From Andreprevotia sp. IGB-42 (GTDB taxonomy: Bacteria > Pseudomonadota > Gammaproteobacteria > Burkholderiales > Chitinibacteraceae), in NCBI RefSeq assembly GCF_009848685.1, contig NZ_WXTX01000013.1, forward strand, positions 1 through 64,000: a DNA stretch of 64,000 bases. The letters run 5' to 3'. The notes beneath the pieces are model-generated. The model saw only the letters and a program-made list of their open reading frames with translations, was not told the origin of the DNA and did no database searches. Made by a program: the position numbers and the translations under genes. This document shows positions 1-64,000 of this stretch, in pieces (position 1 is the stretch's first letter; each line of letters opens with the position of its first letter).

Positions 1-182
1 CAGCTTCGGCAGCTTCGGCAGCTTCGGCAGCTTCGGCAGCTTCGGCAGCTTCGGCAGCTTCGGCAGCTTCGGCAGCTTCGGCAGCTTCGGCAGCTTCGGC
101 AGCTTCGGCAGCTTCGGCAGCTTCGGCAGCTTCGGCAGCTTCGGCCGCTTCGGCAGCTTCGGCCGCTTCGGCAGCTTCGGCA
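1..182. repeat. 9-bp tandem repeat encoding Glu-Ala-Ala
   Basis: About 20 copies of the 9-mer CAGCTTCGG run from the window edge to about 180. Only two units vary (GGCCGCTTC, near 143 and 161). The unit is a multiple of three, so copy-number change would keep the minus-strand gene in frame while altering the length of its Glu-Ala-Ala helix. The array continues beyond the window. Confidence 0.95.
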
Positions 183-766
183 TCCAGTGCCAGCGTGAAC
201 GAGTCGGCCGCAGCATCGGCAGGCAAATCGCCCCAGTCTTCCACTGCACTCCCGGTCGGCGCCCATACCTCGATCACGTCATCCACTTCAACGGTATCGG
301 TCACGACCGGAATCGGCAGTTCTTCCGGCTGCGTTGCTTTTGCATCCACCTGTGGCGACAGCGCTGCAACAAAGTCGGTGTCGTCAAAGGCAGGCGTATA
401 GGCGGGCTGCGCAGTCAGCGCGGTCAGGTCCAGCAGCGGCAGATCAAGGAATTCCGGTTCGCTGGGCTTGGCAACCGGCGTGGCTACCGGCGCTGGTTTC
501 GGGGCTGGTGCGGGTGTGCGCCTGGTCAGGAATTCTGCCGGATCGAACATCAGCCCGCCGGTTTCCACGGTATCCGTGAGGACGGGAATCGATTCCTCCG
601 CCGCGCGCGCAGGCGGCGGTGCGGGAACCAGCTCCATCAGGTCGTCGGCCTCGTGCGTCAGCACGGGGATGTGTTCATCGCGCGGTGGCGTGCCGCGATG
701 GCGTGCCATCAGCGCATCCATCTTGTTGAACAGCGGGCTCATGCTGTCGTCATCGGGGCGGCTCAT
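1..766 (-). CDS. Hypothetical acidic low-complexity protein with (EAA)n repeats, C-terminus beyond window
   Basis: The reading frame starts at ATG 766, overlapping the holC stop in an ATGA junction, and stays open to the window edge, so the 3' end is missing. The N-terminus reads MSRPDDDSMSPLFNKMDALM. A short motif IPV(L/V)T followed by acidic residues recurs three times (near residues 35, 57 and 143), separated by Pro/Ala-rich linkers. From about residue 195 on it is pure Glu-Ala-Ala repeat. There is no signal peptide or membrane segment. Coupling to holC suggests co-expression, but no function is evident. The layout resembles small Pro/Glu-rich betaproteobacterial proteins found beside holC and valS; that is only a weak impression. 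The repeat would form a long charged alpha-helix. Confidence 0.7.
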   Translation of the reverse strand, partial: MSRPDDDSMSPLFNKMDALMARHRGTPPRDEHIPVLTHEADDLMELVPAPPPARAAEESIPVLTDTVETGGLMFDPAEFLTRRTPAPAPKPAPVATPVAKPSEPEFLDLPLLDLTALTAQPAYTPAFDDTDFVAALSPQVDAKATQPEELPIPVVTDTVEVDDVIEVWAPTGSAVEDWGDLPADAAADSFTLALDAEAAEAAEAAEAAEAAEAAEAAEAAEAAEAAEAAEAAEAAEAAEAAEAAEAAEAAEAAEA

Positions 767-1200
767 GCTGCGCCTCCCTGTGCCAGCTTGAGCATGTCCA
801 CCGCCACCGGGGTGACGCCATGTCCCTGATAGGCGCGCCAGCGCTCGCGCGCTGCAGCACGCTGTTCCTCATCCTGCTCGACGATTTCCACCACCCGTTC
901 ATACTGCTGGAAGCCCTGCGGCACGCCATCGGTCCAGTTGAACAGCGCATCGCGCACCGCCAGTTTTTCATAGCGGTGATCGATCACGATGGGAGTGATC
1001 GCTGCAATGTCTGCGTCTGCCGCGCAATGCGGCAGAAAGCCGATCTGTGGCACTTCCCACAACAAACGGTCTAGCGCGGTTGCGGCGGCTTCGCTGCCGG
1101 CCAGCACATTGAGCTGCATGCCGCGTGCCAGCGCCTTGCCCACAAGCTGGCACAGCGCCTGCTCGCGGTTGCGCACGTTGAAGTAGAAAGTGACTTCCAT
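763..1200 (-). CDS. holC: DNA polymerase III subunit chi
   Basis: A 145-residue protein of the usual length for HolC. Chi links the clamp-loader complex (via psi) to single-stranded DNA-binding protein in the replisome. The N-terminus MEVTFYFNVRNREQ and the segment GSEAAATALDRLLWEVPQIGFLPH match the family, in which a conserved Trp and FLPH-type motif lie in the Rossmann-like core. It lies 15 bp downstream of pepA on the same strand, a common betaproteobacterial arrangement, and overlaps the next gene by the ATGA tetranucleotide. Confidence 0.95.
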   Translation of the reverse strand: MEVTFYFNVRNREQALCQLVGKALARGMQLNVLAGSEAAATALDRLLWEVPQIGFLPHCAADADIAAITPIVIDHRYEKLAVRDALFNWTDGVPQGFQQYERVVEIVEQDEEQRAAARERWRAYQGHGVTPVAVDMLKLAQGGAA

Positions 1201-1215
1201 ATTGCTATTGTGGCC

Positions 1216-2715
1216 TTATTTCTTTGCTTTCTTCACGCTGCGTTGCACAAGGTATTCCACCAGCAACGGCACCGGCCGGCCGGTAGCGCCTTTGGCTGCA
1301 CCCGATTTCCACGCGGTGCCGGCAATATCCAGGTGCGCCCAGGTATAATTCTTGGTAAAGCGTGCCAGGAAGCACGCTGCAGTGACCGATCCGGCCGGGC
1401 GCCCGCCGATATTGGCAACGTCGGCAAAATTGGATTTCAGCTGTTCCTGATAATCATCCCACAGCGGCAGGCGCCACGCCTTGTCGCCGGTATTGCCCGC
1501 TGCCGCCAGCAGCGCATCGGCCAGGCCGTCGTCGTTCGCGTACAGGCCGCTTGCCACATGGCCCAGCGCAATGATGCATGCACCGGTCAGCGTGGCGAGG
1601 TCGATCACCACTTCCGGCTCGAAGCGCGCGGTGTAGGTGAGCGCATCGCACAGGATCAAGCGCCCTTCGGCATCGGTATTGAGGATCTCGATGGTGGTGC
1701 CCGCCATCGATTTCACGATATCGCCTGGTTTGCTGGCATTGCCTGCGGGCATGTTCTCGCAGGTGGCGATCACGCCCACCAGATTGATCGGCAGGCCCAG
1801 CTCGGCCACGGCACGGAAGGTGCCCAGTACTGCAGCGGCGCCGCCCATGTCGTATTTCATTTCATCCATGCCTTCGCCCGGTTTGAGCGAAATGCCGCCG
1901 GAATCGAAAGTGATGCCCTTGCCGACCAGTGCAACCGGTTTGCCGGTCTTGCTGCCGCCACGGTATTCCAGCGTGATCAGCTTGGGGGGTTGCACTGAGC
2001 CCTTGGCTACGGACAGGAAAGAGCCCATGCCCAGTGCTTCCAGCTCCGGGGTATCCAGCACCGTGCTCTTCATGCCGTAGTGGCGTGCCAGCTTGACCGC
2101 TTCTTCGGCCAGATAGGTCGGGGTGCAGGCGTTGGGTGGCAGGTTGGCCAGTTCCCGCGTGAAATTCATGCCATGACCCACTGCCAGGCCACGTGCGAGC
2201 CCCGCTTCGGCTGCTTCGGTATCGGCTTTCTTTGCGATCAGGTAATCAACCCGCGCCAGGCTGGATGCCGGTTCCGGCTCGGATTTGAATGCGGTGAAAC
2301 GGTAGGATTCAAACACGATCGCCTGCGAAATGGCGGCGGTCAGCGCATCGGTCGCCACATCCTTGATGCCGCCCAGCCACACGGCTGCGCTGGCAAGCTT
2401 GCCGCCTACCAGTGTTTTGGCGATCACATCGGCCAGTTTGCGCGCACCGGCAGCGTCCACCTCCTTGCCGGTCTGCAGCAGGACCAGCTTTTGCAGCTTG
2501 TTGTCGTTGGGTGTTTGCGTGCCGGGCAGATGCGAGGTCAGCACGCTGCCGGCTTTTTCGCCCAGCTCGCCGCTGGCCAGTAATGCGCTCAGCCAGCCAT
2601 TGCTTGCGGCATCCAGTTTGGCTAGGCCGCTTGGTAATTTTTTACCTGAGACGGTTAAAACCAGGCATTCGGCCTGGGCTTTTTCGGGGGCGGCGAGATT
2701 TATGCTAAATTCCAT
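1216..2715 (-). CDS. pepA: Leucyl aminopeptidase (cytosol aminopeptidase, M17)
   Basis: A 499-residue dizinc/dimanganese M17 aminopeptidase that removes N-terminal residues in the cytosol; in some bacteria PepA also binds DNA at Xer recombination sites. The catalytic domain carries the metal-binding and active-site motifs [15 protein letters not shown] and NTDAEGRL. I chose ATG 2715 ([10 protein letters not shown]) because GGAG lies six bases upstream; the frame stays open to 2766, and ATG 2727 is an alternative. It is divergent from lptF, with a 186-bp shared upstream region, and heads the pepA-holC operon. Confidence 0.96.
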
Positions 2716-2901
2716 GGCGATCTCCATGCTGGCGCAGGTGGCGACAGGCAGCTGCATCCAGACCATGGTCCGGTTGCCGGGCTGCCTGATATTGAAAAGG
2801 GTGTGTGGGTCGCCGTCTTTACGCTGCGATCACCCTGCAGGGTTGATCGCCCGATTATTTCCCAGCCCCCCTGTCCAGTCAAACCCAGAGCCGCTTTACG
2901 T

Positions 2902-3966
2902 ATGCTGTTTCGAAAAAGCCTGATCCACGAACTGTCGTGGATGGCCCTTGCCGTATTCTCGGTACTCCTGCTGATGGTGCTGACAACCCAGGTCGTCAAG
3001 CTCATGGGCCAGGCGTCTGTGGGTGTGCTTGCGTCCAGCGCCGTGTGGGCGCTGATGGGCTTTGCCGCCGTACGTTACCTGCCGGTGCTGATGTCGCTGA
3101 TGCTGTTCGTCAGCGTGCTGGCGGTGCTTACCCGCCTGTGGCGCGATCATGAAATGGTGATCTGGTTTGCGAGCGGCATGTCGATCAGGAGTTTCCTGCG
3201 CCCGGTGCTGGAGTTTGCGCTGCCGGTGGTGATACTGATCGGCGCGCTGTCGCTGTATGGCTGGCCGTGGGCACTGGGCAAAGGCGATGTGTTCCGCCAG
3301 CAATCGATGGCGCGGCAGGAAACCACCCAGGTGTCTCCGGGCGTATTCCGTGAATCATCGGGCGCGGACCGCGTGTATTTCGTCGAGGACTTCACCGGCG
3401 AGCATGCCAACGGGCGCAACGTGTTCGTGCAGCTGCGCAAGGATAACCAGGTATCGGTGATCCTGGCCGAACGGGGTGGCATGACGGTGGATGCCAACAG
3501 CGAACGCTGGTTGTGGCTGGGCAATGGCCGCCTTTACCGCGGTACCCCGGGTCAGGCTGACTATGAAACAGTCCGGTTCGAAAAGGCGCAGTTGCGCATC
3601 GATGCCAACGAGCGCCCCATCTCCAGCCCGTCCACGCGCGCCAGCGATACGCTGACCTTGCTCAACAGCCACGATCCCGAACACCAGGCCGAACTGGCCT
3701 GGCGTATCGCCATCCCCATTTCGGCGCTGATCCTGTCGCTGATGGCCATTCCGCTGGCGTTCTTCAACCCGCGCGGCGGGCGCTCGCTCAACCTGCTGTA
3801 CGCGGTGGCGCTTTATTTCCTCTACTACAACTGCATCAACATCAACCAGGCGTGGATTGCCGATGGCCGCGTGCCGGTCTGGCTGGGCATGTGGCCGCTG
3901 CACCTGATTGCCGCAGCGGCAACCGCTGCTTTGTTTGCATGGCGCAGCCGTTTGCGGATGGGATGA
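2902..3966 (+). CDS. lptF: LPS export ABC transporter permease LptF
   Basis: A 354-residue inner-membrane permease that with LptG and LptB2 extracts lipopolysaccharide from the inner membrane and feeds it to the LptC-LptA bridge. The sequence shows the YjgP/YjgQ family plan: N-terminal transmembrane helices, a large periplasmic beta-jellyroll domain (about residues 125-265), and C-terminal helices. Start MLFRKSLIHELSW is the family N-terminus; the frame is open further upstream but that part is unlike LptF. Its stop overlaps the lptG start (ATGATGA), implying translational coupling. Confidence 0.96.
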   Translation: MLFRKSLIHELSWMALAVFSVLLLMVLTTQVVKLMGQASVGVLASSAVWALMGFAAVRYLPVLMSLMLFVSVLAVLTRLWRDHEMVIWFASGMSIRSFLRPVLEFALPVVILIGALSLYGWPWALGKGDVFRQQSMARQETTQVSPGVFRESSGADRVYFVEDFTGEHANGRNVFVQLRKDNQVSVILAERGGMTVDANSERWLWLGNGRLYRGTPGQADYETVRFEKAQLRIDANERPISSPSTRASDTLTLLNSHDPEHQAELAWRIAIPISALILSLMAIPLAFFNPRGGRSLNLLYAVALYFLYYNCININQAWIADGRVPVWLGMWPLHLIAAAATAALFAWRSRLRMG

Positions 3967-5045
3967 TGACGATTCTTTTCCGCTACCTGTTCCGCGAACT
4001 CACGCTGCACGTACTGTTCACGCTGGCTGGCCTGTTGGGCCTGTATACCTTTTTCGACCTGATTGCCGAGTTATCCGAGCTGGGCAAGGGCGGCTACGGG
4101 CTGAAGGACGCGCTGATCTACGTGCTGCTGCAGATTCCTGCCAACGCCTACGAGTTGATGCCCATTGCGGCGCTGATCGGTGGCATTTTCGCGCTGGCGG
4201 CATTGTCCGGGCAATCCGAACTCACGGTGATGCGTTCGGCCGGCATTTCGGTCAAGCGGCTGCTGTGCTGGTTGCTGGCCATCGGCAGCCTCTATGGTGT
4301 GGTTACCGTGGCGCTGGGCGAGTACGTGGCGCCGGCCACCAAGCAGATGGCCAACCAGTACCGGCTTTCCGCCACCAAGGCCATGCTGGTGGGCGAGTTC
4401 CGCTCCGGCGTGTGGGTGAAGGATGGCAGGCAGATCGTCAATATCGGTGAAATGCTGCCGGACTTGACCATTTTCAAAGTGCGCATCTACGAGTTTGGCG
4501 AAGGGCTGTCGATCGGCCGCGTCATCGAGGGCGAACAGGGTCGCTTCCTTGGCAAGGGGCAGTGGGAGCTCACCCAAACACGGGAAACCACCTTCCTGCC
4601 GGGTGAGGCGGGCGTCACGGTCAAGGCCAAGCCGCAAGCCACCTGGCAAACGCAGGTGTCGCCGGAAATGCTGGCGGTGCTGCTGGTGGAGCCATCGCAG
4701 ATGTCGGCGCGCTCGCTGTACAGCTATATCGATCACCTCAAGCGCAACCGGCAGACCACCAAGCGTTACGAACTGGCGCTGTGGGGCAAGCTTTTTTACC
4801 CGCTGGCCTGCCTGTCCATGCTGGTGATCGCGCTGCCCTTTGCGCAGACGCAACGCCGCAGCAGCAATGTGGGTGTACGGTTGTTTGCCGGCATTCTGGT
4901 GGGGCTTTCGTTTCACTTCCTCAATCGCATCGTCGTTTACCTGGGTGAGCTCAACAGCTGGCCCGCATCACTCGTGGTCTCGGTGCCGACTGTGCTGTTC
5001 ATGATCATTGCGCTTTTCCTGCTCTGGCGGCAGGAACGGCGATAG
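3963..5045 (+). CDS. lptG: LPS export ABC transporter permease LptG
   Basis: A 360-residue partner of LptF in the LptB2FG complex. The topology is the same: membrane helices at the N-terminus ([20 protein letters not shown]), a periplasmic jellyroll, and C-terminal helices ending in LLWRQERR. Two consecutive ATG codons (3963, 3966) are possible starts; the first gives the ATGA overlap with lptF. Upstream in-frame sequence is a shadow of lptF. Confidence 0.96.
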
Positions 5046-5053
5046 GAGTTTGC

Positions 5054-6067
5054 ATGCACGTGCTTTTGACTGGCGGCGCTGGCTATATCGGCTCGCACAC
5101 CTATATCGAATTGCTCAAGGCCGGTTTCACGCCGGTGATCTTCGACAACTTCTACAACGCCAAGCCGGAAGTATTGCGCCGGCTGGAAACCATCAGCGGT
5201 CAGCCGGTGCTGTGCATCGAGGGCGATATCCGCGATCGCGCAGCGCTGGATGCGGCGTTTGCGCAATACCGCTTTGATTCGGTGATCCATTTCGCCGGCT
5301 GGAAGGCCGTTGGCGAATCGGTGCAGAAGCCGCTGGCGTATTACGACAACAATGTGGTGGGCACGGTGCGCCTGCTGGAAGCCATGACTGCGGCTGGCGT
5401 GAAGAACCTGGTGTTTTCCAGCTCCGCCACCGTGTATGGCGACCCGCATGCAGTGCCGATCACCGAAGAATTCCCGCTATCGGCCACCAACCCGTATGGC
5501 CGCAGCAAGCTGATGATCGAAGACATGCTGCGTGACCTGCATGTATCCGATGCCAGCTGGAACGTGGCACTGCTGCGCTACTTCAACCCGGTGGGCGCGC
5601 ACGAGAGCGGCCTGATCGGTGAAGACCCGCAAGGCACGCCCAACAACCTGATGCCGTATGTGGCACAGGTGGCCGTGGGCAAGCGGGCGGAACTGAGCGT
5701 ATTCGGCAATGATTACCTGACGCCGGACGGCACGGGCGTGCGCGATTACATCCACGTGGTCGATCTGGCGCGCGGCCACGTCAAGGCGCTGGAAAAGCTG
5801 GCGCAGCGGCCGGGCCTCGTCACCACCAACCTGGGCACTGGCCAGGGTTATTCGGTGCTGGATCTGGTGCGTGCATTCGAGGCCGCCAGCGGCAAGCCGG
5901 TGCCATACCGGATTGCGCCGCGCCGCGCTGGCGACATTGCCGCCTGCTATGCAGATCCGGCACGCGCGCTGGCGTTACTGGGCTGGCAGGCAGAAAAGAA
6001 CCTGCAGGACATGTGCGTGGACAGCTGGCGCTGGCAATCGGCCAACCCGAATGGCTTTGCGGCTTGA
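5054..6067 (+). CDS. galE: UDP-glucose 4-epimerase
   Basis: A 337-residue short-chain dehydrogenase fold enzyme interconverting UDP-glucose and UDP-galactose with tightly bound NAD. The Rossmann motif GGAGYIGSH is at the N-terminus, followed by the SSSATVYG strand and the catalytic YxxxK pair in NPYGRSK. AGGAG lies seven bases before ATG 5054. It sits eight bases downstream of lptG, so it may be co-transcribed; UDP-galactose is a sugar donor for LPS core, which fits the neighbourhood. Confidence 0.96.
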
Positions 6068-6121
6068 TCCGCAGCGCGCTGGCGGTTAGCCTTGCAGCAT
6101 GAACACAAAGGCTTGGCGCAA

Positions 6122-6952
6122 ATGACACTCCGCTTTACCAAGATGCATGGCCTGGGCAACGATTTCATCGTGCTCGACGGCGTGCGCACGTCCATTGCGC
6201 TGGATACCGCAACGGTAAAGCGCCTGGGCGACCGCCACTTCGGCGTGGGTTTCGACCAGTTGCTGCTGGTGGAGCCCGCCGCGCAGGCGGGCAATGATTT
6301 CCGCTACCGCATTTTCAATTCCAGCGGCGAAGAGGTCGAGCACTGCGGCAATGGCGCGCGCTGCTTCCTCAAGTTCGTGCGTGACCAGGGCCTGACCGAC
6401 AAGCGCGAGCTGGCGGTGGAAACCGCGCGCGGGGTGATCTACCCCAAGCTGGAAGACAATGGTGAAATCACCGTGAACATGGGCGCACCGGAGCTGCGTG
6501 CGGCCGAGGTGCCGTTCGTGGCCGATCACGAAGCAGTGATCCATGCGCTGCAGGTGGGGGACACCAGCTATGACATCACCGCGGTATCGATGGGTAACCC
6601 GCACGCCGTGCAAGTGGTGGCCGATGTCGAAACCGGTCTGGTGCAGCAGGTGGGCCCGCTGATTGAAAAGCACCCGCGTTTCCCGCGCAAGGTCAACGCC
6701 GGCTTCATGCAGATCGTCAGCCGTGATGCTATCAAGCTGCGCGTCTACGAGCGCGGTGCGGGCGAAACGCTGGCCTGCGGCACTGGTGCGTGCGCGGCGG
6801 TGGTGGCCGGTATCCTGCGCGGCCTGCTGGATGAACGCGTGCGCGTCAGCACCCACGGCGGCGATCTCACCATCAGCTGGGCGGGCGGTGATGCGCCGGT
6901 GTACATGACCGGCCCGGCGGTAACGGTATTCGAAGGCGAAATCCAACTCTGA
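6122..6952 (+). CDS. dapF: Diaminopimelate epimerase
   Basis: A 276-residue cofactor-independent epimerase converting LL- to meso-diaminopimelate for lysine and peptidoglycan synthesis. Both catalytic cysteines are visible, in EHCGNGARC and ACGTGACA. Start [15 protein letters not shown] is the family N-terminus; the open frame upstream to 6092 is not conserved. It begins the dapF-DUF484-xerC-amidase cluster typical of many gamma- and betaproteobacteria. Confidence 0.96.
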
Positions 6953-6988
6953 GCGGTGCAAACCGCCTATGCAGAACAAGGGGACATG

Positions 6989-7672
6989 ATGCAAGCGCAT
7001 GACATTCTTGCCTGGCTGAAACAAAACCCGGCCTTCTTCGATGACTACGCGGACGATGTTGCGGAAATCTATGTGCCGCACAGCCATCGCGGCCAGGCGA
7101 TCTCACTGGCGGAGCGGCAATTGCTCACGCTGCGCGACAAGAACCGCGCGCTGGAGCTGCGCCTGGGCGAACTGCTGCAGTTCGGCGAGGAAAACGACCT
7201 GATTTCCGAGCGGTTGCACCGCTTGAGCGTGGACCTGATGCAGGCACAAGATCTGGCCAGCATCGTTGGCACGCTGGAGTTCCACCTGAAAGAACGCTTC
7301 CAGGTGCCGCAGGTGGCGCTGCGCCTGTGGTTGCCGTCCGATTCCAATCTGCGCGAGTTTGCGCCGGTGGGCGATGCGGCACGCAAGCTGGCGGCCAATC
7401 TGGTGTCGCCCTACTGTGGCCCTTACGTCACCGATGAAGTGCAGGCGTGGTTCGACGATGCGCAGAACCTCAAATCGTTCGCGCAGTTCGCGTTGCGTAC
7501 CGGCGAAGAGCCGTTCGGCCTGCTGGTGATGGCAAGTGACGATGTCGAGCGTTTCTATCCGGACATGGGCACGCTCTACCTGCAGCGGCTGGCCGATCTG
7601 GTTTCCGCCGCAATCCGCCGTGTGACGCCACTGGTGGACGCGCCGCTGGCGGTCGATGGCGAAGCGTACTGA
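6989..7672 (+). CDS. DUF484 (GAF-like) family protein
   Basis: A 227-residue protein of the DUF484 family, found between dapF and xerC in many proteobacteria. The N-terminal helix reads HDILAWLKQNPAFFDDY, followed by a coiled-coil segment (about residues 35-90) and a GAF-like C-terminal domain. The function is not established in general. Two adjacent ATG codons exist (6986, 6989); the second is better placed after the GGGG ribosome-binding site. The 3' end overlaps xerC by 17 bp. Confidence 0.88.
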   Translation: MQAHDILAWLKQNPAFFDDYADDVAEIYVPHSHRGQAISLAERQLLTLRDKNRALELRLGELLQFGEENDLISERLHRLSVDLMQAQDLASIVGTLEFHLKERFQVPQVALRLWLPSDSNLREFAPVGDAARKLAANLVSPYCGPYVTDEVQAWFDDAQNLKSFAQFALRTGEEPFGLLVMASDDVERFYPDMGTLYLQRLADLVSAAIRRVTPLVDAPLAVDGEAY

Positions 7673-8615
7673 CAGCAGGCAGGCGGCTGAGCCGGCGGGC
7701 ATCCTGCCGGGCTCGTTCGAGGCCATTGCGTTCGATCATTTCGCACAGGTACTTGCGGGTGAGCGCGCCGCCAGCCCGCATACCCGCAGCAATTACCGCC
7801 GCGACCTGGAACAGCTTGCGCTGCTGAGCCGTGAACATGGCGAAGGTCATGGGCTGGATGCGCTGCAGGCGCGGCATATTCGCGGCTTCGTGCGCATGCT
7901 GCGTACCCGCCGCTACAGCCCCCGTACCATTGCGCGCATGCTGTCGGCCTGGCGCAGCTTCTTCCGCGTGATGCAGCGTGATCGGGGCTGGCCCGGCAAC
8001 CCGGTGCTGGGCGTGCGCCCGCCCAAGCGCGGCCAGCGCCTGCCGCAGGCGTTCGATACCGATGCCGCGCAGGGCCTGCTCAACGCCATGCCTGTCGATA
8101 CGCCACTGGCGCTGCGCGACAAGGCGATGTTCGAGCTGGCGTATTCGTCCGGCTTGCGCGTTTCCGAGATCGTTGGCCTGCAGCGGCTGGAACTGGATCT
8201 GGATGCCGGCCTTGCACGCGTGCTGGGCAAGGGCAACAAGATGCGCCAGTTGCCGGTTGGCGGGGAGGCCATCCGCGCATTGCGCGCCTGGCTGGTAGTA
8301 CGCGGGCAGCTGCTGCACGGTAACGACCCCGCCGAAGTATTCATTGCCCGCAACGGCCACGCATTGACCACCAGAGCGGTACAGATGCGCTGCAAGCATG
8401 TGGCACGGCAACTGGCCCTGTCAGAGCCACTGTACCCGCACAAGCTGCGCCACAGCTTTGCTACCCACCTGCTGCAGGAATCGAAAGACCTGCGCGCGGT
8501 GCAGGAAATGCTGGGCCATGCCAACCTCAGCACCACGCAGGTGTACACGCATCTGGATATCAAATACCTGACCGACAGTTACGATCAGTTCCACCCCAGG
8601 GCGAAGCGCAAATGA
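7656..8615 (+). CDS. xerC: Site-specific tyrosine recombinase XerC
   Basis: A 319-residue tyrosine recombinase that with XerD resolves chromosome dimers at dif. The SAM-like core-binding domain (about residues 20-115) is followed by the catalytic domain with Arg in SSGLRVSE, Lys in GKGNKMRQL, HxxR in HKLRHSFATHLL, the second His in LGHANLSTTQVYTHLD, and the Tyr nucleophile in VYTHLD. It overlaps the upstream DUF484 gene by 17 bp and the downstream amidase by an ATGA. Confidence 0.95.
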   Translation: MAKRTDSRQAAEPAGILPGSFEAIAFDHFAQVLAGERAASPHTRSNYRRDLEQLALLSREHGEGHGLDALQARHIRGFVRMLRTRRYSPRTIARMLSAWRSFFRVMQRDRGWPGNPVLGVRPPKRGQRLPQAFDTDAAQGLLNAMPVDTPLALRDKAMFELAYSSGLRVSEIVGLQRLELDLDAGLARVLGKGNKMRQLPVGGEAIRALRAWLVVRGQLLHGNDPAEVFIARNGHALTTRAVQMRCKHVARQLALSEPLYPHKLRHSFATHLLQESKDLRAVQEMLGHANLSTTQVYTHLDIKYLTDSYDQFHPRAKRK

Positions 8616-9277
8616 AATGCTATTGGGCATTGCTGGCGTTATTTCATCTGGCTAGCGCCGTTGCGGCGCCGTTGCTGGCGGTGGACGTTGGCCATTCGCG
8701 TAACAAGCCGGGCGCCACCAGCGCCAGCGGCAAGCACGAGTTCGATTTCAACGCTGCGCTTGCAAAGCGCGTGACCGATGCGCTGGCGGCGGATGGCAAT
8801 GTGGTGCGGCTGATCGGTGCGGAAGGGGATATCGATGTGCTGACCGAGCGCACGCAGCGCGCGGCCGGGGCGGATTTCCTGCTGTCCATCCACCACGATT
8901 CGGTGCAGCCACAATACCTGCCGCAAGCGGGCCGCTTTGCCGGGTACTCGCTGTTCGTTTCCCGCAAGAACGCTGATCCGCAGGCCAGCCTGGCGTGCGC
9001 GCTGCAGCTGGCAGATGCGTTGCAGGCCGCCGGCATGCGCCCGACGTTGCATCATGCCGAAGCCGTTGCCGGAGAGAATCGCCCGCTGGCCGATGCCGCG
9101 CGCGGCATCTACTGGTTCGATGATCTGGTGGTGCTGAAAACCGCCAGCCAGCCGGCGGTGTTGCTGGAAGCGGGCGTGATCGTCAACCCGCAGCAGGAAG
9201 CATGGCTGGCGCTGCCAGCCACGCGCACACTGATCGCCACTGCAGTGGCCCGGGGGCTGAGGGGCTGCCTGCACTGA
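8612..9277 (+). CDS. Periplasmic N-acetylmuramoyl-L-alanine amidase (Amidase_3)
   Basis: A 221-residue zinc amidase with a cleavable signal peptide (about residues 1-18, ending AVAAP). It should cleave the amide bond between MurNAc and the stem peptide during cell separation or turnover. Zinc ligands and catalytic residues are visible: His in VDVGHS, Glu in KHEFDF, His in SIHHDS, and the general-base Glu in LLEAGVI. It is shorter than AmiC and lacks an AMIN domain, so septal targeting by that route is not expected. It is coupled to xerC (ATGA), linking cell division functions. Confidence 0.9.
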   Translation: MKCYWALLALFHLASAVAAPLLAVDVGHSRNKPGATSASGKHEFDFNAALAKRVTDALAADGNVVRLIGAEGDIDVLTERTQRAAGADFLLSIHHDSVQPQYLPQAGRFAGYSLFVSRKNADPQASLACALQLADALQAAGMRPTLHHAEAVAGENRPLADAARGIYWFDDLVVLKTASQPAVLLEAGVIVNPQQEAWLALPATRTLIATAVARGLRGCLH

Positions 9278-9314
9278 TCCGGGCGGCGGATGCGGCCCAG
9301 GCACGGTGGCCGGG

Positions 9315-10835
9315 TCAGCTCGGCTGGTACTGGAACAGGTCGTAACCCATTTGCTGCTCCACCAGCCGGGTGGCGCGCAGCGTCACTTCGCCATCCGGCG
9401 TCAGCACCGACAGTTCACGCAATGGCGCATACATGCCGCGCGCGGTGGCAATCTGTGCCGGCTGCTTGAGTGCAGGTACTTCCGGCATCAGCAATGCGGG
9501 CTGGTAACCGCCGTTACCGGTATTGGGCATCGCCACCTTCAGCAGCACGCCCTGCGCGCGCGCCGTCATGATCTGCAAGCCCATTTCGATCTGGCTTTGT
9601 TCGCCCTGTTGCAGCCAGCGTATCGAGGCCACCAGCCATTCATTCGAGAATGGCGGGCGCAGCGCCACGATTTCCCCCGCGCGCACACCTTCGTGTGGCG
9701 CCAGCCGGGTCTGCACCGCATAGCCGCCCGGGCTTTCGTTGAGGACGCGCCAGCGGGTGCTGGGCGGCTCTGTCGACGGTGCATCTTCGTCGATGCTGGG
9801 GTCTATGGGCATGGCACCGGTGCAGGCTGCGCTGGCATTCAGGCCCAGGCAGATTTCGATTTCCGCATCGGTGCGGATACGGTTGAACAGCCGCTTGGGG
9901 GCGATGGTCCATTGTCTGGAAACGCGTCGCAGCAGTTCCAGCCACATCATCGCCTTGGCACGGTCGTTGGCCTGCGGGATTTTCTGCTCCAGCGCGGCCA
10001 GCGCGCGGTGCAGCTTCTTGCCCAGTTCGATGGTATCGATCAGTACCGCCAGGCCGTTGTAGTCGTCGCCATTGCGCGCGCCCACGTAGAACGGCCCTTC
10101 ATCGCGGTCCAGCCGCACCAAGAAGAAACCGGCGGTGCTGGCCAGCTCGGTCACGCCCTGGAAATGGATCAGGTTGGCATAGTTGTCTGTCAGCTCGATC
10201 ACCTTGTCGAGCTCGGCTGGCGCATAGCGCTGCGGGTCGGCCAGCGCCAGCATCAACAGCCGCTTGTACTGCTGGGCAATGGTGATGTCTTCGGGCTCTT
10301 CCAGCAGCTTGGCTTCTGCGGCGTGGCGGAACAGCTGGTGCGCCTCCTGCCATACGCCATCAGGCAGGCCGGTATAGACGCGGCTGCACAGCTTGAGCAC
10401 GCGGTAGTAGATCAGCAGCGTGGTCTGGATCAGCAGCGGTATCTGCTTGTTGGAGCTGAACAGGCTACGCTTTTCCAGTTTGTCCACAATGGCGCGCTTG
10501 TAGCCATCTGCCAGTTCCAGCCACAGGCTGCGTGCCAGTTGCGATGCCTGGCGTGCCTGTTCCTTGAGCGGCAGGCCGGGCACGATGTAGATATTCTCGA
10601 ACCCGCCGTTGAGCAGTTCCAGCGTGGTCTTGTACAGATCCAGCAGCTTGACGCGGTCATCCGGGTCGATCTTGGTACGGTTACAGCTGGCCAGCGCGTC
10701 GTAGACCATGCGCCCGGCTTCCACTACGTTGGCCGTGGGCAGGCCGATCAGCCAGTCGCGCAGCTTCTTCGGGTCGGTTTCGACCATGCCTGCCAGTTTT
10801 GGGTCGATTTCCGGAAGGTTAAGCAAGAGGGACAT
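9315..10835 (-). CDS. Conserved hypothetical protein with PilZ-like C-terminal domain
   Basis: A 506-residue soluble protein. Residues 1 to about 340 are alpha-helical, rich in Leu and charged residues, without a recognised domain. The C-terminal part has the pattern WRVLNESPGGYAV ... VRAGEIVALRP ... WLVASIRWLQQ ... IEMGLQIM, which resembles PilZ-type beta-barrels that bind cyclic di-GMP, but the usual RxxxR motif before the barrel is not clear. ATG 10835 is chosen over the TTG three bases upstream. It overlaps the bioA stop by 17 bp, so the two are probably co-transcribed although no functional link is evident. Confidence 0.7.
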   Translation of the reverse strand: MSLLLNLPEIDPKLAGMVETDPKKLRDWLIGLPTANVVEAGRMVYDALASCNRTKIDPDDRVKLLDLYKTTLELLNGGFENIYIVPGLPLKEQARQASQLARSLWLELADGYKRAIVDKLEKRSLFSSNKQIPLLIQTTLLIYYRVLKLCSRVYTGLPDGVWQEAHQLFRHAAEAKLLEEPEDITIAQQYKRLLMLALADPQRYAPAELDKVIELTDNYANLIHFQGVTELASTAGFFLVRLDRDEGPFYVGARNGDDYNGLAVLIDTIELGKKLHRALAALEQKIPQANDRAKAMMWLELLRRVSRQWTIAPKRLFNRIRTDAEIEICLGLNASAACTGAMPIDPSIDEDAPSTEPPSTRWRVLNESPGGYAVQTRLAPHEGVRAGEIVALRPPFSNEWLVASIRWLQQGEQSQIEMGLQIMTARAQGVLLKVAMPNTGNGGYQPALLMPEVPALKQPAQIATARGMYAPLRELSVLTPDGEVTLRATRLVEQQMGYDLFQYQPS

Positions 10836-12162
10836 CAACGGGTTCCGCTTCGGTAGCGAGTGCGGCGTTCAGCGCCGCCAGTGTTTGTTCTGACAGAAAG
10901 TTTGCCTCATTGTCGCCCAGTACGTAAGGGGGCATGAAGTAGACCGTGTTGCCGATGGGGCGCAACAGTATGCCGCGTGCCAGTGCAGCCTGGAACAGGC
11001 GCAGCGCAAAGCCATTACCGGCGTCTTGTACCTCGAACGCCCATATCATGCCGCAACGGCGGAAATGCTGCACTTGCGGGTGTTGCGCCAGCGGCATGAA
11101 CAGCGCATGCCAGCGCTGTGCCTTGTCACGGTTGCTGGTCAGCACATCGTCTGCTTCGAACTGATCGAGCACCGCATTGGCGGCCGCACAGGCCAGCGGG
11201 TTGCCGGTATACGAATGCGAGTGCAGAAACCCCCGGCTGACATCGTCGTGATAGAACGCCGCGTAAATGTCATCGCTGCACAGTACCGCCGCCAGCGGCA
11301 GAAAGCCACCGGTAATGCCCTTGGACAGACACAGCAGGTCGGGCGTGATGCCGGCCTGCTGGTAGGCAAACATGCTGCCGGTGCGGCCAAAGCCCACGGC
11401 GATCTCATCGGCAATCAGCAACACCTGGTACTGGCTGCACAACCGGCGTGCCTCGGCGAGGTAGCACGGGTGGTACATCACCATGCCGCTGGCGCCCTGT
11501 ACCAGCGGCTCCAGAATGAAAGCGGCGATCTCGCCATGGTGTGATGCCAGCAGGGTTTCCAGTGCGGCAGCAGCGCGCAGCGCCACCTGCTCGGCACTTT
11601 CACCGTTGGCGGCGCGGCGTGCATCGGGGCTGGGCGCGCAGAAGTGCTGGCCGATCAATTCGGCGTATGCGCTGCGGAACACCGGGACATCGGTGACGGC
11701 CAGTGCGCCGACGGTTTCGCCGTGATAGCTGCCTTCCAGGTACACGTAGCGGTGCTTGCCGGCGTGGCCGCGGTTTTTCCAGTAGTGCGCGGCCATCTTC
11801 AGCGCGATCTCGGTGGCGGATGCACCATCCGAGCCATAAAACGCATGGCCCAGCCCGCTGAGCGCCGCCAGCCGTTCCGACAGCCGCACCACCGGCTCAT
11901 GCGTGAAGCCGGCCAGCATCACGTGTTCCAGTGTATCGAGCTGATCCTTGATCGCCTGCCTGATACGCGGCGCGCCGTGGCCGAACAGGTTCACCCACCA
12001 GCTCGATACCGCATCCAGGTAGCGCTCGCCATCCTGGCCATGCAGCCACACACCTTCGCCGCGCGTGATCGGGACCAGCGGCAGCATTTCGTGCCGCTTC
12101 ATTTGCGTGCAGGGGTGCCAGACGGCAGCAAGGCTGCGGGCCAGCAGGTCGGGTTGTGTCAT
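10819..12162 (-). CDS. bioA: Adenosylmethionine-8-amino-7-oxononanoate aminotransferase
   Basis: A 447-residue class-III PLP aminotransferase that makes 7,8-diaminopelargonate in biotin synthesis, using S-adenosylmethionine as amino donor. Family marks include WHPCTQMK near the N-terminus, GSDGASATEIALKMA, the cofactor-binding IADEIAVGFGRTG and the Schiff-base Lys in CLSKGITGGFLPLA. The gene stands apart from other bio genes in this window; no BirA operator was recognised upstream. Confidence 0.95.
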   Translation of the reverse strand: MTQPDLLARSLAAVWHPCTQMKRHEMLPLVPITRGEGVWLHGQDGERYLDAVSSWWVNLFGHGAPRIRQAIKDQLDTLEHVMLAGFTHEPVVRLSERLAALSGLGHAFYGSDGASATEIALKMAAHYWKNRGHAGKHRYVYLEGSYHGETVGALAVTDVPVFRSAYAELIGQHFCAPSPDARRAANGESAEQVALRAAAALETLLASHHGEIAAFILEPLVQGASGMVMYHPCYLAEARRLCSQYQVLLIADEIAVGFGRTGSMFAYQQAGITPDLLCLSKGITGGFLPLAAVLCSDDIYAAFYHDDVSRGFLHSHSYTGNPLACAAANAVLDQFEADDVLTSNRDKAQRWHALFMPLAQHPQVQHFRRCGMIWAFEVQDAGNGFALRLFQAALARGILLRPIGNTVYFMPPYVLGDNEANFLSEQTLAALNAALATEAEPVDVPLA

Positions 12163-12298
12163 GGGGCGTGGCGCAGATGGGAAGCAACGCCCGATTTTGC
12201 CATTCCCGGTGCGGCAGCGTCCGCTTATATCGTGCCTGCCCGAAAGGCCCCGGGCTGAAGGCCCGCGCCGGCACCTGGCCGGCAGGTATACGCCAGGT

Positions 12299-13648
12299 TT
12301 ACATCAGGTCGAACAGCGTGCCGGTGCTGCCGCCCAATTGCCCCATCTGCGAGTATTTCTGGGCCAGCGCCTGTGCCTGCATGGTCAGCGCCTTTTCCAG
12401 GTTGGCGCGCTTGACGGTCAGCGTGGCGATATCGGCATTCAGCGCCTTGCTCTGCTTCTGGATCGTGCCCGACGTACCCAGCACCGCGTCGATCTGGCTG
12501 CCCAGCTTGTCCACCAGGCCCTTTTCCTTGCCGCCCAGCAAGGCGGCGGTGGCTGCGGGGTCGGCAGCAACTGCCGCCTTCAGCTTTTCCGCGTCTACCG
12601 TCAGCTCGCCGGTCTTGCTGGTACTGATGCCCAGGCGGTTGAGGTTGAGAAAGCTGCCGTCGCTGCCGGTGCCGCTGGCGCTGTTGAAAATGCGTGCCAG
12701 CTGCCCCTGGATGCGGCTGGCAGTGCTGTCGCCCTGCAGCTCCTTGTCCTGCAAGCCTTGCAGTTTGGTATTGAGCGTGTTGTACGCACTGACCAGCGAG
12801 GTGATGTTCCTGGTGATCTGCTCGCTGTCCTGCGCAATGGTCAGCGTGGTGCTGCCTTTGCCGGTAAGCGTGAGGGTGGTGCCCGGCACTGCGTCGGTCA
12901 GCACATTGGTGGCGCTAGTCTTGCTGGTGCCATTGACGGTGAACATGGCGTCCTGCGCCGCAGCGGTTTGCGTCAGGCTCTTCTTGCCGGCCGGATCGAA
13001 ATCGAGCAAGCCCTGTACAGCGGCATCGCCACTGGCATCAATGCGCATGCTGCTGGCTGCGCCACCGGCCGATTTCAGGCTCAGCACATAGCCATCCGCC
13101 GTTTGCGTCACCGATGCGGTCACGCCGGCATTGGCGGCATTGATCGCCTTGGCGATGCCCTGCAGGCTGGTATCGCCGTTGGTGATGGTGATCGTCTTGG
13201 CGGTACCGGCAGGGGTGAAGGTATCGCCGCTGGTGGTACCCAGCTCGATCTTGATCGCCACCGGGCCGCCGTTGCCGATATTGGTATCGGCCTTGGCCTG
13301 CGCTTTGGCGGCCAGCACCTGTGCCTGCGCCAGCTGGTCCACCTTGATGGTGTGCGCGCCGGCAACGGCACTGCCCGAGGTGATGACGTTCAGCACATCC
13401 TTGGTCGATGACGTGGCCGAGGTAGATAGCCCGCTGCCCGACAATGATCTGGCCAGCGACTGGAACGAGGCCAGCAGGCTCTGCAATTGCCCCAGGCCAG
13501 AGAGCTTGGTCTTGTCGCTGGTGAGCGCGGCGTTGATCTTGGGCGCCTGTGTATTCTGCGATTGCATGGTCTTGCTCACCATTTCATACACATCCAGCCC
13601 GCTACTCTTGCTGCTGTAGAGATTGGTTGAAGCCAATGGGGAAACCAT
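12299..13648 (-). CDS. fliD: Flagellar filament cap protein FliD (hook-associated protein 2)
   Basis: A 449-residue secreted protein that caps the growing flagellar filament and promotes flagellin polymerisation. Family features are present: N-terminal helical segment (LDVYEMVSKTMQSQNTQ), a variable Ser/Thr/Ala-rich centre with hook-associated beta domains, and the C-terminal coiled coil (TLTVKRANLEKALTMQAQALAQKYSQM) that assembles the cap. No other flagellar gene (fliC, fliS, flaG) is adjacent, so it is an orphan copy here and may be either the sole FliD or a second, divergent one. A sigma-54 promoter lies 196 bp upstream. Confidence 0.92.
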   Translation of the reverse strand: MVSPLASTNLYSSKSSGLDVYEMVSKTMQSQNTQAPKINAALTSDKTKLSGLGQLQSLLASFQSLARSLSGSGLSTSATSSTKDVLNVITSGSAVAGAHTIKVDQLAQAQVLAAKAQAKADTNIGNGGPVAIKIELGTTSGDTFTPAGTAKTITITNGDTSLQGIAKAINAANAGVTASVTQTADGYVLSLKSAGGAASSMRIDASGDAAVQGLLDFDPAGKKSLTQTAAAQDAMFTVNGTSKTSATNVLTDAVPGTTLTLTGKGSTTLTIAQDSEQITRNITSLVSAYNTLNTKLQGLQDKELQGDSTASRIQGQLARIFNSASGTGSDGSFLNLNRLGISTSKTGELTVDAEKLKAAVAADPAATAALLGGKEKGLVDKLGSQIDAVLGTSGTIQKQSKALNADIATLTVKRANLEKALTMQAQALAQKYSQMGQLGGSTGTLFDLM

Positions 13649-14043
13649 GGTGTTACCTCGCTAACGGATATGCACTGCGAATTCGGGATGCGGCATGTCG
13701 TGGCAAGCCGCATGGGCAGGAATTGCCGGGCATTCTTGCCGGTACGGCAATGCCGTTCTGCCGTTCTGCCCCTTTTTTGGATACCGCCGTGCTTGTAAAG
13801 CCGCGGTCAATGGGCAGGCTGAACAATGCCTTACCCGTATATAAGCAACATTGGTGCCAATCCGGGCTGGCGCCCCGACCCGTTGCCGGGCGCGCCACTG
13901 CTTCCCGATGGCATGGGTCTGGTCATGCGTGCGTGCTGCATGACGTTCAATTGCGACAATCCGATGCCGCAGGCCGCTTTATGCTTATGTCAAGATTGAC
14001 CATGCGCTAGAGTGCTCACCGTGACCTGTTCGTGGATCGCCTT
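13649..14043. other. Divergent intergenic region between fliD and a membrane-TPR gene
   Basis: A 395-bp gap without a credible gene. It holds the sigma-54 promoter for fliD at 13844-13860, a short direct repeat TGCCGTTC near 13751, and AT-richer sequence before the plus-strand gene at 14044. An 81-codon minus-strand frame at 13653-13898 has no ribosome-binding site and no recognisable content and was not called. Confidence 0.6.
13844..13860 (-). promoter_or_regulatory. Sigma-54 (RpoN) -24/-12 promoter of fliD
   Basis: On the minus strand the sequence is TTGGCACCAATGTTGCT. It fits the RpoN consensus TTGGCACG-N4-TTGCW at every specified base except the G after GGCAC, with the required ten bases between GG and GC. 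Transcription would start near 13833, leaving a leader of about 185 nt before fliD. RpoN-dependent transcription of fliD is known in other flagellated proteobacteria, which supports the call. Confidence 0.75.
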
Positions 14044-15315
14044 ATGCGCAAAATCACCCCCTATTGGGAGTGCTTCCCCAGTTTTTTTGCTTATCCATTC
14101 AAGATGGATGCATTGCCGGCGCTGCTGTGCTTTTCCATCGGCGCCACGTTGCTGATCAGCGTGATGGGTGTCGGGATATTCAGCGGCCTTGGCCTGCTGA
14201 TGCTGACGATCGGTTTTTTCCGCTTTGCTTTCTCGGTACTTGAGCGCAGCGCACAGGGCTTTCTGTCTGAAAGCCTTGCTTTCCAGCCCGCTGAAGGTCA
14301 CAAGTCGCGACCGTATAAACATTTTGCCGCGCTGTTGATTGCCGGTTGCGTGATCGTTGCGGCAATTGTCTTTATCGGCCCCCGCTTTGCGCTGATACTG
14401 GGTTTGCTCATGATGGTGGTGTGGCCGGCCAGCCTGATGCAGCTGACCTTGTCCGATAGCCTTGCCGAATCGATTTCACCCGTGCATCTGCTGGCATTGA
14501 CCACGCAGATCGGCTTGCCTTATCTGGGTCTGTGGGCCTGCGTGGCGCTGTTGAGCGCCAGTTCCAGTGTTGCCACGTCCTGGGCGCCCCACGTGTTTGG
14601 CCATGGTTTCGTGGCCAAGTACGTCAGTGTGTTCATTTCCATGTATTTCATCGTGGTGATGTACCGCTTGATGGGTTACGTGCTGTACCAGTACCACGAG
14701 CCGCTCGGGCTTTATGTGCATCTGGAATCGGAAGCGGAAAGAACGCCACAGCAGGTCATTACCGATGATGTGGCCGGGCTGCTGAAAGAAGGTGACATGC
14801 AGGGCGCATTGGCCCGCCTGCGCGGCGCCACGCGTGATTACCCGGTGGATCTTGCTTTTCATGAACGCTATGTAAAGCTGCTACTGGCGATGGAAGCGGA
14901 AACCGATTTGCTGCGTTCTGCCGCAACCAGTTACCTGGGCTTGCTGGTAGGCAGCGGCCGGGCAGGGCAGGCATTGGCACTGCTGGAAAAAGTGCAGGTG
15001 CGCATCCCCGGTTTTGCGCCGCCAGACGGCACGACTGCACTGCAGCTGGCGCAGCTTGCGCACGAGCAGCACAACACCGCGCTGGCAGTCAGCCTGATCC
15101 GTGGCTTTGATCAGCGCTACCCCGGGCATGCGGATGCCGCGCGGGCGATGTTGCTGGCTGCGCGTATCCTGTGCGAACGGCAGCGCAACGATGCGCAGGC
15201 GCGCAAGATGCTCGATGCGTTGCTGACCCGTTATCCGCAACACCCGGCGTGTGAGGAAGCGCGCAAGTTGCAGCAGGTCATTGCCCGCCTGGGCGATACC
15301 GCCCCGCAAGTCTGA
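14044..15315 (+). CDS. Multipass membrane protein with C-terminal TPR-like domain
   Basis: A 423-residue protein of unknown function. Residues 1-220 contain about five or six hydrophobic segments, including one near 20-50, a pair near 90-130 and further helices near 145-205. The C-terminal 190 residues are alpha-helical and resemble tetratricopeptide repeats (LLKEGDMQGALARLRGA; GSGRAGQALALLEKV; ARKMLDALLTRYPQHP). The N-terminal region looks like a DUF4013-type inner-membrane protein, by impression only. ATG 14044 is preferred over GTG 14032. It stands alone between two opposite-strand genes. Confidence 0.75.
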   Translation: MRKITPYWECFPSFFAYPFKMDALPALLCFSIGATLLISVMGVGIFSGLGLLMLTIGFFRFAFSVLERSAQGFLSESLAFQPAEGHKSRPYKHFAALLIAGCVIVAAIVFIGPRFALILGLLMMVVWPASLMQLTLSDSLAESISPVHLLALTTQIGLPYLGLWACVALLSASSSVATSWAPHVFGHGFVAKYVSVFISMYFIVVMYRLMGYVLYQYHEPLGLYVHLESEAERTPQQVITDDVAGLLKEGDMQGALARLRGATRDYPVDLAFHERYVKLLLAMEAETDLLRSAATSYLGLLVGSGRAGQALALLEKVQVRIPGFAPPDGTTALQLAQLAHEQHNTALAVSLIRGFDQRYPGHADAARAMLLAARILCERQRNDAQARKMLDALLTRYPQHPACEEARKLQQVIARLGDTAPQV

Positions 15316-15357
15316 TGGCAGGGGCAGCGATGCTTGGTCGCCGGGTGGTCGTGGTGC

Positions 15358-16836
15358 TCAGGGCTTGAAAGCAGGATCGGCCATCACCCACTGCACTTCC
15401 GTTGCCTTGGGGTAATGCTGCAGCAGCAGACGCCAGCAGGATTTTGCCTTTCCAGGCTCACCCTGATCCCGGTAGACCCGGCCGGTGCGGTAGAGCAACG
15501 CCGGCAATGCGGGTTGATCTGCCGCCCGTTTGAGCAGCATCTGCAACAGTGCGTCGCAACTGGCTGCGTTGCCGCAGTCGAGCCAGCCCGCAGCCAGTTT
15601 GAGCCATTGGGGCAGTGTGAGCCTGGGCACGGCCAGACGCTGTTTCAGCAGCCACAGCCAGGCATCGGCTGATTCATGCATCAGGGCCTTGTGGCCGTGT
15701 GCTGCCAGCAGCATCACGCGCAGCGTGGCACGGTGGCGCAGACCGGTTTCGGTCTGCAGCCTGGCGCTCTTGTAGAAATCGGCAGCAAGACCGGCATCAT
15801 CAGGCTGTGCGTCGGACATGGCCGCATATACCTTGGCGGCGCGTTCGAAATCGAGTGCTGCCGACCATTTTTCTGCTTCCTTGCGTTGCGCATCATTCTG
15901 GCGGGCTTTTTCATCCAGGACCACCTTGTCGGCCGAGCGCCCGCCACGTTGCCAGCGATAGGCAGCCACCAGCAATGCGCCGGTCAGCAAGCCGGCAAAG
16001 TGTGCCATGTAATTCACATGGCTTTCCGCATCGCTGCTGTTCATCACCGCTTCCTTGAGCAACCACAGCGGCAGCACCAGCAGTGCCGGTGCGGTGACGG
16101 TGCTGAAATAGACCAGCACCCAGTAGAAAAAGCGGATCTTGCGCCGGCCATACAGCACCACGAACATGGCCATCACGCCGGCAATCGCGCCGGACGCACC
16201 CAGCGACAGCATGTACGGCGGCGCGCTGCCCAGAAAATCAGGGATGGTCGCGCCCAGCCCGGCCAGCAGATAGAACGCCAGGAACAGGCCGGCGCCCAGC
16301 GCCATTTCCACCGTGTAGCCAACGATGAACAGGATGATCATGTTGCCGGCCAGGTGCATCACGCTGCCATGCATGAACATATGCATGAATAGCGCTACCG
16401 GTTTGGGGTCACTGGCGCGCAGCGCGTATTTTTCGGTAAAGATCTGCTTGTATAACGCTTCGAACTGGTGGCGATTGGCGCGCCATGCATCGTGCCCCAC
16501 GGTTTGCAGCGTGATCACTTCATCTGCCGCCAGCCGGCGCTGGAAATCGGTATCCGCCTGCAGCGCAATGACCGTCAGTGGCCATTTTTTCTCCACATCC
16601 CTGCCCAGTTCGTTCGCTAGCCGGCTTTTGCCGCGCTTTTCCAGATCCTTGAGGTAAAGCGGTACCTCAAGCTCGTGCAGGCCCGCGTCGCGGTAAGCGG
16701 CAAAGGCGGCTTCGCGGCGGGCGTCGTCATTGAACTGCAGCCCGAAATAAATGAAGCAGCAAGCAACGATCAGGAAAAGCGTGATCCATGGTGGACGGCG
16801 CCAGTCGGGCTGGGCTGGCAGTGGCAATAGCAGCAT
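15358..16836 (-). CDS. Rhomboid-family intramembrane serine protease with C-terminal helical extension
   Basis: A 492-residue membrane protein. After an N-terminal helix and a soluble insert (about residues 50-140) comes a six-helix rhomboid core with HGSVMHLAGNM (HxxxN oxyanion motif), the catalytic Ser in LGASGAIAG, and the catalytic His in MAHFAGLLTG. The C-terminal 190 residues are cytosolic and TPR-like. Such proteases cleave transmembrane helices of substrates; the substrate here is unknown. The frame is open upstream to 17010, but ATG 16836 immediately precedes the first hydrophobic segment and the extension would run into the groE promoter region. Confidence 0.88.
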   Translation of the reverse strand: MLLLPLPAQPDWRRPPWITLFLIVACCFIYFGLQFNDDARREAAFAAYRDAGLHELEVPLYLKDLEKRGKSRLANELGRDVEKKWPLTVIALQADTDFQRRLAADEVITLQTVGHDAWRANRHQFEALYKQIFTEKYALRASDPKPVALFMHMFMHGSVMHLAGNMIILFIVGYTVEMALGAGLFLAFYLLAGLGATIPDFLGSAPPYMLSLGASGAIAGVMAMFVVLYGRRKIRFFYWVLVYFSTVTAPALLVLPLWLLKEAVMNSSDAESHVNYMAHFAGLLTGALLVAAYRWQRGGRSADKVVLDEKARQNDAQRKEAEKWSAALDFERAAKVYAAMSDAQPDDAGLAADFYKSARLQTETGLRHRATLRVMLLAAHGHKALMHESADAWLWLLKQRLAVPRLTLPQWLKLAAGWLDCGNAASCDALLQMLLKRAADQPALPALLYRTGRVYRDQGEPGKAKSCWRLLLQHYPKATEVQWVMADPAFKP

Positions 16837-16974
16837 GGAGCAGGTTCTTGTAGGGCTGTCGTTATCGTGCAGAAAGATAGGCGAATGGCTCGCCGTCCGG
16901 CAAGTTGCTTGGCTTGCGGTGTGGTTTGTACCCGAAACCTGCAGCCGGCCAAGGGTTTTTTTATGCACTCCGCT

Positions 16975-17004
16975 CTTGAAATGCAGTGGTGCCGTCCCTA
17001 TCAT
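16975..17004 (+). promoter_or_regulatory. Sigma-32 heat-shock promoter of groESL
   Basis: CTTGAAA (16975-16981), a 14-bp spacer, then CCCTATCAT (16996-17004). This agrees with the RpoH consensus CTTGAAA / CCCCATNT. It directly abuts the CIRCE operator, so heat-shock activation and HrcA repression are combined on the same promoter. Confidence 0.8.
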
Positions 17005-17030
17005 TGGCACTCGTTAGCATTGAGTGCTAA
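17004..17030. promoter_or_regulatory. CIRCE operator (HrcA binding site)
   Basis: TTGGCACTC, nine bases, then GAGTGCTAA. The inverted repeat differs from the CIRCE consensus TTAGCACTC-N9-GAGTGCTAA at a single base. Its placement across the expected transcription start would let HrcA block groESL transcription. Confidence 0.93.
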
Positions 17031-17104
17031 CAGCAGATCGCGGCCTACCGGCACGCGATCCCGATGTCTGCACATGCACAGATTTTCCAACAGGAGATTG
17101 AAAG

Positions 17105-17395
17105 ATGGGTATTCGTCCCTTGCACGACCGCGTCGTGATCAAGCGTGTTGAAGCTGAAGAAAAGACCGCCTCCGGCATTGTTCTGCCTGGCGCTGCAGCT
17201 GAAAAGCCGGATCTGGGCGAAGTCGTTGCCATCGGCACTGGCAAGCTCTTGGACAACGGTTCCGTTCGTCCGCTGGCAGTGAAGGTTGGCGACAAGGTCA
17301 TCCTCGGCAAGTACAGCGGCCAGTCCGTCAAAGTGAATGGCGAAGAACTGCTGGTTGTGCGCGAAGAAGATATCTTCGGCATCCTCGAAGCCTGA
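17105..17395 (+). CDS. groES: Co-chaperonin GroES
   Basis: A 96-residue GroES that forms the heptameric lid of the GroEL chamber. Family motifs: [16 protein letters not shown] at the start, the mobile loop [14 protein letters not shown], and the C-terminal [19 protein letters not shown] lies eight bases before the ATG. It is the first gene of the CIRCE/sigma-32 operon; groEL follows after an unusually long 179-bp spacer. Confidence 0.98.
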
Positions 17396-17521
17396 TTCCG
17401 GTTTGCCTTCGATCCGATGACTGCGTTGGCTGCGCTGCGTGTCTCCTCGCCGTACTTTGTGTACGGCTGCGTCGAGACTTGCTTGCCGCCTTGCCCTCGA
17501 ATCGAATGCTTCCCGGAATCC
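17394..17521. repeat. Long imperfect hairpin in the groES-groEL spacer
   Basis: The ends GATTCCGG (17394-17401) and CCGGAATC (17514-17521) are exact complements. Inside, TTCGAT pairs with ATCGAA, and the centre CCGTAC-N5-GTACGG forms a hairpin around 17450-17467. The element has no T-tract typical of terminators and looks like an intergenic palindromic (REP-like) unit. It may affect groES mRNA stability or groEL read-through. Confidence 0.6.
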
Positions 17522-17559
17522 TGCTGCACACCGTGTGCGGCAACCCCAGAATTCAATGA

Positions 17560-19218
<1,659 letters not shown>

Positions 19219-19257
19219 GTCCGGCTTTCCTGTTGTACTCCAGCTGTACTGCTGCGG

Positions 19258-19287
19258 AAAACGCCACCTTCGGGTGGCGTTTTTTTG
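19258..19287 (+). terminator. Rho-independent terminator of groESL
   Basis: Stem AAACGCCACC / GGTGGCGTTT closed by a TTCG tetraloop and followed by a run of T residues (19280-19286). This is 40 bp after the groEL stop. Confidence 0.95.
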
Positions 19288-19465
19288 TTTGGTGCCAGTT
19301 GGCCGGCTTGGCACGGCGGGCGCATCGATCCATGCAGGGCTTGGGCCTTTTGTCCATCCCCATCCCCATCCCCGTGCCATTGCACGCAGCTCAGGCCAGC
19401 CACGGCAGTGCGCCGGGTTTCACCACGTTCATCGACTACGCTGCAAGCAGGGCAGAGAGGACACC

Positions 19466-19687
19466 ATGCGCGATGACCGCAACGACCTGATCCAGATACT
19501 GGGCATGTTTGCCATCCGGCTGGCCATTGCCGCCGCGTTGCTGTATTTCGCCTACAAGCGGGACCTGACCTTGCTGCCGTTTGCCGGCGCGGCAGCAGCC
19601 TTCCTGATGGCCAAGCCATTGCTGGAAATCGGCCCGGCATTGTTCGGCCGCCTGAAAGTGGCCACCTACAAGGATGCCGATCACTGA
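19466..19687 (+). CDS. Small two-helix membrane protein
   Basis: A 73-residue protein starting MRDDRNDLIQILG with AGAGGAC just upstream. Two hydrophobic stretches (about residues 14-30 and 36-55) would span the inner membrane, followed by a short cytoplasmic tail. The longer frame that opens at 19127 runs through groEL and the terminator and is not real. No family was recognised. Its stop is directly followed, in the same frame, by a BRO-N-like reading frame. Confidence 0.6.
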   Translation: MRDDRNDLIQILGMFAIRLAIAAALLYFAYKRDLTLLPFAGAAAAFLMAKPLLEIGPALFGRLKVATYKDADH

Positions 19688-19999
19688 CTGGCCTATGGCG
19701 GCTTCACCGTCCGCGCGTACCGCGATGAACGCGGGCAGTGGTGGTTCGATGCCGATGATTGCTGCCGGCTGATCGATCTGCGTTGGCCTGCCGCAGGCGA
19801 GGATGCCGAATTGACGCCCCGGCAACGCGGCCGGCCTGTGTATGGCGAGGCGGCCGTCCATCGCCTGCTCGGCGGCAGCGCGCATCCCTTGGCCCGGCGC
19901 ATCAGTGGCTGGTTCGGGCGGGAAATGGTGGCTTTGCGCACGCTGGGCGGCGGGCGGGAGGGTGGCCCGACCATGCCCCCGTCATCTGATGGCTTGTGA
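19688..19999 (+). pseudogene. BRO-N-like (phage antirepressor N-terminal domain) reading frame lacking a normal start
   Basis: An open frame of 103 codons begins directly after the TGA at 19685 and has no ATG, GTG or TTG near its 5' end; CTG 19688 is the first codon. The translation contains FTVRAYRDERGQWWFDADD, then RPVYGEAAVHRLLGG and ARRISGWFGREMVALRTLGG, in the order seen in BRO-N domains (a WF-x-A-x-D-V strand, then GLY-x-LI, then F-x-W-V-x-x-E-V-L-P-x-I-R). A neighbouring frame offers ATG 19675 (MPITDW), which a one-base shift would join to it. It may be a frameshifted gene, or a gene with a rare CTG start. Confidence 0.5.
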
Positions 20000-20059
20000 G
20001 CACCCGTTTGCTGGTCTAGTTTGAAAAACAAGCCTTTACCAGCGCGGGGACAACGACCA

Positions 20060-20971
20060 ATGGAGCCGATTCTGATCGCAGAGCAACTCAGGTCATGCCT
20101 TGGTGAATACCAGGAGCAGTTTCCCGCCGAGCTGGTTGCCAGTTACCCGCGTATCGCCAGCACCATTGTCGATCTGTGGGGCAGCCGTCATCTGGATAAA
20201 TACTTCGAAGACCTGCTGATCGACGAGCGCGGCGATCGCCAGGGTTTTCCGCCTTCGGTGGTGCACGAGCTGATGGCGCTGATGCGCGCCTATGACTGGC
20301 AACGCAACATCAAGCCCGCCGTGGTGCCCGATATCTGGGGACATACCCAAGATCCGCACATGGAATTCCAGGGCGTGCGGCCGCAATACACCTCACTCAC
20401 GCTGATCGAGGCAGCCCAGCGCGGTGAACGCGACCGGGTGGAGGCCATGGTCAAATCAGGGGTCTCGCACGACAGGCCGGATGACTTGGGCAAGAGCGCG
20501 CTGATCTGGGCGGCGGAGCTGGGGCATACCCCGGTGGTGCAATACCTGCTCAGCCGCAAGGCGGAGCACAACCGCGCGGATCTGGGTGGGTTTCACGCGC
20601 TGCACTGGGCGGCCGCCAATGGGCATCTGGATGCAGTGAATGCGCTGCTGGGCCAGCCGGTGCAGATCGATGCGCAGAACAAACGCGGCTATACGCCGCT
20701 GATGCTGGCCGCACAGGGCCTCCGGGCCGAGGTGGTCGCCCGCCTGCTGGATGCCGGCGCCAACCCCGATCTGGTGGATGAAGAAGGCAACAACATCCTG
20801 CACCAGTTGCTGCTGTATAAGCGCAACCCGGAAGCACTGCCGGTAATCAAGACCTTGCTGGCACACGGTGCCGATGCCCAGCGCGCCAACCGGCAACGGC
20901 AAACGCCGCTCACCATCGCCGCCGCACACCCGGAGGCCGGCATCCGCGCGCTATTCGCCCCGCTGGGCTGA
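20060..20971 (+). CDS. Ankyrin repeat protein
   Basis: A 303-residue cytosolic protein. The N-terminal 105 residues form an unassigned helical domain containing the motif DLWGSRHLDKYFEDLLIDERGDRQGFP. Four to five ankyrin repeats follow (YTSLTLIEAAQRGERDRVE; KSALIWAAELGHTPVVQYLL; FHALHWAAANGHLDAVNALL; YTPLMLAAQGLRAEVVARLL; and a shorter last unit). Ankyrin repeats mediate protein contacts; no partner can be inferred. GGGGA precedes ATG 20060 by nine bases; the TTG upstream is less likely. The 3' end overlaps the convergent thioesterase gene by 21 bp. Confidence 0.85.
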   Translation: MEPILIAEQLRSCLGEYQEQFPAELVASYPRIASTIVDLWGSRHLDKYFEDLLIDERGDRQGFPPSVVHELMALMRAYDWQRNIKPAVVPDIWGHTQDPHMEFQGVRPQYTSLTLIEAAQRGERDRVEAMVKSGVSHDRPDDLGKSALIWAAELGHTPVVQYLLSRKAEHNRADLGGFHALHWAAANGHLDAVNALLGQPVQIDAQNKRGYTPLMLAAQGLRAEVVARLLDAGANPDLVDEEGNNILHQLLLYKRNPEALPVIKTLLAHGADAQRANRQRQTPLTIAAAHPEAGIRALFAPLG

Positions 20972-21436
20972 ACCGGCACCTGCCGACTGCTGCAGGCGCA
21001 ACGCCCGGCGATGCTCTGCTGCCTGCCAGCGGGCAATCGCGGTGGCGTCTTCCGGCTGCAGCGGAGGGATCACCGCCGGTTTGCCATCCTCTCCCATTGC
21101 CACCATGGTGAAATAGCAACTGTTGGTATGCCGCTGCTCGCGCGTGCGGATGTTCTCCGCGCACACGCGGATGCCGATTTCCATCGACGTGCGGCCGGTG
21201 TAGTTGACGCTGGCCAGAAACGTCACCAGCTCTCCCACATGGATAGGCTGCTTGAACAGCACCTGATCCACCGACAAGGTCACCACATAAGTACCGGCAT
21301 AACGGCTGGCGCATGCATAAGCCACCTCATCCAGCAGCTTGAGCAACTGCCCGCCATGCACGTTGCCGGAGAAGTTGGTCATTTCGGGCATCATCAGTAC
21401 GGTCATCGAAAGCTGGTGTTTGGGCGGTTCCTGCAT
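20951..21436 (-). CDS. Acyl-CoA thioesterase, hot-dog fold (YciA/ACOT type)
   Basis: A 161-residue hot-dog thioesterase. The signature MTNFSGNVHGGQLLKLLDEVAYACASRYAG gives the catalytic Asn/Asp and the HGG helix; SVDQVLFKQPIHVGELV and GRTSMEIGIRVCAEN are further family segments. It should hydrolyse acyl-CoA thioesters in the cytosol; chain-length preference cannot be read from sequence. It is the last core gene before the island on this side. Confidence 0.9.
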   Translation of the reverse strand: MQEPPKHQLSMTVLMMPEMTNFSGNVHGGQLLKLLDEVAYACASRYAGTYVVTLSVDQVLFKQPIHVGELVTFLASVNYTGRTSMEIGIRVCAENIRTREQRHTNSCYFTMVAMGEDGKPAVIPPLQPEDATAIARWQAAEHRRALRLQQSAGAGSAQRGE

Positions 21437-21745
21437 GCTGGCTCTGGGTTTCAGGTCGTCAAGCTTCCAGTTTGAACCTGTGGTGCCGGCTTGTCAGCCA
21501 CGACTGCACAACGGTAATGGAGAGCGCCGCCTCATCACGGCATTGCTGCCGGGATAAAAAAACGGGGCAGCGCCCCGTTTTTTCATTAGCCACCCTTGGC
21601 GGCAAATCAAATGACACTTACATCGTTCTATTGTTCCAGCGACACCAAATCGGCCGATTCTACAACGACCTGAGCGACTGAACGTCTGTCGCCCCCATAA
21701 TTTCCTCTGTGCCAGTGAGCGTATCGTGTAGCAAAAGAGGGAACG
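21437..21745. other. Core-island junction
   Basis: 309 bp without a gene. It contains the bidirectional terminator at 21556-21583 and then less GC-rich sequence leading into the Tn7-like tnsA. TGACAC at 21612 and two loosely similar segments ending in GCGAC (near 21642 and 21676) may be remains of a transposon end with transposase-binding repeats; this could not be confirmed. Confidence 0.4.
21556..21583. terminator. Bidirectional intrinsic terminator
   Basis: A run of seven A, stem ACGGGGC / GCCCCGT with loop AGC, and a run of T. It can stop transcription from both sides, separating the thioesterase gene from the island. Confidence 0.9.
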
Positions 21746-22344
21746 ATGCCAGTCCGCAAGATACCTAAGAACTACCGCAACGTCATCGGCGTTGCCGCCC
21801 ACGCCAAGGCTGAGGGCACCGCCATGTTCGAATCCACGCTCGACGCGACTTCATTGCGCTGCTTGAGTTTGACCGAGTCGTCGAGCGCTTCGAGGTGCAG
21901 CCGATCGCGCTCGATTGGAAGGACGACAAGGGCCGAGCGCGGACCTACACGCCGGACGTGCTGGCGACATTAAAGCTGCACGGGCTGCCGCGCCGTACCG
22001 TGTTGTACGAAGTGAAGTACCGCAGCGACCTGCGCGACGACTGGCCCGATCTGCGCCCGGAGTTCAAGGCCGCAATCCGCTACGCTCGGCAACAGGGCTG
22101 GCGCTTCAAGATCGTTACCGAGGTCGAGATCCGTACGCCCTACCTCGACAATGCGACCTTCCTGCTACCGTTCGTGCGGCGAGGGCCGGTGGAAGAAGTG
22201 CATATGGCCTTGCTCGTCGACCACCTTGCCGAGCTGTGTCGCACTACGCCAACCAGCCTCCTGGCGGCCTGCCGTCAGGACGAGTGGCACCGGCCCGCGC
22301 TGATCCCGACGCTATGGTACTTGGTCGGGGACGCGCCAAATTAG
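21746..22344 (+). pseudogene. tnsA: Tn7-like transposase endonuclease subunit TnsA, frameshifted
   Basis: Two overlapping frames together encode one TnsA-like nuclease. The first (from ATG 21746, AGAGGGAA upstream) reads MPVRKIPKNYRNVIGV and continues through AMFESTL. Near 21841 one base is missing, and the second frame continues with DFIALLEFDRVVERFEVQPI. TnsA cuts the 5' ends of Tn7-type transposons. Catalytic positions are recognisable: the FES-x-x-x-R-D-F helix, Asp in YTPDVL, and the Lys in YEVKYR. Repairing one base would give about 199 residues, the usual size, so the gene looks recently inactivated. Confidence 0.8.
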
Positions 22345-22398
22345 TGCGGACCTGAACGAGAAGCTGACCATGGCATCGCCGATCTGGAGTGCGACCGC

Positions 22399-22539
22399 AT
22401 GAATACCTCAGCGCAATTGTCCTTCGTGGCAGGCGCCGAAGTGCTCTACCTCGGCCGGCCACACCGTATCGCGCAAGCTGTGGATTTCGAAGAGGTGCTG
22501 CTGCGCGATCCAGATGGCCAGACTGCTGCTCGTTGGTGA
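22399..22539 (+). pseudogene. Stub of TnsB-like transposase (N-terminus only)
   Basis: An ATG 55 bp after tnsA opens a 46-codon frame ending at TGA 22537. VAGAEVLYLGRPHRIAQAVDFEEVLLRDPDGQTAAR has the pattern of the N-terminal beta domain of TnsB-type DDE transposases encoded just after tnsA. Nothing resembling the catalytic core follows, so the gene was truncated, probably by deletion. The match is by pattern and position. Confidence 0.5.
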
Positions 22540-22683
22540 TGCGAGGCAAAGATTGATTACGTACGTCGTGGCGAGAACCGGTCAAGCAAATCCGACTACG
22601 GCAGCTAGGCGAGTGCTCATCGAGAGCCGCAAACTGGTCGAGCGACACCGTTTAGTAGGGCTGGCGTGGTGGTTGATCGGTAG

Positions 22684-22860
22684 GTGGCCAAACCGACTGC
22701 GGAGTGTGTGGCGGCGGCGGGCGTACGGTGGAACTGGCTACTGAAGGATTGCAAAGATGCACCTGGATGCTACAAAGAATTTGCCGCAACGCTGTCTGCC
22801 AGAAGAGGCCAACCAATATCTGATCGAACGGGCGCACGCAAACTAGCTCAGCTGCACTAA
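22684..22860 (+). CDS. Small open reading frame, unrecognised
   Basis: A 58-codon frame from GTG 22684 to TAA 22858 (MAKPTAECVAAAGVRWNWLL ... ARKLAQLH). The residue mix looks coding-like, and no other frame in this stretch is better. There is no clear ribosome-binding site, and it is convergent with vsr, the stop codons overlapping. The surrounding 22540-22860 is probably debris of the transposon. It may be the end of a truncated gene. Confidence 0.25.
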   Translation: MAKPTAECVAAAGVRWNWLLKDCKDAPGCYKEFAATLSARRGQPISDRTGARKLAQLH

Positions 22861-23291
22861 GGCCAGGCCAGATAGGCAGGACCAGATTGAACGATCTTGG
22901 GTAGCCATTCTAACGATTCTGATGAGCGGGATTTGAGCCCGCATTCCCAGATGGTTATTATGCGCCACCCCATGACAAGTAGTTGGTCGGTGGTCTCTCT
23001 ATCTCGCTTGACGTTCTCATCAAACTTCTTGTTCCAGAAGTCTGCTCTCGTGTGCGGCACCGTTGCGTAACGGCAGTCGTTATGGCGATGCCAAAAGCAA
23101 CCATGCACCAAAATGCAGACGTGATATTTGGGAAGAACGATGTCCGGGCGACCCGGCAACCGCTTGTCATGCAGTCGAAAACGGAACCCCTTGGAGTGCA
23201 GGAAGCAACGAACCTGTAGCTCCGGCTTGGTGTCTTGCCCGCGTATGTTCGACATCATCCGCGAACGAACTTTGGGTCCAACGATATCCAC
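22857..23291 (-). CDS. vsr: Very-short-patch mismatch repair endonuclease Vsr
   Basis: Vsr nicks 5' of the T in T:G mismatches that arise when 5-methylcytosine deaminates, protecting methylated sites from mutation. The motifs RSRMMSNIRGQDTKPE, GRPDIVLP (catalytic Asp), VHGCFWHRH (catalytic His) and the zinc-site region around CRYATVP and FW-x-x-KF-x-x-N are present. GTG 23291 is taken as start because GAGG lies eight bases upstream and family alignment begins shortly before RSRMM; TTG 23330 and ATG 23258 are alternatives. It is divergent from the cytosine methyltransferase, its usual partner. Confidence 0.93.
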   Translation of the reverse strand: MDIVGPKVRSRMMSNIRGQDTKPELQVRCFLHSKGFRFRLHDKRLPGRPDIVLPKYHVCILVHGCFWHRHNDCRYATVPHTRADFWNKKFDENVKRDRETTDQLLVMGWRIITIWECGLKSRSSESLEWLPKIVQSGPAYLAWP

Positions 23292-23356
23292 GTTTTCATC
23301 CTCGTCGTGTTCCTGGTATCCTGGAATCAACAGAACAGCATCCGAGTTACCTTACA

Positions 23357-24964
23357 ATGAGCAGCAAACCAATCCCTATCGTTGACCTTTTCGCTGGACC
23401 GGGTGGCCTTGGGGAAGGTTTTTCGTCGTTGTCGGACGGAAAGGCGTTCAGGATCGTTGTGTCGGCCGAGATGGATCAGTCATCTTGGCAAACCCTGCGG
23501 CTGCGTGCCTTCTATCGCATCCTCAAGTCGACCAACTCTGTAGGACTTGAAGACTACTACCGGTTCTGTAACGGCGATGCACTACAACCTTGGACCGCCG
23601 AGACTGAAGAAGCGTGGAACGCTGCCGGCAATGAGGCTAGACAGATAACGCTCGGGACTCAAGCCGGAAATGAAGAGCTCGACAGTGTCCTTGTGAATCA
23701 TCTGGATGTCTCAAAACCATGGGTACTCATAGGCGGTCCCCCATGTCAGGCCTACTCGGTCGTCGGACGTTCTCGAAACCGTGGTAATTCCGATTACAAA
23801 CCGGAAGAGGACCATCGACACTTTCTGTATCGTGAATATCTGCGAATCATCCAGCGATATCGCCCTTCTATCTTCATAATGGAAAATGTACGGGGAATAC
23901 TTACGGCCAAAGTTGCCGACAGACAAATCTTCCATGAAATCTTGGTCGATCTGGCCAACCCGGATGCTGCGCTGGGGGTGGAATCTGGCCTCCCTGGCTA
24001 TACGATACATTCTTTAGTCGCTGATGCCACATTCACTCAGGGAATGAATCCGGAGGATATCGACTCCAGCCAGTTCGTCATCTGTTCAGAGCAGTATGGA
24101 ATTCCGCAGACGAGACATCGGGTTATCTTACTTGGTATCCGTGATGATGTCCGCGCGAAGGTTGGCTTGCTTGACTTGGCGCAAGCGCCTACCGTAAAGC
24201 ACCTTATCGGGACTCTTCCCAAGCTTCGTAGCACACTCAGCAAGCAGGCCGATTCCGATTCGAACTGGAATATTGAAGTCAAACGACACTTCCAGCATCT
24301 ACATGCTGCAGCGGTCGCCGCAGGCAAAAAGGAGCTTGCCGATCAATTGCTGGTTGCCCGCGAAGGCATAGGGGCTCCTCTCGACAGGGGTGGATTGCGC
24401 TATACGAAGGTCAACGGAGATGGAAGTACAGGGATCGCAACACTGGACAGTTGGCTACTGGATCCCAAACTGTCGAAATGGCTCAACCATGAAGCTCGCG
24501 GACACATGACATCCGATCTGAGGCGATACGCATATGCAGCGGCCTTTGCAAAGGCCGCTGGCGCCTCACCTTTCGGGCACGAGCAGTTCGATCTTCCCGA
24601 CCTCAGTCCTGCACACAAAAATTGGGAGAGCGGAAAGTTTCCGGATCGTTTTCGGGTTCAGGTGGCTGAACGCCCCTCGACCACCATTACAAGCCACATT
24701 TCCAAGGACGGGCATTGCTTCATCCATTACGATCCGGTTCAGTGCCGGAGCCTTACGGTTCGGGAAGCTGCGCGACTCCAAACCTTCCCAGACAACTACT
24801 TTTTCCAAGGAAATCGGACACAGCAATTCCATCAAGTAGGGAACGCAGTTCCACCCTTGCTTGCTAGCAAGATTGCTCATCTAGTGGCGCATCTGCTGAC
24901 TGAAAAGCCCGTGGAATCGGTTCTACACGAAGCTGCCGATCAAGTGGAATTGGCCGCCACCTGA
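23357..24964 (+). CDS. DNA (cytosine-5-)methyltransferase
   Basis: A 535-residue C5 methyltransferase using S-adenosylmethionine. Ordered motifs: I (DLFAGPGGLGEGF, residues 9-21), IV with catalytic Cys (IGGPPCQAYSVVGRSRNRG), VI (ENVRG), VIII (QTRHRVILLGIR), the target-recognition region (about residues 275-440), IX (RSLTVREAARLQTFPDNY) and X (QVGNAVPP). Start ATG 23357 (MSSKPIPIVDLF) is set by motif I; the longer frame upstream covers vsr. It is divergent from vsr and convergent with the DUF262-HNH gene. Codon use is clearly less GC-rich than in core genes. The recognition sequence cannot be read from the protein. Confidence 0.95.
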   Translation: MSSKPIPIVDLFAGPGGLGEGFSSLSDGKAFRIVVSAEMDQSSWQTLRLRAFYRILKSTNSVGLEDYYRFCNGDALQPWTAETEEAWNAAGNEARQITLGTQAGNEELDSVLVNHLDVSKPWVLIGGPPCQAYSVVGRSRNRGNSDYKPEEDHRHFLYREYLRIIQRYRPSIFIMENVRGILTAKVADRQIFHEILVDLANPDAALGVESGLPGYTIHSLVADATFTQGMNPEDIDSSQFVICSEQYGIPQTRHRVILLGIRDDVRAKVGLLDLAQAPTVKHLIGTLPKLRSTLSKQADSDSNWNIEVKRHFQHLHAAAVAAGKKELADQLLVAREGIGAPLDRGGLRYTKVNGDGSTGIATLDSWLLDPKLSKWLNHEARGHMTSDLRRYAYAAAFAKAAGASPFGHEQFDLPDLSPAHKNWESGKFPDRFRVQVAERPSTTITSHISKDGHCFIHYDPVQCRSLTVREAARLQTFPDNYFFQGNRTQQFHQVGNAVPPLLASKIAHLVAHLLTEKPVESVLHEAADQVELAAT

Positions 24965-25021
24965 TTGCGCTCATGTGGTCCCTCGATTTCCACGAGTCGG
25001 ATAGCGGCTATCATTCGTTAA

Positions 25022-26578
25022 TTAATTCTTCATGCCGGTGTTGCAAAATGGATGGGTCATTTGCCCATTGGTAACCTCGCCGGTTCCTCCATTCTCACGA
25101 CGGATGATGTGATCGTAGGATACCGATTTAGTTGGGTGCAGATATCCATTGCAAATCGGACATTTCAAAGCATTTGCGAGAGCGGCCGTCACAAACATCA
25201 TGGATTTTGTGTCGTCGCTGAAATTTAGGGGGGGGTGGATCGAGTTGACATCCAGAATCTTTCCGCGAAGGCCTAGGTGTGCTATTGCGTCCTCAGTTAC
25301 TAGAATCTCTCCACTCGATACCGTATCAATGAGGTACTCGAACAGCTTCTTCATCCGCGGTACTCTTTGGGCCTTGCTCATATTTTGTTGAACAAGGGCA
25401 ATAAGTGACTTATTGGCCACGAGAAATTGCTCGACAGCGCTCCGAGCACGTGTGAATTTCTTAAAGAAGTTGCTGTCGTTATTTCTAACTCTTTCGGTAA
25501 TAAGTGCGGTCATGCCAAGAAACAAGAAGCGGTTGTATTTCCCCCTCTCGTTATAGAAATAAACCGCCGGATGTAACCCTAAGCTTCCAGGAGTATTGCC
25601 TGTAATTCGATTAAATATTTCGAAAGATCGCTGAAGTACGCCAATAGTCTCTTCGCCAGTCTCATCATCAAGTTGTTTGTCAATTGTTAGCCCTTCGGCC
25701 TGTCGAGCACCGGAGACAGTCAAAAAATCTATCAACAGCGATAGCGCCTCGACTGGTGACACTGAGCCGCCAAAAGGTACGTCCAGCGTCTTCAATGGTA
25801 GATTCGACTCTGGCTCAAAAAGAAGCTTATAAAAGTCGTTTGCGGTTCCTTCTAGCTGCTCCCTGCATTCCAGCGAGAAACGTGACCAATACTTGTGGCC
25901 AGTTCCTGAGCGCAGAATAGCCCTTGCCCCAATCGCAATTGGTTTGCGACGATTCTTTATGAGCATTTCTTCGGTGTCGTCAAGCGGTGTTCCTTGGGAG
26001 TTGATTTTAAAGAAAGAGGTCTCGGCAACATCTGCATTCCCCTGCACCCACTGTAGGTTTAGGGCGCGCGTAAAGAGTCGATTTGCACGTCGCAAGGCGT
26101 CCGGATCATCTGAAATCTTTGTACCACTGAGATTTCGAAGGCTGGAGAATCTTCCTACTTTCTGCTCTATTACTTGTCGAGCTCGTTTGGCAACCTTCTT
26201 CTGCTCTTCAGATATTTCGCCCTTGTAAAAGGCCAAGCTCAGCGCCCCATCTCCATAGTCATCCTCTATCCAAGCACGAAGTGCGCTTAGTCGATGACCG
26301 CCATCAATTACAAAGACGTAGGTTGGGGACTTCCACAGAATCAGGGAGGGAATAACTTCATTGTCGAGAAAGCTCGCAATTAAAGTGGCCACTTGCTCTG
26401 GCGACCAATGGTTCGTTTCTCGCTGAAAGTCAGGTTTCCGTAACAGTTTCAGAATCGCTGAATCGGACAACAGATAGCTGATGGAAAAGTTTTGAAAGAG
26501 GTCTAGGGTAAACTCTTCGTCAGCAAGAGCGAAATCCTCGCGAGGTATCATTGCGTCGAGCGTCACGCGCTGTGCCAT
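25022..26578 (-). CDS. DUF262 (ParB/GmrS-like) protein with C-terminal HNH nuclease domain
   Basis: A 518-residue protein. The N-terminal DUF262 domain (about residues 30-230) shows PDFQRETNHWS, IPSLILWKS and the nucleotide-site-like VIDGGHRLSALRAW. The C-terminus is an HNH endonuclease: CPICNGYLHPT, SYDHIIRRENGGTG, and NGQMTHPFCN. This DUF262-plus-nuclease plan is that of GmrSD-type and related restriction enzymes. With the neighbouring methyltransferase and Vsr it could form a restriction-modification unit, or act independently against modified DNA. Codons are the most AT-rich of the island, including in-frame TTA and ATA. Confidence 0.85.
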   Translation of the reverse strand: MAQRVTLDAMIPREDFALADEEFTLDLFQNFSISYLLSDSAILKLLRKPDFQRETNHWSPEQVATLIASFLDNEVIPSLILWKSPTYVFVIDGGHRLSALRAWIEDDYGDGALSLAFYKGEISEEQKKVAKRARQVIEQKVGRFSSLRNLSGTKISDDPDALRRANRLFTRALNLQWVQGNADVAETSFFKINSQGTPLDDTEEMLIKNRRKPIAIGARAILRSGTGHKYWSRFSLECREQLEGTANDFYKLLFEPESNLPLKTLDVPFGGSVSPVEALSLLIDFLTVSGARQAEGLTIDKQLDDETGEETIGVLQRSFEIFNRITGNTPGSLGLHPAVYFYNERGKYNRFLFLGMTALITERVRNNDSNFFKKFTRARSAVEQFLVANKSLIALVQQNMSKAQRVPRMKKLFEYLIDTVSSGEILVTEDAIAHLGLRGKILDVNSIHPPLNFSDDTKSMMFVTAALANALKCPICNGYLHPTKSVSYDHIIRRENGGTGEVTNGQMTHPFCNTGMKN

Positions 26579-26750
26579 ATGCTACTCCCTGTTTTAGGCA
26601 AGTTATCACTACATATTACCGGTACAACGCGACGGCTAGAACTCGATTAACGATGGAGCATATCTACACTTTGGTTTGGCACAGAAACTGAGTCGCGGTC
26701 CCCACTGAAGGAGCATTAGTGACAAAGTGCACCGCATGCGGATTGCTGGC

Positions 26751-28520
26751 TTACTTCAATTCCGGAATATTGGTCGCTAGGATCGAGTAGCTCGCGTTCA
26801 TCACCGCCTCCTTACACTCCGGCCGCTTGGCCCACTCGGAGACCATCTTGCCGCCGGACGAGGAGTGCAGCACGTCGTTGACCTCCTTGGCCCAGACGGC
26901 GATCTGCGCGAGCAGCTCCGGCGATGCCGCCTGCTTGGCCCAAATGCGGTCGAGGTCTATGCGGTCGCCGAGCTTCTCAGCCACCAGCGACACCGTATAG
27001 GCGGTGACGTTGGCTTGGAAGGCTTGAAACATCGGCCGCAAGAGCTTCTGCGCGTCGCGGTAAATCTTGGCCTTGGCGATCATGGCCTTGAAATCGGCGA
27101 CGGTAGGCAGCGGTGCCTCTTGCCCGTCGGCAGGCGTCAGGCCGGCCATGAACTTGTCGAAGTTCTTCTGCGAGCCGAGGCTGACGATGTCGGGCTTCTT
27201 GTCCCAAGCGGTGATGTATTTGGCCAAGTCCGTCTTGGTGACGCGGCGCGCGTTGGGGATGGCGTCCTTCAATGCCTTGAGCTTGGCTGGCGTGGTGCCC
27301 TCGCGCGCAAGCAGCGTGTTGTAGCTGCCCGAGGCGCGCTCGTAGAACCATTGGCCCACGCCATCGGGGCAATAGACCGAGCGCGAGAGCTTCTCGATTT
27401 CGACGTGGAAAGGCTTGTTGGCCGACAGATCCGATTGCCGCACGGCGTTTTGGCTGTTTGCAAAGCGGCTGATGTCGGAGACGAGCGCCTCCTCCTTGGC
27501 CGAGTCCTGCGCGCGCATAACGATGATCTTGGCGGGCACGCGCACGCGGCTGAGGTCGGTGTCGGGATACTTCTTCTTAGCGAAATAGATCGACGCGGTA
27601 GTCTGCCCGCCATTTACAATTTGCAGACCCTTGAGCCAGGCGATGCCGGCGGAGCCGTCGCCAGGCTTGCCTAGGCGCATCTCGTCGGCCACGATCACGA
27701 TGCCGTTGTTGTAGGCCATGAATCGCTCTGGGGCCGAGCGCAGCGTGTTTTGGATGCCAGCGTTAACGCCCTTACCCTTGACGCTCAGGAAGGAGCGGAC
27801 GTTGGCCTCGAGAAGCCGCGCGCCGAACTTCTCGTAGAGCAGGCGCAGCGCCTCGGCCGGGATCGCCGTGAGGGCGTAGTCGTAGTCGTCGCTCTCGCCG
27901 GGCACGAAGACGCAGGGCAGCGGAGCGCCTGAGACCTCCGTGAAGTCCACCACCAGCTCGTCGCGCGGCTTGCCCTCCGACCAATGCCGGTGCAGCCGCT
28001 CAATGTCCATGACCTCCAGGCGCACGGCCTTCCCGCCGATGTCGCGGGTCTTAAAGCTCTTGGACTTTGCGACGCGATCAGTAATAACGTAGACGCGAAT
28101 CTGCTCCAAGTCGTCATAGATGGCCCGCAGCGTCTCGGCCAGCGAGCGCACGTCGCTCGACGGGTCGAGCTTGGGCGCCATCTTGCCCTCGGCGCACAAC
28201 GTCAAAAAGCGTAGGCACTGCTCGACGGCAGTCTTGGTCTCCGAGTCGGGGACTGGCGTAGGCACATCGACATTGGCGTAGAGACTCACGAACAAGTCGA
28301 GCTGGTCGCTTTCCTCGGACAGCGAGTAGCCGCTCAGGCGCAGGTTGGTGTTGCCGACCTTGCCCTCGAAGTGGCACTCGACGGGCTCGAACGTCATGCC
28401 GATGTCAGACATGTGGTCCATCACGATGCCGGAGAAGACCAGCTCCTCATACAGAGCGCCGTCTCGCATCTGCGAGCGGACGGCGGCCTGCGTCTCGCGC
28501 AGGAACTCAGGCAAATTCAT
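26751..28520 (-). CDS. AIPR family protein (abortive infection phage resistance)
   Basis: A 589-residue protein with the AIPR signature in its centre: NVRSFLSVKGKGVNAGIQNT, then FMAYNNGIVIVADE, and the LQIVNGGQTTASIYFAK segment (residues about 255-345). AIPR proteins are linked to phage abortive infection and often lie at the end of restriction-like operons; their biochemical activity is not established. It is the last gene of the five-gene defence operon, two bases after the PD-(D/E)XK gene, and is followed by a 172-bp gap to the DUF262-HNH start. Confidence 0.9.
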   Translation of the reverse strand: MNLPEFLRETQAAVRSQMRDGALYEELVFSGIVMDHMSDIGMTFEPVECHFEGKVGNTNLRLSGYSLSEESDQLDLFVSLYANVDVPTPVPDSETKTAVEQCLRFLTLCAEGKMAPKLDPSSDVRSLAETLRAIYDDLEQIRVYVITDRVAKSKSFKTRDIGGKAVRLEVMDIERLHRHWSEGKPRDELVVDFTEVSGAPLPCVFVPGESDDYDYALTAIPAEALRLLYEKFGARLLEANVRSFLSVKGKGVNAGIQNTLRSAPERFMAYNNGIVIVADEMRLGKPGDGSAGIAWLKGLQIVNGGQTTASIYFAKKKYPDTDLSRVRVPAKIIVMRAQDSAKEEALVSDISRFANSQNAVRQSDLSANKPFHVEIEKLSRSVYCPDGVGQWFYERASGSYNTLLAREGTTPAKLKALKDAIPNARRVTKTDLAKYITAWDKKPDIVSLGSQKNFDKFMAGLTPADGQEAPLPTVADFKAMIAKAKIYRDAQKLLRPMFQAFQANVTAYTVSLVAEKLGDRIDLDRIWAKQAASPELLAQIAVWAKEVNDVLHSSSGGKMVSEWAKRPECKEAVMNASYSILATNIPELK

Positions 28521-28522
28521 TC

Positions 28523-29533
28523 TTAGATCGCTCCCAGTTTCTTCAATGCGCCTTCGGCCCCGACGTTGTCGCCGGGCGTCTTGTCGAGGTCGATTTCATA
28601 TATGGCCTTCATGATGCCCGCCGGCACCGTGCCCGAGGTCATCCGGGGGAAGTTGCCCGCGACCTCCACCACGCGCGTGCCGGCCTGCTCGAACTTCCTT
28701 GGATAGCGGTCGGCGTGAGAGTCGATGTAGCCCGCGGCCAGCAGGCGCTCGGACAGGAGCCGCTCTGCCTCCGCGTCGCCCTTGATGGCCTGGCGCATCG
28801 CATCGACGAAGCCAGGCAGGCTCTGGCCGCTCTCGGTTTGCCGCAGGCGAGCTCCGGCCACAAAGAGGGGTTGTCGCGTGGAGTCGTCGAGTTGCTCGAG
28901 CGAGCCGATCCGGGCGGGGAAGCCGGCCACCGACAGCGTGGCCTTGACCTCCAAAGCGCCCGCGCCGATCTCAAAGTCCTGGATGCCGTCGAGCGGTCCC
29001 ACCCACGACTCGATGGCAGTCGCTGGCGCCACGCCCGCCTCGATGATGGCCCGCAACAACGCTAGCTCGCCGATCAGGCCGATCTCGGCTTCGGGGCTCA
29101 GGGCCTGGCTCCCTTTGCGCATGAACTCCTGCCACGCGCCCACGCGGCCAATGAAGACACGAAGGAGCTTGCGGTAGTCGGAACCTGCCGCGATCGCCTC
29201 GTCGAGCGCACCCACGATATCGCAGGCCATGGACGCGAAGAGATCTGCGCTGCCGGCCGCCTTGCGCGTCAGGGCGAGCCAAAGCTTTCCGCTGCCGTCG
29301 GGGTCCGCGCGCTCGACGGCAAAGCCCTGGCCCTCGGAGAGCTTGTCGGCGGTGGCGAGCTTCGCGGATGGGAAGCACACCAACACCGCCTCGGCGTTGT
29401 CGGGCGAGCGCCGGCCTGCGCGCAGTTCGAGCGGCCCAGCGGAGGGCAGCGCGATGGCTTGCCATCCTGGCTCGTTGTCGGCGCTGGTGAGCGATGACCA
29501 AGCCATCAGGAATTCGTTACTCGGACGGGCCAT
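28523..29533 (-). CDS. PD-(D/E)XK nuclease-fold protein (DUF4420-like)
   Basis: A 336-residue protein. The restriction-nuclease core is seen as Glu156 in GLIGELALL, Asp186 in GIQDFEIG and the E195-x-K197 pair in GALEVKAT, which is the order expected for the PD-(D/E)XK active site. The remaining sequence fits the DUF4420 family that accompanies Z1 and GHKL ATPase genes. It is the likely DNA-cleaving subunit of the system. It overlaps the Z1 gene by 17 bp and precedes AIPR by two bases. Confidence 0.85.
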   Translation of the reverse strand: MARPSNEFLMAWSSLTSADNEPGWQAIALPSAGPLELRAGRRSPDNAEAVLVCFPSAKLATADKLSEGQGFAVERADPDGSGKLWLALTRKAAGSADLFASMACDIVGALDEAIAAGSDYRKLLRVFIGRVGAWQEFMRKGSQALSPEAEIGLIGELALLRAIIEAGVAPATAIESWVGPLDGIQDFEIGAGALEVKATLSVAGFPARIGSLEQLDDSTRQPLFVAGARLRQTESGQSLPGFVDAMRQAIKGDAEAERLLSERLLAAGYIDSHADRYPRKFEQAGTRVVEVAGNFPRMTSGTVPAGIMKAIYEIDLDKTPGDNVGAEGALKKLGAI

Positions 29534-32459
29534 ATTCCTGTATCCAATAGAGGAGGTTCACTTCGTATTCCACGCGAATGCTGTTCTCGGCCGACGGGAA
29601 GGCGATGGCGAAGGCCATGATGGGCTTCTCCCACCCGGGCACGATGAGGTTCTCGGGAGCCTTGGCCTTGCCCTTGTAGGGCGACAGTGTATAGAGCAGC
29701 AGCAGGCCGCGGTCGGCGTCGCCGCCGAGTCGGTCGCGCGCCTCGCGAATCCCCTTGCCGCTCGGGATCGTGGGCGGATTGACGCGGCCCCGCGCCGGGT
29801 CGGGCTTCCACGCCGCGTGGGTGCGGGCGAGCGCGTCGCGCCACGCGCCGTCGTCGAGGTCGATGCCCTCGTCCTTCGGATCGGTCAGAACGCCGATGGC
29901 GAACATCGCCGGGTCTTTTGCGCCGGGCGTGCCGTCGATCTTGCGGGTTTGCAGCGACTTGGCCTCGAAGCCGCCGGGGAACGTATAGGGCTCGCCAACG
30001 CCGTCGCCGCCGGAGAGCACGGCGACGCTCCAGCGCTTCAACTTGCCGATGTCGAGCATCTTAGCGATGAAGTCGGATAGCACCGCAGCCTTCGCGCTCG
30101 TTGCGTTTGGGTGGGTTATGTATGCGGTCAGGAACGCCAGGACGTGAGAGGCGTCCACGTCGCTCCAAAGGCGCGCGCCGGGCCACGAGTCGGTGTCGCC
30201 GTCGCGCAGATACTTCGGGCCATCCACGAAAGTTGTCCCGAGGGCGGTGACAAGCGCGTCGGTCGCGTCGAGGTTGGCCTGCTGGATGGCCGCGCTGCGG
30301 TGAAAGAGGATGGTTTGCGGGCGTGTGCCGCTGTAACTCAGCGACAGCGTTTGCGCGTTGCGCATCTTCAAGGGCGATGTGACCGTGAGTGTCTCGTGCG
30401 ACATGACCTTGAGGCCGTATTGCTCGGGCGTGAGCTTGGCCTTAGCCATGAAGTCGAACTCCTCGCGCAGCTCCTCGGAGGCGTCGGCGATGTGGCCGAA
30501 CCACCTCACTAGGTCCGGCGACGTGTAGAGCCGGCAGAGGTCCAAGTATCCCGGGCGGTAGCCAAACCAACGGCCCATCTGCATCAGCGTGTCATACATC
30601 TTCGTTGTGCGCACGAAGTAGCTGGTGCAGAGGCCTTCGAGCGTTAGGCCCCGAGCGAGCTTGTCGCCGCCGACCGCGATGACCTTCAAGGCCGCGCCAG
30701 GCGTGGCGTAGTCGAGCGCGTCCTTGGCCGTTCCGTTGATCGAGCGCACGTCGATGTCGGCGAGCACGTCGGGCAGCTTGGCGAGCACGTCGTCCCAAGA
30801 GGGCATCGGAGGAGGTAGCTCCTCGGGCGCCGAGAGCCCAGCGACCTTGTCGCACGTCGGGACAAAGTCCTCGTCCCAGATCGCGCGCATCTGCGCGATC
30901 AGCTCGTCCGCGTCGCTGCCGCGGGTGATCTTCTGGCGCATCCGGCGCACGGTCTCCTCGACCTGCTCGCGCACATGGTCCTGCACCGCCACGTAGCGGG
31001 TGACGTGGATCAGCATGGAGCTGTGCTCGAGCCCTTGGCCGCGCAGCTCGCGAACCGCGCAGGCGAGGATGAAGGAATGGATCGCCTCGCGCAGGGACTT
31101 GGGGATCGTCTCCTGGCCGTTGTGGACCGGAACGTGGGTCTTCTTGTGTTTGGGTGGCATCCACCCCGCCTCGGCCTCCGGGTCGTAGTGGTCGAGGATG
31201 CTGCGCGAGAGCGGCAGAGCGCCGACGCGGCCTTCCTTGGTCAGCTTGCCGAACATTCTGGCGGGGCCGACATAGTTCGACGGCGCGGCCAGGTTGATGA
31301 TGAAGGCCTTGGGAAACAGGTCCGGGCCTTCGGCGGTGGTTGCGCCCTTGTGGTGGATGTAGATGTTGGCAAAGGGCGTGGCCGTGTAGCCCACGTAGGC
31401 CTTACGGCTGAACGAGTGCAAGACCCGCCGGATGAGGCTGTTGATGGTCTTGGGCGAGTGCTCCTCGTCCGGCGTGCCGTCCTCGTTGAAGAGCTGTTCG
31501 CCAGTGTCCACCGACGCGTTGTCCGCCTCGTCGTCGATCACCAGCAGTGGCAGCTTGGTCACAAGCCTCCACTCCTTCCCGTCCGGGAGGGGATGCTGGA
31601 GCGGGATTGTGTAGGGAAGCGGGTGGGGCGTGTCGGCCACTCGTTTTTGAATCCACTTGAGAAGCTCCGTGAGCACGGTCTTTTGCTTCTTGACCACGAA
31701 GATCCAAGGGCGCTCCTCGGGAGAGATGCCGTTGAAGTGCTTGGCGATGGCCTTGCTGAAATCCCCGTTCTCGGCGCGCGTCGTCGCTGAGTTGGTTTTG
31801 AGGTCCTCGCCGAACGCGGCCACCCCGATGGATGCGCCAGGATCGCCGCCCTGCGTCGTCTCGTAGCCTAGGAAGCCCTCTTCAAGGCGAATCTGGGTCT
31901 GCGAGCGCAGGTTGTTGTGCAGGCCCGCCAGCACAATGATGATCTTATAGCCCGCGTCAGCGGCCTTGTTGATGAGGCCGGTGTAGTTGCTGGTCTTGCC
32001 CGACTGTACATGGCCGACGACTAAGCCGCGGCGGTCCCAAGGGTCTGTCCGCAGCGGGTCTTCGAGAAGGCCTAGGATGTCGCTGGTGGACTCGTCGAGG
32101 CCATCGACGACCACGTCAGAGAGTTTCGACTCCTGATAGTCGCGGTAGCGGCGCCAGTAGTGCCAGTCCTTCTTGCGGGCAGCATTGAGCCAGTCGATGT
32201 GCCCGGTGTTGTCTTTGAGCGTAGTGGCCTTGCCCATGCGGTGGCTGAACCGCTGGATCAGCGTGGAGACCAGCTTGACCTCGTCGAGCGTCACAGGTGG
32301 GTCGCTGGCGAATATCTCGGCGGCAAGCTTCACTTTCTCGGCGATGAAGGCCGGCGTGATCTTCGACGAGTCTTTCTCCGCCTTCACCAGCCGCTGCGCG
32401 GTGGCGATGACATCTTCCAGCAACTGGGCTTGCGCTGCTGCCTCTTCCACTGCGGTCAT
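29517..32459 (-). CDS. Z1 domain superfamily-2-helicase-like ATPase
   Basis: A 980-residue ATPase. Walker A is GHVQSGKTS (residues 149-157); Walker B/DEAD-like box is VIDDEAD (307-313); motif III is GYTATPFANIYI (about 354-365). The Z1 C-terminal half has VGGDKLARGLTLEGL and LMQMGRWFGYRPGYLDLCRL, which is diagnostic for the domain and contains the arginine finger region. It presumably translocates on or remodels DNA for the nuclease. ATG 32459 overlaps the GHKL ATPase stop as ATGA. Confidence 0.93.
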   Translation of the reverse strand: MTAVEEAAAQAQLLEDVIATAQRLVKAEKDSSKITPAFIAEKVKLAAEIFASDPPVTLDEVKLVSTLIQRFSHRMGKATTLKDNTGHIDWLNAARKKDWHYWRRYRDYQESKLSDVVVDGLDESTSDILGLLEDPLRTDPWDRRGLVVGHVQSGKTSNYTGLINKAADAGYKIIIVLAGLHNNLRSQTQIRLEEGFLGYETTQGGDPGASIGVAAFGEDLKTNSATTRAENGDFSKAIAKHFNGISPEERPWIFVVKKQKTVLTELLKWIQKRVADTPHPLPYTIPLQHPLPDGKEWRLVTKLPLLVIDDEADNASVDTGEQLFNEDGTPDEEHSPKTINSLIRRVLHSFSRKAYVGYTATPFANIYIHHKGATTAEGPDLFPKAFIINLAAPSNYVGPARMFGKLTKEGRVGALPLSRSILDHYDPEAEAGWMPPKHKKTHVPVHNGQETIPKSLREAIHSFILACAVRELRGQGLEHSSMLIHVTRYVAVQDHVREQVEETVRRMRQKITRGSDADELIAQMRAIWDEDFVPTCDKVAGLSAPEELPPPMPSWDDVLAKLPDVLADIDVRSINGTAKDALDYATPGAALKVIAVGGDKLARGLTLEGLCTSYFVRTTKMYDTLMQMGRWFGYRPGYLDLCRLYTSPDLVRWFGHIADASEELREEFDFMAKAKLTPEQYGLKVMSHETLTVTSPLKMRNAQTLSLSYSGTRPQTILFHRSAAIQQANLDATDALVTALGTTFVDGPKYLRDGDTDSWPGARLWSDVDASHVLAFLTAYITHPNATSAKAAVLSDFIAKMLDIGKLKRWSVAVLSGGDGVGEPYTFPGGFEAKSLQTRKIDGTPGAKDPAMFAIGVLTDPKDEGIDLDDGAWRDALARTHAAWKPDPARGRVNPPTIPSGKGIREARDRLGGDADRGLLLLYTLSPYKGKAKAPENLIVPGWEKPIMAFAIAFPSAENSIRVEYEVNLLYWIQEYGPSE

Positions 32460-33949
32460 TTTTTGCTCCCAAGTTTCGCGATGAGCGCGGGATATTTTTG
32501 AAACGGCTCCGTGCGCAACATCGACTTGCGCGCCTCCTCGATGTTCAGGCCCTTGCGCTCAATGAGATCGTCGAAGAGCACGCTGGCAACCTCGACAACC
32601 GCCGCGTTGGGCTCGCCCTCGAATCCCGTGCGCGGCGTCTCTTTGTTCTCGGCTGTGTCCAGCCAAATGCGCTGCACCGGCACGGTCTCCTCGATCACCC
32701 GAAGCATCGACTTGACCAACGGGGCGAGGGCGCCAGAGCTCTCCAAGACGGCGGCCACCGACGGATGCGCCTCATCGATGCTGTATCGCATGCCGGCCTT
32801 GACTCGCTCGACGCGCCAGGCCTGTTCGATGGGGACGCTGCCCTTCGCCGGAGCTGGCGTGCCTCGGTAGGCAAACACGCGGCGCGCTCGCTCGCGGGTG
32901 TTCTCAGCGAGCAGGGTGAGCCACGGCCGCAGCGACACGGGTGGCCGAGCCGTCGATTTGCGAACGTCGATCTTCCAGTCGGCGTCGGCCGTGTTCGGAA
33001 TGTCCAGCCGAATGCGCGCCAGGCGATGGGCCTCCTCGCGGTTCCACGCGCGTGAGCCCCCAAGGCCAAGCCAACCGCCCGCGACCAATAGCCGCTCGTT
33101 GCGGTAGACGTAGAAGCCTTGCTGCGCGGTCCAGCCGGCCGGGCCGGCGTTCTCGTCATACTCGACGGCGGTCAGCTTGTCGCGGTGCGGAAGGACATGC
33201 GCCTGCACCGTGACCGTCCCGTAGTCAGTGGCGTGATTGGTAGGCGGCGACGTCCAAGGCTTCGCGGGGTGGCCCGTCATGAAGGGGTCCCATGGAGCAA
33301 CTGCCCGGCCGTTGACGAGCAGTTTGAGCTTGGCTCGCGGCCTTTGGAGCAAGCGGTGGAAGACCATCGCCAGATGGGACTCGACGGTGTCGATGAGGTC
33401 GTGGAAATCATCAGAGGTGTAGCCGGCGGTCACGACGCGGTCCATCGCCTCCCACAGCACGAGCGTTCCGGTCTTCTTGCCCTTCAGACTAGCGAGGAAA
33501 GGTTTGGACCTTTGGGCAGGCCCCTCGAACAATAGCCAACCACCATCTGGATTTGCAGCGAGCTCGTCGAGGTCCCAGCGCAGGCAGCTTGCGGCGCCGC
33601 CTTTGAGGGTGGCGACAGTGAGTCGGCGGCACTGAGAGAAGGACGCGGTTTTCAGGCCCATGCCGAAACGCCCGAGATCGTGGGCCGAACGCGCGTCAAG
33701 CGGGTTCTTGTCGCCCAGGCGCATTGCGCTTTCGAGCTCGGCATCGTCCATCCCGCGCCCGTCGTCGAGGATCGCGATGCGGCTCTTGGAACCGTCCCAA
33801 GTGAAATCAAGGCGGACTTCGGAGGCGCCAGCCGACACGCTGTTGTCGATGATGTCAGCCAAGGCCGCGCCGGTTGAGTAGCCCAGGCCCCGCAGAGATT
33901 CGAGCATCGCCATCGCGCGCGGCGGCGCGCTTCTTGTCTTGGGCTTCAT
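32456..33949 (-). CDS. GHKL (MORC/MutL-like) ATPase
   Basis: A 497-residue protein with an N-terminal Hsp90-type ATP-binding domain: N-box ALADIIDNSVSAGA (residues 29-42), G1 box LDDGRGMD (61-68), and G2 box GRFGMGLKTASF (93-104). In the N-box the usual catalytic Glu is Asp32, with Asn36 retained. The rest is an S5-like second domain and a helical C-terminus without a known module. MORC-type ATPases clamp DNA on ATP binding. ATG 33949 overlaps the sigma-factor stop as ATGA; TTG 33955 is less likely. Its neighbours indicate a subunit of an ATP-dependent anti-phage complex. Confidence 0.9.
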   Translation of the reverse strand: MKPKTRSAPPRAMAMLESLRGLGYSTGAALADIIDNSVSAGASEVRLDFTWDGSKSRIAILDDGRGMDDAELESAMRLGDKNPLDARSAHDLGRFGMGLKTASFSQCRRLTVATLKGGAASCLRWDLDELAANPDGGWLLFEGPAQRSKPFLASLKGKKTGTLVLWEAMDRVVTAGYTSDDFHDLIDTVESHLAMVFHRLLQRPRAKLKLLVNGRAVAPWDPFMTGHPAKPWTSPPTNHATDYGTVTVQAHVLPHRDKLTAVEYDENAGPAGWTAQQGFYVYRNERLLVAGGWLGLGGSRAWNREEAHRLARIRLDIPNTADADWKIDVRKSTARPPVSLRPWLTLLAENTRERARRVFAYRGTPAPAKGSVPIEQAWRVERVKAGMRYSIDEAHPSVAAVLESSGALAPLVKSMLRVIEETVPVQRIWLDTAENKETPRTGFEGEPNAAVVEVASVLFDDLIERKGLNIEEARKSMLRTEPFQKYPALIAKLGSKK

Positions 33950-36606
33950 CGCCAATAGCCTTTCCCTGGCCAGTATTCAAACCCAAGCGCAATCAGCTTT
34001 CGGACGATCTTGCGGGAGCGGTTGTCGGGTGTATTTGTGATGTGTACCCACAGCCTGCGTGTATCGCCTTCAAGGGAGTCCTCAACGAGGATGCCAGCCT
34101 CTCGCACCTGATCCAAGACCTTGTCTAGGGCCATGGGCCCGGTGTCCATCTGCTGCTCGGGTCGCCGGGCGGCCACCTTGGGCTCTGGAGCAGGGAAGGC
34201 GACCATTGCGATTGGTGCGTCGCATTCAAAGTCGCTGTCGGAATCGCTTGATGTGTTAACTCTCAGCTTGCACCTTGGGGTTAGGCCCAGTTCGAGCAAG
34301 AACCGGTCGAGCCGCGCAGGATGCCTCAATCGGCGAAGAGCAGTCGCCTCGATTTGCCTGATACGTTCGCGTGTCACTTCGAAGTGAACGCCGACCTCTT
34401 CGAGCGTCATCGACTTTTGAACACCGATACCAAAGCGCATGCGTAGGACGTTTTCTTCTTTGGGCTTGAGCATGCTCAGGAAGCGATCCACGGATTCGCC
34501 TAATTGGATGTCCTCGACTATCTCCATCGGGTCGCAGAGTGTGAAATGGTCTTTGGCGTCGGCAGTGATGAGGTCGTCGATGTCGGGCAACCCATGGAGA
34601 GGTAGCGGGTCCATACCCAGGCGGGAGAGAGTCGAGACCTTGTGAGCGGGCAACTCGACGAGCGCCGCGATCTCCTCAACAGAGGGGCCGTGACCATGCT
34701 TGAGTTCAAAGTCGCAGGCAGCCTGCGCGATTCGTTGGGTCTTCTCGTAGACGTGGACTGGAAGGCGGATAGTCTTGCCCTTGTCGGCGATGAAGCGCCC
34801 GATCTGCTGGCGAATCCACCAGGTGGCATAAGTCGAGAATTTGAAGCCCTTGCTCCAGTCGTAGCGGTCCACAGCCTTGATAAGGCCGATGTTCCCCTCT
34901 TGCAGCAGGTCGTCAAGTGGCTGACCGCTGAACATGTATTTCTTGGCAATGGAGAAGACGAGCTTCAGGTTGGCGACGGCCATTTGGTCTCGCGCGCGCC
35001 GATAACCCTTCATTGCCTGCGCGAACGCCAGGGAGCGCTCGGATTCTCCAGCGAGCCCGGAGTCGGCCAGCTCCACGAGAAAGCCGCGGGTCAGGCCCAA
35101 CGATGTGAGGGTGCTTCGGCACGCTTCCCATTCGGGCGTGTCCTGGCTCGTATCGACAGCGAGGTTCGACAAGAGCTCCGCGCTGGTACAGAACTCCGCC
35201 AGCTTGTCGGGGAATTCTTTGGCGTCAAGGTCAAATTGGGAGTCGCTTTCTTCGGCGTCAATGGCTTCGCTCTCGGCCGGCAGCTCCAACTTGGAGTTGA
35301 ACTCAGTCTCTTCTGGCTCAATTTCCGAGCCGGACGACATGCAGCGCAGGGGCTTCGCGCCTCGCGCTACCTCGCGGGCCGCTTCCAGCACGGCGCCGAT
35401 GCCGGATGGCCAGGCGGCTAGTGCATCGAGCGATCTCTCGATTCCGCGCTCCATGGCTTGGCCTAAGGCGACTTCAGCCGCAGCGGTAAGCAGCGCTTCG
35501 CGTTGGAATTCCCGCTGGTAGATACGCAAAGGTTCATTACGGCGCCCAGCGAGGTCGTCCACGAACGCCAAAGCGTCTGCAACCACCTCCTCTTCGTCAG
35601 AATTCTCGCCGGGCGCGACAAACACCTCAAAACTCTCGTGCGGAGCCGAATACTCAAATCGCTCGTCCGTCTCAGCACCGAGGTCGTTGATGACCATACC
35701 CAAGAGCGCGTCGGCTTCCGCGTCGGACTCGCCATCATCGCCACGCGTCAAGTCTTCGATGGCTGAATGCGGGACGCTACCCTCACGAATGGCGCGAAGC
35801 ACAACCAGGCGCAGCCGTTCGCGTGCCTCGCTGTCATCTGAACAAGGCAGGGGCGTCGCCCTGTCGGGCAGGAAAGCCTCAAAGTCGCCCCAGTCGGCGG
35901 ACGTGTCGATGGGCTGGTGTTCGTTGATTGCGCTTTGGATCTCAAAAGCAGCCGTAGAAAGGGTCTGGTCGCCCTCGGGTGGCGGCTGGTCTTCTTCGGC
36001 TTCCCAGCCTGTCAAGTCAAACTCGTCGCACTCATCGTCAGAAGCCTGTGAGGCTACGGCAACGGTAGCGGACTTAAGCTCCAAGATTGCAGCGAGCGCT
36101 CCGGTCGGCTGCACTGGACCCGCACAACCATTCCCACCGAAAGCTATGTCGTTCTCAGCTTGCTCCCAACACTCATCCTGAATGAAATGCGTATGCCCAT
36201 CCAGACCATTGTCACCGGCGGAGGCTGACTTCGGCACACACGCTGCCTCAATTACCGCAGCTGCATCAAGAGCTCCTGTGGCTTGGGCGATGGCGTAGGC
36301 ATTGCTTCCCAAAGGATCCAGCAAATCGGCATCGGCGCCAGCAGCTAGTAGGAGTTTACAGATAGTGGCCTTGTTGCGGGCCGCAGCAAGCATAAGAGGC
36401 GTTTGGCCCTTGTTGTCTCGGGCATTGAGGTCGTCTCCGCGATCAATGTGGATTTGAACTGCGCTTTCTACGCCAGCCATGACCGCCATTCTGAGGAATC
36501 GGTTCAGGAGTGGAGCGCCTTGGATAGCAATGCCCTTCACGCGTTGGCCCCTTTCCGGAGTGCTTGAACGGTGATTTCCATGTTTGATCGAAGGTTTGGC
36601 GCCCAT
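33946..36606 (-). CDS. RpoD-like sigma-70 factor with N-terminal ankyrin repeats
   Basis: An 886-residue protein. Residues 33-120 hold about two ankyrin repeats (KGQTPLMLAAARNKATICKL). An acidic linker follows, then region 1.1-like (262-315: LRLVVLRAIREGSVPHSAIE), region 1.2 (357-412: EPLRIYQREF), a divergent non-conserved region, region 2 (535-612: KFSTYATWWIRQQIGRFIAD), region 3 (613-690) and region 4 (700-770: VTRERIRQIEATALRRLRHP). A C-terminal 115-residue extension ends GFEYWPGKGYWR. The -35-recognition helix is essentially that of RpoD; in region 2.4 the Thr used at -12 by E. coli sigma-70 is Gly603. It heads the operon and is coupled to the GHKL ATPase by ATGA. It is probably a dedicated promoter-recognition factor. 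Confidence 0.92.
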   Translation of the reverse strand: MGAKPSIKHGNHRSSTPERGQRVKGIAIQGAPLLNRFLRMAVMAGVESAVQIHIDRGDDLNARDNKGQTPLMLAAARNKATICKLLLAAGADADLLDPLGSNAYAIAQATGALDAAAVIEAACVPKSASAGDNGLDGHTHFIQDECWEQAENDIAFGGNGCAGPVQPTGALAAILELKSATVAVASQASDDECDEFDLTGWEAEEDQPPPEGDQTLSTAAFEIQSAINEHQPIDTSADWGDFEAFLPDRATPLPCSDDSEARERLRLVVLRAIREGSVPHSAIEDLTRGDDGESDAEADALLGMVINDLGAETDERFEYSAPHESFEVFVAPGENSDEEEVVADALAFVDDLAGRRNEPLRIYQREFQREALLTAAAEVALGQAMERGIERSLDALAAWPSGIGAVLEAAREVARGAKPLRCMSSGSEIEPEETEFNSKLELPAESEAIDAEESDSQFDLDAKEFPDKLAEFCTSAELLSNLAVDTSQDTPEWEACRSTLTSLGLTRGFLVELADSGLAGESERSLAFAQAMKGYRRARDQMAVANLKLVFSIAKKYMFSGQPLDDLLQEGNIGLIKAVDRYDWSKGFKFSTYATWWIRQQIGRFIADKGKTIRLPVHVYEKTQRIAQAACDFELKHGHGPSVEEIAALVELPAHKVSTLSRLGMDPLPLHGLPDIDDLITADAKDHFTLCDPMEIVEDIQLGESVDRFLSMLKPKEENVLRMRFGIGVQKSMTLEEVGVHFEVTRERIRQIEATALRRLRHPARLDRFLLELGLTPRCKLRVNTSSDSDSDFECDAPIAMVAFPAPEPKVAARRPEQQMDTGPMALDKVLDQVREAGILVEDSLEGDTRRLWVHITNTPDNRSRKIVRKLIALGFEYWPGKGYWR

Positions 36607-36613
36607 TCCATTC

Positions 36614-36901
36614 TTAATTGCCTATATTAGCCCCGGCCTCAATAAAATTCTCCATTCTCATGCGCAAGCTCTTGGCGCAATCGAGAGTGGTAGGCCATGT
36701 ATGCTTTAGCGCTGCTACGCCTACTTGGTTGGGGTGCTTTGCTTTCTCCCAGCAGCCTTCCGCTTTTGCGACCGCAAACAAGACTGAATGTAATTCAGTA
36801 TCGCGAAGCCGGGGAGTATCGACTTTCCCAACAATGCCTAACTTGTAATGCTCTCCCTTACGCCACTCGAACTCGATCACACTGAAATTCAACGTACCCA
36901 C
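36614..36901 (-). CDS. Small protein of unknown function upstream of the ankyrin-sigma gene
   Basis: A 95-codon frame from GTG 36901 to TAA 36614, seven bases before the sigma-factor ATG. The translation has coding-like character (TLNFSVIEFEWRKGEHYKLG; DTELHSVLFAVAKAEGCWEK). The same frame continues open upstream with similar character for 18 more codons to a TAG at 36956, and again beyond it, so this may be the C-terminal part of a larger broken gene. No family was recognised; because the island carries Tn7-like remains, comparison with TnsE C-termini is worth making. Confidence 0.45.
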   Translation of the reverse strand: MGTLNFSVIEFEWRKGEHYKLGIVGKVDTPRLRDTELHSVLFAVAKAEGCWEKAKHPNQVGVAALKHTWPTTLDCAKSLRMRMENFIEAGANIGN

Positions 36902-36955
36902 ACTAGCATCCGCGACAATGACGCGCCGGCGCGCTTTCGTTTTCGAGTCTAGATA

Positions 36956-37051
36956 CTACCATTGCTTGGTACGCGGAGACTTCAGCAGCGGAATGAATTC
37001 TATCTCGGCGACGATTGGACGAATCACAGCTGAAAATGCTTGGGAGCTTGT
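36956..37051 (-). pseudogene. Gene fragment cut by the IS3-family element
   Basis: The minus-strand frame ending at TAG 36956 reads FSAVIRPIVAEIEFIPLLKS and then PRTKQW before the stop. It is open up to the IS3 left end. It is in the same frame as the 95-codon gene downstream, consistent with one ancestral gene interrupted by a nonsense codon and truncated at its 5' side by the insertion and a deletion. Confidence 0.35.
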
Positions 37052-37091
37052 CCGGTAATCCCCCCGTTTTTAAGCGAGGTCAGAATAGACG

Positions 37092-37891
37092 TCATTTGGC
37101 TAATGCCAGCTTCTGTTTCGGGGTGATGCCCCCAAGCGCCATGTTCGGGCGATCGTGATTGTAAGTCCACATCCAGTTCGTTGCATGCACCTGAACCTGG
37201 GCGATCGATTCAAACAGGTACTGGCCCAGCCAGTCATATCGTACGGTGCGGTTGTAGCGCTCAACATAAGCATTCTGCTGAGGCTTGCCCGGCTGGAGAT
37301 GCAGTAGCTGGATGCCCCGTTTGGCAGCCCAGTGCGTCAGCGTGCTGCCGATATACCCGGACCATTGTCACTGCGAATGGCATCGGGTGTACCGCGCCAT
37401 TCGATGACCTGATCCAGTGCACGTACCACCCGTTCTGCCGGTAGGGACAGATCCACCTCCATGGCCAGCGCCTCCCGGTTGAAGTCATCAATGACGTTGA
37501 ACAGCCTGAAGCTGCGCCCATCCGCCAACTGATCGTGCATGAAGTCCATCGACCAGCACGGGTTGGCGACCTGCGGGACTGCAAGGGGTTCGGGCTTCTC
37601 TCGCAGAATGCGCTTTTTGGGCTTGATCCGCAGGTTCAGCGCCAGTTCCCGGTAAATCCGGTACACCCGCTTGTGGTTCCAGCGGTATCCCTTCACGTTG
37701 CGCAGGTATAAAAAGCACAGGCCAAAGCCCCAGTTGCGCTGGTTGTGCGTCAGCCGGATCAGCCAGTCGGCGATTTCATGGTTGAGCCCGGAACCTCTGG
37801 ACTGGTAGCGATAGCAGGTCTGACTGATACCGAATGCCTTGCAGGCTGCAGCAATGGCGCAGCCGAAATCCCGCACTGCGCGTTGTGCCAT
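37092..37891 (-). pseudogene. IS3-family transposase OrfB, frameshifted
   Basis: The rve/DDE integrase part of the transposase. From ATG 37891 the frame gives [10 protein letters not shown], the HTH-like region, the first catalytic Asp in [10 protein letters not shown] and the second in IRSDNGPG. At about 37356 one base is missing, giving a premature TGA at 37337. In the next frame the sequence continues as [10 protein letters not shown] through NAYVERYNRTVR (third catalytic residue, Glu) to ALGGITPKQKLALAK and TGA 37092. The protein is therefore split within the catalytic domain. Confidence 0.85.
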
Positions 37892-37911
37892 CTCTCGTCG
37901 ACGAGAGATGG
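37888..37911. repeat. Perfect 24-bp palindrome at the orfA/orfB junction
   Basis: CCATCTCTCGTC is followed directly by its complement GACGAGAGATGG. It lies nine bases downstream of the A6G slippery run (37920-37926, minus strand). IS3 elements use such a slip site plus hairpin for -1 frameshifting into OrfAB. Here the -1 frame leads to [14 protein letters not shown] instead of the family's KVxKPSRRREMA, which indicates a two-base (CT) insertion inside the palindrome. Confidence 0.7.
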
Positions 37912-37916
37912 CTTCA

Positions 37917-38180
37917 TCACTTTTTTGTGAGTGCTTCCTGCACGATCTCGGCCTTGAGGCGTTCTTCGGCATACATCTTCTTGAGCCGCCGGTTCTCGTC
38001 TTCGAGTTCCTTGAGGCGGGCCATGAGTGAGGCATCCATGCCGCCAAAGCGGCTGCGCCATTTGTAGAAAGTGGCCGAACTGATGCCGTGTTCCCGGCAC
38101 AGTTCAGGAACGGGTGAGCCGCTCTCGGCCTGTTTGAGAATGGCAATGATGTGGCTGTCGGAAAAGCGTGAGCGCTTCAT
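37917..38180 (-). CDS. IS3-family transposase OrfA (HTH)
   Basis: An 87-residue DNA-binding protein beginning [19 protein letters not shown] with the helix-turn-helix [19 protein letters not shown] and the leucine-zipper-like helix [20 protein letters not shown]. It binds the inverted repeats and normally forms the N-terminus of the OrfAB transposase. It is intact and ends ALTKK at the frameshift site. Confidence 0.93.
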
Positions 38181-38252
38181 GTAAAACTTCCTCGGTCGTT
38201 CAGGGAGAAAATTCTACTTATGACGACGGTTAATTTCAGGGGGGATTACCGG

Positions 38253-38313
38253 TTTGGTCATGGCCGGAGTTTACCGATGGGGCTCAGGTGCAGGGCGTTG
38301 TGCAACAAAGCCC
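38253..38313 (-). mobile_element. Remnant of an IS5-family end with the first transposase codons
   Basis: On the minus strand GGGCTTTGTTGCA (38313 downward) matches the type of terminal repeat seen in IS5-group elements. About 50 bases later ATG 38261 opens ATG ACC AAA, followed by CCG in the IS3 flank, giving MTKP, a typical IS5-group transposase N-terminus. The frame is then broken by the IS3-family element, and the sequence beyond that element does not resume an IS5 transposase, so the rest was deleted. Confidence 0.45.
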
Positions 38314-38322
38314 TGCAGCAGC

Positions 38323-38350
38323 AAAAAAACAGGGCCGCTGTCCCGTTTTT
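38323..38350 (-). terminator. Putative terminator of the lipA operon
   Basis: On the minus strand, 25 bp after the lipA stop, AACGGGACAGCGGCCCTG forms an imperfect GC hairpin followed by seven T residues. The opposite strand also has a T-run, so it may act on transcripts from both directions. Confidence 0.65.
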
Positions 38351-38374
38351 CATGATTTCCCGCAGCGCGGGAAA

Positions 38375-39340
38375 TCAAATCCCCGCGTGATGAGCCTGCT
38401 GATCCGCATGGTAAGACGAGCGCACCATGGCGCCGACGGCGGCGTGTTTGAAGCCCAGCTCGTACGCCAGCGTTTCCCAGGCCTTGAACTGATCCGGGTG
38501 CACGTAGCGCAGCACCGGCAGGTGGCCATTGGATGGCTGCAGGTACTGGCCGATGGTGATCATGTCGATGTCGTGCGCGCGCATGTCGTGCATCACCTGC
38601 ACCACTTCTTCATCGGTTTCGCCCAGGCCCACCATGATGCCGGATTTGGTTTTCACGTCCGGGTACATGGCCTTGAAGTCTTTCAGCAGCTTGAGCGAGT
38701 GCATGTAATCCGAACCCGGCCGTGCCTGCTTGTAAAGCCGCGGGGCGGTTTCCAGGTTGTGGTTCATCACGTCCGGCAGGCCGTTGGCAAAAATCTGCAG
38801 CGCGATATCCAGGCGGCCACGGAAATCGGGCACCAGCACTTCGATCTGCGTATTGGGCGACATGGCGCGCGTGTTGCCGATGCAATCGACAAAGTGCTGC
38901 GCACCGCCATCACGCAGGTCATCACGGTCTACCGAGGTGATCACCACGTAATTGAGCCGCAGCGCGGAAATGGTTTCTGCCAGGTGGCGGGGTTCGTCCA
39001 CGTCCAGCGGGTTGGGGCGGCCGTGGCCCACGTCGCAAAACGGGCAGCGGCGGGTGCAGATATCGCCCATGATCATGAACGTGGCGGTGCCCTTGCCGAA
39101 GCACTCGCCAATATTGGGACAGGATGCCTCTTCGCACACCGTGTGCAGCTTTTGCTCCCGCAAAATCTCCTTGATCTCGTAGAAGCGGCTGTTGGTGTCG
39201 GGCGCGCGCACGCGGATCCACTCCGGCTTTTTCAGCCGGGTTTCCAGCTGCACGATCTTGATCGGGATGCGCGCAGTCTTGGCTTCGCCCTTGTGTTTCA
39301 CGCCTGCAGCGTTGGAGGCAATCTTGAGTTCTTCAGTCAT
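38375..39340 (-). CDS. lipA: Lipoyl synthase
   Basis: A 321-residue radical-SAM enzyme inserting two sulfur atoms into octanoyl groups on lipoyl domains. The auxiliary cluster cysteines are in [12 protein letters not shown] and the radical-SAM cluster is CTRRCPFC, preceded by [17 protein letters not shown]. The length is typical. It is the last gene of the minus-strand operon dacC-Dat-ybeD-lipB-lipA, with 34 bp to lipB. Confidence 0.97.
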
Positions 39341-39374
39341 GGGCCTGAAACCGCGCCGGCTGGGGTACGGTTAG

Positions 39375-40016
39375 TCAATTGATTTGTTGCAGAATTTTGT
39401 CGGCCATTTTACCCGCGATGCCCCCGGGTGTCTCGTTCACGCCAAAATCCACCAGTTGCGCCACGCGCAGACCCTCATAACCACAGGGGTTGATCATGCC
39501 GAACGGTGCCAGATCCATGTTCACGTTGAGTGACAGGCCGTGGAAGCAGCAGCCGTTGCGGATGCGCAAGCCCAGCGCGGCGATCTTGGCCTCGTCACCA
39601 GCGCTGCCGCGCACGTACACGCCGGGCGCATCCACTTTGCCGTACGCCTCGATGTCGTAATCGGCCAGCATGGCGATCACGCTGTTTTCCAGCCGGCGCA
39701 CCAGCTCGCGCACACCCAGCCCCAGCCGGCGCAGATCGAACAGCGTGTAGGCAATCAGCTGGCCGGGGCCGTGGTAGGTCACCTGGCCGCCACGGTCGAT
39801 CTGCACGATGGGGATGTCACCGCGTTGCAGGATATGCTCAGGCTTGCCAGCTTGGCCCAGCGTGAACACCGGCGGGTGCTCCAGCAGCCAGATTTCATCC
39901 GGCGTCTCGTCATTGCGTGCGGCGGTGAACGCCTGCATCTGTTGCCAGGTGGTGGTGTAGTCGGCCAGCCCCAGTTGCCGGATGGCGGTGGCTGGCCGCA
40001 GCACGACATTGCTCAC
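39375..40016 (-). CDS. lipB: Octanoyl-[acyl-carrier-protein]:protein N-octanoyltransferase
   Basis: A 213-residue transferase that moves octanoate from ACP to apo-lipoyl domains, supplying the LipA substrate. Motifs: [15 protein letters not shown], the catalytic Lys in [14 protein letters not shown] and the catalytic Cys in INPCGYEGL. It starts with GTG 40016, overlapping the ybeD stop as GTGA. Confidence 0.96.
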
Positions 40017-40312
40017 AGCAGCATCTGCACCAGCGGATGCGCGCGCAGCGCCACGTCCACCGCGTGCACCTGCTCGATGGTGTCGAAGGTGATGGATAGC
40101 GTGGCCGAGTAATAATTGCCCGAGCTGGAGCTGCGAATGGTGACCAGCCCGGCATGAAAGCCCGGCACATGCTGCGCAGTCACGTCCAGCAGCGCGGCGT
40201 GGAAGTCGTCCTGCGGCACCTGCTTGTGGCTGACGGCCTTGACCGGAATCAGTACCGGGAACGTCACCAGGTCTTCCAGCTTCTTGCTGGGGATATCGGT
40301 AAATTGGGTCAT
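40013..40312 (-). CDS. ybeD: YbeD/DUF493 (UPF0250) family protein
   Basis: A 99-residue small alpha/beta protein of the YbeD family, usually found between dacA-type and lipB genes as here. The fold is ACT-like and a regulatory role in lipoate synthesis has been suggested, without proof. Family marks: [11 protein letters not shown] and [18 protein letters not shown]. It is coupled to lipB and lies one base after the transaminase stop. Confidence 0.93.
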
Positions 40313-40313
40313 T

Positions 40314-41195
40314 CTATTGGTCCTTGCCTTGTCGCATCACATCGTTCTTGAATGAACGGTAGTGCGCGTGCATGGCTTGATAAATGGGGCCGGGCACGCC
40401 TTTTCCAACTGGCTGGCCATCGAGCTCGACAATGGCAAGGATTTCCTTGCCCGATGATGTCAGCCATACCTCATCCGCGGCGCGCAGTTCGGCTTCGCCG
40501 ATTTCCCGCACGCTGAGTGGCAGACCATGCTGGCCGGCCAGCTCGATGATCAGGTCATAGGTGATCCCGGTCAGCATCAGGTGTGATGGCGGCGGGGCCA
40601 GGATCACGCCATCGTGCACGATGAAGATATTGCTGGCTGAGCCCTCGATTAGCAGCCCATCCCGCAGCAGAATGGTTTCCGCCACGTTTTCATCGGTGGC
40701 ATATTGTTTGGCCAGCACATTGGCCAGCAGCGAAATGGCCTTGATGTTGCAGCGCAGCCAGCGGATATCCGCCTGCGTGACCGCCGCGATGCCTTGCTCC
40801 AGCAATGCCGGTGCAGGGGGCAGCAGCGGATCGGCAAACAACAGCACCGTGGGTGTAACTTCGGCCGGGAATGCATGGTTGCGCGGGTAAGCCGGCCCGC
40901 GCGTTACCTGCAGGTACAGCGATTGATCGGCAAAATCCTGCCGGGCGATCAGGGTGTGGATGATGTCGGACCATTCTGCCGCCGTGTGCGGCGCGGGGAT
41001 GCGTATCGCATCCAGGCTGCTTTGCAGCCGGCGCAGATGCTCGGCCAGCCGGAATGGCTGGCGCCCGTACACGGGGATCATCTCGTAAACCCCGTCGCCG
41101 AACAGGAAGCCGCGATCCAGCACCGGCACCTGCAGCTCGGCAAGCGGCGCGAAGCGGCCATTCAGATAGCCAATCAGATCAGGTATATCCGCCAT
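40314..41195 (-). CDS. D-amino acid transaminase / branched-chain-type PLP aminotransferase
   Basis: A 293-residue fold-type IV PLP aminotransferase. DRGFLFGDGVYEMIPVY and the PLP Lys in RCNIKAISLLANVLAK fit the D-alanine aminotransferase group, and ILLRDGLLIEGSASNIFIV is also conserved. It would form D-glutamate or D-alanine for peptidoglycan, consistent with co-transcription with a D,D-carboxypeptidase. Start MADIPDLIGYLNG at 41195 is chosen; the frame is open to 41273. A 4-amino-4-deoxychorismate lyase or IlvE-like role is less likely but cannot be excluded. Confidence 0.88.
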   Translation of the reverse strand: MADIPDLIGYLNGRFAPLAELQVPVLDRGFLFGDGVYEMIPVYGRQPFRLAEHLRRLQSSLDAIRIPAPHTAAEWSDIIHTLIARQDFADQSLYLQVTRGPAYPRNHAFPAEVTPTVLLFADPLLPPAPALLEQGIAAVTQADIRWLRCNIKAISLLANVLAKQYATDENVAETILLRDGLLIEGSASNIFIVHDGVILAPPPSHLMLTGITYDLIIELAGQHGLPLSVREIGEAELRAADEVWLTSSGKEILAIVELDGQPVGKGVPGPIYQAMHAHYRSFKNDVMRQGKDQ

Positions 41196-41301
41196 ATTGC
41201 TCACTCGCGCTGCAGAGGCTGCGCCAGCATGCCGGTGCAGCCATCCGTGCATGGGCGCTACGTACCGGATCATGTCCCGGCATGCAGTGCGCCCACGGTT
41301 A

Positions 41302-42435
41302 TCAGTTGAACTTCATTTTCATGCTGTCCCACGCACGCCCGAAGAAGCCGGCTTCCGGTACGTTGTCCAGCGCAACCACAGGAACATCCTGCAGCGGCTT
41401 GCCGCCCACGCTGAGCTTGAGCGTACCGATCTGCTGGCCAGCCTTCACCGGTGCAACCAGCTGGGCGGTCGGCACAAACTGCTTGCTCACCTTGGCGCCA
41501 TCGCCCTTGTCCACGGTGATGAAGAGATCACGTGCCGCGCCGGCCTTCACGCTCTCTGCCGCGCCTTTCCATACGCGTACCTCGCCCACCGGTTGCCTTG
41601 CTGCGGCCACCTTGGGGGTGTCATGGAAGTTTAGCCCCCAGTTGAGCAGCTTGGCGGATTCATCCGCGCGCACCATATCACCGGTAGTGCCCACCACCAC
41701 CGAGATCAAACGGCGGCCATCGCGGTGCGTGCTGGCAATCAGGTTGAAGCCGGCGCTTTCAGTGTGACCAGTTTTCAGGCCGTCCACGCTCGGGTCGCGC
41801 TGCAGCAGCAGGTTGCGGTTGGGCTGGTCGATCTTGTTGTACTTGAACGACTTCATCGAATAGATCGGATAAAACTCGGGGAAGTCGCGGATGATCGCCG
41901 CCGACAAAATGCCCAGGTCTGCGGTGGTGGTGTAGAGATTCGCATCCGGCAGGCCGGTGGAATTGGTGAAGTGGCTGTTCTTCATGCCCAGGCGCGCCGC
42001 TTCGCGGTTCATCAACTGGGCAAATACTTCCTCGCTGCCAGCAATGGCTTCCGCCAGCGTCACGCACGCATCGTTGCCGCTTTGCACGATCATGCCGCGC
42101 ATCAGGTCATCCACGCGTACCGGTACTTTCGGGTCCAGGAACATGCGCGAGCCTTCGGTTTTCCAGCCCTTGGCGGAAACGGTCAGCATCTGGTCGGTCT
42201 TGATGCGGCCTTCCTTCACTGCCTTGAAGGTCAGGTAGGCGGTCATCAGCTTGGTCAGCGACGCGGGCTCGATGCGCTTGTCGGCATCCAGTGCCGCCAG
42301 CGTGCGGCCACTCTGGAAATCGGTCAGGTAGTAGGCCTTGGCGGCAATGGCCGGCACCGGGGGCGTAAAGGCAAGCGCGGGCTGGACCGCAACGAGGGAG
42401 AGCAGGGCAGAAGCAAGCAGACGGCGGGATTTCAT
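41302..42435 (-). CDS. dacC: D-alanyl-D-alanine carboxypeptidase (PBP5/6 type)
   Basis: A 377-residue periplasmic penicillin-binding protein trimming the terminal D-Ala of peptidoglycan pentapeptides. A signal peptide (ending QPALA) is followed by active-site motifs SLTK, SGN and KTG in EPASLTKLMTA, IVQSGNDACVT and DGLKTGHTESAGFNL. The C-terminus GRAWDSMKMKFN is amphipathic and would anchor the protein to the membrane as in E. coli DacA/DacC. It is the first gene of the operon that includes the D-amino acid transaminase and lipB-lipA. Confidence 0.95.
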   Translation of the reverse strand: MKSRRLLASALLSLVAVQPALAFTPPVPAIAAKAYYLTDFQSGRTLAALDADKRIEPASLTKLMTAYLTFKAVKEGRIKTDQMLTVSAKGWKTEGSRMFLDPKVPVRVDDLMRGMIVQSGNDACVTLAEAIAGSEEVFAQLMNREAARLGMKNSHFTNSTGLPDANLYTTTADLGILSAAIIRDFPEFYPIYSMKSFKYNKIDQPNRNLLLQRDPSVDGLKTGHTESAGFNLIASTHRDGRRLISVVVGTTGDMVRADESAKLLNWGLNFHDTPKVAAARQPVGEVRVWKGAAESVKAGAARDLFITVDKGDGAKVSKQFVPTAQLVAPVKAGQQIGTLKLSVGGKPLQDVPVVALDNVPEAGFFGRAWDSMKMKFN

Positions 42436-42557
42436 GGGGCGGTGGCTTTATGTTGCGGTGCAAAGAAAAGGAATTATACGGGAGCCAGCGGCAGCCGGCC
42501 CCGCTGGGACTGCGGGATTTATGCCTTGTTCCGCAAACCGCTTTGCCGCGCGCGCAT

Positions 42558-43406
42558 TCACGGGTATCCGAAGCTGCCGCTACCCACTTCCACCACCCGC
42601 CCGCCCACGCGGATGGCATGCTCCGTAGCTACCGATAGCTGCAGGTGTGCCAGCCGGCCGGTGCCCTGGCCCTGGATCATGGTGTAGCTGAACGGCGCTG
42701 CATGGCCGGCATCGAGCAGCCAGCCACCCAGGTTGGCGCAGGCCGAGCCGGTGCCGTAGTCCTCTCCCAACTGACCGTGCTGCACCCAGAAGAAACGTGC
42801 CTGGATGGTGCCGGGCGCAGCGCTATCGAACGCCCACACCAGCGCGCACGCGCGTTGCTGCCGGTTGAAGGTCAGCCGGTTGAATTCGGCAAGATCCGGC
42901 GCGGCGGCGGCCACGGCTTCCGGGCTAGCAAGCTGGATGACCAGCTGCTCGGTGCCGGTATCGACAAAGCGCGGCGTGCCGACGATGGCGGCAGCCGGCA
43001 AGCCCAGCGCAGCGGCCAGTTCATCACCGGGGGCGGCATCGCGATACGCGGGTGCGTTGGCGGTGAGCGTGGCGCGCTCACCATCCACGCGCACCGGGAT
43101 GATGCCGGCTTCCAGCGCCAGCGTGACCTGGCCACCCAGCTGATGCAGCCTGTCCAGCGTGGCCGCGGTACCCAGCGTGGGATGGCCGGCAAATGGCAGC
43201 TCGTAACCGGGGGTGAAGATGCGTACCCGTGCGTTGGCGGCATCGCTGTGGAAGATGAAGGTGGTTTCGGACAGGTTGAGCTGGCGCGCCAGCGCCTGCA
43301 TGGCAGCATCATCCAGCCCGCGGGCATCCTCGAATACGGCCAGCGGATTGCCGGCATAAGTGGTTTCGGCAAAAACGTTGACGATGCGGTATTGGTAAGT
43401 CGACAT
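42558..43406 (-). CDS. PhzF family isomerase/epimerase-like protein
   Basis: A 282-residue protein of the PhzF family (diaminopimelate-epimerase fold). Motifs are RIVNVFAETTYAGNPLAVF, the conserved Glu in NLSETTFIF, FTPGYELPFAGHPTLGTA and GEDYGTGSACANLGGWL. The substrate is unknown; outside phenazine clusters most members are uncharacterised, and no phenazine genes are nearby. Start MSTYQYRIVN at 43406 agrees with the family; the frame continues to 43502. Confidence 0.92.
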   Translation of the reverse strand: MSTYQYRIVNVFAETTYAGNPLAVFEDARGLDDAAMQALARQLNLSETTFIFHSDAANARVRIFTPGYELPFAGHPTLGTAATLDRLHQLGGQVTLALEAGIIPVRVDGERATLTANAPAYRDAAPGDELAAALGLPAAAIVGTPRFVDTGTEQLVIQLASPEAVAAAAPDLAEFNRLTFNRQQRACALVWAFDSAAPGTIQARFFWVQHGQLGEDYGTGSACANLGGWLLDAGHAAPFSYTMIQGQGTGRLAHLQLSVATEHAIRVGGRVVEVGSGSFGYP

Positions 43407-43574
43407 GGCGTGCCCCGATGGATGGCGTGGAGTGAAAACGCTAATGCGTTTATCGTGCCGTGCAGTGTGGCATCGCAACAGCGGCAGTCCGCCGGATAAC
43501 AAACCGGCACAGTCGCAACGGCGCCGCTCTGTATAATGCGTTTTTTGCGCTTACTCGCAGATAATAAAGAACTC

Positions 43575-44939
43575 ATGATCCGTAAATTGATCGGCAAGGT
43601 TTTGCGCCGTCCAGGCAAGAAGGTGTTACACGCCAAGCATCTGGGCATACGTCGCGAAATGCTGCATTCCAATGCACTCAAGGTGTGCGACAAACTGCAG
43701 GACGCGGGCTTTGATGCCTATATCGTCGGCGGTGCGGTACGTGACCTGATGCTGGGCAAAAGCCCCAAAGATTTCGACGTCGCCACCAGTGCCACGCCCG
43801 AGCAGGTGCGCCACGTATTCCATCGTTCGCGCATCATCGGCCGGCGCTTCCGCATCGTGCATGTGCCGTTCTACGACCGCGACGGCGAGGAAATCATCGA
43901 AGTTACCACCTTCCGTGGTGCATCCGATGCCCCCACCGATGATGCGGGCCGCATCCTGCGTGACAACGTCTACGGCACCATCGAAGAAGATGCCGCGCGG
44001 CGCGATTTCACCGCCAACGCGCTGTACTACGACCCGAATGCCGAGGAAATCGTCGATTTCCATCATGGCGTGGAAGACATCGAAGCGAAGCGGCTGGTGA
44101 TGATCGGCGATCCGGTGCAGCGTTACCGTGAAGATCCGGTTCGCATGCTGCGCGCGGTGCGGCTGGCCTCCAAGCTGGGGCTGACCATCGCCCCCGCCAC
44201 GCGCAAGCCGATGGCCGAGCTGGCAGACCTGCTGGAGAACATTCCGTCGGCACGTATTTTCGACGAGATGATGAAGCTGCTGCTGTCCGGCAAGGCATGG
44301 GCATGCATGTGCATGCTGCGGGATGAAAAGCTGCACAAGCATGTGTTGCCGCTGCTTGATCGCTTGCTCTCGCGCCCGGAAAGCAGCGCTTTCCTGCAAA
44401 AGGCGCTGGAAAACACCGATACGCGGCTGGCAGAAGACAAGCCGGTCTCCGCGGGCTTCCTGTTTGCCGCGCTGCTGTGGCAGGAAGTGGAGCTGCGCTG
44501 GAAAAAGAACGAAGCCGCCGGCGAGCATGCGATGCCGGCGCTCGTGAACGCAATGAACGATGTGGAAGCGCGCGTCGAGAAAAAGCTGGCCATTCCCAAC
44601 CGCTACAGTGCGGCCATGAAGGAAATCTGGTTGCTGCAGCCGCGCTTCGAGCAGCGTGTGGGCATGCGTGCGCATCGCCTGCTGGAGCAGCCGCGCTTCC
44701 GTGCCGGTTACGATTTCCTGGTGCTGCGCGCCGAATGCGGCCTGGCCGACAAGGCGCTGGCCGAGTGGTGGACGCAATTCCAGTACTGTGATCAGGATAC
44801 CCGCGCCGCCATGGTGGCCAATCTTGGCAAGGGCGCTGCCGGTGCCGGTGACAAGAAACGCCGCAAGAAGCCGCGCCGCAAGCCCGCCAGCGAAAAAGCG
44901 GCGACCGACAAGCCCGATGGTGGCGGTTCGGAGCAATGA
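43575..44939 (+). CDS. pcnB: Poly(A) polymerase I
   Basis: A 454-residue nucleotidyltransferase adding poly(A) tails that promote mRNA decay. The catalytic core includes YIVGGAVRDLMLGKSPKDFDVAT with the metal-binding Asp pair, RRDFTANALYYDP and RYREDPVRMLRAVR. The C-terminus is strongly basic (KKRRKKPRRKP), as usual for PcnB, for RNA binding. ATG 43575 is used; the upstream open frame is not conserved. It overlaps folK by ATGA. Confidence 0.95.
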   Translation: MIRKLIGKVLRRPGKKVLHAKHLGIRREMLHSNALKVCDKLQDAGFDAYIVGGAVRDLMLGKSPKDFDVATSATPEQVRHVFHRSRIIGRRFRIVHVPFYDRDGEEIIEVTTFRGASDAPTDDAGRILRDNVYGTIEEDAARRDFTANALYYDPNAEEIVDFHHGVEDIEAKRLVMIGDPVQRYREDPVRMLRAVRLASKLGLTIAPATRKPMAELADLLENIPSARIFDEMMKLLLSGKAWACMCMLRDEKLHKHVLPLLDRLLSRPESSAFLQKALENTDTRLAEDKPVSAGFLFAALLWQEVELRWKKNEAAGEHAMPALVNAMNDVEARVEKKLAIPNRYSAAMKEIWLLQPRFEQRVGMRAHRLLEQPRFRAGYDFLVLRAECGLADKALAEWWTQFQYCDQDTRAAMVANLGKGAAGAGDKKRRKKPRRKPASEKAATDKPDGGGSEQ

Positions 44940-45421
44940 GCACGCGTGCTTTCGTGGCGCTGGGCGCCAATCTTGGCAAGCCGGCGCGCCAGTTGCGCCG
45001 CGCCTGCGAACTGCTGGCCCGCCTGCCGGGTACCGAGCTGCTGCGGGTATCCAGTTTTTACGCCAGCCCGGCCATGGGTTATGCCGATCAGCCGGACTTC
45101 ATCAATGCGGTTGCCTTGCTCGAAACCGGCATGTCGGCGGATGAGCTGCTGGAAGCGCTGTTTGCCATCGAAGCCATCAATGGCCGCATCCGTTCATTCC
45201 GCAATGCGCCGCGCACGCTGGATCTGGATTTGCTGCTTTACGGCGACAGCGTGATCAGCAAGCCCGGCCTGACCGTGCCGCATCCGCGCATTGCCGAACG
45301 CGCATTCGTGCTCAATCCGCTGCTGGAAATCGCCCCGGATGTGGTGATCCCCGGCCTGGGGGCGGCCAAGGCCTTTCTGGGCTCGGTAGCGGGCCAGCCG
45401 ATCAGCCTGCACGAAGAATGA
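44936..45421 (+). CDS. folK: 2-amino-4-hydroxy-6-hydroxymethyldihydropteridine pyrophosphokinase
   Basis: A 161-residue HPPK that transfers pyrophosphate from ATP to the pterin in folate synthesis. ALGANLG at the start, FYASPAMGYADQPDFINAV and the diagnostic RNAPRTLDLDLLLYGD are present. It is translationally coupled to pcnB, the order found in many proteobacteria, and is followed after 157 bp by the pan genes. Confidence 0.96.
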   Translation: MSTRAFVALGANLGKPARQLRRACELLARLPGTELLRVSSFYASPAMGYADQPDFINAVALLETGMSADELLEALFAIEAINGRIRSFRNAPRTLDLDLLLYGDSVISKPGLTVPHPRIAERAFVLNPLLEIAPDVVIPGLGAAKAFLGSVAGQPISLHEE

Positions 45422-45578
45422 TCTGGCTACCTGCCGGAATCCCTGATGGTAGGGGACTTTCGTCAGTGTAAGCTGGATGATGCAGCGCACCACAAGTGCC
45501 TGCACGCCGTGACCGGGCGCAGCGCCATCCCGCTCGCCCGCTCCGGCCTTGAATACATGCCAACTCCATGGAATGCCC

Positions 45579-46370
45579 ATGAAAACGACGCTCTCGACTT
45601 TGCAGAAAATGAAGCAGGATGGCCAGAAGATCGCCATGCTGACCTGTTACGACGCCAGTTTCGCCACGCTGATGAGCGAAGCCGGTGTGGATGTGCTGCT
45701 GATTGGCGATTCACTGGGCAACGTCATCCAGGGCAAGCGTAATACGCTGGCAGTGACCATGGAGCAGATGATCTACCACACCGAATGCGTGGCGCGTGGC
45801 GCCGGTGATGCGCTGGTGCTGGCTGATTTGCCTTTCGCCAGCTTCCAGCTATCGCCGCAGCAGGCATTCGAGAATGCCGCGCGGCTGATGGCTGCCGGTG
45901 CCGAAATGGTCAAACTCGAAGGCGGCATGGTGATGGCGGAAACCGTCGATTTCCTGGTGCAGCGCGGCATCCCGGTTTGCGAGCATATCGGCTTCCAGCC
46001 GCAATCGGTGAATGCTTATGGCGGCTACAAGGTGCAGGGCAAATCGGATACCGAGGCCGAAGTGCTCAAGCGCGATGCGCTGGCGCTGCAAGGTGCCGGC
46101 GCCGCGCTGGTGCTGATGGAAATGGTGCCGGCCCGCGTGGCCAGGGCGGTGACCGAATCGCTGGAAATCCCCACCATCGGTATCGGTGCCGGGCCCGATT
46201 GCGATGGCCAGGTGCTGGTGATGCACGACATGCTGGGTGTTTACCCGGGCAAGAAAGCGCGTTTCGTGAAGAATTTCATGCAGGGCTCAACCAGTATCCA
46301 GGCCGCCGTGGAAGCGTATGTTAAAGCGGTGAAGGCCGGTACCTTCCCGTCTGACGAGCACTGTTTCTGA
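45579..46370 (+). CDS. panB: 3-methyl-2-oxobutanoate hydroxymethyltransferase
   Basis: A 263-residue TIM-barrel enzyme making ketopantoate, the first committed step of pantothenate synthesis. Motifs: [29 protein letters not shown], the catalytic Glu in MVKLEGG, and [22 protein letters not shown] 45579 ([10 protein letters not shown]) has GGAA at proper distance; ATG 45573 is possible. The stop overlaps the next start as TGATG. Confidence 0.96.
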
Positions 46371-46954
46371 TGCAGGCAACCGATCTGGCCCGCTATCTGG
46401 CGGCCAGCGATGTGATCGATTTCCGGCACCCGCAGGTTGCGGCACTGGCCGCGCAACGGGCGGGGCCCGATGTGCTGATTACCGCAGGCCGCTGCTTTGA
46501 CTGGGTACGCGACGAGATTGCGCATTGCATCGATTTCAACCGCGAAGAAGTGCCGTGTTCCGCTTCGCAAACGCTGGCGGTGAAAACCGGCTTCTGCTTT
46601 GCCAAATCCCATCTGCTGGTGGCGTTGTGGCGCGCCAATGGCATCCCGGCTGGCTTTGGCTACCAGCGCCTGACATTGGATGGCGCCGCAGCGCCGTATT
46701 GCCTGCACGGCTTTGTTGCCGCGTATCTGCCCGGCACCGGCTGGTATCGCTGTGATGCGCGTGGCAACAAGCCCGGCATCGATTGCCGGTTCGACCCGCC
46801 GCACGAGCAACTGGCGTTCGCAATCCGGCATCCGGGCGAGTGTACCTACCCGCAGATTTTTGATGCCCCGCCAGCAACACTGGTCGAGCAACTGACCCGC
46901 CTGACTTGTGTTGCCGCGTATCGCGCCCAACCTATTGATTTCATCCCGGCCTGA
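46370..46954 (+). CDS. Transglutaminase-like (papain fold) protein
   Basis: A 194-residue cytosolic protein with a transglutaminase-core triad: Cys in [20 protein letters not shown], His in [13 protein letters not shown] and Asp in WYRCDARGN. Such small stand-alone members usually have unknown, possibly peptidase-type, activity. It sits inside the panB-panC operon with an overlapping start, so it may share regulation with pantothenate synthesis; no direct role is known. Confidence 0.85.
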
Positions 46955-46977
46955 GGGCCGTTTTTCCGGTAGCCATC

Positions 46978-47817
46978 ATGCATATCATCCATACCATTGC
47001 CGAGCTGCGCGCCTGGCGCAAGACCGCAGGCCGCGTGGCCTTCGTGCCCACCATGGGCAACCTGCATGCCGGCCATATGGCGCTGATCCGCGAAGCAAGG
47101 AAACATGCCGATCAGGTGGTGGTCAGCATTTTCGTCAACCGGCTGCAATTCGGGCAGGGCGAGGATTTCGACCGCTACCCGCGCACGCTGGAGCAGGATG
47201 CCCAGCTGATCGCTGCCGAGTGCGGGCAGGCCGTGGTGTTCGCCCCGGACGAGCGCGAGCTGTATCCGCACGTGATCCAGCAATACAAGGTGGAACCGCC
47301 GGCCATCCAGGATGAGTTGTGCGGTGCATTCCGCCCCGGCCACTTCCGTGGTGTGGCCACCGTGGTGACCAAGCTGTTCAATTGCGTGCAGCCGGATGTG
47401 GCCTGTTTCGGCAAGAAAGACTATCAGCAGCTGTTCGTGATCAAGAGCATGGTGGAAGAGCTGAACATGCCGATCGAGATCATCCCGGTGGATACCGGTC
47501 GCGCAGACGATGGCCTGGCGCTGTCCAGCCGCAATGGTTATCTGGGCACCGCCGAGCGGGCCGAGGCACCCCGCATCCATTACCATCTGGCACGCATGGA
47601 AAAAGCCATCCTGGGCGGCGAGCGCGACTATGCCAAGCTGGCTGCTGAAGTGGTGGCGGACCTGCGTATCCGCGGCTGGAGCGAGATCGATTACGTGGAA
47701 ACGCGCAACGCCAGAACACTCAAGCCGGCCACGCATACCGATCACGATCTGGTGATCCTGATTGCCGCGCGGCTGGGTAAAACCCGGTTGATCGACAACC
47801 TGGAAGTGCGCTGCTGA
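46978..47817 (+). CDS. panC: Pantoate--beta-alanine ligase
   Basis: A 279-residue ATP-dependent ligase completing pantothenate. Motifs: [14 protein letters not shown] (HIGH-like), [24 protein letters not shown] and the KMSKS-like [10 protein letters not shown]. It is 23 bp downstream of the transglutaminase-like gene and is followed by a terminator. Confidence 0.96.
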
Positions 47818-47837
47818 CTGCCATGAGCCGCACGAAG

Positions 47838-47863
47838 AAAAGCGCGGCCTGGCCGCGCTTTTT
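47838..47863. terminator. Bidirectional terminator between panC and the TRAP binding-protein gene
   Basis: AAAGCGCGG and CCGCGCTTT form a stem around CCTGG, with A-tract and T-tract on opposite sides. It separates two convergent transcription units. Confidence 0.92.
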
Positions 47864-47877
47864 GCTATCTGCCCGGG

Positions 47878-48921
47878 CTATTGCGGAATGCTCATGCCCG
47901 CAGCCATGCCGGCGGTCTTGTTCCATTCTTCCCGGCAATCCGGCCCGCAGCGGTCGAGCCAGCGCTTGACCACCACCTGTTTGACTACCTGTTTGAGCTT
48001 GGCCTTGTCTGCGGCGCTGGGGGTTACGACTGTCATCTTGCCGCGATTGGGCAAGGTGCAACTGGCGGCGCCGCTATTGCAGGCGATGCCCAGTTCGGTT
48101 TGTGCATTGGCTGCTTGCCAGAGCTGATCAGACAGCTGCGCAATGCCTTTTTCCAGCGTGGCCTTGTCTTGCGGGGCGATCTGTTCCCAACTGCTGCTGT
48201 TCACGGCCAGCATCAGCACGCTCCAGCCCAGTGGCAGGTTGTAGAGGTGATCGGTCACCTCATACATTTTTGCGGAATGCGCGGACAAGGTACCGGTGAC
48301 CAGGCAGTCGACCTCGCCGGATTTGACCTTGGCGTAGGTCAGATCAAACGGAATGTTGACCGTGGTGGCGCCAAACGCTTCGATCAGATCACTGGTGGTG
48401 CGCAGGCTTACGCGTACTTTCTTGCCCTTGAGCTCGCTCAGGTTCTTGATCGGCCCGCTGCAAAACAGCTCCTGTGCCGAATAAGGCCATAGTGCCAGCA
48501 CGTGAACACCGTGCCTGGCTTTGAAGTATTTATCCAGCACCGGCATGTAGGCATGCGCCACGTTGCGGCTGGCGGCCAGATCGGTTGTCAGCCCCGCCAG
48601 ATCGACGGCTTCGGCACGCGGGTCCTGCTCGGATACGTAGGAGAGGATGGTGGTGCCGAAATCGGTCAGCCCCAGCTTCATCAGGCGCAGCACTTCACCG
48701 CCGTTGAGGCCCATTTCGTTGAAGGCATTCACCTCGGTGGTGATACGGCCGCCGCTCATCTCGGGGACAGTCTTGCTCCAGAAAGGCATCTCGTAATCCT
48801 GATACTGGCTCAGCATGCTCCATGAGCCGATCACCTTGAGCGTACGTGCTGGCGTTTCCTCTTCGGCGTGCAGATGGGCCGAAGCGAACAGCAACAACAG
48901 CGATGCCAGCAACGTACGCAT
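47878..48921 (-). CDS. TRAP-type periplasmic solute-binding protein (DctP family), orphan
   Basis: A 347-residue exported protein: signal peptide to about residue 19 (ASAHLHA), then the DctP fold. DLAGLTTDLAASRNVAHAY and LKGKKVRVSLRTTSDLIEAFGATTVNIPF include the Arg that binds substrate carboxylates in this family. No DctQ or DctM permease gene lies nearby, so the transporter partner is elsewhere or lost. It is 12 bp downstream of the flavin amine oxidase, which suggests a shared amino-acid or amine substrate. C-terminal cysteines (CGPDC) are unusual. Confidence 0.85.
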   Translation of the reverse strand: MRTLLASLLLLFASAHLHAEEETPARTLKVIGSWSMLSQYQDYEMPFWSKTVPEMSGGRITTEVNAFNEMGLNGGEVLRLMKLGLTDFGTTILSYVSEQDPRAEAVDLAGLTTDLAASRNVAHAYMPVLDKYFKARHGVHVLALWPYSAQELFCSGPIKNLSELKGKKVRVSLRTTSDLIEAFGATTVNIPFDLTYAKVKSGEVDCLVTGTLSAHSAKMYEVTDHLYNLPLGWSVLMLAVNSSSWEQIAPQDKATLEKGIAQLSDQLWQAANAQTELGIACNSGAASCTLPNRGKMTVVTPSAADKAKLKQVVKQVVVKRWLDRCGPDCREEWNKTAGMAAGMSIPQ

Positions 48922-48933
48922 GGGGGTTTCCTT

Positions 48934-50568
48934 TTATTTCGACGGTGCAGGGGCAGCTGCGCACGCACTATAGTCGTAATCGTTGCCGACGAGTTCAGCG
49001 CCTTCGCGATGCAATGGTTCAAGCTCCGTATCGCCCAGTATCTGCTGGCATGCATACAGCGCCGAATCGATGGCGCCAACGATCCACGTATGGTGCACGC
49101 TCAGGTGCTCACCAGCAAAGTAGATGTGCCCTTCGTTCTCGCGTGCCACATTGAACAGCCGGCGGAACTGGCCGGGGAAGAACATGGCGTCACCGGTTGC
49201 CCATTTGTCCGGCCAGGCTACCGAAAACGCTTCGATGAATTCCGCGTGCACATCCACCACGCCTTCGTACAGCGTCTGCAGATCGCGCAGTCCCAGCCGG
49301 ATGCGTTCATCTTCCTGTTGCGGCAGCCAGTCGTATGCATCGGTCATCCACGAGTACAGCAGCAGCACGCCGGCATCGTCGTCGCCGATGCCATATGACG
49401 GGTACACGCACCAGCGCGACGGCAGATCGCTGATCGATTGACCTCCGTTGGCAGGGCGCGGCACTTTTTCCCAGAAGCGGCTCTTGAAGCGCATGCCGAT
49501 CTTGTACAGCGGCTCGAAGTGCATCGCGCGTATGCCCTGCGTCTTGGTCGGAGACCATTGCGGGGTATCGATCATGCGAACCGCGGCAGGCGGTAGCGCC
49601 AGGATCACCCGATCGAACACCTGGACATCGCGCTCGCGGTAGTGCACGGCCACACGGCCATCCGGCAAGTTTTCGATCTTCCGTACCGGCGCGTCCATGG
49701 TGATGTGATCGCGGCCGATCACGTCCGCGCAGGCATTGGGCAGCCGGTCCATGCCGTTGGCAATGGTTTTCCACTGCGCACCGGAAAAATCCATGCTCTC
49801 GATCACCAGCTCGGTAAAGCTTTGCTGGAACTGGTTGGTGGCCGAGGTCATGGTCTCAACGTAGTTGACCTTCTCGATCGACCAGCCTTTGAGTTCAGTC
49901 AGGTAGGTAAACAGCGACAGGTTGTCGTATTTGACGATCTCGGCAAAGCCGGCATCGAAGTCCTTTTCCAGCAACTGCAGGAACGGGGACAGCGCTTCAT
50001 CCAGCAATTGCGAGGCGGTCTTGTTGCGGTCTTCCGGCGAGAGCGGAAAGCCCAGTGCTTCCGGATGCGCATTGGCAAACGCCACGCTCATGGTCTGGCC
50101 GGACAATTCGCGCCGGCCATTCACGAAAACCAGATCGCCGGTGTCGTCGTAAAGCTGGTAAGGAATCAGTTCGATCCGCTTGCTGGCGGGCACTTTCTGG
50201 TTGATGTAATCCACCAGATGGAACAGCGGTTGTTGTTCTTCGGTATCGGGCAGGCGCATCGCGCCGGCTTCAAAGTACTGGTTTTTTTCAGCGTTGAAGC
50301 GATGCGTATACACGCGTCCGCCCAGCCGGTCCGGCTGCGCTTCGAACAGATGACAGGTATGGCCGTTTTCCTGCAAGACCAGCGCGGCATAAAGACCGGC
50401 CATGCCGGCGCCGACGATGCCTATCTTCAACGCGCCTTCCGGACGGCTTGCCGTAACGGCAGGTTTGTTGCTTCTGGGGCTATTGGCATTGAGCCAGGCC
50501 TGATAGGCCGCACGCAGGCTGGGTGTGCCTTGCGGGGCGCTGACGGGGATCGGCTTGGCTGACGACAT
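48934..50568 (-). CDS. Flavin-containing amine oxidase (L-amino-acid-oxidase-like)
   Basis: A 544-residue FAD enzyme. The dinucleotide-binding motif IGIVGAGMAGLYAALVL (about residues 50-66) is followed by EAQPDRLGGRVYTHRF, and the C-terminal FAD contact is YFAGEHLSVHHTWIVGAIDSA. Overall layout resembles L-amino acid oxidases and tryptophan-2-monooxygenases; the substrate is not determinable. No signal peptide is seen. Two ATGs (50571, 50568) follow AAAGGAG; the second has better spacing. It is divergent from the hybrid kinase across a 160-bp AT-rich region likely to hold both promoters. Confidence 0.88.
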   Translation of the reverse strand: MSSAKPIPVSAPQGTPSLRAAYQAWLNANSPRSNKPAVTASRPEGALKIGIVGAGMAGLYAALVLQENGHTCHLFEAQPDRLGGRVYTHRFNAEKNQYFEAGAMRLPDTEEQQPLFHLVDYINQKVPASKRIELIPYQLYDDTGDLVFVNGRRELSGQTMSVAFANAHPEALGFPLSPEDRNKTASQLLDEALSPFLQLLEKDFDAGFAEIVKYDNLSLFTYLTELKGWSIEKVNYVETMTSATNQFQQSFTELVIESMDFSGAQWKTIANGMDRLPNACADVIGRDHITMDAPVRKIENLPDGRVAVHYRERDVQVFDRVILALPPAAVRMIDTPQWSPTKTQGIRAMHFEPLYKIGMRFKSRFWEKVPRPANGGQSISDLPSRWCVYPSYGIGDDDAGVLLLYSWMTDAYDWLPQQEDERIRLGLRDLQTLYEGVVDVHAEFIEAFSVAWPDKWATGDAMFFPGQFRRLFNVARENEGHIYFAGEHLSVHHTWIVGAIDSALYACQQILGDTELEPLHREGAELVGNDYDYSACAAAPAPSK

Positions 50569-50729
50569 CATGACTCCTTTCTAATCAGGACAAAATAATG
50601 AAGAATACAAGAAAGATAAGATGAAGCTGATTTGGCGAATTTCATTCATAGTTCATAGTCTGCACTTGCTGCAAACAATGGTTAACCTGTGCCGGATAGG
50701 CAGCCAGCAAATATATAAATAGTCCAAAG

Positions 50730-53700
50730 ATGAGCAAGATGAACGCTGCTGGATCGTCAGCCCAACCCGCTTCTGCTTACCGGTCGATCGCATTCCGCCT
50801 GCGTCTGGCTTTCGGCTTTGCTGCTGCCAGTACGCTGATTGCGTCTGGTGCGGCGTTGTGGGCGTTCCGCTCGGTCAGTGAAACCTATCGGGTTGTCTCC
50901 AATCACAGTTTTCCGGCATCCGTTGCTGCTGCAGAGTTGCAGGCGGGCAGCCGTGAAGTGGCTGCAGTGTTGGGTGCGCTGGCGGGCGCGACCACCCCGG
51001 AGGCCAGAACCTCGGCCGAGGAACGCATCGATTTCACGCTGGCCGGTTTGCGGCATTCGCTGCAGCCGCTGTCCGGACAGGGCAGCTATACCCGATTGGC
51101 CACGCTGCTGGAAACGCTGAAACGCAATGTGGCCGAAACCGATCAACTGGTGGGGGAGCGGCTGGTGCTGGATGCGCGCATGCAGTCGTTGCTGGCACAG
51201 AGCGAGGCAGGCCAGCAACGCTTCATCGTAGCGATGGATCCGGTGCTGACCGCCGCCAACGCCGATCTGCTGTCGGCCACCCGGCGCGCATCGGTCGCTG
51301 CCGGCGCTGCCGTGCATGGCCTGATCGACAGTGAGTTCGCCGTACTGCACGCATTGATGCAGATGCGTACCAATGCCTACCGTTTGCAGCTGCTGGCTAG
51401 TGAAAACAACAGTGGCAGCTGGCGCGACCGCGCTGGCATCATTCTCAGCGAAATGGAGCGGACGCTGCCACAAACCAGCCCGGAAGGGCGCGTGGCCACA
51501 CAAAAACTGCTGGAAACATTGCGCCCGCGTGGCAAGGAGCCCATGCCGCTGGCAACGGTACAAATGGCGGTGGCCGATTTCGACAAACTGGCCACACCGA
51601 TGATCCGCAAGTCAACGCTGCAACTGCTGGCTCGCAGCGAATCGGTGACGCTGGATTCGACCAATGCCGTGGTGTTGCTGGTCTCGCAGCAGGTGGCATC
51701 GCTTTCTGCGGCAGAGCGGCTGAGTGGTGAGGTGAACCTGATGGCCGGTTTGCTGGGTCAGGCCATGCATTCCGGCAACGAGACCCGTATTAGCGAAATC
51801 CGCAAAAGCTACCGCGAGGCACAACAGCGCGCCCGCAAGGCACTGACCGACATGGGCGGCCTGCCCGACCATGCGGCGGTGCGCAAGGAGCTGGAAGGGC
51901 TGGAGGCGCTGGGCATGGAGCCCAGCAGCATGTTCGACATCGCCCACCGCGAACTGATGCTGGTGCGTGATCTGCAGGGCCTGGTGGAGCGCAACCGGCA
52001 GGCAGCGGAGCAACTGGTGGGCGCGGCACGCCAGGTGGGGCAATCGGTGGGAGGCGAGCTGGACGGCCAGATCGATACGCTGGAACAACGGCTGACCGGC
52101 AGTCGCTGGTTGTTGGGATCGGCCACCGCGCTGGCACTGGCGCTGTCGCTGCTGATCGGTTTCTGGTATGTGGGGCGTTCCATCGTGCGGCGCCTGTCGA
52201 CCATTTCGCAACATATGCGCGATCTGGCGGGTGGCCAGCTCGATGTCTCGATCAATGCGCGCGGCAGCGACGAAATTGCGGTGATGGCGCAAAGCCTGCT
52301 GGTTTTCCGTGATGCGCTGGTCCAATTGAACGAGCAGACCGAGGTGCTGCGCCAGGCCAACGAGCAGGCCAACGCGGCGGCGCGTGCCAAGAGCGAGTTC
52401 CTCGCCAACATGAGCCATGAAATCCGCACGCCGCTGACCGCGATCCAGGGGTATGCGCATCTGCTGGCCGACAGTGATCTGGCGCCGCGCCAGTCCGAGC
52501 AGCTGTCGCGCATCCGTGCATCGTCGCAGTCATTGCTGGGCATCATCAACAGCATCCTGGATTTTTCCAAGATCGAAGCGGGCAAGCTGCAGCTGGAAGT
52601 GGTCGATTTCGAACTGGAAGATGTACTCGAGCAACTGGCCGATACCGTGATGTTGCTGGCGGACGAGAAGCGGCTGGAGCTGGTCTTCGCCATCGATGGC
52701 CATGTGCCCACGCCGTTGCGGGGTGATCCGCTGCGTCTGGGGCAGATATTGCTCAATCTGGTGAACAACGCGCTCAAGTTCACCGAGCGCGGCGAGGTGG
52801 AGCTGCGCGTGCTGGCTGCATTGACGCCGGATGGGCGGATCGAGCTGGGTTTTTCGGTCCGCGATACGGGCATCGGCATGAATGACGAGCAGCGCAAGCG
52901 CCTGTTCAGCCTGTTCACGCAGGCGGATAGCTCGACCACCCGCCGCTATGGCGGTACCGGGCTGGGGCTGATGATCGCCCAGCAACTGGTGCGGCAGATG
53001 GGCGGGGAGATCGATGTATTCAGTGCGCCCGGGCAGGGGTCGACCTTCCATTTTGCGGTGATCCTCGATGTGGCCGATGAGCTTGCCCCTGCCATTGCGC
53101 CGCTGGGCAAGCGCGTGTTGCTGGTGGAAGAGCAGGATGCCTGTGCGGCTGCGCTGTACCGCCAGCTTTCCGATGCGGGGTGCTCGGTGATCGTTGCCGC
53201 CGATGGCGATGATGCGAGAGCCTGCTTGCTGGCCGCGCGCGAGAGCAATCATGATTTCGATGCGGTGCTGCTCGATGCGGGCGACCCGGTGCTGCGCCCC
53301 AACGAAGCGCTTCAGTTGTTGGGGGAACGGCATTCTTCACTCTTGCTGCTGACCACACCGGCGCATCATGATGCGACGCTGGGGTTGGCAGATTGCGTGG
53401 TGCCGGTGATCGACAAGCCGGTACTGCCGCGCCGGCTGCATCATGCGTTGCAGCGTGTATTGGGGATTTCCGAACCGGTGCAGGCGCCGCACGCGGGGGT
53501 AGGCAACCCCATGCCATTGGCAGGCTTGCGTATCCTGCTGGCCGAAGATACCGAGGTGTTGCGCGAGTTCGAGCAGGAGCTGCTGCTGTCGCTCGGCGCG
53601 GAAGTGGAGCTGGCGGTCAATGGGCGGGAGGCGGTGCGTGCTGCAATTGCACCGTCCAGCCGGTTTGATCTGGTCCTGATGGATGTACAGATGCCTGAAC

Positions 53701-54560
53701 TGGATGGCCTGCAGGCCTGTCGCGAAATCCGCGCGCTGCGCAGTGCCGAGGAATTACCCATCATCGCGTTGACTGCACACGCGATGATCGAAGAGCAGCG
53801 GCGTTGCCTTGCCGCCGGAATGAACGATCATATGGCCAAGCCGGTCGAACCGGCACGACTCGTGGAGACTGCATTGCGCTGGGCACGTTCTGAACAAAGT
53901 GGTTTGCATGGCGGCGGCACGCCCCGCAGCATGGCCCGGGTGCCATCGCTGCCGGGGCTTGATCTGCCGACAGCATTGCTGCGCCTGGGCGGACGGGAAG
54001 AAACGTTGCGCCGCGTGTTGCCGCGCCTGCGTGATGGTTACAGCGACACAGTGGTGCGCCTGCGTGATCTGCTGCAGCAGGGCGATGTGGAAACCGCGCA
54101 TCGCCTGGCACATACGCTCAAGGGGGTGGCCGCCACGCTGGAGGCCACCATGGTGGCGCGTCTTGCCAGCGAAATAGAACAACGTCTGCAAAGCGGAGAT
54201 ACCGCGCTGGACGCACAGCTGCAGCATCTGGATAGTGCGTTGATCGAAGTGATCAGCAGCATCAACCAGTTCGAGCGTGACGGTGCACCGGCTGTGCCCG
54301 AGACCCACCGGGAGAAATCGCCGGATACAACGGCGTCGCTTGATGATCTGGACCAATTGCTGCGCCTGCGCAGCCTGAGCGCGCGCCAGCAGTTCCGCTA
54401 TGCCGAGCCGCTGCTTGCTGCTGCCGATGCAGCTGCAACGGCAAAGCTGGCCGCTGCCATCGAACAACTCGACTATGTCAGTGCCCGTACGATACTGGCA
54501 GGGATCGTTCCGCTGCTGTTGCCCGGCGAGGAACGGCCTGTGCATTCCAAGGTGAAATGA
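50730..54560 (+). CDS. Hybrid sensor histidine kinase (TorS-like: HAMP, HisKA, HATPase, two receivers, HPt)
   Basis: A 1276-residue inner-membrane kinase. Membrane helices at about 24-47 and 459-482 enclose a long helical periplasmic sensor. HAMP follows (483-535), then the HisKA helix with phospho-acceptor His563 in MSHEIRTPL, and an HATPase with N-box NLVNNALKF and G1 DTGIGM. Receiver 1 (about 790-905, Asp849) and receiver 2 (about 935-1050, Asp985 in [11 protein letters not shown]) precede an HPt domain with His1128 in AHTLKGVAA. This is a full phosphorelay in one chain. Its stop overlaps the start of a diguanylate cyclase response regulator, the probable output. Confidence 0.92.
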
Positions 54561-55480
54561 TGCGATCCATGCCGCAAGCCACACTCCTCGTCGTTGATGA
54601 CGAGCCCGCCAATATCGAAGCACTGGCCGCCGTGCTGGACCCCCATTACGAATTGCGCTTTGCCATGACGGGCATCGATGCGCTGGCCGCCATGCAGGAT
54701 GGCCCGTTGCCCGATCTGGTGTTGCTCGATGTGATGCTGCCGGATATCGACGGTTTTGAAGTCTGCACCCGCATCCGCTCAGATCCGCGCACCGCGGGAA
54801 TACCGGTGATCTTCATTACTGCGCTGGGGCAGCCGGCACAAGAGGAGCTGGGTTTCGGCGTGGGGGCGGTCGATTACATTGCCAAGCCGTTCACCGCCGC
54901 ATCGGTACGTGCGCGCGTTCGCAACCACCTGGAGCTCAAGCGCAACCGCGAGCTGCTGCAGCGGCTGGCGATTACCGATGCCCTTACCGGCCTTGCCAAC
55001 CGCCGGCATTTTGACGAGGCGCTGCGGCTGGAAGTGCAGCGCCATCGCCGCCACGGGCTGTCGCTGGGGCTGGCGCTGATCGATATCGATCACTTCAAGC
55101 GTTACAACGATCATTATGGCCACCCCAAGGGTGATGAATGTCTGAACATGGTCTCCAATGCGCTGGCAGGCAGCCTGCGTCGCGCGTCGGACCTGGTGGC
55201 ACGCGTGGGCGGCGAAGAATTCGCCATCCTGATGCCGGAAACCGATCTGGAAGGTGCACTGTCGGTTGCGGAGCGCGGGCTGGCGGCGGTGGCCTCGCTG
55301 GGCATTCCGCATGAAGTCAGCACCACGCAACAGTGCGTGACGGTGAGCATCGGCCTGCATGCGGGCGTTGACATCGACGATGCGCAGCGCTACCGTGCGG
55401 CCGATCAGCAGCTGTACCGCGCCAAGGCCGCCGGGCGCAACCAGATCATGTGGGATGACACGCTGAGCATGGCCAAGTAA
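54557..55480 (+). CDS. Response regulator diguanylate cyclase (REC-GGDEF)
   Basis: A 307-residue protein. The receiver domain (residues 5-125) has [10 protein letters not shown], phospho-acceptor Asp in [12 protein letters not shown], and Lys in IAKPFTAA. The GGDEF domain (about 135-300) has an intact GGEEF active site and an RxxD inhibitory site five residues before it ([14 protein letters not shown]). It should make cyclic di-GMP when phosphorylated, with product inhibition. The ATGA overlap with the hybrid kinase gene indicates one signalling pathway. Confidence 0.94.
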
Positions 55481-55545
55481 AAGCAGCCCGCACCGGCAGC
55501 AGGTGAACCCTGCCGCCGGGTGCTGCGTGCATTCACCACGCGCGA

Positions 55546-57624
55546 TCAGAGCTTGAAACGGCCGACGATCTCGCGCAGCGTGCCCGCCAGTGTTTCCAGG
55601 TGCGCCACCGCCTGCGATACCTGGGCGATGGCATCGTTGTTCACCTGCGTCATGCTGCTGATACGCTCGACGTTATGGGCGATATCGGTACTGGCCGTGG
55701 CTTGCTCGCGCGTTGCATCGGCAATGGTCGAAACATTGTCCACCAGCATGCCGGTGCCGTTGCGTACTTCGCCTATGGCGCCCGATGCCTCGCGCGATAG
55801 CGCCACGCTGCTGCTGATCTGCTCCTGCGCATGGCTGACCCCCCCCACCGCAGCGCCGATCTCGCGCTGGATTTCCACCACGATCTGGCTGATTTCCACG
55901 GTGGCAGAGCCGGTGCGCTCGGCCAGTTTGCGTACTTCGTCCGCCACCACCGCAAAGCCGCGGCCCTGCTCGCCAGCGCGTGCGGCCTCGATTGATGCAT
56001 TCAGCGCCAGCAGATTGGTCTGATCGGCAATTTCCTTGATCGCCTGCACGATGTGGTTGATCTTGTTGGATTCGGTATCGAGGTTCTGCATCGTTTGTGC
56101 AAGATTGCCGATGCGCTCGTTCAGGGTTTCGATCGCGCCGGCCACACGCTCCACCAGTTGCTGGCCGTGATTGGTGGTGTTGCCGGCCTCGCGCGCGATG
56201 CGGGCAAACTCGCTGCTGCTGTTGGCGATATGCTGGATGCTGACCGTCACTTCCTCGACACTGGCTGCGGTGGCCGTCGCTGCCTCGCTCTGTTCGCCCG
56301 AGGCCCGTGCTACTTCCTGCGCGCTGCGGTTGAGCTGGCCGGTGGCACCGCCCACTGCATCGCTTTGCGTGCGTACCTCGCGGAACATGTCCTGCAGGCG
56401 GCCAATGAAGCGGTTGAACGCATCGCTGGTACGGCCGATTTCATCGCGGCTGCTGACTGTCAGGCGGCGGGTGAGGTCACCTTCGCCACCGGCCAGTTCT
56501 TCCATCGCCACTGCCAGGCGCTTGAGTGGCAACGTCAACGCGGTCAGCAGCACGCTGAGCGCCACCAGAATGGCCGCCAGCGCAACGATGCCCACCACGA
56601 TGGCCTTGTTGCGTGCCGCTGCGGCATCCGCCACGATGGCCGAAATGGGAATGGCTACGCCCAGCGACCAGTTCTGGCCGGTATTGCCCACCTTGATCGG
56701 GCGGTAGATGTGCAGTTCGCCATCGCGCTCGAATTCGAACGCCTTGCCCGCCTTGATATTGTCGGCAAAGCCATCCGGGTAGTTTTTCGGATCGGCCGGT
56801 TTGCCGATGGTGTCGGTTTCTTCGTCCACCACCATCATGCCGCCGTTGGAGAGCAGCTCCACATGGCCGGTGCCCATGGGCTTGATCTGCGCAAACAGGC
56901 CCTGCAGGCTGACCAGGGGCAAGTCGACCGCAGCTACGCCGGCAAACTTGCCGTTGCTGTCCTTGATGATGGTTACCAGCGAGGACATCAGCACTTTCTT
57001 GCCTTGTACCTCGTACGGGTAGGGCTCGGTGACAGTGTCCTGCTGGCGCTGCTTGGGCACGTAGTAGAAATCACCCCAGCCGGGTGCTTCATAGGGTGGC
57101 TTGTAGTCTTGCGGGTGCGATGCAAAGTCAGCCAGCCCCTTGGCCTGTTCGCCGGCCACCATCTGGTCCTGCGTGATCTTGCCGTCTGCGCTGCGCGTCA
57201 TGTACGGCGAATAGCGCCCGCTGGGATCGTGATGCGGCTGGTCGGCGCGATAGGCATCGTCCTTGCCGTCCAGCGCGTTCGGCTCCCAGATCGTCCACAG
57301 GCCGGAGGCATCCGGGTAATCACCCAGCAGGCGCAATATCATCTGGTCCAGCGCCTTGCGCTCGGGCACTGCGCCGGCAATCTGGAAGCCCTGGATGGCC
57401 GATGCCAGATGGCGGGGCAGGTTGAAGCCATTGCTGAAGTAGTCTTCCACCTTGCCGGCATAGGCATGCGCTTCTTCGGTGGCACGCTGATAGCCGACTG
57501 CACGGGCATCCTGGTAAACCGTGGTGGCGATCAGGCCGATGGTGATGGAAAAACCGATGAAGATGGCAATGGCCGCCGCAGCCAGCACCTTGCTGCGCAA
57601 CGACCAGTGATTGAGCGCGTTCAT
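55546..57624 (-). CDS. Methyl-accepting chemotaxis protein with dCache sensor
   Basis: A 692-residue chemoreceptor. Two membrane helices (about 12-33 and 340-362) flank a periplasmic double-Cache domain (for example [18 protein letters not shown] and GWGDFYYVP). A HAMP domain follows, then the signalling coiled coil with the conserved tip [20 protein letters not shown]. dCache domains often bind amino acids, but the ligand cannot be told here. No CheB/CheR-binding pentapeptide tail is evident; the protein ends IVGRFKL. It is convergent with the diguanylate cyclase gene. Confidence 0.94.
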
Positions 57625-57716
57625 GCCGGCATTCCCATGGGATAGTTGCTGCAGTATAGGCAGCGCCGGCTAGCACCGCTTACGGCAAGTGGCGGCGATC
57701 TGCCGCGCTGGCGGCA

Positions 57717-58331
57717 TCAGCGGCGTGCAAAGGCCAGCGCGCCGGCAACAGCAAAGAATGCGCTGCCGCAACTGCGGTTGAACACGCGGATGCGGCCGGG
57801 ATGGCGCAACCAGTTGGCCAGGCCGGTGCCGCCGGCGGCATAGGCTACCTGCCACACGGCTTCGATCACGAAGAAGGTGCACAGCAGGATCAGCCATTGC
57901 CGGCCCTGTGGCCGATCTGCGGTGATGAATTGCGGCAGGAATGCCCCCGCGAACAGGATGGCCTTGGGGTTGGACAATGCCACCGCAAGGCCGGTGCGGA
58001 AGCGGCTGGCAGCGCTATCGCTTTTTGCCTGCGGCAAGGACAGCGATTCGCCGGCACGCCAGCACTGCACGCCCAGATAGATCAGGTAGGCAGCGCCCAC
58101 CAGTTTCAAGAGCAGGAACAGTGTGGCGGATGCCTTGAGGATGGCAGCAAGGCCAAACGCTGACAGCGTGAACAGTAGCGCCAGCCCCAGCAGTGCACCG
58201 CTCATCGTGGCCAGTGTGGCGCGCCAGCCATAGCGCGTGCCATGGCTGAGCATCAGCAGCATGTTGGGGCCGGGCGTGCCGGAAATGAACAGCGTGGTTG
58301 CAACGAAAGCCAACCAGATTTCGAGCTGCAT
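57717..58331 (-). CDS. LysE/RhtB family amino acid exporter
   Basis: A 204-residue inner-membrane protein with about six hydrophobic segments. The family signature SGTPGPNMLLMLSHGTRYG is near the N-terminus, and VALSNPKAILFAGAFLPQF lies in the centre. Members export amino acids or homoserine lactones; the substrate is undefined. It is transcribed alone. Confidence 0.93.
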   Translation of the reverse strand: MQLEIWLAFVATTLFISGTPGPNMLLMLSHGTRYGWRATLATMSGALLGLALLFTLSAFGLAAILKASATLFLLLKLVGAAYLIYLGVQCWRAGESLSLPQAKSDSAASRFRTGLAVALSNPKAILFAGAFLPQFITADRPQGRQWLILLCTFFVIEAVWQVAYAAGGTGLANWLRHPGRIRVFNRSCGSAFFAVAGALAFARR

Positions 58332-58479
58332 GGTGTCATGTCCTTGTCATTCTGTTTGCGCATGCTGCGAGGTTCACACTGCGGTGAGCCATAGCCTGCG
58401 CCGGAAATACCCATGGCAAAAGTGGGAATATCCCGGGTAATGCTGCGCACCGCGGTCACGCATAACCGACGGGGCCATC

Positions 58480-60453
58480 ATGACCAAGACATTTGCCGAT
58501 AAATCGATTTCCTGTAACCCCAGCGACAATCCGCTGTTCTCCGGCGTGGCCGCACAACTGGATCTGTCGCTGTCGCGGCGCAATTTCTTTGCTGGCGGCG
58601 GTGCGCTGCTGGCCGGTCTGACCCTGGCAGGCTCGCCCATGCTGGTGGGCGCCGCCACCAAGCCCACCGCACCGCCGCAATCGAAAAAGCCGCTGGCGCT
58701 GGGCTTTGCCGGCATCCCGCTCGGCACCGATGACACGGTGACGGTGCCGCCCGGCTACAAGGTACAGGTGTTGTACGCGTGGGGTGATCCGGTGGGCATC
58801 GCCGGCAACATGCCGGTGTTCAAGAGCGATGCCTCCAATACTTGGCACGAACAGGCGGCGCAGGCCGGTATGCACCATGACGGCATGCGCTACTTTCCGC
58901 TGGTCAACGCCGGCAAGCGCCAGCGCGGGCTGATGGCGATCAACCACGAATACACCGACGATGGCCTGCTGCATGTGGGCGGCATGAGCGGCTGGAATGC
59001 CGACAAGCAGAAGAAAGCAATGGCAGCGCACGGCGTATCGGTGATCGAGGTCGAGCAGATCGATGGCAAGTGGAACGTGGTGCGCCCGTCGAAATACGCG
59101 CGCCGCGTCACTGCGGATACGCCGATCGCGCTGTCCGGCCCTGCTGCCGGCCATGCTTTGCTGAAAACAGCGGATGACCCGAGCGGCCGCGAGGTGCTGG
59201 GCACCTTCGGCAATTGCGCCAACGGCTGGACACCATGGGGCACTTATCTGACCTGCGAAGAGAATTGGCACGGCTATTTCAGCGACTGGTCGGACAATGG
59301 CGACCCCAAGGGCTTCAACGCCAAGCGCTATGGCCTGAAAGGCGAAGGCGCCGGCTACAAATGGGTGGATGTCGATTTCCGCTTCGATGCGCAAATCAAC
59401 CCGAACGAGCCCAACCGCTTTGGCTGGGTGGTGGAAATCGATCCGCAAGAGCCGGATGCCAAGCCGGTGAAGCGCACCGCGCTGGGCCGCTTCAAGCACG
59501 AAGGTGCTTGCCTGTCGGTGGCACCGTCCGGCCAGTGTGTGTTCTACATGGGTGACGATGAAAAGTTCGAGTACATCTACAAGTTCGTCACTGCCAAGCC
59601 GTGGAACAAGAACAACCGCAAGGCCAACCGTGATCTGCTCGATGAAGGCACGCTGTACGTGGCGCGTTTCGATGCCGATGGCAGCGGCAGCTGGCTGGAA
59701 CTCACGCATGGCAAGAACGGGCTGACCAAAGAAAACGGCTTTGCCGATCATGGCGAACTGCTGATCAAGGTGCGCCTGGCGGCCGACAAGCTGGGCGCCA
59801 CCAAGATGGACCGCCCGGAGTGGACAGCGGTGAACCCGCATAACCCGGGGGAGGTGTTCTGCACGCTGACCAACAACAATGATCGCGGCAAGGAAGGCAA
59901 GCCGGGTGTGGATGCCGCCAACCCGCGCGCCAACAACCTGTTTGGCCAGATCATCCGCTGGGTGGAGGCGGGCAACGACCCGACTGCGACCTCGTTCAAC
60001 TGGAGCCTGTTCGCACTGGCCGGCAACCCGGATGCCAAGGACCCTAACCATCGCGGCAATATCAAGGGCGATATTTTCGGCAGCCAGGATGGCCTGTATT
60101 ACGCGGAGACCGGCATCCTGTGGCTGCAGACCGACGTATCGACCACCACCATCAATGCCAAGGAATACGCGGGCATGGGTAATAACCAGATGTTGGCGGC
60201 CAACCCGCAGACCGGCGAGGTGCGCCGCTTCCTGGTGGGGCCGCGTGGTTGCGAGTTGACGGGGATCACTTTCAGCGGTGATCACAAGACGCTGTTCGTG
60301 AACATCCAGCACCCGGGCGAGCCGGCGAGCGAGCGCAACGACCCGGCCAAGCCGCAGGCGATTTCGACCTGGCCGGACGGCCCGACCGGCGGCCGGCCAC
60401 GCTCGGCAACGCTGGCGATTACACGAGAGGATGGCGGGGTGATCGGGGTATAA
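58480..60453 (+). CDS. PhoX family phosphatase, Tat-exported
   Basis: A 657-residue protein of the PhoX/DUF839 family: iron/calcium-dependent periplasmic phosphatases. The twin-arginine signal SRRNFFAGGGALLAGLTLAG is at residues 32-51. Conserved segments include INHEYTDDG, GNCANGWTPWGTYLTCEENWHGYF, HEGACLSV and FVNIQHPGEP. Induction by phosphate limitation is usual for the family, but no Pho box was recognised in the 148-bp divergent region shared with the LysE gene. Confidence 0.93.
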   Translation: MTKTFADKSISCNPSDNPLFSGVAAQLDLSLSRRNFFAGGGALLAGLTLAGSPMLVGAATKPTAPPQSKKPLALGFAGIPLGTDDTVTVPPGYKVQVLYAWGDPVGIAGNMPVFKSDASNTWHEQAAQAGMHHDGMRYFPLVNAGKRQRGLMAINHEYTDDGLLHVGGMSGWNADKQKKAMAAHGVSVIEVEQIDGKWNVVRPSKYARRVTADTPIALSGPAAGHALLKTADDPSGREVLGTFGNCANGWTPWGTYLTCEENWHGYFSDWSDNGDPKGFNAKRYGLKGEGAGYKWVDVDFRFDAQINPNEPNRFGWVVEIDPQEPDAKPVKRTALGRFKHEGACLSVAPSGQCVFYMGDDEKFEYIYKFVTAKPWNKNNRKANRDLLDEGTLYVARFDADGSGSWLELTHGKNGLTKENGFADHGELLIKVRLAADKLGATKMDRPEWTAVNPHNPGEVFCTLTNNNDRGKEGKPGVDAANPRANNLFGQIIRWVEAGNDPTATSFNWSLFALAGNPDAKDPNHRGNIKGDIFGSQDGLYYAETGILWLQTDVSTTTINAKEYAGMGNNQMLAANPQTGEVRRFLVGPRGCELTGITFSGDHKTLFVNIQHPGEPASERNDPAKPQAISTWPDGPTGGRPRSATLAITREDGGVIGV

Positions 60454-60526
60454 GCCGCGATAGCGGCTATGAAGGCTCTTCCGCTTTGAGCTATTGCTGC
60501 TTGCTCATGTGAGTGAGCCATGGTTC

Positions 60527-60656
60527 AGCGCCTGCGGCGCGGTGTTTTGGGGCGCCTTCCGCGGTCGGATGGCCGCCCTACTTTTCTTGGCGAAGCAAGA
60601 AAAGTAGGGCGGCCAGCGGGACGCATTCCCGCCCCAAACAGCGCGCCGCAGGCGCT
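60527..60656. repeat. Long nested inverted repeat (REP-like)
   Basis: The inner arms GGCCGCCCTACTTTTCTTG (60571-60589) and its exact complement (60596-60614) are separated by GCGAAG. Outer arms (60527-60554 and 60630-60656) are nearly complementary as well: GCGCCTGCGGCGCGG against CGCGCCGCAGGCGC. The whole 130-bp unit can fold into one cruciform or RNA hairpin. Similar intergenic palindromes occur in many proteobacterial genomes. The remaining space in 60454-60719 holds no gene. Confidence 0.85.
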
Positions 60657-60719
60657 AACCAGATAACGGCTCCATGTCTGAGTAATGCGGCCATGCTCCA
60701 GTACTTTGCAAATTCGTAA

Positions 60720-61166
60720 CTACAGTGCCAGCGCGTAGTAACGGAACTCCTGGTCCAGTTGATAACCCAGTGATTCATACAGCGCCTGACCTGCCAGATT
60801 GGCATGGGCGGTGGACAGCTCCAGCCGTAATGCTCCGGTCGCAACCCCATGTTGCCGCGCCTTCTCCATCAACGCCCGCGCCACGCCCTGTCCGCGTGCT
60901 GATTCGGTCACGAACAGATCGTTCAATAGCCAGATGCGCGCCATGCTGGCGGAGCTGAACAGCGGGTAGAGCTGGATGAAACCGCTGGCCACACCATCGA
61001 TTTCGGCCAGCAGCAGCACGGATTCGTTCAGTGCCAGCCGCTGTTGCAGGAAGGCGCGCGATGCGGCCAGGTTACTGGCCTCGCGGTAAAACACCCGGTA
61101 GGCATCGAACAGCGGGGTCAGCGCAGCGAGGTCATCGAGGCTGGCGTAGCGGACGGAGGTGGCCAT
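60720..61166 (-). CDS. GNAT family N-acetyltransferase
   Basis: A 148-residue acetyl-CoA-dependent acetyltransferase. The acetyl-CoA loop is in ESARGQGVARALMEKARQHG, followed by LRLELSTAHANLAGQALYESLGY, typical of small GNAT enzymes. The substrate is unknown. It lies 12 bp downstream of thiG on the same strand. Confidence 0.92.
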   Translation of the reverse strand: MATSVRYASLDDLAALTPLFDAYRVFYREASNLAASRAFLQQRLALNESVLLLAEIDGVASGFIQLYPLFSSASMARIWLLNDLFVTESARGQGVARALMEKARQHGVATGALRLELSTAHANLAGQALYESLGYQLDQEFRYYALAL

Positions 61167-61178
61167 CGCAGCTTCCGT

Positions 61179-61967
61179 TTACTTGGTGGCGATCAGGCCG
61201 GCCAGCGGGCTGCTGGGGTCGCCGCTGTACAGCTTCTTGGGCATGCGGCCGGCCAGAAAGGCTTCACGGCCGGATTCGACCGCCAGCTTCATCGCCCGGG
61301 CCATGCGGATCGGATCGCGCGCGCCGGCGATGGCGGTGTTCATCAGTACGCCGTCGCAGCCCAGCTCCATGCCGATGGTGGCGTCCGATGCGGTGCCCAC
61401 GCCAGCGTCGACCAGTACCGGCACCTGGCTCTGCTCGATGATCAGGCGCAGATTCCACGGGTTGAGGATGCCCATGCCGGAGCCGATCAGCGATGCCAAC
61501 GGCATGATCGCGCAGCAGCCGATCTGTTCCAGCTCGCGCGCCACGATGGGGTCATCCGAGGTGTACACCATCACGTCGAAGCCCTCTTTCACCAGCACTT
61601 CGGCGGCCTTGAGGGTTTCGCGGATGTTCGGGTACAGCGTTTGCGGGTCGCCCAGCACTTCCAGCTTCACCAGCTTGTGATCGTCCAGCAGCTCGCGCGC
61701 CAGGCGCAGCGTGCGGATGGCGTCATCGGCGCTGTAACAGCCGGCGGTATTGGGCAGGTAGGTGAATTCGGAAGGCGGCAGGTAATCGAGCAGGCTGGGC
61801 TCACCCGCGGTCTGGCCGATGTTCACGCGGCGGATGGCCACGGTGACGATCTCGGCACCCGATTCGACGATGGCAGCGCGGGTTTCGTCGAAATCCTTGT
61901 ATTTGCCGGTACCGACCAGCAAGCGGGAGTGATAGGTTTTACCGGCAATCTGGAACAAATCGGTCAT
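61179..61967 (-). CDS. thiG: Thiazole synthase
   Basis: A 262-residue TIM-barrel enzyme building the thiazole of thiamine from deoxyxylulose phosphate, dehydroglycine and ThiS thiocarboxylate. The Schiff-base Lys is in [23 protein letters not shown] and [17 protein letters not shown] are conserved phosphate-site segments. It follows thiS by 50 bp in the same orientation. No thiamine riboswitch was recognised upstream of thiS. Confidence 0.96.
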
Positions 61968-62017
61968 CGTGGGCTCTTGGAAAGCGTGGGGATGGGAGTG
62001 GAACGTGCGCGCAGTGC

Positions 62018-62221
62018 TTAGCCACCGCCGACGGCGACCACCAGTTCAAGGCTGTCGCCATCGTTGAGCGTGGTTTCGGCATGCAGGCGCTTGGGTACGA
62101 TCTCGCCGTTGACCTCGACGGCAAAACGCTTGCCGATCAGCTCAAGCTGCTCGGCCAGTTGCAGTACTGTCAGCGCGGCGGGGAAGGGGCGGGCTTCGCC
62201 ATTGATGGAAAGCTGGATCAC
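62018..62221 (-). CDS. thiS: Sulfur carrier protein ThiS
   Basis: A 67-residue ubiquitin-fold protein starting [15 protein letters not shown] and ending VVAVGGG; the C-terminal Gly-Gly is adenylated and converted to a thiocarboxylate that delivers sulfur to ThiG. It is 78 bp downstream of the spoT stop on the same strand. Confidence 0.94.
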
Positions 62222-62299
62222 GGCAGGGTTCGCACAGCGTTGGGATGCGCGATTTTACCACGCTGGCCGCCGCGCGCTGGCAACGGGGATGGGCGAAGT

Positions 62300-64000
62300 T
62301 CAGTTGCGCGCGCGGTTGATGCGGTAGACGTTGGGCAGGCTGCGCAGGCCACGCAGGATCTTGGCCAGGTGCTGGCGGTTGTTCACCTGCAGCGTGAACT
62401 GGATCTGCATGTAGCGGGCATCGTCGTCTTCCGGCTCCTGCGTGGAGACGGCGGCGATGTTGGCATCCTGCTCGGCAATGGCGGCGGCAATGGTGGCCAG
62501 CGCGCCGCGGGCGTTGTCCACCAGGATGCGGATGGGCACGTCGAACAGCCGGGTGACTTCCGGATCCCACTCCACGTCGATCAGTTTCTCGGTATCGACA
62601 CGGCCCTTGGACAGCACCGGGCAATCATGAGTGTGGATGATGAGGCCCTGGTCTTTCTTGACGAGACCCAGAATGGGGTCGCCCGGGATGGGGTTGCAGC
62701 AGCGGGCAAACTGGATGGCCATGCCTTCGGTGCCGCGTATGGTCACCGCCGGGCCTTTGCGGTTGGCAGGGGCTTCTTCCTTCCACTGGCCGGCCAGTTG
62801 CGCCAGGCGCTTGGCCACCATCACCGGCAGGCGCTTGCCCAGGCCCAGTTCGGCCAGCACATCGTCGTGATTGCGCGCGCTGCTTTCCTTGAAATAGCGC
62901 TCCCATACGTCGTCGGTAGCGATGTCCGGCGACAGGTGCAGGCTGGCAAAGGCGCTGGCCAGCAGGCGGTCGCCCAGTTGCACCGATTCATCAAAACGCA
63001 TGGTCTTGAGGAAGTGGCGGATATGGCCACGCGCACGGCCGGTGGTGACGAAAGTCAGCCAGCTCGGGTTGGGCTTGGCATGGGCGGCGGTGATGATTTC
63101 GACCTGGTCACCGTTTTTCAGGTGATAGCGCAGCGGCACCAGCTCGTGGTTGATCTTGGCGGCAATACAGCGGTTGCCGATGTCGGTGTGCACCGCGTAC
63201 GCAAAGTCCACACAGGTGGCGCCTTGCGGCAGGTTGAGGATCTTGCCCTTGGGCGTGAACACGTAAACCTGATCCGGGAACAGGTCGACCTTGATGTGTT
63301 CGAGGAACTCGGCCGCATCGCCCGATTCGGACTGGATTTCCAGCAGGCTCTGCAGCCACTGGTGGGTTTTCTTCTGCACGTCCGAGATGCTGTCGTCGCC
63401 GCTCTTGTACATCCAGTGGCTGGCCACGCCGGCATCCGCAATGCGGTGCATTTCCTGTGTGCGGATCTGGATTTCGATCGGCGTGCCATACGGGCCGAAC
63501 AGTGTGGTGTGCAGGCTCTGGTAGCCGTTCGACTTGGGGATGGCGATGTAGTCCTTCACCTTGCCGGCAATGGGCTTGTACAGCGCATGCAGTGCGCCCA
63601 GTGTCAGGTAACAGGTGGGGATGTCCTTGACGATCACGCGGAACGCATAGATATCCAGCACTTCGGAAAAGCTCAGCTGCTTTTCCAGCATCTTGCGATA
63701 GATGCTGTTGAGGTTCTTTTCGCGCCCGGATACATGCGCTTCGATATGCGCATCGGCCAGCTTGTGCTTGATGCCGTCCAGGATCTTGCTCACCACTTCG
63801 CGGCGGTTGCCGCGCGCGGCTTTCAGCGCCTTGGACAGCACGCTGTAGCGGCGCGGGTGCAGGTACTTGAGCGACAGGTCGTCCAGCTCCTGGTACACCG
63901 CATTCAGGCCGATGCGGTTGGCAATCGGCGCATAGATGTCCATGGTTTCGCGGGCAATGCGCTTTTGCTTGTCCGGCCGCATCGCATCCATGGTGCGCAT
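62300..64000 (-). CDS. spoT: Bifunctional (p)ppGpp synthetase/hydrolase SpoT, N-terminus beyond window
   Basis: The C-terminal 566 residues of a RelA/SpoT protein; the frame is open to the window edge. Visible parts: end of the HD hydrolase domain (TMDAMRPDKQKRIARETMD), synthetase domain (FRVIVKDIPTCYLTLGALH; KDYIAIPKSNGYQSLHTTLF; IEIQIRTQEMHRIADAGVAS), TGS domain (VYVFTPKGKILNLPQGAT), zinc-finger-like region (CCNPIPGDPILG) and ACT domain at the end. The HD segment is not that of RelA, so SpoT is preferred, although only part of the hydrolase site is in view. Confidence 0.9.
   Translation of the reverse strand: MRTMDAMRPDKQKRIARETMDIYAPIANRIGLNAVYQELDDLSLKYLHPRRYSVLSKALKAARGNRREVVSKILDGIKHKLADAHIEAHVSGREKNLNSIYRKMLEKQLSFSEVLDIYAFRVIVKDIPTCYLTLGALHALYKPIAGKVKDYIAIPKSNGYQSLHTTLFGPYGTPIEIQIRTQEMHRIADAGVASHWMYKSGDDSISDVQKKTHQWLQSLLEIQSESGDAAEFLEHIKVDLFPDQVYVFTPKGKILNLPQGATCVDFAYAVHTDIGNRCIAAKINHELVPLRYHLKNGDQVEIITAAHAKPNPSWLTFVTTGRARGHIRHFLKTMRFDESVQLGDRLLASAFASLHLSPDIATDDVWERYFKESSARNHDDVLAELGLGKRLPVMVAKRLAQLAGQWKEEAPANRKGPAVTIRGTEGMAIQFARCCNPIPGDPILGLVKKDQGLIIHTHDCPVLSKGRVDTEKLIDVEWDPEVTRLFDVPIRILVDNARGALATIAAAIAEQDANIAAVSTQEPEDDDARYMQIQFTLQVNNRQHLAKILRGLRSLPNVYRINRARN

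What the first reader, a model, noticed from the sequence alone, without database searches (positions are those of the whole stretch)
33946..36606. Full-length RpoD-like sigma factor with ankyrin repeats heading a defence operon
The protein contains recognisable sigma-70 regions 1.1, 1.2, 2, 3 and 4, placed behind two ankyrin repeats and an acidic linker, plus a C-terminal extension ending GFEYWPGKGYWR. Region 4.2 is nearly that of RpoD, while in region 2.4 the Thr that reads -12 in E. coli is Gly603. It is joined to the GHKL ATPase gene by ATGA. A group-1-like sigma factor with a protein-interaction module inside an anti-phage operon suggests either a dedicated promoter switch triggered by infection or a decoy that interferes with phage takeover of RNA polymerase.
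Basis: partly seen in the sequence, partly recalled or inferred. Interest (0 to 1): 0.93.

Follow-up and report, generated by a model that had tools for sequence, protein, structure and literature searches.

The report
Defence-operon sigma factor swapped from hosts
The gene is the sigma-factor subunit (MzaA) of the known MZA anti-phage system, and a survey of its relatives shows that its promoter-reading half has several times been replaced by a copy of a bacterium's main sigma factor while its immune front end stayed the same, which makes its unknown role in defence testable.

Summary
An intact 886-aa ORF (33946-36606, minus strand) carries ankyrin repeats, sigma regions 1.1 (profile-profile only), 1.2, 2, 3 and 4 and a C-terminal module, and overlaps the GHKL gene by ATGA. 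It is not an unknown fusion: it is MzaA of the MZA defence system, followed by MzaB-E, and 70 of 74 MzaA examined match an ankyrin profile. Gly603 is found in 13 of 74, mostly near relatives of the window. New here: (1) twelve promoter- or core-facing residues are identical in all 74 MzaA, so the sigma half looks functional rather than a dead decoy. (2) The sigma half (region 1.2 to the end) has been replaced by a housekeeping RpoD several times independently, three or four times by the host's own, while the ankyrin/W-motif head stayed. (3) In captured copies the sigma finger drifts while contact residues stay. (4) The C-terminal module, in a subset, resembles the C-terminus of ZorC of Zorya. 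(5) In the window's part of the family a single-copy element precedes mzaA; the window lacks it. Best reading: a host-matched sigma70 copy that brings RNA polymerase/promoter engagement into MZA as a sensor or targeting arm. The mechanism is inferred, not shown.

The parts
33946..36606 (-). mzaA: ankyrin-sigma70 fusion, 886 aa
   Evidence: PADLOC MzaA E 9.1e-84; NCBIfam NF041931 499 bits, cut-off 800
36238..36501 (-). ankyrin repeats, residues 36-123
   Evidence: Pfam Ank_2 over cut-off; AF2 pLDDT 93-98, three helix pairs
35848..36018 (-). W-motif segment, residues 197-253 (DLxxWExE...P..D...H.PID...DW...LPE)
   Evidence: alignment A7 of 37 rows, invariant W, W, P; 4 clear hits in 398 genomes, all four with ankyrin and sigma matches on the same strand and an MzaB gene a short way downstream; dN/dS 0-0.34 in nine pairs
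35665..35832 (-). region 1.1-like domain, residues 259-314
   Evidence: hhalign prob 90.5, E 1.4e-6; AF2 helices there; HMM search alone weak
35440..35532 (-). sigma region 1.2, residues 359-389
   Evidence: Pfam over cut-off
34774..34974 (-). sigma region 2, residues 545-611, Gly603 inside
   Evidence: Pfam 74.2 bits; contact residues
34603..34746 (-). sigma region 3, residues 621-668
   Evidence: Pfam 24.2 bits, cut-off 25.3; RpoD alignment continuous through it
34321..34479 (-). sigma region 4, residues 710-762
   Evidence: Pfam 54 bits; R584 E585 R588 Q589 equivalents kept
33949..34140 (-). C-terminal module, residues 823-886, resembling the ZorC C-terminus
   Evidence: PADLOC ZorC1 PDLC00613 in 17 of 27 aligned C-termini at E up to 0.001, best 8.2e-9, window's own 1.2e-4; AF2 a-b-b-a-b-b
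32456..33949 (-). mzaB, GHKL (MutL/MORC-like) ATPase
   Evidence: PADLOC MzaB 5.2e-196; ATGA overlap with mzaA
29517..32459 (-). mzaC, Z1-domain protein
   Evidence: PADLOC MzaC 2.7e-295
28523..29533 (-). mzaD, DUF4420 PD-(D/E)XK protein
   Evidence: PADLOC MzaD 2.9e-56, Pfam
26751..28520 (-). mzaE, AIPR protein
   Evidence: PADLOC MzaE 2e-216, Pfam
25022..26578 (-). extra gene: GmrSD_N/DUF262-like with weak HNH
   Evidence: Pfam; no tblastn match at E 1e-8 in the stretches held of the 80 loci
23357..24964 (+). C5 cytosine methyltransferase next to MZA
   Evidence: Pfam, NCBIfam; tblastn match in 52 of 80 related loci
22857..23330 (-). Vsr endonuclease next to MZA
   Evidence: Pfam, NCBIfam; tblastn match in 59 of 80 related loci
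37050..38260 (-). IS3-type element upstream of mzaA (edges approximate, read by eye)
   Evidence: transposase-like ORFs and inverted ends in the sequence; family by recall, not searched

Best explanation
The gene is mzaA, first gene of a divergent MZA defence operon (mzaABCDE). Its product is a sigma70-derived subunit: an ankyrin plus W-motif head, presumably docking the MZA machinery, carries a group-1 sigma body. I infer that MzaA binds core RNA polymerase and sigma70-type promoters and so brings RNAP/promoter state into the MzaBCDE ATPase-helicase-nuclease machine, as a sensor of phage takeover of host RNAP or as a targeting arm onto actively transcribed phage DNA, rather than being an ordinary regulator. 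To keep working it must stay matched to a host-type sigma70, which is why its body has repeatedly been replaced by an RpoD. Shown here: identity, architecture, constraint on contact residues, recurrent replacement, drift of the sigma finger. Inferred: RNAP binding, coupling of head to MzaB-E, trigger.
For: Identity. Of 87 sigma positions looked at in 74 MzaA, 14 are identical in all 74, among them the equivalents of E. coli N383, F427, W434, Q437, R451, T572, L573, R584, E585, R586, R588 and Q589; D403 and Q406 are 73/74. dN/dS in region 2 is 0.15 or less in 7 of 9 pairs. Recurrent replacement: in the body tree MzaA of L127, L078 and L108 are sisters of their own host's RpoD (100/98, 100/94, 99/100) and L079 lies in a 100/100 clade of three with its host's RpoD; holding six bodies as one clade is rejected (dlnL 329, p-AU 2e-32); pairs L079+L127 and L078+L108 rejected; own-host RpoD is the best match for 10 of 36 MzaA, about 1 expected. 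Mosaic: head like other MzaA, body like RpoD; the seven loci are scattered on the MzaB tree. In the seven captured bodies 35-38 of 38 contact sites equal the own-host or nearest RpoD against 80-113 of 142 other sites, and the sigma finger keeps 2-9 of 11 residues where host RpoDs share 8-11 of 11. The W-motif head was found only next to MzaB: 4 of 4 clear hits in 398 genomes.
Against: No protein-level or phage experiment. Five Pseudomonas/Stutzerimonas MZA loci have no MzaA head found anywhere in the genome, so MzaA is not indispensable. Contact residues are slow sites in working sigmas generally, so their conservation shows sigma function but not a defence mechanism. Other contact positions do vary (L402 is Leu in 14, Y425 Tyr in 9, T440 Thr in 30, K593 Lys in 59 of 74), and the window departs from the RpoD residue at 9 of the 38 contact sites. 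RpoS and RpoH of the window's genome also lack the RpoD-type finger, so finger drift does not prove loss of initiation. In the batch of genomes chosen for spread only 2 of 19 have own-host RpoD first (p about 0.10). The window's own body is an ordinary divergent one: its best RpoD match among 45 is 49% identical over the core.
Confidence: 0.45

Rival explanations
1. Dedicated transcription switch: MzaA directs RNAP to the promoter of its own operon (and perhaps few others), so that MZA stays or becomes expressed when phage factors disable host sigma70.
For: Sigma contacts intact. In the window's part of the family an element TGTAGAATTTGTAA lies upstream of mzaA; within one mismatch it occurs once in 6 of 10 genomes searched and by coordinates each time at the mzaA site; the reversed control found 0 in 10. 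Exact TGTAGAAT in 13 of 70 mzaA upstream regions against 7 of 1400 random windows.
Against: The window's genome lacks the element (0 in G000), as do three of the other nine searched; 57 of 70 upstream regions lack even the exact 8-mer. No -35 is visible by eye in the aligned copies. The RpoD-type finger is not kept in captured bodies. Repeated replacement by housekeeping RpoD fits poorly with a private promoter specificity.
Confidence: 0.25
2. Integrated decoy: the sigma body is bait for phage proteins that attack sigma70 (of the AsiA or Gp2 kind, recalled); binding of the phage protein triggers MzaB-E through the head. Replacement by host RpoD keeps the bait current.
For: Recurrent capture of host-type sigma70 under a constant immune head.
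Against: A pure bait need not keep every -35 contact (74/74 for R584, E585, R588, Q589) or dN/dS near 0.1 in region 2. No phage partner was tested.
Confidence: 0.2
3. Host-compatibility gene conversion only: MzaA is a helper sigma, and recombination with the resident rpoD after transfer to a new host merely restores fit to the local RNAP, with no sensing role.
For: Mosaic structure and own-host matches; MZA is found on a plasmid beside traI and in bacteria of different classes, so it moves.
Against: Leaves the conserved head, its finding only next to MzaB and the fixed place before mzaB unexplained.
Confidence: 0.1

Closest known systems
MZA system, MzaA (PADLOC PDLC02203; NCBIfam NF041931; Gao et al. 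2020, not held, known only as cited in PMC9523054)
   Same: Gene order mzaABCDE, ankyrin + sigma70 architecture, significant matches for all five proteins
   Different: All five proteins lie under the NCBIfam equivalog cut-offs; C-terminal module absent from the E. coli MzaA; extra GmrSD_N gene; methyltransferase and Vsr beside it
Housekeeping sigma70 RpoD
   Same: Regions 1.1 to 4, a core set of promoter and core contacts
   Different: Ankyrin/W-motif head, region 1.2 and finger diverged, second copy inside a defence operon
'Type II' Z1/DUF4420/AIPR systems of Miller et al. 2022 (PMC9523054, passages read)
   Same: Z1, PD-(D/E)XK, AIPR, MORC-like protein, methyltransferase
   Different: The paper gives about 20% identity to mzaBCDE and mzaA in only a few systems; here MzaA is present in 73 of 80 loci chosen by MzaB similarity
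ZorC of Zorya type I, C-terminus only
   Same: About 65-residue terminal module, by profile match
   Different: The rest of ZorC is absent; no significant structure match for the module

Membership tests
MZA system | Adjacent mzaA-B-C-D-E in order on one strand | tested here: met
MZA system | Scores over NCBIfam equivalog cut-offs | tested here: not met
   MzaA 499/800, MzaB 771.5/850, MzaC 1137/1500, MzaD 357/420, MzaE 926/1050; so a divergent relative by that yardstick, while PADLOC matches are strong
MZA system | Protects against phage | not testable with these tools
   -
sigma70 group 1 | Regions 1.2, 2, 3, 4 present | tested here: met
   r1.2, r2, r4 over cut-off; r3 just under cut-off but aligned continuously to RpoD
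sigma70 group 1 | Region 1.1 | tested here: inconclusive
   profile-profile E 1.4e-6 but HMM search weak
sigma70 group 1 | Promoter and core contact residues (list of 38 recalled) | tested here: inconclusive
   29 of 38 kept in the window; it departs at R385K, L402D, M413I, K418R, R423K, Y425F, T440G, R554K, K593T; in the family 12 named positions are 74/74
sigma70 group 1 | Conserved sigma finger (region 3.2) | tested here: not met
ZorC | Full-length EH-signature protein | tested here: not met
   only positions 500-568 of 570 match

The most novel reading that the evidence does not exclude
MzaA is a bacterial 'integrated decoy/sentinel': an immune receptor into which a host housekeeping sigma70 has been grafted again and again, so that phage interference with, or use of, sigma70-RNAP at promoters is detected and handed to a MutL/MORC-like ATPase, helicase and nuclease machine. 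It would be the prokaryotic parallel of plant NLR receptors with integrated decoy domains (parallel recalled).
Probability: 0.3. Interest if true: 0.9.

Novelty: new variant of a known kind. Interest (0 to 1): 0.62.

Why it matters
In the one paper on MzaA of which I could read passages (PMC9523054) the sigma subunit is named and given no role. Repeated replacement of its sigma half by RpoD suggests that resemblance to a host sigma70 is what is selected, and gives ready-made natural swaps for experiments. If the sentinel reading is right, bacteria guard their own transcription start machinery with a grafted copy of it.

Tried and rejected
Rejected: 'novel ankyrin-sigma fusion' (the family has it: Ank_2 in 36 of 37 and 34 of 37 members at E up to 0.01; the four without were not traced). 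Rejected: T440G as a sign of special promoter choice (T 30, S 20, G 13 of 74; 11 of the 13 are the window and members of its 15-row MzaB clade, two, L094 and L122, are not). Rejected: sequencing error or assembly chimera (captured bodies are only 46-75% identical to the own-host or best-matching RpoD by BLAST, and five of the seven records, L079, L082, L088, L108, L111, are not titled as MAGs; a chimera would be near 100%). Led nowhere: MzaA-family search of 398 genomes (swamped by RpoD); PDB profile search and fold search of the C-terminal module (one search gave mostly designed or repetitive proteins; no match at or under E 0.001); search for relatives of the 95-aa ORF 36614-36901 in the 80 loci (best E 0.014); promoter scan of the window upstream of mzaA (one site, chance level, inside the IS element). 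MzaA monophyly was my first expectation and was wrong. In some searches five pair tests did not finish and are not used; the six and four rows tested there were picked after seeing earlier results, so the p-values are not those of a blind test.

Papers: PMC9523054 passages; PMC2292703 one passage (the terms sigma factor, ankyrin and Z1 domain were not found there); PMC9122126 searched for Mza and sigma factor, none found; PMC11890865 passages; Gao 2020 not held. Other MZA-mentioning papers were seen only as search listings. That I found no description of sigma-body replacement or of the ZorC link rests in an open-licence library only; one search listed 40 of 907 and 10 of 378 papers, and two terms were the same word, so these are weak evidence of absence.
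Full report
What was checked. The ORF at 33946-36606 (minus strand) is intact, 886 aa. Pfam finds ankyrin repeats, sigma regions 1.2, 2 and 4 over their cut-offs and region 3 just under. The sigma core aligns continuously to RpoD chains in the PDB (best E 6e-69). The AlphaFold2 model has mean pLDDT 74.9 and pTM only 0.44, with disordered linkers; the 50 solved structures listed for it are all sigma70/SigA chains (best E 1.2e-17), with low whole-length TM-scores because the domain arrangement is unsure. Region 1.1 is supported by profile-profile comparison and not by a plain HMM search of the window protein. The ATGA overlap with the next gene is as described.

What it is. PADLOC and NCBIfam name the five consecutive products MzaA to MzaE. 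All five score under NCBIfam's equivalog cut-offs, so this is a divergent MZA. Related MzaB were found in 5 of 399 genomes of the order at over 730 bits, with 16 further matches in 15 other genomes at 190-361 bits. In 73 of the 80 a sigma core sits just upstream of mzaB. In all 73 loci where mzaE is found, mzaC and mzaD are found too, and in 66 of these mzaA. Of the seven loci without a sigma core, five Pseudomonas/Stutzerimonas loci form one clade on the MzaB tree and no MzaA head was found in their genomes; L112 has mzaB near a contig end and no head found in its genome either; L096 keeps a piece of head with no sigma behind it at a contig end. In E. coli mzaA is found in 55 of 5426 genomes, and a Thalassospira plasmid carries the operon beside traI.

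Family anatomy. At E up to 0.01, ankyrin repeats (Pfam Ank_2) are in 70 of 74 MzaA, sigma r2 and r4 in 74, r3 in 57, r1.2 in 41, and the RpoD-type non-essential region in 16. Between ankyrin and sigma lies a W-motif segment with invariant W, W and P in 37 aligned rows. Searched in 398 genomes it gave four clear hits, each with ankyrin and sigma core on the same strand, and one weak hit to part of the profile only, in a sigma without an ankyrin match. All four have an MzaB of over 750 bits close downstream. A C-terminal module of about 65 residues is found in a subset; 27 were aligned by reference. Of these, 17 match the C-terminus of ZorC1 at E up to 0.001 (best 8.2e-9; the window's own 1.2e-4). 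At E up to 1, 19 of 22 did. No solved structure matches it significantly.

Is the sigma half functional? On 74 MzaA aligned with 16 RpoD, 14 of the 87 positions looked at are identical in all 74, including the residues recalled as -35 readers (R584, E585, R588, Q589) and N383, F427, W434, Q437 and R451; D403 and Q406 are 73/74. Region 1.2 and the activator patch are relaxed (R99 37/74, R596 36/74, R599 39/74), and some recalled contacts vary too (L402, Y425, T440, K593). The window keeps 29 of the 38 contact sites used. Region 2 shows dN/dS of 0.15 or less in 7 of 9 close pairs; the other two are 0.27 and 0.41. So selection keeps a core of promoter and RNAP binding.

The sigma half is exchanged for RpoD. 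A tree of 62 sigma cores did not recover MzaA as one group. Own-host RpoDs were then fetched for 17 of 18 requested genomes (L082's genome is not held). In the tree of the region 1.2-to-4 body, MzaA of L127 (Accumulibacter), L078 (Gallionella) and L108 (Pusillimonas) are sisters of their own host's RpoD with starred support, and L079 (Rhodanobacter) lies in a 100/100 clade with its host's RpoD and one further RpoD. L082 groups with the Accumulibacter pair (96/87). L088 (Limnobacter) best matches the RpoD of a Comamonadaceae genome (64%), not its own host's (48.5%), as if captured elsewhere and then transferred. L111 (Cupriavidus) is less certain (82/96, in a group with long branches), though its own-host RpoD ranks first. 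One clade for six of these is rejected (dlnL 329, p-AU 2e-32), as are the pairs L127+L082 (p 0.003), L079+L127 and L078+L108; the rows were picked after seeing earlier results. Long branches are present (L079, L108), but they join RpoDs with short branches, not each other. Sliding identity for six of the seven shows heads at MzaA-like and bodies at RpoD-like values with the change near region 1.2. On the MzaB tree (a quick tree) the seven loci are scattered (7 changes, 5 forced by starred branches), and L082's nearest MzaB (L117) sits beside an ordinary MzaA. Over 36 MzaA with a host RpoD in hand the own-host RpoD ranks first for 10, about 1 expected (a 37th, L109, was left out because its host RpoD is cut). 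The first batch of 17 was chosen with candidates in mind and gives 8; the second, chosen for spread, gives 2 of 19 (p about 0.10), so exchange is recurrent but not universal. In the pair L100/L101 regions 3-4 alone have saturated synonymous change against about 0.07-0.19 upstream, which suggests exchange inside the sigma part as well.

What changes after capture. Against their own-host or nearest RpoD, the seven captured bodies keep 35-38 of 38 contact sites but 80-113 of 142 other sites in the mapped regions (the contact list is recalled). The sigma finger, 8-11 of 11 identical between 120 host RpoD pairs, falls to 2-9 of 11. RpoS and RpoH of the window's genome also depart from the RpoD finger, so this shows a different constraint, not necessarily loss of initiation.

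A lead on regulation. Upstream of mzaA in the window's part of the family lies TGTAGAATTTGTAA followed by a partly conserved stretch. Within one mismatch the 14-mer occurs once in each of 6 of 10 genomes and in none of the other four, the window's genome among these four; matching the positions, all six are the mzaA sites. No -35 is evident by eye. The window has an IS3-type element and a short ORF without relatives in the loci upstream instead.

How it most likely works. MzaA engages RNAP and sigma70-type promoters, and its head passes that state to MzaB-E. Whether it senses takeover of RNAP, targets the machine to transcribed phage DNA, or merely switches expression is not decided. Replacement by RpoD and kept DNA contacts favour the first two over a private-promoter switch, and kept DNA contacts disfavour a pure bait. 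I give the engagement reading 0.45, the switch 0.25, the pure decoy 0.2, and compatibility only 0.1.

Verdict. The recurrent grafting of RpoD onto a constant immune head is the new and testable part, and I found nothing on it in the library searched (several of them capped listings; the original MZA paper is not held).

Noticed in passing
L062, L069, L070, L073, L092, L094 upstream of mzaA: Single-copy element TGTAGAATTTGTAA (one mismatch in L062); in L070 it is a perfect 11-bp inverted repeat (TGTAGAATTTG ... CAAATTCTACA). Possible promoter or operator of MZA.
   Followed up: partly
33949-34140: C-terminal module resembling the C-terminus of ZorC (Zorya): a possible common defence module.
   Followed up: partly
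L115, L118, L121, L123, L125: MZA loci of Pseudomonas/Stutzerimonas without any MzaA found; all five have methyltransferase and Vsr matches just upstream of mzaB.
   Followed up: partly
L096:3-638: W-motif head piece with no sigma body directly before mzaB, at a contig end.
   Followed up: no
L100 vs L101: Regions 3-4 of MzaA saturated in synonymous change while the rest is nearly the same: likely partial exchange.
   Followed up: no
L177:713-1000: A piece similar to the N-terminus of MzaB (40% over 96 residues) lies upstream of this MzaA, besides the full MzaB downstream.
   Followed up: no
25022-26578: GmrSD_N/HNH-like gene between mzaE and the methyltransferase, without a tblastn match in the 80 loci.
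   Followed up: no
20021-20971 (+): Separate ankyrin-repeat protein, unrelated to MZA as far as seen (Ank_2 in 4 stretches).
   Followed up: no
L140: Thalassospira marina plasmid with a complete MZA operon next to traI and a methyltransferase.
   Followed up: no
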